64,000 nt of DNA from Serendipita indica DSM 11827 (Eukaryota; Basidiomycota; Agaricomycetes; Sebacinales; Serendipitaceae), in assembly GCA_910890315.1 (NCBI GenBank), contig CAJVGD010000042.1:558001-622000 (forward strand), given 5' to 3'. Under the pieces are notes generated by a model, which saw only the letters and a program-made list of their open reading frames with translations, searched no databases and was not told the DNA's origin. This document shows, piece after piece, positions 1 to 64,000 of this stretch (within the stretch, counting starts at the first letter, position 1; each line of letters begins with the position of its first letter). A program made the position numbers and the translations under genes.

Positions 1-5
1 GGAGC

Positions 6-1010
6 ATGGTATCGAGTGCCATATCTGTCCGTGATAGCTCAGTCAGGGCATTGGTCTGCAGAGACTGGAATCGGATCTGGTGCGACACGCCGAGGATCTG
101 GAGAAGAATCCTCTTGTCGGCGGATACTACACCAGATCCATTCTGTACCGGCAGGTTTGTCCAAGAAGACTGTCGACGGCACCTTGAGACGTGCCGGTGC
201 CAATTCTACTCGAGCCTACCCTGGCCGCAGATCTCGGTGACGAAAGGCACGAGTTTCCGAAGCCAGGTGTTCAGATTTTTACACTGTCAAGGCCCCCTCT
301 CAATGATCACGTTCTCATCTAACACTTGGACCTGGTCAAGCTCCCCCTCGGAGGCGTCTTTGAACAAGGCAACCTCACGAGCCTCAAATCTTTCATGATC
401 GCGTCAGAGTACCCAGTCGGCTTGCTCTACAAACCGCTAAGAGGGCGATACAGTTAACAGACCGTCTGACAGGCTCTAGCGTCTACATACATCGAGCACT
501 TCAATCAAGATTTTCCCGTTGGCGTTTAGGAACGGGCCGTCTGGACTAGGCTCGTCCGTATCACCGTTCGCCGCGAGTTTGACGTGGGTAGACGCACCTT
601 GCTCTGTCGCTGGAGCTTTGGTTCCACTCTGCTTGGCCTGCATGGGCCGAGGTGAACCTCAGGCGTGCTCGAAGGAACGCCTTCAGCATGCCCAAGGCCT
701 CCAGTTCCCCATACACTGGTTATCCCGCCGCCGCCACCGCCGCCGCCACCGCCGCCGCCGCCACGACTACACCCGCTCATCAGCCACGGCCTTGCACTTG
801 CCCGACGGTGGGGACAGCCGCAGTGGTAATGCAGGCCCCTGACATTCTACGCCAGATTCAAACCGTCATACATGCGCATGCTAACGATGTCCCTTGCAAC
901 ATATTCAACAGATTAGAAGGGCTATATCGACCAAAGCACCTCTCCAACTCGACTCTAGCACTATAAGCACCCTCTCAAGGTGCTCAAAGTGCGAATCCAA
1001 CTCGACTTCA
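6..1010 (+). pseudogene. F-box/LRR-like gene relic, copy 1
   Basis: The first part of this stretch reads as a piece of an F-box-type protein: VCRDWNRIWCDTPRIWRRI fits the 'VCR.W...TP.LW..I' pattern that follows an F-box in many basidiomycete proteins. No frame stays open over a normal F-box protein length and no convincing introns join the pieces, so I call it a relic. Bases 330-650 align with 5,235-5,560, for example around 'GCGTTTAG', the 'TCGTCCGTATCACCGTTCGC' segment and 'GCGTGCTC', so two diverged copies of the same ancestor are present. The left edge may continue outside the window. Function would have been ubiquitin-ligase substrate choice, if the F-box reading is right; that is inference. 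Confidence 0.45.
725..764. repeat. CCG/CCA triplet microsatellite
   Basis: About 40 bp of imperfect CCG/CCA triplets. It makes long poly-Ala, poly-Arg/His and poly-Gly frames on the two strands, none of which belongs to a believable gene. It lies inside the F-box-like relic and is absent from the paired copy near 5.6 kb, so it expanded after the copies split. Confidence 0.85.
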
Positions 1011-1551
1011 CTCTCTATCGACTGATGAAAACGTGCATCAAGTCCCTGTTTTGCAAACTCGGTTCCCTCGACGCGGCTTGCTCGTTCATTCTTTGGCCCA
1101 CCGAGCCTTCTACAACCCGACCAGTCCCTTCCTCTTGCCCAAATTGAGGAATAGACGATGGAAATGCAGTGGCCCCAGGCCTCCAGACGCTCATTGGGCA
1201 ACGCAGGTCGCACGCTGCTGGAGCTAAGCGAAGAGTTTGCATCCATTGAGGTGCATATCCGAACTCGAGCTCATCACATGCAAGCAGAGGGAGGTAGTAC
1301 TACACGCGTCGCAATACCCTTTCTCTCCCTCCACGGATACTTTCCACTTGCAGTAACGTACATGTCGAGAGCCACGGTATGTACGTTGTCCTTATTCCGA
1401 CGTATCTAATATCTGACAGAGAAAGGAACAAAAAGTACTATAATTGCCTATATACGAAGTAAATGACGCAAGTACAATATGCCCAGTTCTCGAGGTACAA
1501 GGTTGAACGCGAAAACACAAGAACTTGGAGCCAGCCATGCTAGAAGAATGG

Positions 1552-2084
1552 CTAGGAGGAATGGATGAAACCGGAGAACGTGCTATAGTGACCCGAGATT
1601 AGTGGGGCGAACACAGGCAGTGGCAGTGACGACTTACCGGTCTGGACCGTTCCATTGTGGCTCGACAGCTATTCGAGGATGGGTCAGCGTAGGCGAAGAA
1701 GAGGGCAAGAGAGAGCGCGTACACTCGTCGGTGGTCGTAGCGGTGTCGTTGTGCGTTGGATGGACACCGTTGGTCGTAGAGGGTTGAGACGGTTGAGGTG
1801 TTTGTGGACCATTGCTGTTGGCAGATGGACCTTGTGCGGAGCCGTGGGAGACATTTGGCGTGACGGGACCGGCATTGGGGGCGTAGGCGGCAGGAGGGGG
1901 AGCGTGCACCGACGTCGTGCTAGGGGTCGTCGTCGAGGTCGATTGGGAGACTAGGAACGTGTCAGTCAGACCATTTGAAGAGCGCGAGTGATCCACCAGC
2001 AGCGTTGCCTGTTGCGAGCGGCGTTAGCTTAGTCCCTTCGACCTCGTCCCCTCGAGGAGTATGCGTACTTTGAGCAGCAGACAT
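1552..2084 (-). CDS. A1: small Pro/Thr/Ser-rich protein with a 12-nt microexon
   Basis: Not a family I recognise. Five exons read from high to low coordinate: 2084-2069, a 12-nt microexon (GCAACGCTGCTG, next to the intron ending CAACAG and the donor GTGGAT), 1950-1723, 1668-1638 and 1582-1552. All introns are GT-AG and the joined frame closes at 105 residues. The protein starts MSAAQ, has a long disordered Pro/Thr/Ser/Asn-rich middle, then a conserved VEPQWNGP segment and a C-terminus containing FSGF. There is no signal peptide, membrane segment or known domain. Exon phases and the last two exons match A2-A4, which is the main support. Copy A1 ends earlier than the others because its last exon is 31 nt, not 43. 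Expression is unproven. Confidence 0.72.
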
Positions 2085-2132
2085 TGCGAAGACAAGGTTG
2101 GGATAAAGAGGCTCGAGGAAAGGGAGCTCAAC

Positions 2133-2138
2133 TTTATA
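2133..2138 (-). promoter_or_regulatory. TATA box of A1
   Basis: TATAAA on the minus strand, 54 bases before the A1 ATG. The same element is found 50-54 bases before the ATG in A2, A3 and A4, and the motif 'GAACAA' or 'GAACAG' lies just upstream in several copies. Confidence 0.65.
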
Positions 2139-2144
2139 GCCTTG

Positions 2145-3400
2145 TTCATGGTCGACATGGATGAATTGCTGGACTGGGCAAGGCTGTTATTGTTATAGAG
2201 TGAGTTGCTTGCGTTCGACGAACACGACCGATTTCTCGGTGAGACGACCCGTGTGCAGACCCAATTCGCTGAACCTGCGCTTCATGACGTATCTTCAACG
2301 TTGCGCACGCACAGTTCAAGTGGACGTTTGCCACCGGCTACTTCCGGATCCTTCGGGTGGTCGCTCGGGTGGGATGGTTGTCGGGAAACACTTGACGCCA
2401 CTCGCGTGTTGAACGGTGTGATACAATTGACCCTATATGCGGCTAACTTATGGTACAGAAGTTTCAGCGGTTTGTCCACGCAGCAAATGCTGGAAGGCCA
2501 GTAGCTTGGAAATTCCACTCTCTTGCCATCAAAGGCGCGGTTACGTTTCATACTCTACTGCTACCACGTGGAGGCGCCACCAGCGGTGTTGTCTCGAAGC
2601 GTAGGCGTTTGATGTCTCTCTACGCAAACGGTACTCTCGCTTCCCATCGCCGACTCCATCGGGAGTTATTGGTAGTCCCCGATGTTACCGTCTACACGGA
2701 ATTCTGACGGTTCAGACTGTACTGTATCATTGTTGGGACTTGTCTGCAGGTCGCGACAGCGCCCGGATAGCTCTACAGAGGAGATCTGCTGCTAGCGTTC
2801 GTTGTCACTTCTTTCACCTTACTCGATTTGACCTTACAGCAGTACCTATCATTTACCGGAGCGCTATAAATGATCATGTCGGCTCTTGGAAACTATGTAA
2901 AACGTCCAATTGACCCACACGCTTTCACCGCGCGGCCTGCTTGGTGTCCACAGAAGCCACAGCAGTCTACAAGAGCAGTCCCGTTCGCATCCCACGATTT
3001 ATCAACTCAAATGCGTACACGACCGAGAGACAATTGAAACATGTCTATTGGACGAGACATGGAAACCCTAGCCCAACAAACGAACGTCGCCGCGATTACT
3101 CTGGACCATGAACAGTCTCGGAAGCGAGCTAAATAGAAAGCTGCGGTCAGGGCATCTTGGGACTTGTGACCGGCATGAAAGCCAGGAACTCACATATGCC
3201 AGCTTCATATCCAGCACGATCACACACTACCGACTGAGGCTCCAATGATCGAATTCCAGAGAGTGCATGTGATGGAAGCGACCTTGCCCCGCTAATCACA
3301 CTGCTGTAGCCTCTTCCAAACAGGAAGGCACGCGCACTATCCTTACCGTTATCGACACGCAATCACCGAGACGCTCCAACTCAATCATTATTTCACACGA
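2145..3400. other. Upstream flank of A1 and unassigned DNA
   Basis: Bases about 2,270-2,385 align with about 4,460-4,580, so this flank was duplicated with the A genes; on the minus strand both encode a short 'HPKD..VAGG' stretch that may be a remnant exon. An 85-codon ATG frame at 2,450-2,707 on the plus strand has no paralogue kept open in the sister copy, and I do not call it. I see nothing clear in 2,720-3,400. Confidence 0.4.
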
Positions 3401-3642
3401 ATACCGAAACTCGAGACATGAAGCATTCATGTCTTTCCAGCAGCAGCAACGTGCCGGACCTATAGATATCAAGAACCATAATAGGGATGTCGTCCATATC
3501 CCGACGTATTTGGTATCTAACAGAGAAAGGGAACAAAATAATATGATTGTCGACATATGAAGGAAATGGCACAAGTACAATATGCTCAACCCTCGAGATG
3601 CAGGTTTGAACACGAGAAACACGAGGGTTGAACCCAGCCAGG

Positions 3643-4170
3643 CTAGAAGAATGGCTCGGAGGAACAATCAAAACCGGAGAATGCGCTGTCGAGTTCCGAG
3701 ATCAGTGGGCTACTGACAGCGAGGATGATGGGTTACCCGTTTGGACTGTTCCATTGCGTCTGGACAACTGCTCCAGATGCTTCGGCGTAGTCGGAGAAGA
3801 CAATAAGCGAGAAATGTACAGAATGTACATTCGTAGGCTGTCACAGCAGCCTCAGTGTGCGTCGGGACAGTGCCGTTGGTCGCGGGCGGCTGTAGTGGTT
3901 GACGTTGTGATGGGACATTGGTGACTTGTGGTTTCTTGGGGATCTGGGGGGTATTTGAAGCGACAGTATCGACGTTGGGAGCGTGGCTGGCAGGAGGGGG
4001 AGCGTGGACCGAGGCCGGGTAGGAGACTTAGGACAGGTCAGCCAGATATTTCCGAAGAGATTGAATCTTTCACCAGCGGCGTTGTCTGGAGCGAGCGAAA
4101 TGGACGGCGTTAGCTTGGTCTCCTCGTCGTTTTTCCCTCAAGGGGTGTGCTTACTTTGAGCAGCAGACAT
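3643..4170 (-). CDS. A2: small Pro/Thr/Ser-rich protein with a 12-nt microexon
   Basis: Paralogue of A1 with the same five-exon plan: 4170-4155 (MSAAQ), microexon 4085-4074 (ACAACGCCGCTG), 4026-3829, 3767-3737 and 3685-3643. Summed length is 300 nt, giving 99 residues with the frame open throughout. Exon lengths 16, 12, 31 and 43 nt are fixed across copies; only the third exon, coding the Pro-rich disordered part, varies in length, always by a multiple of three. The C-terminus reads GAFSGFDCSSEPFF. Keeping splice phase across diverged copies argues for selection on the protein. Function unknown. Confidence 0.72.
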
Positions 4171-4217
4171 GGCCGAGACGAGGTTGCGATACAGAGGCTT
4201 GAGAAAAATGAATTCGA

Positions 4218-4224
4218 CCTTATA
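4218..4224 (-). promoter_or_regulatory. TATA-like box of A2
   Basis: TATAAGG on the minus strand, 54 bases before the A2 ATG. It sits where the TATA boxes of A1, A3 and A4 lie and differs from them at the sixth base. Confidence 0.55.
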
Positions 4225-5118
4225 GCTCTGTTCTCGAACCGAGCCTCAGGTCTGACTCGCTCAGGATAGACAGTCCCTTGTACTAGCCGCGTCCGAATGT
4301 ATCACAGTATTATTTGCTATCTGAGGTGGGGGACGTCAAGTCCATTGGGTATTGAATTACTGGGATCGGTAACAACAGTCTTGTATCGTTGACTGCATAT
4401 TGTATCTCAGTTCGAAGAGCCTCCAGGATGACAACTCAACGCTCAACGAGTCCGTTTGTCTGAGCCCTGCACTGCATGTCATTTCCTTGACCTTGCGTAC
4501 GCATAGTACTGAATGTTCGCCACCGGCTACGTCCCGATCCTTGGGGTGTCGGTGTGGTGATGGAGGTGGCATGTTCGCTTGACCAGCTCCCTAATTGGCC
4601 CTTGACAGCGCTCGCATTCTCTTGCCGTCCACAATAAGATTTGACTGTCAACTTTTTACGGCATTGTTATTTATGGGTGACAGAGACACGCGATGGCGGC
4701 CCAGTTGAAGACGGTAAGGAGGCCTGCACTGCAGAACCAGAGGACTACTTATTACGTGCTACATTTTCTCTATTCAATACATCTGCGCTTTGGAATGCTC
4801 GTTCCTGGACGCAGGGCTCAACTTGGCACCTCCAGCACGATCCGCCATCCACCAGACAGCTGCAAATGATTAATAACGGCCACCTTGACTCTCCATGTAT
4901 CCCGTCCCTCAATTCCGGCGAGTCGTTCCTTTGGATACGAGTGGTGGGTGCTGACAGCTCCGCCTGCTAGCCGATCCCTGTTCTACAACGGTTCTCGAGA
5001 GACTCGAGCAAAACTTGTCACGAAACACCCCAGATGTAGAAGAAGCATGTGACTTTGGCCCGAGAGAACGCCACTAAACACTCGTGCTTGGACATCCACC
5101 CCACCCTAGAGTACGCGG
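4225..5118. other. Upstream flank of A2, no gene recognised
   Basis: The first 350 bases pair with the A1 flank. Bases about 4,720-4,860 look distantly like 8,940-9,110 and 11,555-11,710, around 'GGAC...TCCAGCA', suggesting a third old repeat. No open frame here is supported by splice sites or by conservation. Confidence 0.4.
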
Positions 5119-5850
5119 ATGTCAGTTTACTCGAGCCCCACTTTAGTCGTGGGTCCAAGTGACGAGAATTATCCAATTATTTCACCTTATAACACTAACA
5201 TCATGCTCCTTTGTGATATCGTCTATCCCCGCATAACACTTGGCCAAGGCAAACGCCTCGGGGTCTTCGAAAAGGGAACTACCACGAGTCTTGGATTGCT
5301 CATGATCACACCAGCCTACCCAAGTGGTTCGCTGCCATCAAAGAAGATGACCGACGCGGCCGACAAGCTCAGAAGCGTTGACCTCAAGATTTTCAATGGA
5401 TAATTTCTCGCTAGCGTTTAGAAATGGATCTCCTGGACTCAGCTGGTCTGTATCACCGTTCGCTGCACTTTGATGCTGTCAATGTGCCTTGCTCTGTCGC
5501 GCGCGGATCGTTAGAGCCTTTGTTCTTTTCCAAGATGAACTTCAAGCGTGCTCAAACCTCCACTTCTCTATCAATACGCTGATTATCGATAACGCACCTC
5601 TGCAACCATACTCGACCATCATCATCGCACCGCTTGAAGTATTCCATTTGCTGACGGCGAGGCTAGTCTCAGCGGTATCCAGGCCCCGAAGCTCAAGAAA
5701 TTCCACCTCGGCATTCAAACTGCCACACACCGGTCGCCAGCGATGTCCTTCACGCGATTTCCGATGGAAACGAGGGCATACAAAGGCCATATTCGAACCC
5801 GCATCAAGCAAAGGAGAGAGCTGATAGCGTGTAAGGTTCTGGTTTGAATC
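5119..5850 (+). pseudogene. F-box/LRR-like gene relic, copy 2
   Basis: This aligns with the relic at the left edge: the stretch around 'CTTCGAAAAGGGAAC' pairs with 'TTTGAACAAGGCAAC', and 5,405-5,560 pairs with 500-650. The longest plus-strand frame, 94 codons at 5,119-5,403, is not kept open in copy 1. I see no F-box sequence left in this copy. It lies directly downstream of the A3 gene, as copy 1 lies downstream of A1, so relic and A gene were duplicated together. Confidence 0.45.
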
Positions 5851-6235
5851 ATACGCCATTGGAAGAGCCGAGCGAAGCGTTCAGCCATCCAACAATGTGT
5901 CTAGCGTGCTCCATTCACCCTAGCATGTGCCTTGTGTACATTGAGGCGCATGTCCAAACCCAACATCGTAACAAGCAAGCGGAGTAGAAGTAGTATTGCA
6001 CGCGTCGCAATACCCTTCTTCCACCACCATGGGATACCTTTCCACTTGGAGCACCGTTACTGACCCACAGAGGTCGGGAACCATGGTATGTATGTCGCCC
6101 TTATCCCGAGGTATATAACACATAACAGAGAGAGGAGCAAAGTACTACGGCTGCCAATACAAACGAGTACAATATGCTCGGCTCTCGAGGTACACGATTG
6201 AACATGACAAGCACGAGGTATTGAACCCAGCCAAC

Positions 6236-6778
6236 CTAGAAGAATGGCTCGGAAGAGCGGTCGAAACCGGAGAATGCTCTATGACGTCCCGAGATCAGTA
6301 AGGCCATGCGTGGCGACGACGATGGCTTACCCGTTTGGACCGTTCCATTGCGTCTGGACGACTATTCAAGGATGCGTCAGCATATTCGGAGAAGACGGCG
6401 AGCGAGAACGTACACTCATAGGTTGTCACAACAGCCTCAGTGGGAGTCGGGTCAGCACCGTTGGTCGTGGATGGCTGGGACGGTTGAAGTAGTGGACCAT
6501 TGTTGGTAAACGGAGCTTGTGCGAGGACTTGGGGCGTATTTGGCGCGACGAGGGCGACGTTGGGAGCGTGGCCGGTAGGAGGCGGAACGTGAGCCGGCGT
6601 CATGGGCAGCGTGGTCGAGGTTGATGGGGAGACTTAGGGTGGGTCAGTCAGATGTTCCCAGCAAGAGAGCGAGAGATTCACCAGTAATGTTATCTGTAGC
6701 GAGCGAAATTGATGGCGTTAGCTTGGTCTCTTCGCCCTCGTCCCATCAATGAGAGTACATACTTTGACCAGTAGACAT
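6236..6778 (-). CDS. A3: small Pro/Thr/Ser-rich protein with a 12-nt microexon
   Basis: Five exons: 6778-6763 (starting MSTGQ), microexon 6693-6682 (ATAACATTACTG), 6632-6414, 6361-6331 and 6278-6236. They total 321 nt, or 106 residues. The fourth exon encodes QTQWNGPNG and the fifth ends FDRSSEPFF, matching A2 closely. The microexon has diverged at several bases from A1 and A2, yet length and phase are unchanged. A3 is divergent from B1, with 308 bp between the two start codons. No signal peptide, no membrane segment and no recognised domain. Confidence 0.72.
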
Positions 6779-7086
6779 GACGAATACGGGTTTGGAGAAG
6801 GATTGGTCGAACGAAATACCTTGATTTTATAGCGTTGTTCACGAACTGAGCTGGTGGTCTGAGCCGGTGGTCTGAGCCATTCACCTGAACGGCTCATAGA
6901 CAAGTACACTGCCCGCCTCTATTCGGGAACCGAGGCCATGGACCGTAGACGTGGGCTCATGGGTGTATCCGTGCCCGTGAACCGTGGCCCCGATGTTGAG
7001 AAGATGAGCCGGCTCTACCGACGGATTAGCTGACTGGCCACTCTCAGCATCGCCCTATCTTGTCTCTCAACACCCCGACCTGACTA
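6779..7086. promoter_or_regulatory. Divergent promoter between A3 and B1, with TATA box of A3
   Basis: TATAAAA on the minus strand at 6,825-6,831 lies 53 bases before the A3 ATG. The B1-side half contains repeated CCGTGAACCG/CCATGGACCG-like pieces, which recur in the matching flank of B2 at 12,070-12,170. The shared motif could be a regulator site serving both genes, but I only see the repetition. Confidence 0.5.
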
Positions 7087-8516
7087 ATGACTACTCCTAT
7101 GGAGACTCGAGATGGGTTTATAGAGCGACTCTCGAGGACGTATCGAGACTCGAATGTCTTTATCTTTAGCCTTCCACCAGAAGCGGGGAAATACGACCTA
7201 GAAGGCGCGAATTGTCCCTCGTGCCCGATGTATCTCAGCAGCTCGTACAAACTCAAGCGTACTCCGTCCGGCTACGTTGTAGGTCTTTACTTGTCGGAAT
7301 GACTAGGCACTCATAAAGACCAATTAGTGTTCATCTACTTTGACAGGTCACATAATACATGCGTTCTTCATAGACGACCTCGAGTGAGTGTTAGCTTGAC
7401 CGTTGTGAACGGCTCATTCAATCAAAAATAGGCTCTGGGTGACCGACTTCAATGCTATTGGCGAAGTTGGGCAAGAGTTGGCCCTCATTTCCCAGGTCGC
7501 CAGTCCCCGACTCAATGCTGATATTTCATTCGGCACCGGTGGTCAGCAAGCAGCTTCCCAGCCCCAAATAGATGTCTCTTCAAGGAGGGAGGAACACTCG
7601 GGCTTACTCGCGGTAGAGGAATCAGGAGCTGATGAACCTATTCCATCGGAACAAGACGGTTCAGCGGAATCTTGGGACGTGGAAATCATGTACTGGCCTC
7701 CAAAGGTTAGTTTATCTTCTGGTTCGTGGACGATGCTCAGAGTTTATATAGCCCGGTGATGGCTATCTTGCTTGGCCTCCTCGTGTAACGCAGGTTCCTT
7801 ATCGAATCCTCTCTGACGACGAGGTAGTAGTCAACATAAGGTCCGAACTTCCGCCCGAGCTTCAACGTGCACTTTATGGTACCGAATCAGACTGGAGATA
7901 CGTCTCATATTACGACATGGAGCGGTCTATATGGGTGACCGACGCCGTTTCGCCTGAGTGGGCTCCCGTCGTTAGGGGCCGCCCGCTCCTTCTCCGCCAT
8001 TTCACAGTGCAAGACGACCAATGCTTAGGTTGGGAAGCCACCGTTGAAGCTGCTGGCTTCAAGGTGCTTAGACCAATCTTGGAAGGACAAGTCGAAGAGT
8101 CATCAACCAAATCCAAGTCTAACGAGGGCTTGGATTCTCGATCTACAAAGCGTCGACGCGTCTGCCTCGCCAGGCCACAGAGTACCTCTACGAAAACTCC
8201 TAGGAATATCCGGAGAGACAGAAGAGAGCGTCAGTATGATCGCGGATCCAGTCGAGGAAAACCGAGTTGGTGGATGACCATGTCCGCCGGCGGGGTCATC
8301 ACTGGTCTGAAGGAGATAGAAAGACTGAAAGGTGTTGATGTGAGAGCAACACTAAGACAGCGTTTTGAGCGAGTCTTCCCAGAGAAGCAATTCGCGCTCT
8401 CGACTGTGAAGCGGATGATTACTGCCTTCAACTGCTTATCCGAAGACGATATCAAGCGATATTCGAACCAGGACTCGGAACGTCCATGGAGTGAAGTCTA
8501 CGCACGGGCAAAGTAG
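7087..8516 (+). CDS. B1: unknown protein, probably nuclear
   Basis: Family not recognised. Likely exons are 7087-7282, 7347-7383, 7432-7705 and 7794-8516, all GT-AG, giving 409 residues with consistent phases. The N-terminus has a CPSCP motif at about residues 43-47 inside a block shared with B2. The middle is acidic and low-complexity. A conserved segment VEIMYWPPK spans the third splice junction. The C-terminal exon carries a KRRRV basic cluster, a WWMTMSAG motif, and a helical end with QRFERVFP and ALSTVKRM, finishing RPWSEVYARAK. The basic cluster suggests a nuclear protein; that is inference. The ATG at 7087 was chosen because B2 has the same start and block. The divergent neighbour is A3. 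Confidence 0.75.
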
Positions 8517-9650
8517 CGGCATGGCGACCCACGTCTAGCACGTATACCAATACACCTATGTAAGTCCGTTGAGTTTTATGTAGTGTATGTATCTTTTGTG
8601 AAACAATGGTATCCCGTAATACCTGCTTTTCAACCATCTCGCCTCCCTTTGGAGCGGTGTGGAAGTCGACGATAGGCACTTAATTAAATAGGCGTCTAGA
8701 TTGTCTGAAAAGTCGCCCAAAGTACAAGTATGGCTGATGCAGTATAACGTATATGCCAACCGCTGGTGTCATGGGGGATACCTCTCCATCCTCGACTTGG
8801 TCCCTCCTCTATTGGGACTTAGTAGCAGTCACCCTTTGTTGCCGTCTACACTGAAGCCTGGTTGTTGGTATTTTATTATGTTATCGTTTGGACTGTGCTG
8901 CAGGTCGCAGGCCGCTAGATCGCTCTGCAGGTTGGAGAGGAAGGAAATTCATTCGTACAGGGTTGAAAGTTTGTTGATTGCCGGTCATAGTCCTCTTTTC
9001 CAACCATGGATACACTGTATGCCTTGGACTTTCATTTCCATGGCCCTCAGAAGGAGCTCAGCTCGGTGTCTCCAGCAGAATAGAATCTGTCGTTCACCGT
9101 AGAGTCACAAACGGCCAAAAATAATCACACTGGATCCTTGAATATCACCCAAAACTCCCAAACGTTCTCCACGCCGCCAAGTTGCAACTGTACGGATTGC
9201 ATCCATGCCCACCATCCAAGCAAGCCACAGTGTTGGATAAAACCCAATTCCGAACCGCACCTCACGACAATTAATTGACCTGAATCTGCTTTCCCTCACA
9301 AACGCGACCTAGCAACGACTGACCCCAGTCGTTGGACGCGGCATGGAGACTCTGTGCCTGCAAAACAAACATTAATACGATTATTTGGTGCTCGCAGCAA
9401 TCCTGAAGCAGCTTCAATGCTCAGGGTACCCGCACTGGCAGCGTAGCAGTAAGCTATAGACAACTTTTTCTAGATGCTTCGTCCTCAACACGGTTGCAGA
9501 ATAGATGTATTGCGCAAGATTTGCACTTCAACGACCAAAGTCCTGGACGGAGTCGAATCTCACTCCACAATCTGTCGACTTGTAGGAAATAAGAGGGCTT
9601 ACGAACTATTTTCCCCAATATTCATATCTACCGCCGAACCACTACAATTC
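8517..9650. other. Intergenic DNA with an old repeat
   Basis: Bases about 8,940-9,110 pair with 11,555-11,710 ('TTGATTG.C.GATCATAGTCC' on both sides with differences). The 133-codon frame at 8,701-9,102 begins with TTG and is not open in the other copy, so I do not call it. 9,120-9,460 has no gene I can support. Confidence 0.4.
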
Positions 9651-10005
9651 ACCATCGTTATAACTCAATTATCAACCCTCACACCCAAGGCCATGCCCGG
9701 CAAGCGACGAGACTCAAAGGTCAGTCATTATCTCAGTAATATAGCACCAGGAATCCATGTCCATAGTGAGTGGTAAGCTCCATAGGCACCAACTTATATC
9801 GAGAATCACGGTGCGTACGTCCTCGTCATTGCAGTCTGTCTAATATGTGAACAGAGAAGGTAACAGAAGGACATTGGAGCCCATACTTCATTGCCGATAA
9901 CAGAAATAAATACTCTTGGTGTAATACACTTCGTTCTCGGGAGGCCAAATTGAGCATGACAAAACACAAGGGGAGGGGGTTCTCTCTCAGTTCAGCCCCG
10001 TTAGG

Positions 10006-10546
10006 CTAGGCGAACGGCTCAAAGGTACGACGGAATCCGGAGAAAATGCTGCCGCTTCACAGGTCAGTTGGGCATTGATGGCAAGATGGTGGCTTACCCG
10101 TTCTGACGGTCCCATTGCGGCTCGACGACTAGCCGAGGTTTGTTTAGTGTGACAGAGGAGTGGTGCAAATGATTGCTTACACTCGGGGATGGTTGGATCA
10201 GCCTCGCTGCAACGAGTACAAGGTCTGCGAGTTGTCTCTTGGGATTGAGCTGATTGGGTGAGGACTGGTGTGACACTGATGGCAGCCTCTTGGGACGATG
10301 TGGTGACGATGGCGGCAGGAGCCTGGAGGACTGGAGGACCATTCGTTTGGGTGGAGGCTTCTCCGGGCACCACCGGCGTGGCTTGGGCGACAGAGGACAC
10401 ATTGGAGGCTACGGCCTTTAGTCAAGTGTACGCAATGGGAATAATCGGTTTACCAGTAGCGGTGTCTGTATGAGCGAGCCTGGCGTCAGCCTGGTCCGTC
10501 TGCGATCTCGCCCTCGGGGAGCATACTTACTTTGATTAGGGGACAT
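10006..10546 (-). CDS. A4: small Pro/Thr/Ser-rich protein with a 12-nt microexon
   Basis: Most diverged intact member. Exons: 10546-10531 (MSPNQ), microexon 10465-10454 (ACACCGCTACTG), 10408-10181, 10128-10098 and 10048-10006, together 330 nt or 109 residues. The middle is rich in Thr, Ser, Gln, Ala and Pro and has two Cys near its end (PCTRC), absent from the other copies. The fourth exon encodes VEPQWDRQNG and the last contains IFSGF and ends FEPFA. Two acceptors are moved relative to A1-A3 (GTAG before exon 3, GGCAG before exon 5), yet exon phases and the 43-nt last exon are restored. That is good evidence of constraint. Confidence 0.65.
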
Positions 10547-10589
10547 GCTGGAGTTTGGAATGAAGATGACTGTGGAAGCGATCTTTGGC

Positions 10590-10596
10590 CTTTATA
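10590..10596 (-). promoter_or_regulatory. TATA box of A4
   Basis: TATAAAG on the minus strand, 50 bases before the A4 ATG, at the position kept in the other A copies. Confidence 0.6.
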
Positions 10597-10699
10597 CTCG
10601 CGCCTTGAAGGATAGGACTGCCGCGAGCTGGCGCAACGGCAACGGCGATCGGTCCTGTTTTGCGCTGTACCGATGACCAAACCAGGATTATATCCCGGA

Positions 10700-11080
10700 A
10701 TCAAAGAGGAGAATCGTATGCACTGATCGTCCCCGGCCTCCTGCGCAACTGGGCGACATGGCTATTGTGGAGCGCAAACTGCCCAGTATTGAATTCAGAA
10801 TCACCTCGGGACTTCCCATTTACACCGAGATGGCTAACCCATCTCTGCGAGCTTGGAACGAGGCATCTGATCAGTGGACGCACTCCTCATCCTTCAGCGG
10901 CTCGGTGAGCCTTTTCCTTTCGAGTTATCCCCAATTCGACGCTTTTAGCTGCAGAAAGCTTCGATATTATGGTCCGCACTGAAATCTTAGAGATTGATTG
11001 GTCGTATGAGCCTTTGGGATTCACCAAAACCGGCGCTGGCGTAGTTTGCGAATTTTTCAATGATTGAAAGAATAGTATCT
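10700..11080 (+). pseudogene. Possible small gene or relic upstream of A4
   Basis: A frame from ATG 10,758 runs toward a donor-like GTGAGC near 10,904 and a CTGCAG acceptor near 10,959. Downstream there is a well-formed frame beginning SFDIMVRTEI and ending CEFFND before a TGA. The phases do not join cleanly with the first frame, so either the first exon is another one or the gene is decayed. I do not recognise the product. Confidence 0.25.
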
Positions 11081-11819
11081 TCCTCTGTGCTATGGACGGC
11101 CTGGTCCCCAACGGCCGTCAAGGGAACAGCTCAAACGTGCAGTGGGAGTGCAAATTCGGAGAGGCACCCTTGGGGCAGTTCACCAAGCCGCGTGAGGCCG
11201 GTTCTATATGACCGTGCTTTCCCAAAGAGGGTCTATTGAATGTCTATGTCGTCTTCGAGGACTGCTAGAGATCCCGAGGTGTAGACACGGCCGGTGAGCA
11301 GTACTAGTCATATGCAAAATACCAGATAGAGTTTCATATTCGTTTTCTTGCTAGTAAATGTGTGACTCTCCTCCACCCGCCCTCGACGTTTCACTCCCGG
11401 CCATATTTGGTATTAAGGAATTGGTGGCCACCCCTCCCTTATCGGGTGCCCCCACCCCCGAAAATTGTCCTCGAATTGTACCGTTGTTCGAACTGCACTA
11501 CTGGTCTCAAGGCTAAACGACTCTACATAAAGTTGAGCAGGACAAGGAGATTTCCTATTGTAAGATTGGAGGACTGTTGATTGGCTGATCATAGTCCTTT
11601 TCGAAATATAAATACAATTTCCTCCTTGAATACCTCCATTTCCTATCTCTCTGAGCGACGGAAGGCTTAGCTGGGTTTCCAGAACAGCATCTACGTTCAC
11701 CAGAGTTACCACGAAACATTATTGGCGGCTAGTTCGACACTTTCATATTATCGTTCCCATCGCTGTCACTATCTAGCAGAGCGTAAGCTGATGCCGTGGC
11801 AGGCTTCGCCGGGGTCGCT

Positions 11820-11959
11820 TGGGAGAGTAAGACGAGCCAGTCAGCCGTGCTCAGCGAGAGCACCGGCAGTGTCGTCCTTAGCTGGCGAAAAGGATGGTGT
11901 TAGCTTGGTCTCTTCGTCCCCGCCTCCTCGAGGATGTACTTACATTAAAGAGCAGACCT
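11820..11959 (-). pseudogene. A5: relic of the 5' part of an A gene
   Basis: Aligns with the first exon and first intron of A1-A4. The start codon is replaced by AGG (11,959-11,957), while the GTAAGTAC donor and the 'CCAAGCTAACACCAT' branch region survive. The TATA box seen in the intact copies has become CTATGAC. The downstream exons are not found. It stands divergent to B2 just as A3 stands to B1, so the A/B pair was duplicated and this A partner then decayed. Confidence 0.6.
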
Positions 11960-12233
11960 TGAGGAAAGGACCTCAGAGTCATAGTGCAATTCACGAACCG
12001 AACCATGTGTCATCTAAGTCGTTAATAGCTTGAACGACCCATTCGATAGGTGAACTGTTCGCCGCCAGACCCGTGAACCGGAATCGTGGACCGTGGGCTA
12101 GCTCCATGATTGTGGCGTGCCTAACGTGTGCCATGGATCCGACCTTTGAACGTCTTGAGCCGTCGACCCGTAGGCTGGACCCCCTAATGTGTCATTTTTC
12201 TTTCTTCTGTCCTTGTTCGACCCAACTTGACCA

Positions 12234-13709
12234 ATGACCACGTCCATGGAGACTAGAGACGCTTTTATGGAGCGACTCTCGCAGATGTTTCGAGGCTCGA
12301 ACCTGCCTATCTACACCCTTCCAAAAGAGACGGAGGAGTACGATTTGGAAGGCGTGGATTGTCCCGCCTGCCCAATAAATTCCCACCCGAACAAACTCAA
12401 GCGGGACAGTCACCGTTCAGGGTACTACGTAGGTCTTTACTTTTCGAAACATTCAACTATCTGAAAATTCAAGTGTTTTTCTCCTCTTCCGCCTTCCGCT
12501 GGCTTGATGGTGCATGGGCCGCATACATTCTTCTCTGACCCCCCTTCGCCCCTGTGGTGGTGTGTTTGAACTTTTTTTTTTTACTTCACATCTAATCATG
12601 AGCAGGCCTTTCATTGCTGGCAACAAATCTAGCGCCAAATCTCCCGCCAACCCTGACAAAGCTGTGTCATACCATGCCCACACTACTCGCCAGCTCGAAG
12701 ACCGTCGAATCGGTATTGAAGACGCACTCGACGCGAACCTTCAGCGAGCAACTCGCCGACCTGAGAGGGACTCTGTAAGGAACGAGGGGCCCTCGCCCTT
12801 GGTCGCGGTGGATGACGAGGAGATTAGTACGGAAAACGAGCGTAGTCCATCGTATAGCAGCGACCTACAGGAACTTTGGGAGGTGGAAATCATGTATTGG
12901 CCTTCAAAGGTTGGTTTATCCTCTGGTTCGTGGTTCGTGGACGATGCTCAGAGTTTATATAGCCTGCTGGTAACTACCTCGCTTGGCCACCTCGGGTCAC
13001 ACGTCGTCCGTACAAGGCTGCCGCCAACGAGAGGTGCTTTGCCGACTTGACATTCAATGGGAACCTCGACCTTCAACGTGCCGTTTACGGTACCGAACGC
13101 GATTGGAATTTCACTTCATACTACGACATGGCGCGTTCTGCATGGATCACCGACATGACGAACCCAGACTGGGTCCCCCTGTTCAAGGATCGTCCTCTAC
13201 TCCTTCGCCACTTCACTGTGCAAGATCATCAATGCTTGGGTTGGGAAGATGTGGTTGAAGCTGCTGGCCCTAGGGTGCTCAAGCCGATTCTGGATGGCCA
13301 AGAGTCATCGAGCGAGGATTCAAATTCGAGGCCTACGAAGCGCCGCCGCATTTCTTCCACCTGTTCACAAAGTGAATCCGCAACGTCCTCTCGGCATATT
13401 CGGACAGGCAGAAGAGAGCACCAGAAGAACGACAGTGGGACCAGTCGAGGGAAACCGAGTTGGTGGATGACTATGTCCGCCGGCACAGTCGTCGCTGGCC
13501 TGAAGGAGATAGAAAGACTTAAAGGCGTTGATGGGAGAGCAACACTACAGCAACGGTTTGAGCGGGCCTTTCCAGGGAAGCGATTCGCGCTCTCGACTGT
13601 GAAGCGGATGATCACTGCCCTCAGCCACTTACCCGAGGACGATATCGAGCGCTATTTGAATGAGGACTCGGAGCGTCCATGGAGTGAAGTATACGCACTG
13701 GCAAAGTGA
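12234..13709 (+). CDS. B2: unknown protein, paralogue of B1
   Basis: The first exon, ATG 12,234 to about 12,432, matches B1 including a CPACP motif and the GTAGGTCTTTAC donor region. The next part differs from B1: a frame from ATG 12,598 to 12,909 follows a 12-T tract and ends with VEIMYWPSK, the B1 equivalent being VEIMYWPPK. I could not join exon 1 to it in phase, so transcription may start before 12,598 or an exon is missed. The last exon runs to TGA 13,709 and keeps KRRRI, WWMTMSAG, QRFERAFPG and RPWSEVYALAK. The B1 acceptor GCAG is lost here; the nearest in-phase AG is near 13,015. Function unknown. Confidence 0.65.
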
Positions 13710-14428
13710 TGCCCGACGCCGACTCCTCTCACCACGTATACCAATGTACCAATTTAATCGAGACTTTTGTCTATATCTAATGTATCCGCCTTCTTTTATG
13801 AATGATGCCGCCCAGTAATTCTGGATACTTATTCACTTGTACGCTGGCGGGATAGACCTTGCGCTCGCTCGAGAACCATCTATCGTCGTCTATATATCAG
13901 ATCGTGTCGCGAGCCTTTTGGGTGGATACCGGCCAGGGTTCGTGGCGTCAGGAGCTTGTCCTATGTCGCAACTTGGCTCTTGACGCGCCAATCGCCGAGT
14001 ACCTATCAAGAATGTCTTTCAAGCGACACTCAATCGTGGCATGGAGGCTTCTTAGATCATAATCACCGCCGAACCTTTATGACAATCAATTAGGGCATAG
14101 CTTTTGAGCCGTTTACCTCGCTGGATAGTGCTTCTAATATACCACAAAGATGCCGATACGTCTCCAGCTACGGCACTGTATCTTCTGTTCCCCCCTTGCT
14201 ACGAGCTAATGATCGTTTCGAGACCTTCAGCGGGGAGGGCGTACAGTGACATCAAGGAAGAGCCGATCATCATTTAGGATGCCACTTCATCCCGTACCGT
14301 GTCTCATTCGGTGATGCGGATTCAGTTGCCATTCGCTCAGCACCTGCATCGATTAGTCTTTGACATCCACGGCGGAGACCGAGCATCCCAAGTATAAAGG
14401 AAGTCTGATTCTGGACTCTTGACTGTTC

Positions 14429-16702
14429 TTTCAAATGCCCGAGGCAACATCATCCGGCAACTAGTTTGTTTCTTGCAAAGTGTATCGACTCTAGGGAGCA
14501 TGACTCTCGACCTTCCAACTCGAATGTTTGGTCACATTGTATCCTTTCTTGTTACGGGTGATCTCTGGATTTGCGATAAATGAAGGGTTAGAACGCTATC
14601 CGAATTCCTTCGAGTCTGTCGCTGCTGAAATAAACGATCCGTCCAGATTTGCTGGCGAAACGCAGAACCTTCGTCGACTGAACACAGCTGTTGAGAACCA
14701 AGTATAAAGACAGATAATTCCGTGTTTCCGCAAAACTTAGCACACGACCCGGGAGTTTCGAGCGTTTTCATACTGGCCGCTCTCATGACGTCATCTATGA
14801 CCGCGTATCCTCAAAAGTCAAGTTTTCTCGTGCGAGTAGAAGAATTATTTATGTCACTTCCTGTGTAGGGCGTCGTTTTCTCTTTAACAAGGTCCTCGAA
14901 GTGTGGTTGAGGCTCTCGATCGGTTGCTCCTTGCTTTCACAGTGACCACGTTATTCGGCCAGGGAAAACAAGGCCCATTGGCAAATTATTGGCTCCCATT
15001 TTATCTCAATAGTGGTTCATAAATCGTCACTATGCTCTCCGTGGCATGGAGGCTGCTTGAGGCAACAGAGAACGCTGTTTGCCTTGGGTAAGCATTAATA
15101 TGTGCTTTGGGAGACGTTAAGAGCTAATCAAAATCACCCCAACACATCTAACCGATGGAAAGGAACAGACACTCGTGCCGCTATGTCTCACAGGTCGTCT
15201 GCCTTTCTAAGCTCCTCTACATGGGTAAATTTGACAGTTTGACTCTTTATTATTCGAAATATTTTTAGTTTACGAGCCAGGGCAGCCCTTTGTCGCGTCG
15301 GAATGCCTTCAACCTTCTTGAGATGTGTGCGAGGGGAGCCCAGGGTGGTCATCTCCTCGCAAGTGACACCATTGCGCTGATTTTTGCCATCCATGAGATA
15401 TTCATGACGATAGAACCAGTCCCTGGTCCGGATGATTGGCCAGAACACAAAGCGACGCAACCTGTAGCCACGTCGCCGCGAACCCAGGCGGGCTGGTGGG
15501 CACGTATAAAACAGCTTTTCCGCTGCCAAATCCTGCACTTACACCTCACTGTAGACTCTGGACATGTAGGTGAGCATTAGTTCTCCCAGGCAAGGGTATC
15601 CAATGTGCTTTCAGGCTAAACTATCGCCCTTGTATATTGCCTCGCTGGTCTCATGCAAGACTTCTGTGCCCTATATCGTGTGTAAATTTTCCTCTTGCTC
15701 CGCGGTTCCGTAAGATAGCATTCGCTGCATATGACGATGTGTGGTGATCGAGCTTATCACCATTCATCACCCGTTACGTATACCACTCTTTCCATGTTCT
15801 ATCACAGAGCCGAGTTAGCGTCCTGTGAGCGCTATAGTCATCAGCCACCTTAGGGCTGGGGTAAGCCAGATTGCCTCTGTCGTCTCCTTGCACGTGTGAT
15901 CTTCGAGCATATGGAGCTATGAGCGAATCCTTTTGGTTCTTTAAATGTCTTATTAACCCAGCGACAGTGCGGTTCAAGGTCAACTTGGGATAATCATGTT
16001 CGGCCATATTAGCTGCTAATCAAGTATAGAAAGGAATGAATCTCCTCTTAATATTACACAAGCCGCACGGTTCAGTAACGATACCGGACTCAGGCTGCCC
16101 ATAGAACCGGTCACAGCCAGAGCAACACACCAAGGTCACTCGCTTCCTTCCAATTGTGTCTTAGTCCGTTTTTATCGGGGAAAACGGCTGATAGTCTTTA
16201 CGGTGAATTGTCCATCATAGGATTCTGATGGATTCTGATATGGTTGTGGGTGTTTTCGGGCCGCCAACCTGTGATGCGCGATTATCTGAGATATGAGACG
16301 GCAGTTTCATTATAAAAGCCTCATGTCTATCGATTCGCCCTTCACCATCTTCTTCCCTTCTCTACAGCTCTACTGTCACATGTCTGGATACTAATCGAAG
16401 CGAGGATTTATAGCTATGTCCGGGATCAAGTTGATTGGGACCGTCTTGTTGTCGATGAGATGGACAACGGCCTCAAGGGCACTCATTCTCTGGGCATGGC
16501 CCATTTCTGGTCTCTATCGACTCGGCGTCTCACGGTCCTGATCAACGACCCGGGATACATATGGAACCTCCTTTGGTTGCCCAGAACGGACGCAGTAGCT
16601 GTACGAGGATTGCATACTGCTCTCTCGGGAAGTAGCAATAAAAGCCCTATTTTGTCTCCTCATCCATCACTGGATTTAACGTTGCCTAAAGGAAAGACAT
16701 AG
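14429..16702 (+). pseudogene. F-box-like gene relic in duplication copy 1
   Basis: A short frame near 14,500 reads LPTRMFGHIVSFLVTGDLW, which looks like the start of an F-box, followed after a stop by LRVCR, the usual next motif. A frame of about 80 codons at 16,460-16,702 (with KGTHSLGMAHFWSL) may be the end of the same gene. Between them, 15,290-15,580 holds a 96-codon frame without support. Stops interrupt any continuous reading and the copy at 18.7-21.0 kb is equally broken. Confidence 0.4.
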
Positions 16703-16908
16703 TAGACTATGGGACATGCCTAGAAGACAGCCGCCTTCTCATCCCTAGATTACATTGATTCACCTTTGGAACCTTCCAGAGGCGCGATAACTCGGCTGGA
16801 TTATTGGTGATGCCGAAGCAAGACTCTCTCCTCAATCCGACCAAGTTTAAGTTCTTTCTAAAGGTGTCACAGGTACGGTCCCGTCTCGGTTTGAATAGGC
16901 CTACACGA

Positions 16909-17258
16909 GTACGTCGCTCAGTGTCCGGCTGCGCGGAGATAATCCGTCGCCTCTGCCGCACGACGCGATCCAGCACGAATATCTGTCGACGGCAGACGAT
17001 GATCAACAAATACCTCGGATTCGGATCAACGAAGGCCAGTACGACGCCAACAGACCGTTTCGCCACGAGGTGCACAGTCAGGCATCCGACTTGGATAGCC
17101 CAATCTATGCGGCAGGAGAACAAGACGATATAGTCCACTTGACGAGCCAGAATACTGTGTGGAGACGCTCTGCGCCGTACGAGCGAGATATCGAGCGGAG
17201 ACGGGTGAGCAGAGGCGCCAGAAGAGAGACGCACCCTGGTACTCAGGCACTCATTTAG
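16909..17258 (+). pseudogene. Truncated copy of the calcium-channel first exon
   Basis: Bases 16,913-17,215 match 21,651-21,953 at about 96% by eye, the N-terminal coding part of the Cch1-like gene (from VRLRGDNPSP to about ERRRVSRG). The frame stays open to a stop at 17,256-17,258, which lies beyond the join. No channel domain is included, so it cannot encode a channel. Most differences from the parent change the amino acid (for example Asp-Ile for Asp-Met, Ile for Leu), consistent with relaxed selection. It is the right end of duplication copy 1. Confidence 0.85.
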
Positions 17259-17261
17259 TCA

Positions 17262-17975
17262 TCTGGTAGCTACCTTGATTGGCCTTGGGTAACGTAGGTC
17301 CCTTATCGAATACCTTCGATGATGGGGAAATACTTGTGAACCCAAGGTCTAAGCTTGAGGCTGGGCTTCTATAGTCACCGAATCAGACTGGAGACGCATC
17401 TCTTATTACGGCCTGGAGCACTCGTGACCTACGCCTTTTCTCTGAGTGTGCTCTTGTCTTCAGGGGCCACCCTCTCCTTCGTCACTTCACAGCGCAATAC
17501 TTCTGTTAAGAGATCGCAGTTGAAGTTGCTGGGTTCAGGGTAGTCAAGATAATCCAGACAGAGGAAGGAGTCGAATAATCACCACGCAAATCTAAGTCAA
17601 ATGAAGCCGGCCTCACCACTACTACATTTCTCACGCTTGGCCACAAAGTACCTCTCATCTTCTTAGGACATTCAGACAGATACAAAGGAGCGATAGAACG
17701 GAAATAGCGGCAGTCGAAGGGGGTGGATTGGTGGATGTCAGTGCTCGCCTTCAGAGCCATTACTGGACTGATGAAGAGAGGGGGTTCAAGGACCTTGACG
17801 ACTGAGAAGTGCTAAAATAACGTTTTGAGAGTATCTTTCCAAGGAAGCCATTCTCCCTCCCGACAGTGAAGTGGATGTTAGCCACATTCGACAGCCTCAC
17901 TAAGCTTTACATCAAGGTATCTGAATGGGAACTCGGTGCGTCCACGGAATGGGGTCTGTGCAATAGTAAAGTGAC
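17262..17975 (+). pseudogene. B3: decayed copy of the B gene last exon
   Basis: Begins inside the intron before the last exon and follows that exon to its end. Early stops and small gaps interrupt it, for example after the segment equal to ELPPELQRALYG and within the Lys/Arg-rich part. Several coding stretches are closer to B1 than to B2 (the ESDWRR region, 'ACGTTTTGAG'), while the 3' flank is closer to B2 ('GCCACCCAGTAATT' against 'GCCGCCCAGTAATT'). Confidence 0.75.
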
Positions 17976-18689
17976 GCAGGACGCCAGATCGCTTCCAGTA
18001 CGTATGCCAGAGTACCAATGTCACCGAGTCTTTTATTTCAGATCTATTCTATCTATATTTTAGTGAAAAGGTGCCACCCAGTAATTATTCAGATAGGCCT
18101 TGGCAGAGGTGGATCTCTTGCTCGCATAATAACGGTAGATCATCATTCGTATATGAAATGCTGTACCGAATACTTGGGTAGAGAAGGTCAGGTGTCGTCA
18201 CGTCAGGAACTCACCTTCGCAACTTGGCTCCCGACACACCAGCCGCTGGATGCCTACCATGTATACCTTCTATAGGGCATACAAACATATCACAGGTGCC
18301 ATTTAAGCAAAAGATACTGCCAAAACTCTATGATGATAAATTGGGCGCAGGTTTTGATCTGCTCACCTCTCTCTATAGTGCGTCATATACCATCAAGAGC
18401 CTAATACCTCTCCAGTTACGGTGATATATGGTATAATGCCACCTGTTTTGGATTAATCACCGTTTCGAAAACCTGCAACGAAGACCGTGCAGTAGTGGAC
18501 ATCAGAAGGAAGAGCCGCCTCCTCATCTAGGAGCCTCTTTCATTCCACGCAGATTCTACCTATCATTTGCGTCCAAACCGCAGCCATAAATGGCAGGGGT
18601 GTCTACATCAATTTGTCGAAGATTCCAACCATCCATGATATTGCCTCCCAAATAGGGTTTCCGGCCTATAATATGTTTTGATCTTGTGG

Positions 18690-21000
18690 ACCTTTCATTC
18701 CCTTTCTCGAGCTTGAAGCAACATCGCCCGGCATCGGGTGCCAAAAATGGATGCCTCTCAAGGGACATAACGTTTAACCTGCATACTAGACCAGTTGTGA
18801 TCCACATTATATCGTTTTTCGTCAAGTACACTGAATTCGGGGTTAGTTACGAGGGAGGATGCTATTCAAATTTCGTCGAGCCTGCTGATTGGACTTTGCT
18901 GCTGCAAAAAGCTATGCGTCTAGATTAAAATGCAAGATCTTTGTCAGCTGAGCAAAATCGTTGGAACCAAGGATAAAACAAATAGGTTCGTGTTTGTGCA
19001 TTCTCTGGCACGCAACCAGCAATCTCGAGAATATTCGGACTAGCAGGCTCTGGTGAGGTCATCTATGACTGCGTATCCTCAAAAATCAAATTTATCGTAT
19101 GGAAGTAAAACTATACTATTCCATTTGGTGGGCAGAGCGTCATTCCTCTGTAACATGCTTCTGCATGCTCGGTTGTGACTGCCGCTCGTTCGTTCCTTTC
19201 TTCACGACGACTTTTGCTACTGGCTAGCAAGAAGGCGGCCTATCGACAGATTATTAGCCCCCAGTTTATTTCAATAGAGGACCAGAGACTGCTACAGCGC
19301 TCTCCGTGGCCTAGGAGATGCTTGAGGCACGATGGGACGTTATTTGCCTCAACCAAGCATTGGTAAGTACTGGAAGAGATGCTAAGAGCTAATAAAAAAA
19401 CTATCCCAACATCCATATCTGATGGCAAGGACCAGATACTCGGCCCACTGCGTCCCACGATACCTCTGCCCTCCCCTACTCGTCCAGACCAGTATATTCG
19501 ACAAATTTGCCCATTATAGTTTATCAAAATCCTTGTGTAGAATCTAGGGTAGCCCTAGATCACTTCGAAATCCCTGCAGCCCCGTAGGGGCGTAGGTTAG
19601 AAGCATCCAGGATACATAACCTTATACAGATAATGCCATCGCATTATCCCGCGTCATTAATGAGATAATTTATCGCGATAGTTCCAATTTCTGTGCCGCA
19701 TAATTGGCTAGAGCGCAAAGCGGCCTGCCTTGTAGCCACGTCGCTGCGATTCGAGGCGGACAGGCAGGGGTGAATAAAGCTGCTTCCACATCATCCCAGT
19801 CTTTGTTCCTACTATTTTGGACCTTTTAGACATTAGGTGACGGTTGGTCCTCACAAAGCAAGAGTTGCTCAATACGCATTCAGGCTAGACACTCACCTTC
19901 GTGTCCTTTTTGGTCTCATAACTTTTATCCAGGTCTCTTGCCCCATCCTATGTGGGAAGTCTCTTCTGGCTCGATGAACCTCCAAGACAGCATTCAGACG
20001 ACGCATGATTATCGACCCTATCATTATGTATCATCAGTGACGTCTGCCTTCCTTTCCATATTCTGTCACAGAGCCGAGTTTGCGTCCTGCGAGCGCTACA
20101 ATCCTCGGCCACCTGGGGCTCGCGTAAGCCTCGTTGGTTGGGTCGTCTTCTTGTACATGTGCGCTTCGAACATATGTAATTGTGAGTGAATATACCAACT
20201 CCTTAAATAACCCGCCCACCCGGTGACGGTAGTGCGAACCAAAGTTCCACCGCCAGATACCCTGCTCGGCCATAACTGGCTGTTTGGTAAGCGCAGACAG
20301 GAATGGTATCCTGAGTCCCATTTATGCGCATTGCATGCCCGAATACCAATGTTGGACTAAGACCGCCTACGGAACACCGGCACAGTCACTCGCTTCTTTC
20401 CAATTATGTAATTACCAGGAGAGAGGAGCTGATAGGCCACACAGGGAACTGTTAATTGTGGGTTCTGATGGTTTCTGATACAATAGGGGAGTTTGGAGCC
20501 CAACATATGAGGCAAGATTATCTAAGATACGGGATCGCCATTTTCCTTATAAACGCCCTCCTCCATCGATTCGTCTCATACCTCATGTTATCCCGCTTTC
20601 TCTTCGTCGGTCCCCTCTTTAGCTGCTACGCGTCGACACTGACCCAGCCTTTCCCTAACTCTACAGCCCTCCTGGCACAATGTCTGGATATCACTTGAAG
20701 TGAGATTTTATATATATCTCCGGAATCAAGTTGATTGGACCGTCTTGTCGTCGCCGAACGTTCTACCAGCCTCTAGGGCATTCTCTGCGCATGGCCCTTT
20801 TTTTCTAGTCTCTACCAGTCCGGCGGCTCACGGTCTTGATCGACGAGCCGGGATACATGTTTAATCTGCTTTTATTGCCCAGACAGTCGCAGTAGCTGTG
20901 CGAGGTGGATGAAACTGTCCCGGAAAGCAGAAAGCGCAATTTCGTCGGCTCACCCAACTGGATACAATGTTGTCTAACGGACGAACATGGTGTACCAATA
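18690..21000 (+). pseudogene. F-box-like gene relic in duplication copy 2
   Basis: Pairs along its length with 14,429-16,702: for example 'TCATCTATGACTGCGTATCC' at about 19,060 with the same string bearing one change at 14,790, and 'ATCAAGTTGATTGG' at 20,728 with 16,427. No frame is open over more than about 90 codons and the F-box core is no longer readable here. Confidence 0.5.
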
Positions 21001-21606
21001 ACGGTCACGATGACATATACATAAAAGGCAGCCCGCTTCCCCTTGGATTCCACAGATTCGTCTTCGGGATTTTCCAGAGGTACAGCTCGGCTGGTTTATA
21101 AGTGATGTTGAAGGAAGAATCTCTCCTCGATCGGGCCAAGCAAAGTTATCGGTCCCGTCTTGTTCTGAATAGACCTACACGAGCACGTAGAATGAGGCAC
21201 AAGGCCTAATTACTACGCTGCATCTCAGACTACGATCAAACTTGTGCCTGTTACGACCTTTGACTCGCCGTTTACAATCGCAAAGTCTGCTCCATGGAAA
21301 AAGCGTTCGATCCTTGTGATACACTGCTACTGCTTGCAGCTTGGTTACTGAGATAGGTCTATCTCTGAAGGCTAGATAATCGTCGAGTTTGAATCGTACA
21401 GTTTGAAAGTGTAATGATATCATGTTTCATGACCATTATTCATCGTCTCTGCGCTGCGGCCCTCCAACCAGTGTCCGGGATCCGTCGGCGTCGAGGGCAA
21501 AGTGGAGACCCAAACTCTTTCCGCGACCTCGCCTGTGCAGGTCTGCCAAAATTACGAGACAATTGATTAATACGTTGGACTCTTACAATCTCTTGCAAAT
21601 TGACGA

Positions 21607-24600
21607 ATGGAGCCCTCTCGCGGCTTCAGCTCGTCGAGACAAGACGTACCGCTCAGTGTCCGGCTGCACGGAGATAATCCGTCGCCTCTGCCGCACGACG
21701 CGATCCAGCACGAATCTCTGTCGACGGCAGACGAGGATCAACGAATACCTCGGATTCGGATCAACGAAGGCCAGTACGACGCCAACAGACCGTTTCGCCA
21801 CGAGGTGCACAGTCAGGCATCCGACTTGGATAGCCCAATCTATGCAGCCGGAGAACAAGACGATATGGTTCACTTGACGAGCCAGAATACTGTGTGGAGA
21901 CGCTCTGCGCCGTACGAGCGAGATCTCGAGCGGAGACGGGTGAGCAGAGGCGTCGGAAGAGAGCAACGCTCTGGTACGCTCAAAGCAATGAGCAGAAGCA
22001 TTCGTAGGGCCAGTGTACGCGTCGTCAACTTTGCCAGTGCCAACCTGGACGACGGCCCAATCCTGTTGCCAGACGTCGACGAGCAGCCCGAACCAGAAAC
22101 AAGACCAGAGCCAGAACTTATACTGAGAGGAAAGACGTTGGGCATCTTTGGCCCTCGGAATCCGCTCAGACTCGCCATGCACAAGCTTCTGTCCTCGACG
22201 TACGCACCGGTATTTACGCCAGAGACGCGCTTGCTAACCTACGACAAGTTATACAGAAGCGTGTATCCTCTTACTTATTATCGTCAATGCGGTAATCCTG
22301 GCGATCCAGTCTATTCGCCACGTACTCTTACAGATCCCAGACGGTGCCGGCTACTTTCAATCCTGGGAAGATGTGGTGATACTCGGTCTCTTTATCGCAT
22401 ACACCATCGAGGCGCTATGCAGAATCGTCGTCTCCGGGTTGTTGGTCGACCCCGAGATCCCCTTCAGCAGTCTAAGAATACCACTCAGCGGGTTGACAAG
22501 ACAAGGCAGTATGAGAACCAAGTTCTCCAGTTTGAAGCCACGGTTCATGCATAATCCATCCAACACGAGACCCACCAGGCCATCCCCATCCCCGGTCGCT
22601 GGACAACAAACAGACCCTCAGCGCTGGCCAGAGAAGCAGTCGTCTGGCTTTTCATCCGGGAGTCAAACACGTATGATGTCGAACAACATGTCGGGACCTA
22701 ACTCGAACGCAAGTAGCCGGATTGCTCTGCACCTACGCTCGCAAGATTTGCCCTTTCGCGCGGCGGTCACCAAGCAGTTGGATATCACTTCAACATCCCG
22801 ACCGTATTTGCGACACTCGTGGAACAGAGTTGACGCTGTGGCGATCGTCTCTTTCTGGATCGTGTTTGTTCTCTGTGCGTTTGGACAAGAGAAGACGGCG
22901 ACCGATCACCTTTATATCTTTAGAGCTCTGAGCGTCCTTCGAACTACGCGCTTGCTCGCGATCACGAGTGGCACGACGACCATTATGACTCGCTTAAGAA
23001 GGCGGCGCCTCAGCTTGTCAATGTCGCGTTCTTCGTACTCTTTGCTGTCGTATTGTTCTCTATCATTGGCGTTCAATCTTTCAAAGGCAGTTTTCGTAGA
23101 TCCTGCGTTGTCGGTATGTCTTTCTACTATCGCCTAATCCACAACCACTGATTCCTGGTAGTTGAAAACGGACAACAGACGATCATACTGGAGCAACAGT
23201 GCGGTGGGCATATTGATCCAGATTCACTCGCGACAGTTGGGTATACCACAAGGAACAATCAGCCAACAACAAGTCCAAAGGGATTCATCTGTCCATTGGG
23301 GCAAGTTTGTCAGGTGGGTTCGCCTCTATGCCACAGAATAAACATTTATAACAACCATGACAGGAGGCATCCACGAACCCAAAGAACAATGCCTCTCAGT
23401 TTGACAACATCTTTGGAGCCGCCCTCCAGATCATCATTGTCGCGTCTGCAAATGGATGGTCAAGCAATATGTATTCGATGATGTCGGCCGACTTTTTCAT
23501 CTCGTGCATGTTCTTCATCCTTTGTCTGGTCGTAATGAACTTTTGGCTTCTCAACTTGTTCGTCGCCGTCATCACCCAGAGTTTCGGTGCGACTCGCGCG
23601 GAGACGAAAAGGAGTGCCTTTGGAGCAGAAGGGTATGTCCCTGGATCTTTGCCGAGTGTTGCTTCTAACCCTTTACAGTGATATCGTTCCCTTGTTTGAG
23701 GGCAAAGAAAGCGATTGGGATGCGGTGGACGACCATAGACGACATCGGTCGAGCGTCCTTCAGCGTTTATACAACTTTGCATCCCCGGCTTTCGCCCTTC
23801 TCGCCCTTGCGAGTCTTGTCCTTCAAGCTTCGGTAACTACGTCGACGCCAGAGAATATCGTGCATATTCTGTGTTAGTATATTCATCCTCATCTTTCTCC
23901 GTCTGAATTTAGTCGCCAGTTCTTTGCGAAGTCGGTATCACCATTGCATTCGGAATCGAAATCGTCTGGCGTATCCTAGCGACATTGCCCCTCTGGCGCA
24001 CGTTCTTCTCCACAAAGCAGAATATTGCCGACCTCTTTCTGGCGATTGCATGCGGCATTATTCTGATCCCGCCGATCCCCAAAACGCCAGCTTATTCATG
24101 GTTGACAGCTTTCCAACTCATGCGATTCTATCGTGTCATCATGTTCATTCCTGGCATGAGGAGACTTCTGGTAAGCAAGTCTGCTCCCGTCTACTCCAGC
24201 GGGCTAACCTGGATGGTAGTTCCAAGTATTTGGCAACCTGCACGGTCTTCTCAACATGACAATCTTTCTGATGCTCGCCAACTTTTTGGCAGCCTTGTTT
24301 GCTGTCCAGCTCTTTCGTGGTGACGTTCCCTCCAGCTTCAACATGAACTTTCAAGGCATGACCACATCCTTCCTGGCCATGTATCAGGTTTTCACCTCGG
24401 AAAATTGGACCGACATTATGTGGGAAGTCAGTGATGCTGAGGCTCCTTACAAGCAGCAAGTCATTGCGATCCTGTTTATTGTTATGTGGTTCTTCTTTGC
24501 TAATTGTACGTTTTCTGATGTGGATGTACATGAACTCACCCTGCTTCAGTCATTATGCTGCAAATGTTCATTGCGGTGATTAATGAGGTATGAACCTCGT

Positions 24601-27600
24601 CATCTCGTGGGCTGAAACTGACCACCTCTCGATAGAACTTTGAAGTAGCCGAGGAACAAAAGCGAGCCCAGCAGGTGCATGCCTACATCCGCCAGGCAGA
24701 GCCCACGGCCACCACCATCAATTGGATAGAGCGCCTCAATCCTTATCGCAAGATGAAAGCGAACCCCAAGGCGATCAATGTGGACGCGTTGCCAGACAAC
24801 CTAGTGCTTCCTATGAAGAAGTCCATTGTGCGCGAGTATAGAGCGCCGGGCGAGTCCAATGTAAGTGGGCTCATCTCGATCAGTATAGCGCTTACCCTCC
24901 TAGACCGCCACGACCACCCGTGGTATCTCTGATACGGCCGTAATTCAAGGCCCACTGGGAACCATGAGAAAATGGATGGGAATGGATGACAATAATTTCG
25001 AGCACGTTCCCCTCTCTACGCTCAACAAAGCCGGCCGTCCAGTATCTTCCGCCCCACGCGACACGTTGGAGCTTGACGAAACCGAGCGACACCTGTCAGT
25101 TGCTCTTGAAGTGGCTCGAGCCTCTACTAACCTTCTGCAGTGAGGCTATCAATGCCGGCTATCACGATTCAAGGGCAGAGGACAATCAAAACGAACGTCT
25201 CGAGCGTCGTGCCCGTCAGGCAGACTTTATTAGCGATCATCCATCCTACGACAAAACGCTTTGGATCTTTACGCAAACTAACCCGATCCGACGTTTCTGC
25301 CAGCGGCTTGTTCCTCCCTCTAATGGTGACTACGAAGAACGCATCAACGGTCTACCGCCTTCCCCATGGCTCGAGTTTGGCTTTCGTGCGCTCATGCTGG
25401 TGACGGTGATTGCCGGTATAGTGATTGCTGCTCAAGCGGGGCCTTTATACCGGCGAGAGTACTTTCGACGCTATGGTCCAGAAGCCACAGCTTGGTTTGA
25501 CATTGCCGAGGCTGCCTTCACATTTCTCCTCGTGATCGAATTCGCCGTCAAAGTCATCGCAGACGGTTTTATTTTCACCCCAAACGCATATCTTCTCAAC
25601 ATCTGGAACATCCTCGACCTAATTATTCTTATTGCTATTCTCATCAATGTTTTCACTTCGCTACTTATCCTGGGTGGTCTCTCTCGAGGGACCAGAGCTC
25701 TCAAGGCGTTTCGCGCGCTCCGACTTATCACGCTGATCGGTTGGATGAGAGAAACTTTCCACTCTGTCATCTTTGCTGGTGCACGTCGTATCATCGATGC
25801 GGCGGTGCTCGGTGCGTCTCCTTTCTCAAACTATCAACAACCAACTGATCATCTTTAGCCATCCTGTACATGATCCCGTACGCTGTTTGGGGTCTCAATA
25901 TCTTTGCCGGGCGCATGTTTGCGTGCAACGACGAAGGAGCGCTCGGAAAGGACGACTGTCAGAACGAATATATGGCATCGCCCGTTGACAACTCTTTGAC
26001 CTTTTTGGCACCACGGGTCTGGGATAACCCATCGCCATCGACGAGCTTTTCCTTTGACTCCTTTGGGCAGTCCTTCCTGATCCTTTTTGAGATTGTCTCA
26101 TTAGAGGGCTGGATAGATGTTCTCAAAGCGGCTTTAGGGATCACCGGAATCGATCAGCAACCGCAGATCAATTCCTCGCGAATCAATGCGCTGTTCTTCG
26201 TCCTCTACAACCTACTTGGAGCCGTCGTCATTTTGACGCTATTTGTCTCGTCCGTCGGTATTCTCGTGGCTGGACAGGTTCTCACAATTGTCTTTATAGG
26301 ATCATCATTAGCAACTTTAGCTCTCGCTCGGGAATGGCGCTGTTGACAGCCGAGCAGCGCCAGTGGATAGATTTGAAGAAGCTTATCAGTCGACAAAAGC
26401 CGTCAAAGAGGCCCAGCACGCGGCCTACCACTGGTTTCAAGTCGTGGTGCTTTGACCGGGCGGTGCAGAAGCGGGGATGGTGGTCCCGGACCATGACTGT
26501 CCTATACTGCGTACAGATTGCCATTCTCATGTCAGCGCTCCCAAACCGTATCTACTATCGCTAACAGTTCCCAGGTCGCAGACATTTACGGACAGCGCTC
26601 TTGCTGATCGTGTCAGAGGTAGGTTTCCTAGAAATCTTCTGTCGCGTCTCACACTCTGTAGATCTCATTTTTCTCGGGTTGGCCGTATGCTTCCTCATGG
26701 ATCCCCTTGTCAAGTTTATCGGATTGGGTTGGGCGAGTTTCCGCGCGAATGGATGGAACATCTTTGACGTTGTCGTTGTCATGGGTTCTATTGCCACTAC
26801 TCTGACTATTCTCTTGGGCGTTGGAGGTTTTGCCATACGGCAATCGCAAAAGCTCTTCCTCGTCTGTGTCGCCTTCAAGCTCATGCAAAAGCTTGACGGG
26901 TTGAACCAACTGTTCAAGACTGCCGTGTACGTCTCTATATGTGGTCGCGAATCTTCCTCAGTTTTCTTCAGGTCGAGTTTGGGCGTCATTACCAAGCTGT
27001 TTGGACTTTGGCTATCACTCTTCCTGTTCTTTGGCATACTCTGGCTCGAGGTCTTTGCGTTGACCCGCTGGGGAAGCGGTGAGAATGACAATCAAAACTA
27101 TCAGTCTCTCAGTCGTACATTGGTGATGATGGCATTCATGAGTACTGGGTTAGTGTTCAAAGTACTACAGTGCTCGGGCTAACCAGCTCTGTAGTGAACA
27201 ATGGAATCAGTATATGCACGATTAGTGAGTGCCACTCTCAACCTCGAATCATTTTAACAGTATTCGTCTAGTGCCGTATCGTATCCACGTTGCACAAACT
27301 CTAGCTCGTCGCTCGCGGAATCCGACTGCGGAAGCTGGGCCTGGTCGATCACACTGTTCATTGCCTGGAACGTTGTGAGCATGGTAAGTACAGTTTCCGC
27401 GTCTGAAAGCTATGCTGAGCACATATTTAGTACATCTTCGTGAACATGTTTACTGGTACGTGTTGACTGCCCCTCATGACCCCTGTTGACCCCCGTAGGT
27501 GTGGTCGTCGAGAACTTTTCCTACATCTATCAGCAAAAACGGAATCAAACGCTGAACAGAGAAGAAATGCGAGCATTCAAAAAGGTTTGGGCAATGTTTG

Positions 27601-28793
27601 ACCAGTCGAGTAGTGGCTATTTGAGCCGAGAAAAAATTGTCCCATTCCTTGCAGTATGTCCTATCCCTGAGTTCCTATGGCTAGCTGACGAGAGGATAGA
27701 AACTGTCGGGAGTGTTCGAGGTCCGTATCTACTCGACGCAGCATCAGTTTGGCACGCTGTTTGAAGCCTCGCGCGCATCACCCGCGGATCCATTCATTCC
27801 TGGCACACAAGTCGGTGGCCTCGACCTACGAAAGCTCGCTTCCAACTTGCAGACGTTGGACCAGGAGGAGACACGACGGCGGCGGAAGATTTACAACCGA
27901 CTCTTTTGGGAAGCACGGCTTCTGGCTCAGGAGGACCCAAAGGGTGTCTCATTTCAACGAATGCTTCTACTTCTCTCACACCACAAGCTTATTGACGACC
28001 ACAAGGCGTTAAAGTAGGTGGAAAATGCTTCTAGTCTGAGTGGGTGGGGCTCACCTCGAGACAGAGTCGATGAAATGATCCGTCGACGTGCCATTACCGA
28101 ACAAGTGGATGACCGCGTCAACTTTGACAAGGTACGGAGTCTGCTAAGGATGATCTATCACCGGAAGCGGTTCTTGCACTACCTTGAAAAGAAGAAAAAG
28201 CGACAGAATAGCGGTGCGTGTTTTATTGTATTACTGCTCCTCATATCTCATCCAGTCTGCAGACGTGCCGGAGATTGTGGTCGCAGAGGTCGCGTCGCCA
28301 CCAATGCGGACTTGGGACATTACACGGGCTCACTTGCACAACGATTCGTTTGGGACGGTGGACCTGGATTCTCCAAACCCGACGCGGACAACGTTTACGA
28401 ACACGTCGGGAATGTTGCCGAGCGGTGCGTCTCCGTCGTCGCCCAGTTCGCCGTATCCAAATGTGTGGAGCGACCCGGCTTCGCCTACGATGCGGCCACA
28501 TAATCCGCATAGACAGAGTGATATGAGTGTTTTGTCGCAAGGGAGCGGGATGCTTCACTCGTGAGTGCTCCGTCCTCTCACTTTCCGAGGCTCGGTCTAA
28601 CTTGGGCTCTTCTGGTAGGCACTCGGCTGGCTCGCCGCGGCGTGAGAGCACAACCGCAGAGGATCCGAATGCAATCCTGCGGTCGCTGAACGCGTCTTCA
28701 TGGGGAGGTGAGTTGTGCCACCTTTGGAGAAGGGCATTGCTGACGGGATATATAGACATGATGCTGGAAGATGAAGATGAGACTCGCAAATAA
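21607..28793 (+). CDS. CCH1: Cch1-like voltage-gated calcium channel alpha subunit
   Basis: Four-domain calcium channel of the plasma membrane, the fungal high-affinity calcium entry channel (works with Mid1). More than 15 exons: 21607-22199, 22249-23113, 23162-23313, 23364-23632, 23679 onward, ending TAA 28,793. A cytosolic Ser/Arg-rich N-terminus precedes domain I (22.25-23.6 kb), II (23.9-24.6), III (25.3-26.3) and IV (26.6-27.5). Pore-loop signatures are SANGWS, TSENWT, SLEGW and TGEQW, so filter residues read N/E/E/E. The III-S4 motif ([11 protein letters not shown]) is clear. An EF-hand-like stretch ([13 protein letters not shown]) follows domain IV, then a Ser/Pro-rich tail. Microexons of 30 nt (27195-27224) and 25 nt (27431-27455) occur. 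A one-base shift near 22,991 breaks the frame between IMT and LKKAAPQ in domain I. The start codon is the first in-frame ATG; an upstream exon is possible. Confidence 0.92.
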
Positions 28794-29141
28794 AACGGGA
28801 ACTGTTAACTCCATTGTATCCAATCCGTTGTAATTGTCCCTTGTTTTGATGGGCCATGTGGCCGTGTGTCCAGGCGGGCGGTGACCGGCGTCCCATTTTG
28901 CTCTCGTCGTCGTCTGGGCGTTGTTTCCACAACTCTTTCTCCTTCTCCGTCCTGCTCGACACGACTGGTGTGCTCCTTTTTGGATCTTTAACGGCCTAAG
29001 TCGCACACAAAAAGACGCTCCTTGGCTCGTTCTCCCAAGTCCGCCTTGCAACAATCTTTGTCCGCTCACTCGACGGCCACGCTCGACTAAAAGCCCGAAA
29101 TCTCGACCAAGACATTTTTCAACCTCTGATCAACTTTTGTG

Positions 29142-30268
29142 ATGCGTTTCTCGCTGACGACTATCATTGCCTCGCTCGCCATCATGGCCGAGCTTGCAGA
29201 GGCCTCTGCGATTATGATGACCCCGCGCTCGAACCACGCACTTGCTGCTCGTAGGATTGCCCGGAAGAAGAGGTGCATTGCTCGTGGACCCAATAGCAGC
29301 AACAACGCCCAGAACGCCCCTTCAAACTCTGTCCAGGCTGCCCCCGCGCCGGCTCCTACGCAACATACGCCTCCTCCTCCTCCTCCTGCTCCTCAAGGAA
29401 ACACGGCTGGGATTACCTCTGCCCCGGATAACCGCTGTGGAAAGAACGCGACCCGTGAGTATCCTCACCCTGCACGCTCGTTTACCGGTGCTTCCTCGTA
29501 CCTTTGTTGACAATGCCACGACAGCCAACGTTCAGTCCTGGACGGGCCCTAATGGCTCTGCTGGTGAGTGTGATTGCTAGTCGTGGATGCCTGGGGACTT
29601 AGCAGCCTAAATAGATTACCTCACGTGTGGCATCCGCGATAGTGGTTGGGAGCCACCCATGATGACCTTGGATAACGCTGTCATTAAGAGTCTTGATGAG
29701 ATCTTGAGCATGCCAGGGAATCCTCTGGCCCCGTGCACAAATCTCCTTGGTGACTTCAACGCCGTCGCCGCATCTCATGGTGTCCCAGCCGCTCTCTTGG
29801 CTGCCATTGCTCTCCAAGAGTCGACCTGCCGTTCGGGTGTCATTGGTCGTAATGGCGAAGTCGGACTCATGCAACTCACGCCTGACAAGTGCGTCAACGA
29901 CGGACGCTGCTGGTATGACCGAGTATGTAACGCTACAATCTCTCTCTCTGGGCATTTGCTCACGCACTGAATAGGGAAATATCGAGATGGGTGCTGAAGT
30001 GTTCAAAAACTTCCTGAATGCTGCTGGTGGCAACATGCTTTTGGCTCTCGGCAGCTACGTACGTCTAGTGTTGTTCCAATCGCACCCTCCAATCTGACAC
30101 GACTATTAGAACGGCTGGGTCAAATTCATGACGGTCGCTGATGCAAACAACAAGCCTACGTGCGGTCAACGCAATAACCTTGACTACCTCATGAACGTCA
30201 TGAATGGCTACCTCCAGGGTGTCGACCCAGCCAGCGTTAACATGGGCACCTTCTTCAACTTGTGCTAA
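29142..30268 (+). CDS. Secreted lysozyme-like SLT-domain protein
   Basis: Exons 29142-29454, 29525-29563, 29615-29922, 29975-30058 and 30110-30268. A signal peptide (about residues 1-23, rich in Leu/Ile/Ala, ending EASA) is followed by a basic stretch (RRIARKKR, a possible Kex2 site) and a Pro/Ala-rich linker with six consecutive Pro. The C-terminal part is a transglycosylase SLT/GH23-like fold: ALQESTCRSG supplies the catalytic Glu and GLMQLTP the following motif. Family knowledge: these enzymes cleave the glycan chains of bacterial peptidoglycan; a secreted fungal copy would act on competing or food bacteria. Cys residues in the catalytic part suggest disulfides. Upstream 28,950-29,140 is pyrimidine-rich, as in many fungal promoters. 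The ATG at 29,142 is preferred over the GTG just before it. Confidence 0.85.
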
Positions 30269-31246
30269 TCAGCTCGCACGCTCATCCCACGAAAGTTGTC
30301 TCTTAGCATCACACGTTATAGTTCCTCCGTATTTCGGTCTACGGATTCTCTTCTCTACTCATCTTGGGCGCGCGGCTTTTGTGTGTAGCACACGGCCGCG
30401 GGACCTTAATACGGAGCACTTCTTGCCAACTTTTTTTGTTTCATCTGGACCTTGTTGCGGGGGTGGTACATTGAACCCCTCGCATCAACATACCCGTCCA
30501 AAATGTTTCAAGTGGCTCCTTTCCCGGTCGAAAGCGCCGCACACTCTGTCGTCGCGTCCTAGATGACTCGACCGTCTCTATCTGGATCCAACTCTCTTTT
30601 CCCACTCTCTACGTCTCCCCACCCATCCACTCGCTTTCCTTTTGGCGATCTGGGGTCGCCCATCCGTCCTCTTTGCCGTCCTTTCCTTTTTTGCCCTGGG
30701 AGTCGTCACCCCCCCTTCACGGACATATTTACCCTCCAAATCCTCCCATTGATCTGGTTATATTCGCCCCATCTCTTCGTGGATAGAGTCCTCGTGTAGG
30801 ATTGATTCCTAGTTGCTGGTGATTCGGCGAATCAACGTGTTTCATTTCAGTCGGTTGTTGAGACGTAAAACCCTAAAACAACGAATGCAAATTCCGGCCC
30901 TTGGAGGGACGGCGCTGCGGGTAGCCTGCGGGTGACGCCCCAGCCTCTGCCTCGTGCGCACCTTGCTTCCGGCCACATTTTCGTCTGCGTGAGCTTCTCG
31001 ACGTACGAGCGAGCGAGCGCATTTTTCTATATAACCCAGCGACATTTCTACGCGTCTATTTGACGACCTTTTCGCAAAGACTCGGTAACTCGGCCAACTC
31101 CACCGCTCGCTCATCGCGTGTACCCGTGAGCGCAGCCCACACCTCGTCTAGGCGCATCTTGTTCGACGTTTGATACCAGAGGATCATTTCCCATTCACCT
31201 CTTATCCTAATTATATTCATCTAAACGACTATTTGGGACGACGACG
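30269..31246. promoter_or_regulatory. Intergenic region with probable TATA box
   Basis: The left part is the 3' flank of the SLT gene and is C/T-rich, with no supported frame. TATATAA at 31,028-31,034 lies 213 bases before the next ATG, with pyrimidine-rich DNA between, and could be the core promoter of the gene at 31,247 with a long leader. Confidence 0.4.
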
Positions 31247-32656
31247 ATGCCTTCGTGCAGGATTACGAATTATACGACACAACCGCTCAACGTGTGCTTG
31301 AAGCACATTGCAGCTATCCATTTTGAGAACGAGGTGCAACCCGGGGCTACGGTCAAGCTCAAGCCCGGTCGGGTTTGGTTTACTCTTGAGTGAGCTCGCG
31401 CGCTCTTGCCTGTTACTATGGATGGCTTACGTTGTCAAAGAGTGCTCGTCGATGACAAGGATAATCGATACAGCGTCGCGTCTTCCGCAGCGGCGATTGC
31501 AATTGTTTCGGTACGTCGTTGATCTCTGAAAGGGATGGTACTGACGTTGTACTTTTCTACACTATGGACTTTCTACATGTCACGCCATTGGACTTTTCGA
31601 CACGTATGAACGTTGGACTCTTCTAACAGCTTGCATGTGTTGGAACGGCAGCTTTGGCAGTCCCAGCCGTCAGTGCTGCAGGTGCAGCTGGTACCATCGG
31701 TGCAGTTGGGAGCACAATTGTAGGGACTGCGAGTCACATTGGGTCGACGATTGGGACCGCCCTTGTTGGGTCATCGACGACAGTTGGTACAGCTGTTGCT
31801 ACTGGAGGAGCTGGTATATTCGCTGCAGGTGATACACTGGTTGCGGGGATTGGATCTATTATCACGACTGCCCAAGGCTTTATCACGGCTCATGCGGCCA
31901 CTGTAGGCAAGATATGTACGTGGAACCAAACTTTTCTTTGATTGGTGACGTCTGACTAACACGTGTGTAGCTGCTGCCCTCTTACCCAAAGCGATTGAAA
32001 TCGTCGAAGAGGAGGTGGGCGGATTTAACGCTGTCCAGAAAGAGGTCATTTCCATTCTCTCGTCACCCACCGTCACGAGCGATGTACGCGAATCGGGGCT
32101 CAACATTCTTTCCCGATTGGGCGTAGCTATTGCGGCGGATCGAGCAGCGGAAGAGGAACGAAACAAGGAGGCAGAACGACAGAAGAATGAGCCCGCTGTC
32201 GTTGCCATCGAAGCCGGACAGCATCGCCGTACGGCATCGAACATCTTGGGCAAAGCCAGAAAGGCAAAGCAAGAGTCTGTTGTGGGCCCTCTACCGCCTT
32301 CCACCAGCCAATCCAGTAAAGACGACGGTTCATCGTCGTCTTCGGTGCAAGAAGATTGCCATGACCACGCATCGCTGCACGGACGCCCGTCGCTGAAGCG
32401 GATGCACACGTCCGTGTCGACGCTCGTTCACAAGTTGTCAAGCGAGGGACGTGCCCAGCGTAAAGAGGCCAAGGAAGCTGCCAAGGACAAGGAGTGGGAG
32501 GTGTGCGACTTTGACCCAGAGTGCATGCTGTCGACGACGGAGCGGGTACGCGTTCATGGCTTGTTCATGAATGAGCGCCGCCATTTTGAGGTGCACGAAC
32601 GGGAAGGCAAGCTCGTATTAATCGACGCGAATACGAAAGAGGTCGTGCGGGCCTGA
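31247..32656 (+). CDS. Unknown protein with Gly/Ala-rich hydrophobic core
   Basis: Exons 31247-31389, 31441-31510, 31630-31916 and about 31971-32656. The N-terminal 70 residues form a beta-rich block (ITNYTTQPLNVCLKH, FENEVQPGATVKL). The middle of about 95 residues is almost only Gly, Ala, Val, Thr, Ile and Ser with repeated small-xxx-small spacing (TIGAVGSTIVGTA), as in glycine-zipper membrane segments. The last 220 residues are polar, with a charged coiled-coil-like stretch (RAAEEERNKEAERQK), a Ser-rich linker and a conserved-looking end (RVRVHGLFMNERRHFEVHE). No signal peptide. I do not recognise the family; membrane insertion of the middle part is inference. ATG 31,247 is the only good start before exon 1. 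Confidence 0.75.
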
Positions 32657-33297
32657 TCGGTGCCGTCTTTGTTTCTTGTCCTCGTTTGGACAGTTGTTAT
32701 GAGAGGGAATCTGTAGCCTGGCTGTCATCGTAACCTAAGTGTTAATACTATTCGGTTGTATTTCTTTGCTGTGAACCGTTGCGCCTGTCCGACGCACCGA
32801 GCGACATACGCCCATAGGGTGGCTGTGCCGCATGTCCCCTCCATACTAGTCTGAACGAGTCGTGCCACAAAGTGATAAGAAGTTGAGATATAAAGGACCC
32901 GTGATCGCAATGTATTATATTCAGCGCGGCTGATGAGGCTAGCCTGAAGCCTCAGGGACCCCGTTCTCGTTTGGGAAGTCTTAGTTTTCTAAGGTCTCCC
33001 ACTTGTAGCGCGCCGTCAAAAGCCACGCAGAAAGCGACTGAATTGTGATTGTAATAGGTGGTACGGAGCAAACAATCCTTGTACTTAAGTCCAATCACCC
33101 GCCCAAAACGAGCCGCAGACTTGGCCTCCTCCTCTTTCTCCCTCCCCCGTCGCTCCCCGTTTCGCCTTTTCTTCCCTTGCAACGCGACGAAACTTGCAGC
33201 AAAGCCTGGAGGGAAAACCAGTCTCAGTTTATTCAAGATTACTCGCAACTGTTTCGACCTGCCCCTTTGAGTCCAACAGAGTCATCTATACAGCACC
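32657..33297. other. Intergenic region, no gene recognised
   Basis: 3' flank of the preceding gene and promoter of the next. 33,120-33,180 is strongly pyrimidine-rich (CTCCTCCTCTTTCTCCCTCC), a common feature of fungal core promoters. I see no supported frame or RNA gene. Confidence 0.5.
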
Positions 33298-35116
33298 ATG
33301 GTAGACTGGAACAGTCCTGCGGTGTTGGCCGTCTGCAATGGTACGTTGCTGCCTGTTATTTGCGCTCTTCAGCGTCCTCGACGTGCTCCCCCAATCCTTG
33401 CTTTGTCTCTCCATATGGCAGTTGTTCATCCCGTTCCCGCGCAGAAATCTTCAAGAGCATCTCTCATGTATCCATCGGTGCTTATCTTTGGGAGGCATTT
33501 TCGAGCGTTGGTTTCGAATGGAGTCTTATCACCCGCAAGCGCGCCTTCAAATGGCCCATGCTTGTGAGTGTAGCAGTGTAATGCACAAAACAAAGAATCG
33601 GCCATACTAACAACGATTACAATAGTTGTATTTCTACTGCAAATGGTCCCTCGTCGCCGCGTTTGTTGGCATGTACGAAACCCTCCGCTCTTTGATTTCA
33701 TTTGGCTGACGGCCCCCCTCAGGTTGATCGCACTCAACGTGCACAGTGAGATCAACTGCCAGGCTTGTACAATTTCAACCAATTTGCTGGAAACTCTGCT
33801 CTCGGGGCCTCTTCCACCCTGTGCGTACTAGCCTTTCCGCCTCCGTTCCCCGTTTCATACTCACACTATGCTCTTCTCTCGATCTAAATCATTGTTTGCC
33901 GATGCATTCGACGCGTTCCATACTGGCTTTTTCATTGTGGTCCTGGTCCGCGCCCGCACCCGCACCCCGCGCCCGTCATACCTCCCCGTTCTCGATTGCA
34001 ATAGTCTCATGCTTCGCTCGATTGCGATTTGGCAGCGGAACCGTTGGGTCTCGGCATTCTTCATTCTCATTGGTTTGGGACTTTGGGGCATCCAGATGCA
34101 CGGTGTCACGACCGTCCGCGCGCACTGGGAACCGGTGCTCAATGCCTGCTCCGTCGACGCCGTCACCGGTGTCTATCTCTCGCTCGTCTACCTCTACACA
34201 ATGTTCACCGACCTTACCGTGCTCATCGTCACTCTCGCCGGTCTTTCATGGTCACCTGGTCGTTCGGGTTTGTGGAGGATGCTCTGGGATCAAGGAATCA
34301 TGTTTTTCATGATTGCGTTTATTGCCAACCTTATCCCAGCCGTCATGCTTCTCGTCAATCTCAACCCGGTCATCAACATTGTATGTAGTTTCGTGCTTCT
34401 CTACAGGGCACAACCGCTCATGATTTTTCTAGATGTTCTCCATTCCAGCTATTGCAGCGACAGCAACGTGTGCATGCCGTTGTTTCGTCGGTTTGAGCGA
34501 GTATGCCCGTCGAGGAGACGACATGTCCGCCGCTCTTGGGACCAATGCACACTCTAATGGCTGGTCACACCGCATCCAGGGTCCCTCAAAGCTCGGCAGC
34601 ACGGTCCAATTCCGACGTGAGCGACACCAAGACGGCGCAGAAGACAGCCCCGTGAACCGCTTCCATGGAGGTGGTAGCGCGTTTGGCGGACCGTTTGAGC
34701 CCAAACAGACGGATACAATTGACGTGATCTTGCGCTCGCTCTCCTTTTCCGGACCACCGGGCCAACGCTACGTCGACAGGCGCTACGACAATGCAGATGA
34801 TGATGGATATGCGGGGATAGACGAGGTTGCGACGCCAGTCAAGTATGAACGCGGATCAGACGACACACTCTCGTTTTCCCCACTTGATACGAGCGCCGCT
34901 GCCCTTCGCCACAGTCGGAGCGCGCAGCCTATTGGTGGTGCGACTGGTGCTGTTGCCCCGCAACCGCCTATGATGGCCGTACGGCGTGGGTCAGTACCGA
35001 TCATTGCTTCACCTTCACCGGCGCCCATCCAAGAGTCTAGACGGCCGTCTGCAGCGACGACAGATATACAGCACGCGAGGATGCGCTCGCAACGACGAGC
35101 AGATGACAACGTATAG
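33298..35116 (+). CDS. Multi-pass membrane protein, function unknown
   Basis: Start context ACCATGG at 33,298. Exons: 33298-33340, 33445-33563, 33626 to about 33673, then about 33722-33820, about 34005-34389 and 34434-35116. Hydrophobic segments include LYFYCKWSLVAAFVG, WVSAFFILIGLGLWG, YLYTMFTDLTVLIV, IMFFMIAFIANLIPAVMLL and MFSIPAIAATATCACRCF, which gives about seven membrane passes with the first part. The topology resembles a basidiomycete family of uncharacterised seven-helix proteins. The tail of about 200 residues is hydrophilic, Ser/Pro/Arg-rich and probably cytosolic. The frame shifts by one base near 33,765, where NCQA should run into LYNFNQFAG; one T appears to be missing, or the gene is damaged. 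Intron 4 (about 184 bp) is long for this genome. Confidence 0.75.
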
Positions 35117-35762
35117 ACGGGGTCTATCCTCCTTGAGAGGAAAGCTGTGCTAAAAATTTTCTCCACCGTCTGATAGTCATATATACCTCGCTCTTCCAAC
35201 GTTTGTCGTCCCACCCATCCCCACCTTTTGCTTTTGGACGGCGCGTTCTTCCTTCTCGATGGACACACAACCCACCCAACCCACCTCTTTGCCCTCTTGC
35301 AGAAATCTGCACGAGCTTATACACCCTTTACTCTCACGACTCCGCATGCCCCACCCTATCCGACTCCTCTTCCTCTTGTTCACTCTGCGCCCAGTGAATA
35401 TTCTCTTCTCTCCTACTCGCTCCTTCGTTGCCATCCTCACTCGGTCGCCTGTTTGCATCGTCCAGTCCGTTTATCCGTATACGACTCCTGGTTCTTTCCT
35501 CCTCAATATGCCCTTTCCTCTTCGTCCTAGACCACCTACTGTAGAATCTCCTTCGGCTGGTTTGGAATCCAAAGCACGATTGTACTACAACTCACATAAG
35601 CACTGAGCAAAAACGCAAGATTCATTCTAGTTGAACACAACAAGGAGTACGATACAGATGCATTTCCTGCAGTATAAAACTGTCCATTGTACGCCAAATG
35701 CATACTTTTCCAAGTAGAACAAAAATCAGCAAGAGTGTGGCACAAACGTTTGAAACGTCGAG
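35117..35762. other. Convergent 3' intergenic region
   Basis: Lies between the stop of the multi-pass protein (plus) and the stop of C1 (minus). 35,200-35,530 is very C/T-rich on the plus strand, giving long but meaningless frames. No gene is supported. Confidence 0.5.
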
Positions 35763-37217
35763 TTAGACCGCACTCCCCGCCGAATTTTGCTTGCCGGGAA
35801 TCAACCTCGTATGTTCAGTGGTATTCTGTAATACTGAAGGTGTCGCAGGTGAGTAAGTCACCGGCGACCCTCCAGCTCCTCCTCCAGCTATACCATGACC
35901 CCCCGACGAAGACGACGGCGCAGCCGCTGCAGCCGCCGCCAAATTCAACGCGACGCCCTTTTCGAATATCGGATCCTTGAACAATCCAGGTGTGAATGCC
36001 GGCAACTCTTCATGGACGTCCCGACTCCCTCTCGAACCTGGTGCGCCCATGGGGACTCTATCCAGCTCATTTGTTCCCGTATCCTTATCCAGCCGTATAA
36101 TACTCGCACGATGGTCTTGGTATCCACCGGGCTGAACGACCGTATGCATCGGTAAGCTTTCATCCACGCTCCCATTATACACGTGCGTGAGCGGTGTCGT
36201 GGCTGATTTCCGCATATCTGCATGTCCCTGGGCATATTTCATAAACTCTGCAGATGCAGGTGTGCGTTTCTTTGCGCGTTGTCGGAGGACGAGATAGCGG
36301 ATCAAAAAGACGAGAAGAACGAGGCCGATGACACCGCCGATGACGGCTCCGACGATGGTGGGCGTGTTTGATTTACCAGAGCTGGTGCTACTGATGGGCG
36401 CTGCCAGGCTGGTTTCGCTAGAGCTGTCCGCGACCGTTTGAGAGGGTAGAGGATCCCCTGTGGATTGAACCTGGAGCGCCTTATCGATATCGAATGTTGG
36501 GAGGTAGGTCTGATTCATCCATAGAGTGATTAAGGGGCTGGCAAAAGCCACAGGAGGCGACCTGTGTAAGTCGTTGTCAATGAGAACCCACTCTCCTGTA
36601 TAAGCCAATTAAACTCACGGGGGTAGCTTGAAGCATTGGGTAAACCATGATTCATGCCTGCATGGACATGCGGATATTAGCTAGGCCATGAACGAGATTG
36701 GCGACTAACGATTGCCAGTTATTCGGAATCTCGAGATCGCTTTGACAAGCACCACATGCAGAGTAGAGGTTGTATGCGATATCAGTGCACTTGCAACGCG
36801 CCAAAGGGTCACTTGGTTCGGGACGGGGGTATTGACCAAGAGTCTGGTTATGCACACTCGTCAAGTTGAAAGCTAGAGATCCAAATAGAAGTAGATGAGA
36901 TGATCAGAACTTGCACATAGCCGCACGGCGACCTGCCACTCACTTGTGCCCGCGGCCTCGGCGCATGAGGTCATTATCCTGAACAAGACGTCGCATGGTG
37001 ATTGATTTTGAGGTCCAAGCAGATCCCAATTTGGTCTGGTACATGTAGGCACGGTCTAGACGAGGATAAACGAGCTAGGTGTCAGCGCTACGCTCGCCCG
37101 AAGCGGTTTGATTCCGTGAACGCTCACCGTCTGCGCATGAGTTTGCACGATAAGCAACGAAGCTACTAATCCGAGTATGATTCTCATAATCTGTTGCAAA
37201 TCGGTCTGAGCGGCCAT
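35763..37217 (-). CDS. C1: single-pass membrane protein with secreted ectodomain
   Basis: Reads from ATG 37,217 (or 37,187, which gives the cleaner signal peptide MRIILGLVASLLIVQTHAQ). The ectodomain contains TVPTCTRPNWDLLGP, PCDVL and CKCTDIAYNLYSACGACQ, so it has six or more Cys that could pair. Next come a block ending TYLPTFDIDKALQVQSTGD, a Ser/Thr-rich stalk, one membrane helix (TIVGAVIGGVIGLVLLVFLI) with a basic stop (RQRAKKR), and a cytosolic tail of about 160 residues with poly-Ala and poly-Gly/Ser. The stop is TAA at 35,763. At least four introns. The closest relative is C2, next door. A receptor- or wall-sensor-like shape is inference; no known domain is seen. Confidence 0.75.
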
Positions 37218-37634
37218 CTTGGACAAGAAACGTCGAAGCGCGGTGTCGCAGTGGGAAGAATTAGGTGGGTTCGATGGTCGCTCTATCTCTTGAGCGTCCG
37301 AAAAGATGAAAGAGCGTATAAAACTTGAATAGTACAAGTGTTGATAATTTGCTGGCAACTGAGCTTGCTTGCAGTTGGATGGCCTGGCGCGGTCCAAGTT
37401 GGACAGGCCCCAAAGGCGATGCGAAGGCCTTTTGCCCGAAGCTGCGCTGATTCCCTGGCCAACATACAGGACCCGTGCTTCGTAACTCATACAGCCTATT
37501 CCACCCACACCGGTCTAGAGCAAGACGCTGACAACGGTCCGTGAATGTTAGTGGCTTGACATTTAGTGCAACGGCCGTCCGGTGGGCAATCACAAAGTTA
37601 TCTACACCCGCTACAACACAAAGTTCTCTATCTA

Positions 37635-38665
37635 TTACCTATAGACATCCTCTAGTTCATACGGAGGCGGCGGGACATTCGCCCCTGCTTGGTTATCATA
37701 GTTATCATGGTTCTCAAGGTCGATATGCGGAAGCTCCGGAAAGAGAGGCGGAGGCGGGGGAGAATAGTCCAATAACTGCGTAAGTCTTTCTCGTGCTGGT
37801 CTTCACCGTCTATAATAGAAAAACAGGATACAGAGGATGACAATCACGCCCCCAAGGATAGTGCCGATAATGACAGACGTATTTGACGATTTGGAAGGGC
37901 CAGGGCCACCGGTAGGGCCACCTGTTGTATTAGACGCAGATTGGGCGGGCAGAGGATTGCCTGTAGATTGAACCTGGAGCGCCTTATCAATGTCGAATGT
38001 TGGAAGGTATGTTTGGTTCATCCACAGCGAGATCTGATTGGGACTAGCAAAGACAATTGGATCGGATCTGTCAATACTATTGTCAAATTTAATCATAACA
38101 GTAATATAAAACGCACGGAGGCAACTTGGAGCATCCTTCGAACCATACTTGATGACTGCAGTGGGGTGGATATCAATAGTAGCCCGACGAACGACCGTGG
38201 TGACTAACGATTGCCAATGATTCAATTCCATTTGACAAGCACCGCATGCAGAATAGAGGTTGTAAATGACATCAGTACACTTGCAAAGCGCCAACGTTTC
38301 ATTCGCTTCTGGACGGGGGTATTGACCAGATGGTTGGAGGTACACGCTTGTCAAATTGAAAGCTAAAATCAGATGGGAAACAGAACGAGATGTCAGAATC
38401 CTTAAGCGAGTACACGGCGACGTGCCACTCACAAGTTCCTGTCAACTGTGCGCAGGCGTTCATGAAATTAGACAAGACCTGGCATGGTGACTGAGCAAGA
38501 GGTCCAGGAGATTCCAATTTGGCCTATTACATGTTGGCACTGTCTAGGCAAGAACGAAAGAGCTTGATGTCAGCGCTACGTCCGAAGGGTTCCATAAACG
38601 CTCACTTGCTGTGCATGGGTTTGCATAATAAACGACCCAGATCTTAGGATAAATAGGTGTATCAT
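37635..38665 (-). CDS. C2: paralogue of C1 with the tail cut by an in-frame stop
   Basis: Same layout as C1: first exon from 38,665 (ending MQTHAQ), ectodomain with CKCTDVIYNLYSACGACQ and TYLPTFDIDKALQVQSTGN, stalk, and membrane helix (SVIIGTILGGVIVILCILFF) ending YYRR. A TGA at 37,803-37,805 stops translation right after the helix. Beyond it the same frame stays open for about 55 codons to TAA at 37,635, with a juxtamembrane basic stretch (RPARERLTQ), a Pro run and PPPPYEL, just like a working tail. The TGA sits where CGA (Arg) would fit. The signal peptide is weaker than in C1 and the exon 2 acceptor seems moved: the C1-like acceptor gives a one-base shift near 38,510, while AATAG some 20 bases on keeps the frame. 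Possibly expressed as a tail-less form. Confidence 0.65.
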
Positions 38666-39724
38666 GATCTAGTAGACCTGTGATCGCAGCCTTTTGGACC
38701 AGGAGCGTCGAAGTGGGGAGGAAGCCGGGACAGCTCGTATGGAATCGAGATGGCTCTTCTTGAAGTTTCAGAAGTGAAATTGAGGATAGAAATAACCCTG
38801 TACAAGTCTCTGCAGCGGGCCAAAATTTGCTGGCAGATTGTGTCTCCTTGCTCTCGGTGATGTGGGTTCGGTCCAAGTTATTGTATTGAGAGCGGACTGT
38901 TGGAGAAGATACGACGTTCAAAATCGTCCTGTAGCCATGGAACTAGACAGTAACCGCTGGAATTATTTTCTTGGTGTATGCGTATCCCTGGTTGCCTCAC
39001 CCATCCTCTTTTCTTGATCAAGAAGCCTCAGAGACATCTCGATTTATTAGTTAATGAGGATTATGCCATTCCATGGAGAGTTTTTGTCTACGTACTCCGT
39101 AGAGAGGATCCAAACTTGAACACTCTTTTTGATAGAAGATGTTTGATCCCTGCTACGCATTACCGTCTTCGTGAAGTAAGTGAGCTGGACAAGTATGGTT
39201 TTTTGGTCCCATTGCCCTCCGACATCTGTCGTACTCGTCCATGACTTCACTCCTGATCTCGTCGTGTGTCACTGATATATTGTGGTTCGTTAGATTATAC
39301 TGCATTTGGAGTTACTTTATTTATTTGTCCAGTTGGCCTGGAGTGCGAGAAGCAGAATTTCTGCCGAGTATGCTGAGCGCGCCTTGAAATAGGAATGTAC
39401 CGGACATCCATCTGATGTCATAAATCAGCAGGGAAGATCCCGTTGCGGAGGGCCGCTTTCTCCGCGGCTCGCATTGCTAGTATCAGTCCAAGTTGTGAAT
39501 GACGAATATTCGACCTTGACCCAGTTGGGCCTGAAGCCTGTGGAACCAAAGAAGAAAGATACGCAGTTCGGGGTTGTTTCAAGTTGAAAGTCCAGGGGAT
39601 GAACTTGTGCAAAGTGCACTACCTCTGCTCAAATATTGATCAACGCAACAACACGTGAACATCCATGTATTGGTAACAAGAAAACAAGACTACTTCATAG
39701 AATACACGACTCTTAGAAATTCTG
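38666..39724. other. Intergenic region, no gene recognised
   Basis: Promoter side of C2 and 3' side of D1. The 88-codon plus frame at 38,978-39,244 has no splice or paralogue support. Nothing else is seen. Confidence 0.45.
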
Positions 39725-41732
39725 TCATTGATAGGGAGGTGGCGCGGGCACAGATGGATTATTCGCCGTCGACGATCGGTACGTCGCCTTTTCCGAATAA
39801 CTCCCTGAAATAGACGGTTTGGCTTTCCCCGTACTACTACCCTGGCTATCATTCATCACAAACAACGACTGCGGAGGGGGCGCAGCAGGCGCGGCGCCAG
39901 GAGGGAGCTGCTGGTGCATCGCAGAGCGCGTAGGCGGGACACTGCTGAATCCACTGTTTTCAGGCGATAGAGGGTGACCTACTACCGGCGCTGGATGAGC
40001 CCACGGCGCGTATTCTGCCCCAGACACTCGTCCCGTGCCATTATCACCATAAAAGCTAGAGGTAGCAGGCGGTGACGGCGAGTTGGTATGCGACGGATTC
40101 GGGTCACTGTAAAGCAGTGGGGCGCTTTCACGCGCGCTCATGACTGGTCGGTTATGACCGTTGATCTGGTACGGCTGAGGGCGGGGCGGTTGATCTGGGC
40201 CGGTAGACAAGCGACGTCGATCAAAGGCCTCTTGTTGTTCTTGTAGTCGTTTCTTCGCTGCCTCTGTTCGTCGTCTGTGGAGAATAAACAGGATCAAGAG
40301 GACAAGGACAAGTCCGACGCCTCCAACTACGCTCCCAACAATGACCGGAAGATTATTCGTCTTGTTGGATGGCGGCAGAGTCACTTCCGATGCAACAGTA
40401 GCCTGTGAGCCGGGCGCAACCCTAGAAATCAATCAGCACAAGACTGGGAAATTGGATAAGAAGCTGACTCGACCATGGTAGTACTCCCTCCGGGCAATGT
40501 TATAAAGCTGGTGATTGTTACCGTGTCTGTGTTGGCGATAACCACATCAGTTGTGGAGCGCGTCGCTGTACCGCTTGTAGATGGGTCGGTCCAAGTATTC
40601 GTAGCCACATACTTGGGCCCTATCAGCAAGCCTTTCTGTGAATAATAGCGCAATTCTTACAGAAAGGGTCGTTGGGGTCGCTCCAGAGGTAACGGTCGAT
40701 GCAACGTTGTAGCAAGACGTACGACCAGTGGTAACGGTATAGATACCGCACAAGCCTACGGCTCCCTTTGCGTCCACGACCTTGACTGTACAGAATCAGT
40801 GGAGACCCATTTTCGAGGCATAGAGAGACGAACCAAAGAATTGTTCACTCGGTTGAACGTCGATGAGATACGCCTATTTCACATGAGCGCTTGGTACAGT
40901 TGGCCGGAGCGCCGCACCATTTGAGAGGAGGTCCAGGTCGTTGTCTTTGGAGGTCGCTAGAAAGGGGTCAGCAAACTATCATATAGCACACGTATAGGAC
41001 CCTACCTGGGATACCATTACTTGCATGTTGTACGGCGCCGTCCCTTCTTCGGCTGTAAAAGTAATGGTCGAACATTCGGCGCTAGGTTGCCATAAATAAC
41101 CCATCACCCTCGGAGATGAACAATCTTAACTCACGTCTCATCAGAGTCCGTAAGCTTCAGAGTTGTCTCGGTCATTGAGGTTGTTCCACATGTGCCGCTC
41201 GCCGGGTTTGTGACCTGGAAGATGAGCGAATTCTGCGACAGGATGAGCACCAACCTACGAGAATATAAGAGAGGTACTTACGCCACCGGTATACCCATTC
41301 GCATCCGTCATGTACAGCAAGTACGGGCCACCGGTGGGCAGCTGAACGTTCCAGGCATAGGCCGTGGTCGACGATGTTCCGATGAGAATAGGCTGATAGC
41401 CAGCTCTGAGAACGTGGATAGAATACGGGGCTTGACTATGTGGATTTGACGTAGAGCGTTCCGTCCATGTAATATTGATATTCGAGCAACGCACGATAGT
41501 GGGCTCGTATGGGAGCCTTTCAAAAGTATTAATATGTATTCTATTTTCCACCCAGAGCACGTTTACCATCCAAAATCAAACAGCTAGAAGCAAAAAGAGG
41601 GAAGTATGAGCGCGAAACTAGGCGAAAAGGTATGTAGAAGAGGCAAACCTGATTGTCCCATGTCGTGAGTTGAGCCCAGACAATATGGATCAGATACACG
41701 AATATTGCAAGTCGAATCTGCATCCTGCGCAT
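39725..41732 (-). CDS. D1: single-pass membrane protein with beta-sandwich-like ectodomain
   Basis: Signal peptide from ATG 41,732 (MRRMQIRLAIFVYLIHIVWA, then QLTTWDN). The ectodomain has a block of about 70 residues with YEPTIVRCSNINITW, APYSIHVLRAGYQPI and a GGPYLLYMTDANGY end, which recalls the Kre9/Knh1-type Ser/Thr-rich extracellular domains; this is a shape comparison only. Further ectodomain exons lie at 40.4-41.2 kb. One helix (LPVIVGSVVGGVGLVLVLLI) is followed by basic HRRRTEAAKKR and a cytosolic tail ending APPPYQ at 39,725, a PPxY motif for WW-domain partners. Paralogues D2 and D3 follow. About seven introns. Exon edges in the middle were not all fixed. Confidence 0.7.
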
Positions 41733-41965
41733 ATCGACGAGCACAACGCCGGTGAGAGCGCGAGACAAGCCTGTGTACCCACCAGCACCGGATGCTATGC
41801 AGACTCTTATACAGTGCCGTTGACTGTCGGATTCCGAAATCTCAATAGTCAAGTAAGTGGCGTATCATTCCAAAAAAATCACAAGAAAGAAAGCGTACAC
41901 ACGTGAATGGAAAACACCATGATCACGAGGGAGTATGAAAAGATGAAAAGTCCAAGCAGTTAATC

Positions 41966-44042
41966 CTATGCAGAAGTTGTGCGTTGATAAGGTGGCGCAA
42001 CGTCCGCAGATTCGGTTCTCGGAACAAACGTCGCCTTCTCCGACCTTGGCTGCCCAGGCGTACCAGGCGTAATAGGGAGTGGCGACTTTGGAACAACACT
42101 CTGCTGTCCACCGACGAGAATAAGGGGTGGCATCGCTCCAGCAGGAAGATTACGCGACAGTGATGGCAGTGAGCTCATTGCGCTGTGCGGCTGGACACTG
42201 GAGATGGACGGTCCAGCGGCATTTGCATTTGAATGGCTTGATCCAGGAGTTACTAGATTGACAGGTGAAGTCGGGATACCTGAAGTTGTCGTTCCGTGCG
42301 TCTGGTCGAAATACGAGGTTGAGGACGTTCCGCCTCCGGGAGACACTATGCCTGGCGAAACATTTGAGTAGGATGAATTGAGTTGCTGCATCAGCGGTCT
42401 CATAGGAGACTGCGTCATGTCTGTGCTAGTGGCTCCAAAAGTGGGTGATGGATGGTCCTCCCCGTCGGACAATCGCCGCCGTTCGTAGGCCTCTCTCTGT
42501 TCTTGCTCTCGCTTTTGGCGATTAGTGCGTTTGCGGTACATAATTCCAAATAAGATGAGTGCCGTCAAGAGCACTGCGCCACCTCCCGCAAGTCCAATTA
42601 TGAGTCCGAGGTTTGGGGACCCATCGGATGACCTGGATCGTACAAAATGAGCGGTGGTCTAGAATTTACCGCTCAATTACATACCTTCCGGCGTCTATGG
42701 TGGCCGTAGCACCAGGCGCCAAGCTGGAGAATAGGGCAGCCAGTTAGGGCTATGGTCACTGACAGTCACAATCGACGGTGCTTACACGACTGTACTCGAT
42801 CCGCCATCAGGTAGCGCAACCGTTGTCGTGATCTCTTGCGACCCAGTATTACTCACGACGGCGTGGCCGTTAGTGAACGTAGGAATGGGTGGAGTGGTAA
42901 TCGTTGGTGTAATGGATGTCGTGGTGCTTGCGGCGTTGTACTAAGTGGCATTAAGGCGCAGGTTCGAATGAAAAGCTATCGTTGAGACGTACAGTTAGGG
43001 TAGGAATGGCCATCCCCGAGGTAATGGTTGGTGCGACATCAGAGCAGATAGGGTCGCCGTTCACGACTGTGTGTAGACCATTTACACCCACATTGCCCGC
43101 TGAGTCGGACACTTTGACTGTGCGGGAGGTCAACCCAGGTAGGAGCGACAGAGTGCTGCGTACCAAAGAATTGTTCACCGGACCCAATGTCAATTTGATA
43201 AGCCTAATGAAGATAAGTAGAGTTCTTGTAGCTCTTTCTCAGGTACTCGCCATTTGAGGAGTTGTCCAAACGGTAGTTTTGGGCGGTCGCTGCAAATCAT
43301 TAGGCACTCTCAAGTGCATTTAGCGCGACATACCTGAGATGGGACAATTTGCATGGTGTAGGGGGGAACACCTCCATCAACATTGACGATGATAGCAGAA
43401 CATTCCGCTCTGGGGAGAAGTGAGTACATTGTGACCATGCCTTGATAACGCACAAGGATCCCGAAGTGGTGATATTGAGAGAGTTTGGTGTCATAGGATT
43501 CGTGTCGCAAGTGTCTGTAAATGGTGCCTGGACGTCAAAGACAAGCGAGTTCTAAGGAGGTGGTCAGCATTCCGCGGCATCAATCCTAGGCGCGACACGT
43601 ACACCACCAAAGTATCCGTTTGCGTCTACGATTGTCAAAATGTTCGGTCCGCCAAGGGGAAGCTGGACGGTCCAGTTGAAGCGTCGCTCCTGGTAATTGT
43701 CCACAACAACAATTGGCTGATACCCTCCCCTGTAAACGTAGACGGCATAAGGAGCAGTGCTATTTGGATTGGCCGTTGGCCTGTCTTTGGACCACCCAAG
43801 CCGTATATTCGAGCATCGAACCATTGTTGGTTCGTAAGGGTTCCTATGCTCGTTCAATCCACATGTAATCCGATCCCAATGAGCTTACCAGCCAAATGTA
43901 AATAGCTAATAAGGTGACCTTATCGTCAGTCTTCAAACATCGTCAAAATTTAGGCACGCACTATGTTGTCCCATGGAGTGAGCTGCGAAGATGCGAGCTG
44001 AACAGCAAACACTAGGGTGCACAGGGGTTTCAAAAGTCTCAT
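41966..44042 (-). CDS. D2: paralogue of D1, single-pass membrane protein
   Basis: Starts at ATG 44,042 with a signal peptide (MRLLKPLCTLVFAVQLASS, then QLTPWDN). The first ectodomain block contains YEPTMVRCSNIRLGW, APYAVYVYRGGYQPI and GGPNILTIVDANGY; a second contains TPNSLNITTSGSL, and a third repeats a Cys-containing beta unit (GDPICSDVAPTITSGM). The helix (GGGAVLLTALILFGIMY) is followed by RKRTNRQKREQEQREAYERR and a Ser/Pro-rich tail with APPYQ near its end. The tail is probably cytosolic. The gene lies head-to-tail with D1 and D3. D2 and D3 share nearly identical DNA around the helix, but their tails have drifted. Confidence 0.72.
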
Positions 44043-45969
44043 AGGTTGTAGCCGTTGGGTCCAAGGTCACCAAGACGGCCCAAAAGGCGCCAGCCGCGTG
44101 TTCCCGCGCTCTAGCCAAGACAGGCAAACTTTTCCGGTTCCGGAGTCTGCACAACCTGTTCCTGGGCCACTTGCTTCCAACTGCGTTGACTTTCGCTTTC
44201 GAACCTGCCAGCTGACCCTTTGGACCCAAGTGCCAGCACCCGACTGAATGTCGACAATGAGTAGATTGATTTAAGAAGTCGCAAAGAAAACACACTGCGG
44301 CAAGGACCGAGCATGGTTAGAATGCAAGCTCGTTTCCGAGCCATTTCAAATTATCCTGTCAACACGGTCGATCGCCAAGTGGTTGGGTGACCACTGTTCT
44401 TCTCCAGCCTCGTTGGGTCTCGAAATAACCCCCGAAAATACAGGGAGAGAAACTTTGGAGGGACAGTCGGACGTAATGGATCATAAATAACTTTCTGCGT
44501 ACCGTTCTTCGTGCACTGTAAACTCAATGTGCGCTCAAATACTCGAATTGGGCATACCAGTTTCTATTGGATGATTCAAGCCATCATTCTCTTGTGCCAA
44601 CGCCGTACATTTGTGTTTCCCCCCCCGGGAAGTCGCTATTTCCGGAGCCTACTTCCACCCCGATAGCCTACTTCCACCCCGATAGTACCTTTGAGGGAGA
44701 CTTGTCAGATTTATGCTTTCATTAACCCTATCTTGTCACTAATCCTCTTTGGACTGAGAAACGAGTATAACTAATGCAGGGGCTTTAGTATAGTCTTAGT
44801 TGCTTTGTCCCATAGAACCCTCATGAAGATAAATTGAATGATAGATGCCAAAGAGCGTCGAGTAAACAGCGGCAAAGTGGGATTCGCTGCGCGGCAGCTT
44901 GGACTCCAGCTTCTTTATATGCTGCGAGATACAGACCTTGTTGTATCACCCCGTAGTATAACCAACATCCCAAATACTCCGCGCTACGACGAAAGACCGC
45001 GAACTGGTAATGCCCTGGTTGAAGTCAGACTCACGGTGGCGGCCGCAGTATCCTTGGTTTCATGAGGCTTTATCACATTCTTGCCTAAACTGTTGCAAAG
45101 GAGCAGTTATCTACCATTTCTCCGAGCCTTTTGTATTACTCACCATAGCATTTCTCCAAAGGAATATGTTTCTGAGAGTCTGCCATGCCTTTCTCACATG
45201 CAGACCACAGGAATCTATAATAATAATGAAATTCCTATCATATGTGGTTAGACGTTTGAAAGCAGGCGATGTGCATGTACATGTTAGTTGGGTCTGCCAT
45301 GTAATGGCGGTCATAGTGTGCATCAAAGCTTCAGTACTGACCCTCTTCCCACTATAATAGCCGATTGTCCTCTAAACGGAGACATTCTGCGCAATTTCTC
45401 GCAGACGGCCCATACGGAGCTGCAGAATTCTTGTCCAAGAATAGTTATTTTACTACATGTTTGATGATCAGATGCTTCCCAAAGCGACCTCTTGTGTTGA
45501 TCTGCATGTAGATTGGTCTAGTACTGGCCTCACGACCTAGTCGGCTTGAAATAGACTGCATCCCCGTTAGTCATCGTTCAACATAGCTCAGAATTGTTAT
45601 TTTGTTAATATCTTCGTTGAGTCCATCGAACAATACAACGCTCATCTACTACCACAACATGTTCCTAACGATCATAACTGCAAAGCTACGGACATAAAGT
45701 TCGACTCCAAATGGGGGTGACACGCGATCAGCAGGGCGTAGCAAGTTTAATTCCATGCACGAAGAGTCCTTATCCTGAATTTTTTACCATATCCTTGGGA
45801 CGCCGGGTAGACCCTTCCTTCAAGGCCTTTGGGATGAAGTTTTATAAAGAATGAGAAATAAGCATGTCCGTGACAGGAAAACGTTACGAGAAGCATCGAG
45901 TATGAGAAGTCCAATGTCGAACGGGTTAATACGACGCAGAAGTTGCAGTTGGTAAGTCGGTTCCCCGTC
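44043..45969. other. Long gene-free stretch between D2 and D3
   Basis: About 1.9 kb. The first 300 bases are the D2 promoter. A 19-bp perfect direct repeat is listed separately. Frames at 44,838-45,065 and 45,010-45,357 lack good starts and splice or paralogue support. I see no RNA gene. Confidence 0.5.
44648..44685. repeat. Perfect 19-bp tandem repeat, two copies
   Basis: CCTACTTCCACCCCGATAG occurs at 44,648-44,666 and again at 44,667-44,685 with no change. A run of eight C lies just before it at about 44,619-44,626. It may be a small slippage product. Confidence 0.9.
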
Positions 45970-48016
45970 TTACAGAGATTCTCGGAACTTTGTATTTTTC
46001 GACCATGGTGAACCAGCAGGTACACTGGGTGGGATTGGGAGCGGCGATTTGGGGAGATCACTTTGCTGTCCACCGACAAGGATGAGGGGTGGCATCGCTC
46101 CAGGAGGGAGATTGCGTGATAATGAGGGGAGCGATTTCCTCGACAAACGAGATGGTTGAACACTGGAAATAGTCGGTGCGGTGGCATGAGCATTCGAATG
46201 ACTTGAACTGGGGGTAGCAAGGTTGACCGGCCAAGTCGGAGTTCCTGAAGGCGTCATCGCTGCATGCGGCCAGCCGAAATTCGCGGTTGAGGGCGTGAAT
46301 CCAGGGGTCGGTGTGCCTCGTGAGACGTTGGAGTAGGAGGAGTCAAGCTGCAGCATCAGCGGCCTCGAAGATTGGGCAAACTCCGTGCCACTGGCCGCGA
46401 AAGTGAGTGGTGAATGGTCCTCCCCGTCGGACAATCGCCGCCGCTTGTATCTCTCCTTCCGCTCTTGCTCTCGCTTTTTGCGGTTGCGGTTGCGATACAT
46501 AATTCCAAATGAGATGAGTGCCGTCAAGAGCACTGCGCCACCTCCCGCAAGTCCAATTATAAGTCCGAGGTTTGGGGACCCATCGGATGACCTGGATCGT
46601 ACAAATGAGCGGTGGTCTAGAATTTACCGCTCAATTACATACCTTCCGGCGCCTATGGTGGCCGTAGCACCAGGCGCCAAGCTGGAGAAGAGGGCAGCCA
46701 GTTATTACCGTAGTCACTGACAGTCATAAAGAACGTGCTTACACGACTATACTCGATCCGCCATTAGGTAACGCAACAGTTGTTGTAATTTCATGCGATC
46801 TAGTATTACTGACGACGGCGTGGCCATTAGTGAACGTAGGAATGGGTGGAGTGGTGATCGTTGGTGTAATGGATGTCGTGGTGCTTGCGGCGTTGTACTA
46901 GGTGGCATTAAGGCGCAGATTCGAATGAAAAGCTATTGTTGAGACGTACAGTTAGTGTAGGAATGGCCATCCCCGAGGTAATGGTTGGTGCGACATCAGA
47001 GCAGATAGGGTCGCCATTCACAACTGTATGCATTCCATTTATACCTATTTTGCCCGTCGAATCAGATACCTTGACTGTGAGGTATGTGAGCACGCTGGTT
47101 GGACTGGTAGAGAACAGCGTACTAAAGAATAGTTCACCGGACTTCATGTCAATTTGATAAGCCTTTGGGTAGTGAGTAGACTCTTTGTAGCTCTCCTTCA
47201 GCTACTCGCCATTTGAGAAGTCGTCCAAACCGTAGTTTTAGGTGGTCGCTGGAGCTCATGAGTCTCTGAAGTGCAGCAACTGTGAACGTACAAGAGAAGG
47301 TATAATACTCATGGTGTAGGGAGGAACGCCCCCGTCGACATTGACGATGATAGCGGAGCATTCCGCTCTGGCGAGAGTGAGTACGCGGTGACTTTGGACT
47401 TGGTGAATGACATACAAAGAGCCCGAAGTACTGATATTGAGAGAATTTGGTGTTGCAGGATTCGTACCGCAAGCATCTGTAAACGGCGACTGGACGTAAA
47501 AGGCCATCGAGTTCTACGATGGTCAGCAGTCAGCAGAATCAATTCTAGGCGTGGAACGTACACCAGCAGAGTAGCCTTTTGCATCTACGACTGTAAGAAT
47601 GTTCGGTCCACCAACCGGGAGCTCGACAGTCCAGTTGAGCTGTCGTGCCTGAAAGTTGTCTACAACAACAATTGGCTGATATCCCGCTCTGTAGACATAG
47701 ACAGCATAAGGAGCTGTAGTGCTGGGGTTTGCTGTCGATTTGTCTTTCGGCCACGAGATTCGTACATTGGAACATCGCATGATTGGTGGCTCGTAAGGCT
47801 CCCTATGCCTGCTTAAACCATGTATGATCCATCCAAAATGAGAACTCACCACATAAAGTAGTATGGCTAATGGGTCAATCTCATCAGTCTTCAGAAATCG
47901 ACAAAATCGAGGAAAGGACTTGCGGTGTTGTCCCATGGAGTCAGCTGCGAGGTTGCGAGCTGAACAGCAAAACCAAGCGCACATAATAGCGTACGAGGGT
48001 GCTTCCAGAGTCTCAT
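45970..48016 (-). CDS. D3: paralogue of D2 with a shortened tail
   Basis: Starts at ATG 48,016 with a signal peptide (MRLWKHPRTLLCALGFAVQL, then QLTPWDN after the cut). Ectodomain blocks match D2: YEPPIMRCSNVRISW, APYAVYVYRAGYQPI, GGPNILTVVDAKGY and TPNSLNISTSGSL. The helix region (LLTALISFGIMY, then RNRNRKKREQERKERYKRR) is almost identical at DNA level to D2. The tail ends at TAA 45,970 after KFRESL. In D2 the matching place continues for about 15 residues and includes the PPYQ motif; in D3 the aligned bases after the stop read EPTYQ. So D3 has lost the PPxY tail. All introns look normal. Confidence 0.7.
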
Positions 48017-49169
48017 GGGATGCAGACGTGGAATCCAAGATCCACAAGATAGCCCAAGGGCGCCAGCCCATTGTGTGGTTGGTTTTAGGTTTTGCAGGAC
48101 TCGTTCCTGAGCATCTCTCTTCTACCTGCAACTGCTATTCGTTTCCGGAGCTGCCAGCTGAGACTTACCCAAGTGTCAGCACTCAACTGAATGTGTGGGA
48201 TGAACAAGCTGACACAAGATCCACTGCCGCCACGATAGCAGCAGGTAAGCTTGTTTCTGACGCTATTTCGATTTCTCTTGTTGAAGGGATCAAACAAAAC
48301 AAGCGACAGGAAAGCAATCTAAGTCGAGATGACCTATCCGCCTTGCTTGCCATCCATTATAATGATCCATGTACGTTGTCAACGACAAGCTAGGGTCCAA
48401 GAAGAAGGAATATCTAAGGTCCCTGTCGTCGCTTATGTCTAGGATCATGTCGTAAATGATTGGACTGTGTATGGCTGTGCATCTGTTAGCTGTCGGTGTG
48501 GCACGGCTGATGAGTCTGATGATGACTGCGAAAATGCGGGCACGGAGGCAGGATCTTTGACATCTTTGGCCGTCATCTGATGCGCTGACATGTCTTCATG
48601 GCTGTGGAGAATGGCGCAGAGCGGTTAGGAGCCTGACAACCTCGGTGGGTATGAACCCAGCGAGGTGTGCGTGGGAAATCGAGCCATTGACTCCCAGAAA
48701 ATTTCCTTTTTGAGTGGTTCCCGCAGGTGTATCCGTGACGAGGGCGCCGCGCGCTGTGTTGATTAGGCGCAGCGCATGGAGTACAGATCTCAAAGGCCTC
48801 CTGGATATTGCCCCAATATGAGAGTCATGAGGTTGGGAAAGCAGTTGCATCGAGCCTAATATCCATGACCACAACGCACCCTGACTTCGACTACTCCACC
48901 CGTTTGTAACTCGATCGTTTTTCTTGTGGCACTCGCTAAGGTATCCCGTACTCTCAGATTCGGCCGAATTTCATCCAAGCACCTTGCCTTCCTTCATAGT
49001 AGAATCCAAGGGACGCGCCATTGTGTGGCTTCTGCTCTATCAAAGTTCACTGTGGTTTCTACTTCCTGAGATTCTTTGAGCTCAAAGTAGCTAGCCTTTG
49101 AAGCTATCGATTGATCGACATCATACTGCCGTAATATTCCATGATGGGCACAAGGAGCCTGGCAATACT
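48017..49169. other. Intergenic region, no gene recognised
   Basis: D3 promoter side and the start side of the next gene. The 176-codon plus frame at 47,863-48,393 overlaps the D3 first exon antisense and is a shadow there. A 92-codon minus frame at 48,596-48,874 is unsupported. Confidence 0.45.
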
Positions 49170-50084
49170 ATGGATAAGCGAGCACCTTACAAAGCTCGCA
49201 TTGCCAGATCGTTTCCCCTTCACGAGATGGGAGACTACGAGACCTTGGAACTGATCCACCGACTATCCTTGCAAGATGCACAAGAGCGCAAGGCCACATT
49301 GGATAGGGCCTACCCAAGAACGGGCTTAACAGACGAGCGGCTAGCTCTTGAAGTGCATACAAAGGAGCTCAATCAATCGCTTCAGCGAGTGGTCGATGCG
49401 AAAGTTGTTCGACGCCTCAACCCTACACCAGTCGATAGCCAACGTAAGGATGTGGGGAATGTGGAGATAAAGGACCGTAAAACAGCCCCTGAATCGGCAG
49501 TACCGCCCATCAGGCCCAAGGCTGCACCCGTAAGGGGAACCGCGTCTCGCGGAAGGGGTCGAGGGGGCAAGGTTGCAGCAAATGCGTAGGTTTTGTCCTG
49601 AAATGTTACAGTGAGATGATTAATCAAACACTACAGCAGGCCGACAAAGCCCAGTGCGCCGTCGCCTACAGTGGACTGCGTGGGTTGCCATGATCCTATT
49701 GGACAGCAATCGCACATTCTTACTCGCTGCGGTCATGCGTACGACCCTAAATGTGTCGTGAACATGGTCGAGGCTGCCACCAAAGACGAAAACCTGTTTC
49801 CACCGCGTTGCTGTGGACAGGAAATCCCAAAGAGAGCCATTGTGCCTCTCTTACCTAACGATACAAGATTGAAGTATGATGCAGCTGTCAAGGAGTTTGC
49901 CATAGATCGCCGTGAGCGCGTCTATTGCAATCGAAAGGGCTGTTCGCGCTTCCTTTCCCGTGCTACTACAGAGGATGAACCGACCAGTTCAATCTTCTGT
50001 AAAATTTGCAGCGCGCGGACCTGTTCCAGATGTGGGGGACGTGCCCACTCAAAGTTGCTCCAATGCCGAAGAAAGGCCATGTAG
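49170..50084 (+). CDS. RING/IBR-like zinc-binding protein, possibly shortened
   Basis: Two exons, 49170-49585 and 49640-50084; the donor GTAGGT and acceptor CAGCAG join ANA to PTKP in frame. The N-terminal half has a helical segment (ALEVHTKELNQSLQRVV) as in a basidiomycete family of RBR-type proteins, then an Arg/Gly-rich linker (GTASRGRGRGGK). The C-terminal half starts with a RING-like Cys pattern (CVGC, CGHAYDPKC, PRCCGQ), followed by an IBR-like set (CNRKGC, CKIC, CSRCGGRAH). Such proteins transfer ubiquitin. The frame ends soon after the IBR-like part, where the family usually has more Cys/His; the 3' end may be truncated or further spliced. An upstream exon is possible, since no promoter was seen. 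Confidence 0.7.
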
Positions 50085-50208
50085 AGCGCCCAATCGTTGG
50101 GGAGATATTTGGTGTTGTTGGCTTAGATGACAGGTACCCACTGGCAAGCCGATTGCTCCGATGTAACTCAATACTGGAAATTAAACCTCGGAGAAAGGAC
50201 TCGATTGA

Positions 50209-52692
50209 CTAGCGATACGAGTTAGTATTAGAAACGATACTAGGCGGTCGATTTTGCGACCGTGGCGGGGGATTACGTCGGGATCCAACGCCAATTCCAC
50301 TTCCACCGCCGCCACCAAGTCCGTCTGAAGGAGAGCGCGGCGTGACGGGCCGAGAAATTCCACTGATTCCGCTCGTGTTGCTTGCAGACGTCATTGTTCG
50401 AGAGAGGGGCGACCGCATGCCGCCAGTACTTGAACCGCTCGTTGCGCCTCCTGGGTAGGAAGAATTGAGGCTCCTGTTCAAATCCGCAAGGAGGAATGTG
50501 AAATCCAGGCCATTCTCGACCAGAAGCTGGTCGATGATCAGCACGACCCGCGACTTGAAATCGTCACTCACTCGTTTGCTCTGAACACGTGTTATGTCGA
50601 GGCATTCTCGTAGAATTTGCTCGTCGCTGGTGCTGTCCAGTTGCTTTCGAAACATCGTACAATAGTTTTCGATTTGCTCTTTACTCCACTGAACAAAGCC
50701 TATACAAAGGTAAAGTTCCCAACAGTAAAGAGTGTGAATCGCATACAACTTGTGGACTCGTTCTCCTTGAAGCTGGCAAGGAACCACTCTGCCGTGTGTT
50801 TGATCGCCGTGAAGACGATAATCGCCAGGTCAAAGATGTACAATGGAATATCGCCTTCTAATGGAATGGCACGAATCCGTTTCTTGATAAGCTCTCCTCT
50901 TGCATCAAGAAAGGCTGTACGGGCCGCGGGAGTCGAATGAAGACGTGCGAGGTAGCCTGAGAGCTGAGTGACGGCAGTCTTGCGCTGACGATGATCGGAG
51001 AGCGAATGAAGCAATGCGGAAATGAGATTGGACGTAAGTTGATGCAACCTGTCTTTCAGTGCCGGCTTCGTCGATAAATGTTTTTGGCCTAGGGCAGATA
51101 TTAGGCGCAAGGCCGTCATCAAACAGAAACTCACCGTCTTCCACCAGTTTGACCGCTTCGTCCCACTCTCGAAGGGCAATGGCAACCGTAAGGCTGTCAC
51201 AAAACTCGTTGATCCACCGGACATCACCCTCGGCTTTCTCCTTTGCGCTACCGCTTCCCAGTCCCAGAAAGTCGAATCTTCGAACATCTCCAGCCCAGTC
51301 AGGCAAAGGGGGAGCATCACCAAAGCCCATGGATGACCGTTCCCCAGACTTCCATACACTCATGCGACGTTCATGTTCCCCTTCACGTTCTTTTCGCCGA
51401 CGAGTTGCGAGTTCCTCAGAGGTCTGTCTGAACGAGGATAACAGGCTCTTCTTCTCGCTCGAGCGTTCCGTGCGGAAAACGTGACCTTCACGTCCGTGCC
51501 GAAGTTTGATGATATTGGTACGACCTACGATACTACGCTAAGATGGTGATCAATGATAAGAAACAGACTTACCGGCCGAGTCTTTTACATCGACGAGGAC
51601 AATCTCGCTCAAATTCCAACACCGTTCAGCGACGAGCCTGCCTCTCTCGCCGTTTCTTCTTCTTCGACGCTTGGCGACAAGGACAGAGTCGTCTAGAAGC
51701 ACAAGCACTACGGTGTATTCGATCTTGTATGTGGCAGGATTCAGGTGATATAGTTCAGGCGATTGCGAGATGACATGTCGGCCTGGTATTGCAGGCACAA
51801 ATTTGGCAGAGCCTTCTATTTTTGAATGCAGTTCTTGCATTTGGGATGCGTAGAGTGCTCGCAGGTCTGCCACGGATGACCGCTGGGCACGTTTCCGGTC
51901 TATCAAATTTTAGCGACGCATGCTGAAGGTTATGTGTGCACGCACCTTGAGTTTGATTACTGGACTCGTCCATGCGAAGTAGAGATGGCATGCTCTTCCA
52001 TTCGGAGAGACTCTCCTTCAACTCGAGCATATCGTTCTCCAATGTGCTAATCTCCTTGGAAATGAGAATGAACTCTTCATAGCTAAGATTCGTTAGTATA
52101 CTTTCGACCTAGTGCGAGTTTCTCTCACTTTTTGAAAATGTTGTACTGCAGGTCTGCCGCAGTCGCGTTCTTACTGGCGACGAGAGATGATTGCAGTGTC
52201 TTGAGCTCGGCTTCAGTGGAGTTGTTCAATTTGAGCCTGAGATCTATTTGCAGCACGAAGATAAGTGGTAGCCTCGATGGAAACGAACGGACACTTGCAA
52301 GCGTCTGGATCAAAGTTGTCTTGCTGAAGAATATCCACGTCGACCGCGCGTGGATCTTCTCTAACCATGTCTCTCCCTGATGCTCTCGTGTTCCTACTAC
52401 TAGATCCTGGGTATCGTCCGCCAGGGAGAGCAGGAACGTCGGGAATGTCTCCGCCGCCCTGGGTGACATCCACATCCGCATATCGTGCTGACATGCGCCT
52501 TTTTATCCTGTCATCTACACGAGACTTGCGGATCTCGCGGTTCACAGGCCGCGCATTAGGCCGTGGCCTTGCCTGACCGATAGCAACGTCTCCTTGGGAC
52601 TGCGACGGGAACTGTTGATCCTCTGAGAGATATCGAGAAGGTTCCCTGGGCTGAACCTGAGTCGATGGTCGCCTCGTTCTGAGAGATTGCAT
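50209..52692 (-). CDS. EXO84: Exocyst complex component Exo84
   Basis: Subunit of the exocyst, which tethers secretory vesicles to the plasma membrane. Starts at ATG 52,692 with MQSLRTRRPS. In order: a disordered N-terminus; the Vps51/Exo84 helical region (LKTLQSSLVASKNATAADLQ, then YEEFILISKEISTLENDMLE); a PH-like domain (IEYTVVLVLLDDSVLVAKRR, WNLSEIVLVDV); and the C-terminal helical exocyst part (WINEFCDSLTVAIALREWDE, DKLHQLTSNLISALLHSL). The tail is Ser/Gly-rich and ends at 50,209. About seven introns. An ATG at 52,749 on the same strand overlaps the start of the divergent DUF3074 gene and is less likely. Confidence 0.92.
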
Positions 52693-52747
52693 TTGGCAGG
52701 GGGCAATGGACGGGTGCAAAGTTGATGCAAGACCCAAGACGCCTACC
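52693..52747. promoter_or_regulatory. 55-bp divergent promoter of EXO84 and the DUF3074 gene
   Basis: The two start codons are separated by only 55 bp, so both core promoters must lie in this gap or within the other gene. No TATA box is seen. Confidence 0.7.
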
Positions 52748-53707
52748 ATGTCCGACTTCTATCCCTCTATCACGCCCGTCAAGGTACAGAGTAAGTAACG
52801 AATAATATTCTCACACGGGGTACTGATGTCTATAGACATTCCTTCCAGGGAGACGCTCCTAGACGTCATGGTTCCGATCCTCCTCGAGAGTGAACAGTGG
52901 CAAGCCGGAAAGGAGTTTGAGGAGCCAGAGTGGAAGACAGCTATCAAAACGTTCTCTAGACATAAGACTGCCAAAGACGGAGCGATGTGGCACGGCCGAG
53001 TGAGCGAACATTCGGAGGAGACGACCGGCGGCTGGGAGGCCGTTTGGCAAGGGATTGGCGTCAATCACACTCTCCACGAGAAGGAGTAAGTAGCATGTCC
53101 TTTCAATGGCATTTATTGTGATTTCTCAGATATTATCACGAACTCGAGAAAGCCGAGTTGGTCAAAGCCTTCAACGAGCATCAGGAGATTTGGACGGTCT
53201 ATTACCACCTCCGACCACCAGCATCGAACCGCGTCTTTACCGAGCTCATTACGACGCATGTCTCCACTGACGAAGCTACTGGGCTTCGGACAGGCTACGT
53301 GATGTCGATTCCAGTCGACATATCCTCTGGTGATCACTCCGAACCTCACGGGGCTCATGCTAACGTCCTAAAATAGATCCTGAGCTGCGCCAAAAAGAAT
53401 TCTCAGGAACAAAGGGAGCCTACTCGGCCATTGAACGCGTTAAGGAGCTTCCAGATGGAGGTGTGAACTGGAGGTACACTTTTTCGTCGACAAGAGATCC
53501 TCACATTGACGCGTTTAAGGATGATTACGACCTCTACACCAGGTAAAATCACCCAGCTTTTCTTTGCGGCTTTGTCCTTAAACTTGTTCAGGTGGCTGGG
53601 TCCCTCAGACTATCGTGGAGCATCAAATGCCGAGCAAGATAAAAGAAGACGTTGGTTCCTTCTTGGGCTGGTTATCCAAGCAGCGTCAAACAGCAGCATC
53701 GGCTTAG
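52748..53707 (+). CDS. DUF3074 (START-like) protein
   Basis: Exons 52748-52790, 52836-53085, 53130 to about 53321, about 53376-53541 and 53591-53707. The start is MSDFYPSITPVK. Conserved pieces of the family are the helix after the start (RETLLDVMVPILLESEQW), GAMWHGRVSEH, YHELEKAELVKAF, GGVNWRYTFSST and a C-terminal GGWVPQTIVEHQMPSKIKED. The family has a START-like lipid-binding fold; a ligand is not known to me. In the last exon the family frame (ending KQRQTAASA, TAG at 53,705) is one base off the one reached by the best splice, so a splice site or base may be wrong there. Confidence 0.82.
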
Positions 53708-53752
53708 TTATACGCTTTATAACAAGAGAATGTTCAACAAGACTATATCATC

Positions 53753-56554
53753 CTAGTCTTTAATGGTTTCCAAAGGCTCGATGATGGCAAGCTCCGTTCC
53801 TTCTTCAACCATATCTCCCTTCTTGCACGCAACTACTACCACCTTGCCGTCTTGCTCCGCTCGAAGGACGGTCTCCGTCTTCATACTTTCCAGAACAACG
53901 ATTGCCTGTCCTTTCTTTACCATATCGCCGTTTGCGACCTTGACATCCACAACGACACTGGGCATTGGAGCGCGCATGCCTCCTCCTTTCATGGCTTTCT
54001 TTGCATCCTCTCCAAGAGAAAGTAGCCATGACGGTGACGGGATAGTAAGAGCATATCGCTGCGAGTCTCCTGCAAAGATATGAAGTTTCTCTTCCGCAGA
54101 TGCAATCGAAGGCGAGCCATGGTGGTCTAGTTGAGAAACGACGGTAGTTTGAAGTTTCCGGCCTTCGATCTCGGTGTGTAGAGTCTTGGGTCCTTGTAAG
54201 GATGCATCCAGGTTCTCAAAGGAGCCCAGGACCTCCCCACTCTGACTGTGAACTTGAACGTGGTAGCGACCGGAACTCGAGGTGACGTGAACGTGATAAA
54301 CATCTTTAGGCGAAGCTTTGAGTGTGATGATTCGTTTGTGAACGTCTCCGCCGAATCGACGGAATGCTAACGAGCTCCAGGGAGATGTTGTTGAAGATGA
54401 CAGTTGTCGGTCCTTTTCTAGGTCACGTAGGACGAGGTAAAGAGCGCTCTGCGCAAGTACCGATGGCGTAGGCTTGGGGAGAGGGGGGAAGAGTTCATTA
54501 TAATGTTTCTATCTGAAATTAGAAAAGTCTACTGACGAATGCGCGCCACATACTGGAATAAACCCGGTTTCCACCTCCGCATCAATGAACGCGGGATGTC
54601 CAGCAAGCGTCCGTAGGAACTTTTAGAGTGATCAGACCAACATCTTCCACACCAGATCATGATTTACCTCGATGTTGGTTGAGAGCCCTACAACCTGGTA
54701 TTCTTCTAACGCCTTTCGCAACACTCGTAATGCTTCGGTCCTATCACTACCCTTGACGACAAGTTTCGCAATCAAAGGATCATAGAAGACTTCAATGCTC
54801 GAACCCTCCTTGAACCCTTCCTCTAGTCTCACGATAGATGATGCCTCGGGAGTGGACAAGTGCACCAGCTTTCCGACGTCGGGCATAAAGTTGTTGCGTG
54901 GATTCTCTGCGTATATCCGTGCCTCGAACGCATGTCCAATGAGGGGTATCTCGTTTTGCGTGAGTGGGAGTGGATTACCAGCAGCGACATGAAGTTGCCA
55001 CTCGACCAGATCTTGGCCTGTGATCATTTCTGTAACAGGATGCTAGACCGAGTCATCAGTCCATGAATCTTGGTCGTGTCTGAACATACCTCGACTTGTA
55101 GCCGCGTGTTCATCTCCATAAAGTAAAAGACCTTGGTATCATCGTCGAAAATGAATTCCACTGTTCCCGCGCCGACGTATCCGACAGCCTTTGCTGCAGC
55201 AACAGCTTTATCACAAAGATCTTTGCGTATTTCTTCCGAGATACCAGGAGCAGGCGCCTGAGGACGGTGAGTAGAGTCCAAGTATTAACAAGTACCAAAC
55301 CTCTTCTATAATTTTCTGATGCCTCCTCTAGAACAGCGCCTGTCAGCTAGAGAAATAGCGAAGAGATATAGACCCGCCTGTACAGAGCAATCTCTCTCCC
55401 AGAGACTCACGACGTCACCCATTGTATCTCCAAAGACTTGCACCTCGATGTGTCGCGGCTTTTGTATATACTTCTCTACCAAGACGTTGTCATCGCTGAA
55501 CGACTTCAAAGATTCTCGTTTCGCTGATTCAAGCGCCTCCAGAAATTCGGACTCCTTGTGGACTATGCGCATCCCTTTTCCGCCGCCACCGAGTACCGCT
55601 TTGATGAGAACCGGAAATTGGATTCTCTTGGCTTGCTCTAGAAGATGTTGCGGGTCTTGATTCGAACCGTGATAACCTGGCACACACGGTACCCCGGCAG
55701 CTGCTCCATGTCAGAAGGAGTCTGATTGACTATGGTGGAGCGTACCAATCATAATATCCTTCGACTCGCTATGGTCAAGTTAGTGAGGAAGACTCCTTCA
55801 CCAATCGGACTTACCTCTTTGATGCCATACTCGTGATGGCCGTCACGGGTGGACCAATAAAGGTGATACCAGCTTCTTCCAATGCCGTTGCAAACTTGGC
55901 GTTTTCACTCAAGAAGCCGTATCTAGACGAAGTGAGAAATTTTCATGGATCTGAGAGATGTCAATACCCTGGATGAATCGCCTAGTAACTCGCTCAGTAT
56001 CACATCCAAAGAACACAAGAAACATACTTGGGCACCGCTCTGTTTCGCAATTTGTATTATCTTGTCCATTCTGAGCTGAAAAAGGTGTCAATGACAGCGG
56101 AAAAATGGGTTGATTGGGCATACGTAGCTATCCGCGGAAGGAGCTGGTCCGACATAGTATGCTTCGTCCGCCTGAATGGTCAGTCATGCCCATTGTCAAT
56201 ATAGGCCACTTACCATCTTTACGTGTAGTGCGTTCCTGTCCACCTCGCTATAAACCGCTACTGTCTTTATGCCGAGTTTCTTTGCAGTCTTCATCACTCT
56301 GCAGGCAATTTCTCCTCTAAATGCAGAATTTAGAAGGTTTCAGGCCTCATTCATAGATACTCACCTGTTGGCGATCAAAATCTTGTCAAATAACGGCTTG
56401 GCCTTTCCAGTCTCCTCGGTATCTAAACACTACGTCAGTATATGCTCAGACAAAGGTTCTCGCACATACTATATAGTCTTCGCTGACCATTAATCAGTCT
56501 CTGCTGTAGTTCAACATGCCTACAGCTCCGCTCGACGCCCCGCACGCCTCCCAT
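53753..56554 (-). CDS. MCCA: 3-methylcrotonyl-CoA carboxylase alpha subunit (biotin-containing)
   Basis: Mitochondrial leucine-breakdown enzyme; this subunit carries biotin and carboxylates it with ATP and bicarbonate. From ATG 56,554 a basic, Arg-rich leader ([12 protein letters not shown]) is a likely mitochondrial signal. Then come the biotin carboxylase start ([14 protein letters not shown]), a glycine loop (GGGGKGMRI), ATP-grasp residues ([29 protein letters not shown]), the C-terminal carboxylase part ([16 protein letters not shown]), a BT-like linker, and the biotinyl domain with ESMKTE, whose Lys is the biotin site. It ends at TAG 53,753. Acetyl-, propionyl- and pyruvate carboxylases share the motifs; the subunit size and the leader favour MCC. 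Divergent from EXO5 (263 bp between starts). Confidence 0.9.
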
Positions 56555-56817
56555 GGCCGCGCTCGACGTCTGTAATCTGCTCGACGCATTCGCCAACCCG
56601 GAGAGGGCGCGGTGCGTCGTCCTCGCTCTACTGAGCGTCTTGACGAGCTCGACTTTTGTCTGGGAGGAACGGGAAGAGGTCAACATTGGTTCACTTGTTT
56701 GGCCGTCACATGGCGTCGGTTTGGATCCGGGGCGAGTGAGCAGTTGAACCCCGCCGCTGCCGGATGGCTCTTTGCCTGCCCTGGTACCGCCCTTGACTGG
56801 ATATCACAACTGGGTGT

Positions 56818-58679
56818 ATGGATAGTTCAAACATTGAACTTGACGAATATTCTTTTCCAGAGATTGAACCAGACATCTGGGCGCAGATACGAGAAAAAGA
56901 AGATTTGTATGCCGCTGTTGAAGCAAAGGAGAGTGTAGAGGCAAGTACTGAAAGGTATTTGCTGTACGGGCCACCCAAAGTCCCGGACGGCCAGGAGGAC
57001 GGGGACACGACTAGCACAATACGCATCGAGCTAGAAGACGAGGATAGTCTAGAGGAACCAGAAAGTATCTGGGGCGCATTCTCCGAGATTGCAGACGCAG
57101 ATTGGCAAGACCTTGACATTCCACCATCATCTCACGATCCTTCTTCCTCCATCACATACCCGCCCATCTATTTTCTATTCGACCATTTTCCGTTTCAAGA
57201 CGCGTCTGGTGACATCGAAGACCTATTCATGTCAGGGAGAACGCTCAGTGAAGCCGGCAACTTGCTGAAAAAGTACAAGCGCAGTGGGTCTCTCTCCGTC
57301 ACTAACATTGCCGCACCTCTATGGTAATGAATTCAAGAGACCTCGAACGCTATACTGAGCGAGACTGCTTAGGTGTCAGCAAAAGGTTTTTTACGACCTC
57401 GCCGGTCTCCAGAAGCTTGGAGCCGCCAAGCGCCCAACAGAATTCAAAGTCGAGAGAAAAGTGATCGTTGATAATAAGGCGGTCACCAAAGAGGTCGTTA
57501 TCAAGCCGGACAAGGCGGTATACGAGAAAAGAGAAAAGGATACAACTCGAGGACAGGTGAATGAAGTTCAATCGCTATATACTGTACTGACATTGAATTA
57601 GACGATTCATCAAATCCTGGAACGTCAGGTAGTCCCAGAACGAGTCATCATTCCGTCAAAGTCCAAGGAAGAGCGGTTTGCTCTCAAGTCGGTTGCCGTC
57701 TATTTGCCCATTGAAACTCATTCAGAGTATGCAGGATCCTCGAAATGCTCACAGGTCTTAATACCCTGTTGACTTCCCGACTTTGGGTCAGTCAAAAAGC
57801 TCATTATAGGTCTAACTGACGTCCGATTTACAGCGCGAAATGCCCGTGTTTGGGTTCCTTGAAAACATTCCGGTCAACGGCATAATTGTGAGTCAACAGG
57901 ACCCATATTTTCGGTATCTGATTCCCTTAGGACGAGCTTCAATTGGTCCCCTCAGGCAAGGGAAACACTATACGCCTTAGTGACACGAAGACCAAGTCCA
58001 CCAAAATGAGAACGTTTGACGTCTTTGACAGTCACCGTCTTCAATTGATGCTGTACAAGCATCTTTTGGATGGTTTGCTCTCACCCAAGTTCAACTGGGA
58101 CCACTTCTTCAAGTATCACAAACTCGATCCAGACTTGATATTCAGCGACCATTTCCTTGCACAAATGGTGACACTTGTCGAGTCAAATCAACTAGGAGAG
58201 TTAGTTTCCTCCTGTCGGAATCTGCAGAACCTCACAGTGGCATGGTCAGAGGGGGTACGAGCATTGGACATTCGCAAGGGCAAGAGTGATAGTAAACTCG
58301 CAGTGGTATTCAGGTCATTAGTGGATGCCGAAGGTGTGATACTACCTCTGTGTTTATTTAATGCATCTCTCATCTTTCTGTTCAAGCTCCAGAGCGGCGA
58401 CGAGTGCAGGCCCAGTCAACTGGTCGCTCTCCGTCGCCTGACCCAGTCGATGGTGAATCTGAAATCCTCAGCATTTCAGAATTCATGTATAATGCCAAGG
58501 AAATGAAGGACTTTGTGCGGGTGGCGATGGATTTCTGGCTCGGTCTTCGTCCGATAACGGGGGTGGGCCCAGAAGAGGCGTGGAAATGCAACAGCTGCGA
58601 GTACAGGAATGACTGTGAGTGGAGACAGGAGCAGGCAGTGGTGCTGTCGGACAAGGCGGGTCGGGGGGTGAGTGGCTAG
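56818..58679 (+). CDS. EXO5: Exonuclease V (Exo5/Dem1 family)
   Basis: Single-strand DNA exonuclease with an iron-sulfur cluster, known in yeast mitochondria (Dem1) and in human nuclear repair. From MDSSNIELDEYSFPEI at 56,818. In order: a core with LFMSGRTLSEAGNL and KKYKRSGSLSVTNIAAPLW; then the Cys-bearing start of the nuclease after the first intron (CQQKVFYDLAG-like reading); HQILERQ; the PD-(D/E)XK motif (IIDELQLV then LSDTKTKST); and FDSHRLQLMLYKHLL. The C-terminus has the cluster Cys (KCNSCEYRNDCEW). The last intron near 58,340-58,390 is needed to reach the final exon. Stop TAG 58,679. Whether it enters mitochondria is not clear from the N-terminus. Confidence 0.88.
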
Positions 58680-58828
58680 TGGCTGTATTTTTCGCGACTG
58701 GGACAGCTGGCTGGATGCAGAATATCATACAGAAACATTCTAATGGCTTTTGTGACTTCGAGCTCTTGGAAAGCGTGCGAGCGAAATGTCTTGGCATGAT
58801 GTATCATCTTGCACCGTACCATCGCTGA

Positions 58829-61400
58829 TGGTGGAAACTGGAAATGCAAAGTCTGTCGATGAAAAGCAACACGCTGTCCAGCCAAAGACGTCTCTTCCAA
58901 TTCTCCGTGTCTCATCGAGTATTGACCTCGAGGCCGGACGCGACGTGCCCCGTCCGTCAACGACGAGCCCCACGCTGACCAGAGGTCTCGCTCCTCCAGG
59001 CATATTCCACACCACAAATGGATCTATTCCAGCGTCTACAACGTCTCTACCAGTCCAGGGCATCGAACCAGCACCCACGCACCGACGTCGTAGAAATCGC
59101 AGACGCAGGCAGCAAGCAGCCGCCACGGCAGGAGCTACTGCAGCGATTGTAAACGCATCTGGACCCCGTCAGCTAGTCATGGAACCTCCCCGTCGCGCAA
59201 ACTCGCTCCCGGTCGGTCCAGTGACCCGCCCAGAGCTTGGGCACACCCAGACACAGACGGCACAGCCGTTTGACTGGCTTAAAAATCTAGACACACTTCT
59301 TATCCCAAAGAAGAAGATTGCCTCCCGCCCAACGCTCTCCCAGTGCTTCAGTAAGTCTTCTTGGCGATATCTGTTTCAGGAATTCTGACGGATCGGCAAA
59401 AGCGAATACGCTCAAGTACTCCTGGCTGAATGTCATCTTGGTGCTTTTGCCCGTCAGTTGGGCCATGGTACGTCGTACAACTCTACAGTCACATTGGCTC
59501 ACGATTTGATAGCATTTCACCCACCAGTCGGACACCCTCGTCTTCGTCTTTTCGTTCTTGTCAATCATTCCCCTTGCTGCGCTCCTTGGAGTACGTTTAC
59601 AATTTGCATTCAAATATCTTATATTGACTCAATTCAGTTTGCTACAGAAGAATTGGGTAAGAGCCCCACTTGCCGAACCAGGGGGTTGCTGCTCACATGT
59701 CGTCAGCAAACTATACTGGCCCCACTATCGGTGGCCTGTTCAACGCGACAGTAAGTAATCGCACCTCTAAGGAAGCCGTGCTAACATGCAAGCAAGTTTG
59801 GTAATGCCGTCGAAGTGCGTTCATCCAACACCTCCAAAAACACACGCTCACACCCTATAGCTCATCATTTCGATTCTTGCCCTAGTCAAAGGACAGCTTC
59901 GCATCGTTCAAGGTATGCTGACTGCAATGCGTCTTCTCGTCTCACAGACATTAGCTGCAATGCTTGGGTCCATCCTCAGTAACTGCCTTCTTGTGCTCGG
60001 CATGTGTTTCCTTGCCGGAGGTCTTCGATTCCACGAACAAGGCTACGGCGTGCGAATAGCCCAGTACGTACCTGTATCGTAATCTGATCAACCTAACACC
60101 TTACAGGCAACAGTTCGTTTATCTGTGGCATACAAACAGCCTATTTAACGTCTCTATAGCATCTCCCTCCTGTCTCTTTGCGTCTTTTCTATCTCAATTC
60201 CAGCAGCTTTTAGTAGCTCCGTTCATGTCTTGGAAGAAAAGGAAATGTGTGTATGCAATCCTCTCTGATGGGCCGAGACTGATGCTTCTCAGTTTGTCAA
60301 TATCTCGCGCGACGTCGGTGATCCTCTTGGTGTGCTATCTGGCATTCCTTGTGTTCCAACTTTGGGTGAGTCGAGTTCTCGAACTTTTGGCCGTATCTCA
60401 CTGTGCACAGACGCATAGCTACTTGTACACCCTCGAGAGTTCCCGTCGCCACGCTGCCGTGACTTTCCTCGCCGGAGAAGAGGGTACGGCGGCGCCTCCA
60501 GTCGGGCAAAGCGTGTTCCGTGTATCATCCATCTTCAGCCACAGTACTTCGGATAGTTCATCGCGCTCGCCCTCGTCGGACAATCTCACCTCGCCTGTGA
60601 CGCTCACCACGCACCAAGCACCTCCTCCTTTGAACGAAGAGGAAGAAGAGAATCCGAAGCTGACGGTCAAGTTTGCTTTCGCACTCCTCTTGACTGTGAC
60701 CGGTAAGTCTTGACCGCTCTACTTGTCAGACGATTCTGATCATGGCTAGTCCTTACGGGCTTGACTGCCGAGTTTCTCGTCGACAGTATCGACGGTATGC
60801 CCACCATCCTTACTCGGCATAGGTACTGACGAGACGCTAGGTCTCATTTCGACTACGCGCGTCACCGAAGAGTTTGTCGCACTCATCTTGTTACCCTTGG
60901 TTGTACGTTCTACCATTAACGCGTTGACGTATGCTCACAAAATTCTAGGGAAATGCGTTAGTACTTCGATTCTATGGAGGATACGTATTGACTTTTGCAA
61001 AGTGCCGAGCATGTCACAGCCGTCACCGTTAGCGTGCGTAATAAACTCGATCTCGCACTTGCAGTGGCCGTCGGTAGCAGTATCCAAATCGCACTCTTCG
61101 TTCTTCCCTTCCTCGTCATTCTTGGCTGGTGGATTGGACAGGTATGTACACTTTTAGCTCCTCACACAGCATCTCATCCCTCTTGTAGCCGCTCAGCTTG
61201 AATTTTGACACATTCGAGAGCGTCGTCGTCGTCATCTCTGTCATTGTCGTCAACTTTGCTATTAGCGACGGACGGACAAACTGGCTCGAGGGCTTTGTGC
61301 TCATGGTCACTTATGTACTAATAGGCGCGTACCCTCAAGCGCCCTCTCTTGCACTAAGCTAATTCTCTTTACAGGAGTCGCCGTCTTTTACTACAACTAG
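58829..61400 (+). CDS. VCX1: Vacuolar Ca2+/H+ exchanger (Vcx1/CAX family)
   Basis: Antiporter of the vacuole membrane that moves calcium into the vacuole in exchange for protons. A long cytosolic N-terminus (about 170 residues, Pro/Arg-rich, with [12 protein letters not shown]) comes before the first helix. CAX motifs: [19 protein letters not shown] in repeat 1 and [19 protein letters not shown] in repeat 2, each with the key Asn and Glu. An acidic loop (EEEEENPK) separates the two halves, as in the family. About twelve short introns; exon 1 runs to 59,350 and the stop is TAG 61,400. The gene follows EXO5 on the same strand with 150 bp between. ATG 58,829 was chosen; an in-frame ATG at 58,786 is also possible. 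Confidence 0.92.
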
Positions 61401-62021
61401 ACGTGCATGCCAAATAATAAGTGGGCGGATGATCGAAACAAGTTATCAGTTCGGCTCCATAAAGGACTGTTCACCCCTGTATGTAGTATGCCTCGAACTC
61501 AGGAAGTGTGCTATTTACCGACGAGAAGGCATGGATGTTTTCATCAACGGTTTCATTACGGAAGAGTCGTGGCTCGATAACAAGAGTAAAATTGTACCGA
61601 AAAATGTGGTGTGTGTGTGAAAATATTCCACATAGAGCGGCGTAAGAGAGCAAGAAGATGAAAGCGAACCGGAAGCACAGGAGACGCAAAGTCCATTCGG
61701 GGGGTCAGAGCGGCGGTGCGGTAGCGGAAGCGTACAAGAAACTCGACTCAAAGCTTTGCGCAAGACGCGGCGTTGGGAAGAGATGAAGGGACCCAGCAAA
61801 CTCTACGGCGAACAAGTTTCGCACACGTATAGGTCTTGCCAGGGAGAAAGAAGGTTGCGTGAGAGTCATGAGAAGTACGTTGGGAGTATGGTTATATGCT
61901 ACAAATCCGGGAGTGACAAGGAGCCAAGTGAAACACGACAGCAGTGTAAAGTTTTTTCCGAGAAAGTCTCCTGGTAGACTGTGGACTTTTCTATGCTGTA
62001 CTTGGGGGGTTCCGCGGCGTG
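61401..62021. other. Convergent 3' intergenic region
   Basis: Lies between the stops of the exchanger (plus) and the GMC oxidoreductase (minus). Rich in AG-type purine runs from 61,640 on; frames at 61,429-61,620 and 61,756-61,977 have no support. No gene is seen. Confidence 0.5.
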
Positions 62022-64000
62022 TTATAGGCTGAAGACGATCACGGACGCCACGAGGGCAAGTAGCGAAGACAGCATGGGCACAGATGGGCGCACAGAGGCT
62101 GCTCCTGAGATATTTGGTGTCCTATTGGGCGTTGGATTCGCTTTGATAATGTCGGCGGCCTTTTCGGCAATCGCATATGTCGGACCCATCAAGTGTGCGC
62201 AGAGGCCGATAGGGATGACTATGGCACAAAACGTCAGTGGAAAGTCTGAATTCGTTTATAGGGACATATACCTGAACCGTCAACGATACGAAGTCCTTGA
62301 GTTTTATATACTTTGAGCGATGGGTCGACGACGCCACCCTTGTCCAGCGGAAGCATAGAGGATGTCGATGCAGGGTGATATTGGGTCCTATGGGAAAAAT
62401 GTCAGCCAGAGGTACAACCCATGTTACAGCGGGACGTACCCGGCATTGAGGTACATCCAGTCGTCAATCTGCTTGTCGGTCTGGACCGCTGGGCCAGGTG
62501 CGAGTTCTTCTTGGATCAAACTTGCCAAGGGTTGCGTTGAAGCAACTTTTCGGAGGTCTAGGCCAGAGTAAGGTCACTGCCAAGGTGTTTGAGGATTATG
62601 ACGTACACTTTACACCAGCTCGGAGGATTTCCCAATCGGAATCTGTGTTCAGATAGTTTGCGGTGATAACCGGATTGACAAATGGATCCGTGCTGTTGAT
62701 CATGACACTACCACGGGAGAAGGGGTGTTGTAGGGCCGCTTGCATATTGATAGTGGTGTTCACCTGATTCCACGATCCAAACGAGCTCAACAAGAGTTCG
62801 ATCGCTCCAACTTCTGTATTTGCGAGCGTGTCAACTTCGCTCGAATACGTCAGTTCGTATCCAGCCTTGAGCGTGTCATCCGTATAGCCCTGGTTGTTCA
62901 CGACGGAGGTCATGTTAGCTCTGAGCTCTTGGACAAACTGCGCCGTGTAGGTGTCGTTGTCGAATAGCCGCTTGAGGCTGACATAGCCAATGCCGTTGTT
63001 CGGTGCGGACATGAGCGACTGGGACAGCTGTCCCTGATGGAACAAGGCCAGTTGCTCGGCAGCAAACGTCGCATTCTGGACAAGGAGGTCACCAGAAACT
63101 GTCCTGTTGACCAGGGACCATGAGAGCGGCACCAAGACGTGATCTTGGAAGTGATGGCCAACACCAGGCAGATCGGCGATGGTGTTGATCGAAAAACTGT
63201 CTAAAAGGGCTTTTGGGCCGATTCCAGAGAGTTGGAGCAGCTGCGGTGTTCCGAACACACCGGCAGAGATAATAACCTCGGATTTTGCCTCGACATGGTA
63301 CGTTCGTCCACCAGATTGCTGCGCGAAATCGACCCCTGACGCACGCGGCACGCTACCCGAGGTGTCAAAGGTAATCTTTGTGGCCTGAGAGTTGAGGAGC
63401 ACAATCAGATTGGAACGGTCCTTGGTGGGGTCCAGATACGCCGTTTTCGCGTATGACCGAGTGCCGTCGTCCGGATTGATGGTCGTTGGAGTAATGTAGC
63501 CGCCCCACCCCTCACCTCCCTGAGGATCCGACGTCTTAAGTCCGAGATTAGCCATTGTTGGTGTCCAGAGAGCGGCTGATGGATACGTATATTGCGGGTA
63601 CGAGACGTGCACTGGACCGCTACGTCCGTGAGCGGTCTCATTGACCGTGGTACCCGTGAGGGACGCGTCAGCCGGGGCGGTAAAGTTTTCCGTCTTGAGC
63701 ATATACGGGTAAAACCCATTCCAGGACCAGTCTTGGTCCGCATTGGGCAGAAGCGATGCCCACGAGTCGTGCTCCACGCTGGATGCGCGCACCATGTAGA
63801 GCGCATTGACGGCGGTCGAGCCCCCCAGGATCTTTGCCCTGGGCTGATGTAACCATCGACCGAGCGAGTTTGTCCAGTATCCCCAATCGTGTGAGGCTCC
63901 TGGGACAGCGACACCTGTAAGCAAGAGTTGGTAAGCGACGTTGGCCGAGTTTGACTCGCATGAGCAATGTGCACACCTTGGAGGTATGTCACTGTTGAAG
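62022..64000 (-). CDS. GMC oxidoreductase, aryl-alcohol-oxidase-like (5' end outside window)
   Basis: FAD-dependent secreted oxidase of the glucose-methanol-choline family; many basidiomycete members make hydrogen peroxide from alcohols. The N-terminal GxGxxG exon lies beyond 64,000. Seen here: the signature-1 region ([20 protein letters not shown]), a cap domain, signature 2 ([16 protein letters not shown]), and [11 protein letters not shown]. The catalytic His occurs in [12 protein letters not shown] and a second in [20 protein letters not shown]. The protein ends with a Ser/Pro linker and a hydrophobic tail ([17 protein letters not shown]), stop TAA at 62,022; such an end suits a GPI anchor or membrane anchoring. 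At least five introns. Substrate is not shown by sequence. Confidence 0.88.

What the first reader, a model, noticed from the sequence alone, without database searches (positions are those of the whole stretch)
1552..10546. New four-member gene family with a conserved 12-nt microexon
A1-A4 are diverged, yet each has exons of 16, 12, variable, 31 and 43 nt (31 in A1), the same phases, and a TATA box 50-54 bases before the ATG. The microexon sequence changes among copies but its length, phase 1 position and both splice sites do not. Variation in exon 3 is always a multiple of three. The encoded 99-109 residue proteins have a disordered Pro/Thr/Ser middle and a conserved QWNGP...FSGF end. Automatic gene callers would probably miss the microexon and so miss the family.
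Basis: seen in the sequence. Interest (0 to 1): 0.85.

Follow-up and report, generated by a model that had tools for sequence, protein, structure and literature searches.

The report
Small fungal gene family with microexon
A fungus, very probably a root symbiont, carries a tight row of related small-protein genes, most of which contain an exon only 12 bases long; the genes look real, but two copies no longer have that tiny exon's boundaries, so it is probably inherited gene structure and not a vital switch.

Summary
In detail: A1-A4 have the claimed exon sizes, phases, GT-AG sites and TATA positions. Searches of the 24.7-Mb genome found no convincing copy elsewhere, though they miss distant members. 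The fungus is very probably Serendipita indica. The 12-nt microexon is intact in 5 of 7 copies; in B its donor is gone and the former 45-nt intron 2 reads in frame; in C introns 1 and 2 are absent. Protein ends are constrained in many, not all, comparisons; the Pro/Thr/Ser middle is nearly free; A1 has an early stop and A0 looks relaxed. Best reading: a lineage-restricted small-protein family in birth-and-death evolution, with a constitutive, inherited microexon and a conserved C-terminal tail as likely working part. No meaningful match in Pfam, NCBIfam or PDB. Function is unproven, and no RNA data were available. Copy B is a candidate de-intronization, a rare event. New orphan family of a known kind.

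The parts
1552..2084 (-). gene A1, 105 aa; exons 2084-2069, 2008-1997 (microexon), 1950-1723, 1668-1638, 1582-1552; early stop against A2-A4
   Evidence: spliced model; alignment
3643..4170 (-). gene A2, 99 aa; exons 4170-4155, 4085-4074 (microexon), 4026-3829, 3767-3737, 3685-3643
6236..6778 (-). gene A3, 106 aa; exons 6778-6763, 6693-6682 (microexon), 6632-6414, 6361-6331, 6278-6236
10006..10546 (-). gene A4, 109 aa; exons 10546-10531, 10465-10454 (microexon), 10408-10181, 10128-10098, 10048-10006
1997..2008 (-). 12-nt microexon of A1
4074..4085 (-). 12-nt microexon of A2
6682..6693 (-). 12-nt microexon of A3
10454..10465 (-). 12-nt microexon of A4
2134..2138 (-). TATA box of A1
   Evidence: 54 bases before ATG
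4220..4224 (-). TATA box of A2; GTTCGAGAAC starts 69 bases before the ATG
6827..6831 (-). TATA box of A3; GTTCGTGAAC starts 68 bases before the ATG
10592..10596 (-). TATA box of A4
   Evidence: 50 bases before ATG
11853..11957 (-). relic of an eighth copy: intron-1-like and microexon-like stretch; start codon lost, acceptor AG out of register by one base, no exon 4 or 5 found
   Evidence: BLAST; sequence; alignment

Best explanation
This is a tandem array of a lineage-restricted small-protein gene in Serendipita indica (or a very near relative), expanded by local duplication and now in birth-and-death evolution. Shown from sequence: seven full copies and one relic in one 17.3-kb stretch, one shared exon plan with two departures, fewer amino-acid than silent changes at the protein ends in many comparisons, a nearly free middle, and members that look to be decaying. 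Inferred: each gene is transcribed from its own TATA promoter; the spliceosome recognises the short (45-72 nt) introns by intron definition (recalled principle), so a 12-nt exon between two such introns is spliced in constitutively and adds four residues (mostly N-N-A-A) to the N-terminus; the mature protein of 94-134 residues has no signal peptide or membrane segment, is mostly a disordered Pro/Thr/Ser/Ala/Asn/Gln linker, and works through its conserved tail (FVEPQWNGPNGxFSGFxRSSEPFF) as a short linear motif that docks on a partner. The microexon is inherited architecture and not the working element: B and C do without its boundaries and keep the frame and the tail.
For: Gene models. One array, no convincing copy elsewhere. 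Coding: exon 3 is 183/228/198/219/228 nt in A0-A4 and 258 plus the 45-nt block in B, all multiples of three. Over up to 34 end codons, 7 of 15 pairs of six copies show fewer nonsynonymous than synonymous changes at one-sided p<0.05 (B with all five others, A2-A3, A3-A4), and C against all 6 others over the 25 C-terminal codons (p 0.00027-0.044). Pairs are not independent and p values are uncorrected. The middle has pN/pS 0.70 as a ratio of means over six pairs of A0-A3. Exons 1, 2, 4 and 5 are more conserved than exon 3 and introns 2-4. Microexon dispensable: in B the donor is AC and the 45-nt block reads HETLAPHASAQPVPV with no stop, while the same reading of intron 2 meets a stop in A0, A1, A3 and A4 (A2's has no stop but is 47 nt and shifts the frame); in C MSSPNTGDNNASPVAQAT is contiguous. 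On the unrooted tree A0-A3 group (98-100), B joins them (80-86), and A4 with C lie on the other side, so loss in B and in C separately is simplest. No signal peptide: highest 9-residue hydropathy in the first 30 residues is 0.31-1.07.
Against: No RNA or protein evidence was available. Eight of 15 pairs do not reject equal rates, and A0-A1 is 0.92, so some copies may be pseudogenes. Intron 1, which would be free to drift under this reading, is conserved almost like the exons (mixed significance), which hints at a role for it. The docking-tail idea rests on conservation alone. Support for B's place in the tree is moderate (80-86) and there is no outgroup. The genome searches are not sensitive: A3 DNA and A3 protein both missed A4 and A4 DNA found only itself, so 'only one array' holds for near relatives only.
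Confidence: 0.6

Rival explanations
1. The microexon is a regulated switch: the conserved 3' half of intron 1 (around GACCAAGCTAACGCCATCCATTTCGCTCGCT) binds a splicing factor, and skipping the 12 nt keeps the frame and removes four residues.
For: 12 nt is four codons, so skipping is in frame; the last 40 nt of intron 1 are 0.85 (A0-A3 pairs) and 0.73 (pairs with B or A4) identical with gaps ignored, against 0.54-0.62 for the last 40 nt of introns 3 and 4, similar to exons 4 and 5; three phylogenetically separate pairs give p=0.0027 with gaps ignored.
Against: With gaps as mismatches the same test gives p=0.19; for the whole intron p=0.074 (gaps ignored) and 0.027 (gaps as mismatches). A1 has a 9-nt gap in the block. 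B keeps the block though its next exon is 315 nt; C lacks the intron. A 5'-proximal intron may also be conserved for expression level.
Confidence: 0.15
2. The array is mostly decaying: a few intact copies and several pseudogenes with residual splice signals.
For: Early stop in A1, Trp to Arg in A0, pN/pS of 0.61-0.93 in pairs of A0 or A1 with A0-A4, none of which rejects equal rates; the relic at 11853-11957.
Against: No frameshift in the models of seven copies, GT-AG at every modelled intron, and A2-A3, B and C comparisons show constraint.
Confidence: 0.2
3. A host-directed protein family released without a classical signal peptide, comparable in size to the P. indica DELD proteins.
For: Very probably a root symbiont; small, fast-evolving, tandem genes without a match in Pfam, NCBIfam or PDB.
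Against: No signal peptide by hydropathy; no RSIDELD C-terminus; no expression data.
Confidence: 0.12
4. Non-coding transcripts; the frames are accidental.
For: Low-complexity, stop-poor middle; intron 1 conserved like exons.
Against: Three-base rule for exon 3 lengths, synonymous excess at the ends in many pairs, and the in-frame 45-nt block in B.
Confidence: 0.05

Closest known systems
Expanded gene families of Piriformospora (Serendipita) indica in local clusters (PMC3192844, passages seen)
   Same: Seven full copies side by side; the paper describes expanded families typically in clusters of 2 to 7 genes, attributed to local duplication by unequal recombination.
   Different: No known domain; I could not link these genes to PIIN identifiers or to its family tables.
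Microexons of basidiomycete genes, e.g. Phanerochaete chrysosporium P450s (PMC1184071, passages seen)
   Same: Exons coding for 2-10 aa and frequent introns of 45-55 bp, in clustered gene families.
   Different: Unrelated protein; here one 12-nt exon holds one place through a family and is missing in two copies.
Xlr2 microexon switch of Trichoderma virens (PMC11121469, passages seen)
   Same: A microexon in a filamentous fungus.
   Different: That one is alternatively included and decides between two isoforms of a transcription factor; no alternative use is shown here.
De-intronization as defined in the Cryptococcus survey (PMC2740785, passages seen)
   Same: Copy B: the stretch in the place of the intron is a multiple of three, has no stop and no donor site.
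   Different: That survey of 28,256 introns found none between species; here it is between paralogues and the direction is inferred.
DELD effectors of P. indica (PMC3192844, passages seen)
   Same: Size range (101-135 aa) overlaps; conserved C-terminus.
   Different: No RSIDELD and no signal peptide by hydropathy.

Membership tests
Microexon (usually at most 36 nt, PMC11121469 passage) | internal exon this short between two spliceosomal introns | tested here: met
   by genomic signals in 5 of 7 copies (A0-A4); B and C do not have it
Microexon (usually at most 36 nt, PMC11121469 passage) | spliced into mature RNA | not testable with these tools
   no RNA data
Microexon (usually at most 36 nt, PMC11121469 passage) | regulated inclusion (microexon switch only) | not testable with these tools
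   no RNA data; B and C argue against a vital switch
De-intronization (copy B) | stretch in the intron's place is a multiple of three without in-frame stop and lacks a splice boundary | tested here: met
   45 nt, HETLAPHASAQPVPV, AC for GT
De-intronization (copy B) | block is homologous to intron 2 of the sister copies | tested here: inconclusive
   alignment score reached by 5, 45, 49, 87 and 478 of 1000 shuffles against A3, A2, A1, A4 and A0
De-intronization (copy B) | intron state is ancestral | tested here: inconclusive
   unrooted tree favours two losses, support 80-86 for B's place; no outgroup
DELD effectors of P. indica | C-terminal RSIDELD | tested here: not met
   tails end SSEPFF or variants, A1 ends HSS
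DELD effectors of P. indica | signal peptide | tested here: not met
   hydropathy only, highest 9-residue mean 0.31-1.07 in the first 30 residues; no signal-peptide program was run
P. indica locally expanded cluster | 2 to 7 paralogues side by side | tested here: met
   seven full copies in 15.9 kb, 17.3 kb with the relic
Any Pfam, NCBIfam or PDB family | significant profile or sequence match | tested here: not met
   Pfam: best E 0.04 and 0.092, one member of 6 each (one search gave 0.092 for one of 4); NCBIfam (models for prokaryotes): best 0.1, one of 6; PDB: none at E<=10 with A1-A4. Copy C was scanned only inside its 256-aa open frame against Pfam, none at E<=0.1. PHROGs and PADLOC were not searched

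The most novel reading that the evidence does not exclude
One fungal tandem array preserves three states of the same gene region side by side: a microexon between two introns (A0-A4), the downstream intron turned into coding sequence (B, a de-intronization), and both introns gone (C). This would be a natural series for how microexons arise and disappear, including an event that a 28,256-intron survey in Cryptococcus did not find once (PMC2740785, passages).
Probability: 0.4. Interest if true: 0.6.

Novelty: new member of a known kind. Interest (0 to 1): 0.42.

Why it matters
It adds an orphan small-protein family to what is very probably a well-studied root symbiont and gives a compact, testable case of microexon gain or loss among paralogues. 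It also warns that gene models of such loci depend on exons of 12 to 43 nt. If B is a true de-intronization it is a rarely documented kind of event; if intron 1 proves regulatory, it would be an uncommon case of conserved intronic sequence beside a fungal microexon.

Tried and rejected
Rejected: that the 12 nt belong to one long intron (in A0-A4 they have their own acceptor and donor, and the N-N-A-A codons are contiguous coding in B and, as N-N-A, in C). Rejected: intron 1 as constitutive coding sequence for the family (stop in A2 and A3, frame-shifting length in A4 and B; it is open and in frame in A0 and A1, so retention is not excluded there). Rejected as evidence: low-complexity tblastn hits of the middle elsewhere in the 82 kb and weak genome hits on C2 (E 0.208) and C18 (E 0.393). 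First-look patterns were of little use: one search gave 2 hits, neither in the array, and 2 in the backward control; one search gave 68 hits against 45 in the backward control, with A2, A3 and A4 among the 68. Pattern of the intron-1 branch region with up to 1 mismatch: 4 places, all 4 in the array, but the backward control gave 7, so only the place of the hits is informative. No Rfam match at gathering scores in window 1-12500. No relative in viral contigs (38 pattern stretches, none confirmed) or prokaryote genomes (13, none confirmed), as expected for a fungal gene. Structure prediction was not run: the spliced proteins are not readable letter for letter from one stretch of DNA, which that tool requires. 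Literature searches: (the last listed no paper); in these listings I saw titles and abstract starts, none of which names this family. Only open-licence papers are held, so 'not in print' is not claimed.
Full report
WHAT WAS CHECKED. The window is G000:C40:558001-622000 of a 24.7-Mb genome in 55 contigs. A1's shorter end is a stop codon where A2-A4 have GAG.

THE ARRAY IS LARGER. BLAST with A3 DNA over the genome gave 7 places, all on contig C40 within 554582-569957: A3 itself, A1, A2, A0, two pieces of B, and a relic. A4 was not among them. A protein search with B and reading of the flank added C. The result is seven full copies and a relic on the same strand: C (C40:553062-552610, 116 aa), B (555160-554581, 134 aa), A0 (557188-556668, 94 aa), A1-A4, and the relic at window 11853-11957. 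They span 17.3 kb, the seven full copies 15.9 kb. Genome searches with A3 protein, B DNA, A4 DNA, B protein and C protein found only array members, apart from weak hits on C2 (E 0.208) and C18 (E 0.393). Sensitivity is limited: A3 DNA and A3 protein missed A4, A4 DNA found only itself, and C protein found B and A4 at E 0.0035 and 0.0042. Distant copies elsewhere are therefore not excluded.

THE ORGANISM. A stretch of a phosphate transporter from this genome is identical over about 250 consecutive residues to PDB 7sp5; that 7sp5 is the P. indica transporter PiPT is recalled, the call names it only 'Phosphate transporter'. The genome size is near the 24.98 Mb published for P. indica (PMC3192844, passages seen). 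That paper states that expanded families typically sit in clusters of 2 to 7 genes, likely by local duplication. The array fits this pattern.

THE MICROEXON. It is present with its own acceptor and donor in A0-A4 (5 of 7). Its codons, counting the junction codon, are N-N-A-A (A0, A2), S-N-A-A (A1), N-N-I-T (A3), N-T-A-T (A4). In B the 12 nt are followed by AC in place of GT, and the next 45 nt, the length of A4's intron 2, read in frame without a stop. In A0, A1, A3 and A4 the same reading of intron 2 meets a stop; in A2 there is no stop but the intron is 47 nt and shifts the frame. The B block resembles intron 2 of A3 (5 of 1000 shuffles as good), less so A2, A1 and A4 (45, 49, 87), not A0 (478). 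In C the N-terminus is one open stretch with neither intron; the join is not an exact splice junction (extra T-G-D, and some codons missing against A4). Introns 3 and 4 with the 31- and 43-nt exons are kept in B and C. In the relic the acceptor AG is out of register by one base and the start codon is lost.

DIRECTION. Trees from protein, codons, and the 3' DNA agree: A0-A3 together (99, 100, 98), B next to them (83, 86, 80), A4 and C on the other side. Because introns 1 and 2 occur on both sides (A0-A3 and A4), separate loss in B and in C is the simplest account. No outgroup was available, so this is inference.

SELECTION. Nei-Gojobori counts by script. Over up to 34 end codons, 15 pairs of six copies: dN/dS 0.13-0.28 for B with the others, 0.18 for A2-A3, 0.34-0.92 for the other nine, with A0-A1 highest. 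One-sided Fisher p<0.05 in 7 of 15; the other 8 do not reject equal rates. C against the 6 others over the 25 C-terminal codons: 6 of 6 at p<0.05. No correction was made and pairs share branches. The middle: ratio of means 0.70 over six pairs of A0-A3; A4 and B were left out there because they align poorly. So the ends are constrained in much of the family and the middle is nearly free. A1 (truncated) and A0 (Trp to Arg in the tail) look relaxed.

INTRON 1. Unexpectedly, intron 1 is conserved almost like an exon: 0.78 in A0-A3 pairs and 0.68 in pairs with B or A4; its last 40 nt 0.85 and 0.73, against 0.59-0.62 and 0.54-0.57 for introns 3 and 4 (gaps ignored). Counting gaps, the last-40 values are 0.70 and 0.61 against 0.59 and 0.52-0.55. 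A test on three separate pairs is mixed: p 0.0027 and 0.19 for the last 40 nt, 0.074 and 0.027 for the whole intron, with gaps ignored and counted. It cannot be in-frame coding sequence in A2, A3, A4 or B, but it is open and in frame in A0 and A1. A splicing element or an expression element are both possible.

HOW IT PROBABLY WORKS. Shown: gene structure, clustering, partial constraint. Inferred: expression from each TATA promoter, intron-definition splicing (recalled principle), a soluble disordered protein (Pro+Thr+Ser 34-46%; Lys+Arg 1-6, Asp+Glu 3-14; highest 19-residue hydropathy 1.03; no disorder program was run) that acts through its C-terminal tail. That two copies lack the microexon boundaries but keep the frame and the tail argues that the residues matter more than the exon that carries them.

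WHAT IT IS NOT. No match in Pfam, NCBIfam or PDB at a meaningful level, none in Rfam for window 1-12500. Not a DELD effector (no RSIDELD tail, no signal peptide by hydropathy). Microexons are known in basidiomycetes: P. chrysosporium P450 genes carry exons coding for 2-10 aa (PMC1184071, passages), and a switch-like one is described in Trichoderma virens (PMC11121469, passages). De-intronization was not seen among 28,256 Cryptococcus introns (PMC2740785, passages), which is why copy B deserves an RNA check.

VERDICT. A real-looking, mostly intact orphan family of known kind, larger than reported, with a microexon that is kept in five copies and missing in two. Interest is moderate; it would rise if RNA confirms B's read-through or a role for intron 1.

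Noticed in passing
window 6837-6846 and 4230-4239, and C40:557246-557255 (before the window): The palindrome GTTCNNGAAC (heat-shock-element-like, name recalled) occurs 4 times in 82 kb (about 1.25 expected from length alone); 3 of the 4 lie 67-69 bases before the ATG of A3, A2 and A0, just upstream of the TATA box. A1, A4, B and C lack it.
   Followed up: partly
window 7074-8563, 12221-13757, 17269-17877: Another gene is present in three diverged copies, between A3 and A4 and beyond the array, on the opposite strand; two of the three were scanned against Pfam, best E 0.015 and below cut-off.
   Followed up: partly
window 14621-17242 and 18898-21977: Tandem duplication at about 65-70% identity that contains a 328-nt stretch at 95%, which suggests recent gene conversion or a second, younger event.
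   Followed up: no
window 41931-44251 and 45898-48194: A 2.3-kb direct duplication, mostly at 77% identity.
   Followed up: no
window 3-395, + strand: F-box-like open frame (Pfam F-box-like E 0.0027, below the curated cut-off). A 111-nt stretch just beyond it (500-610) matches 5392-5500 at 74%.
   Followed up: partly
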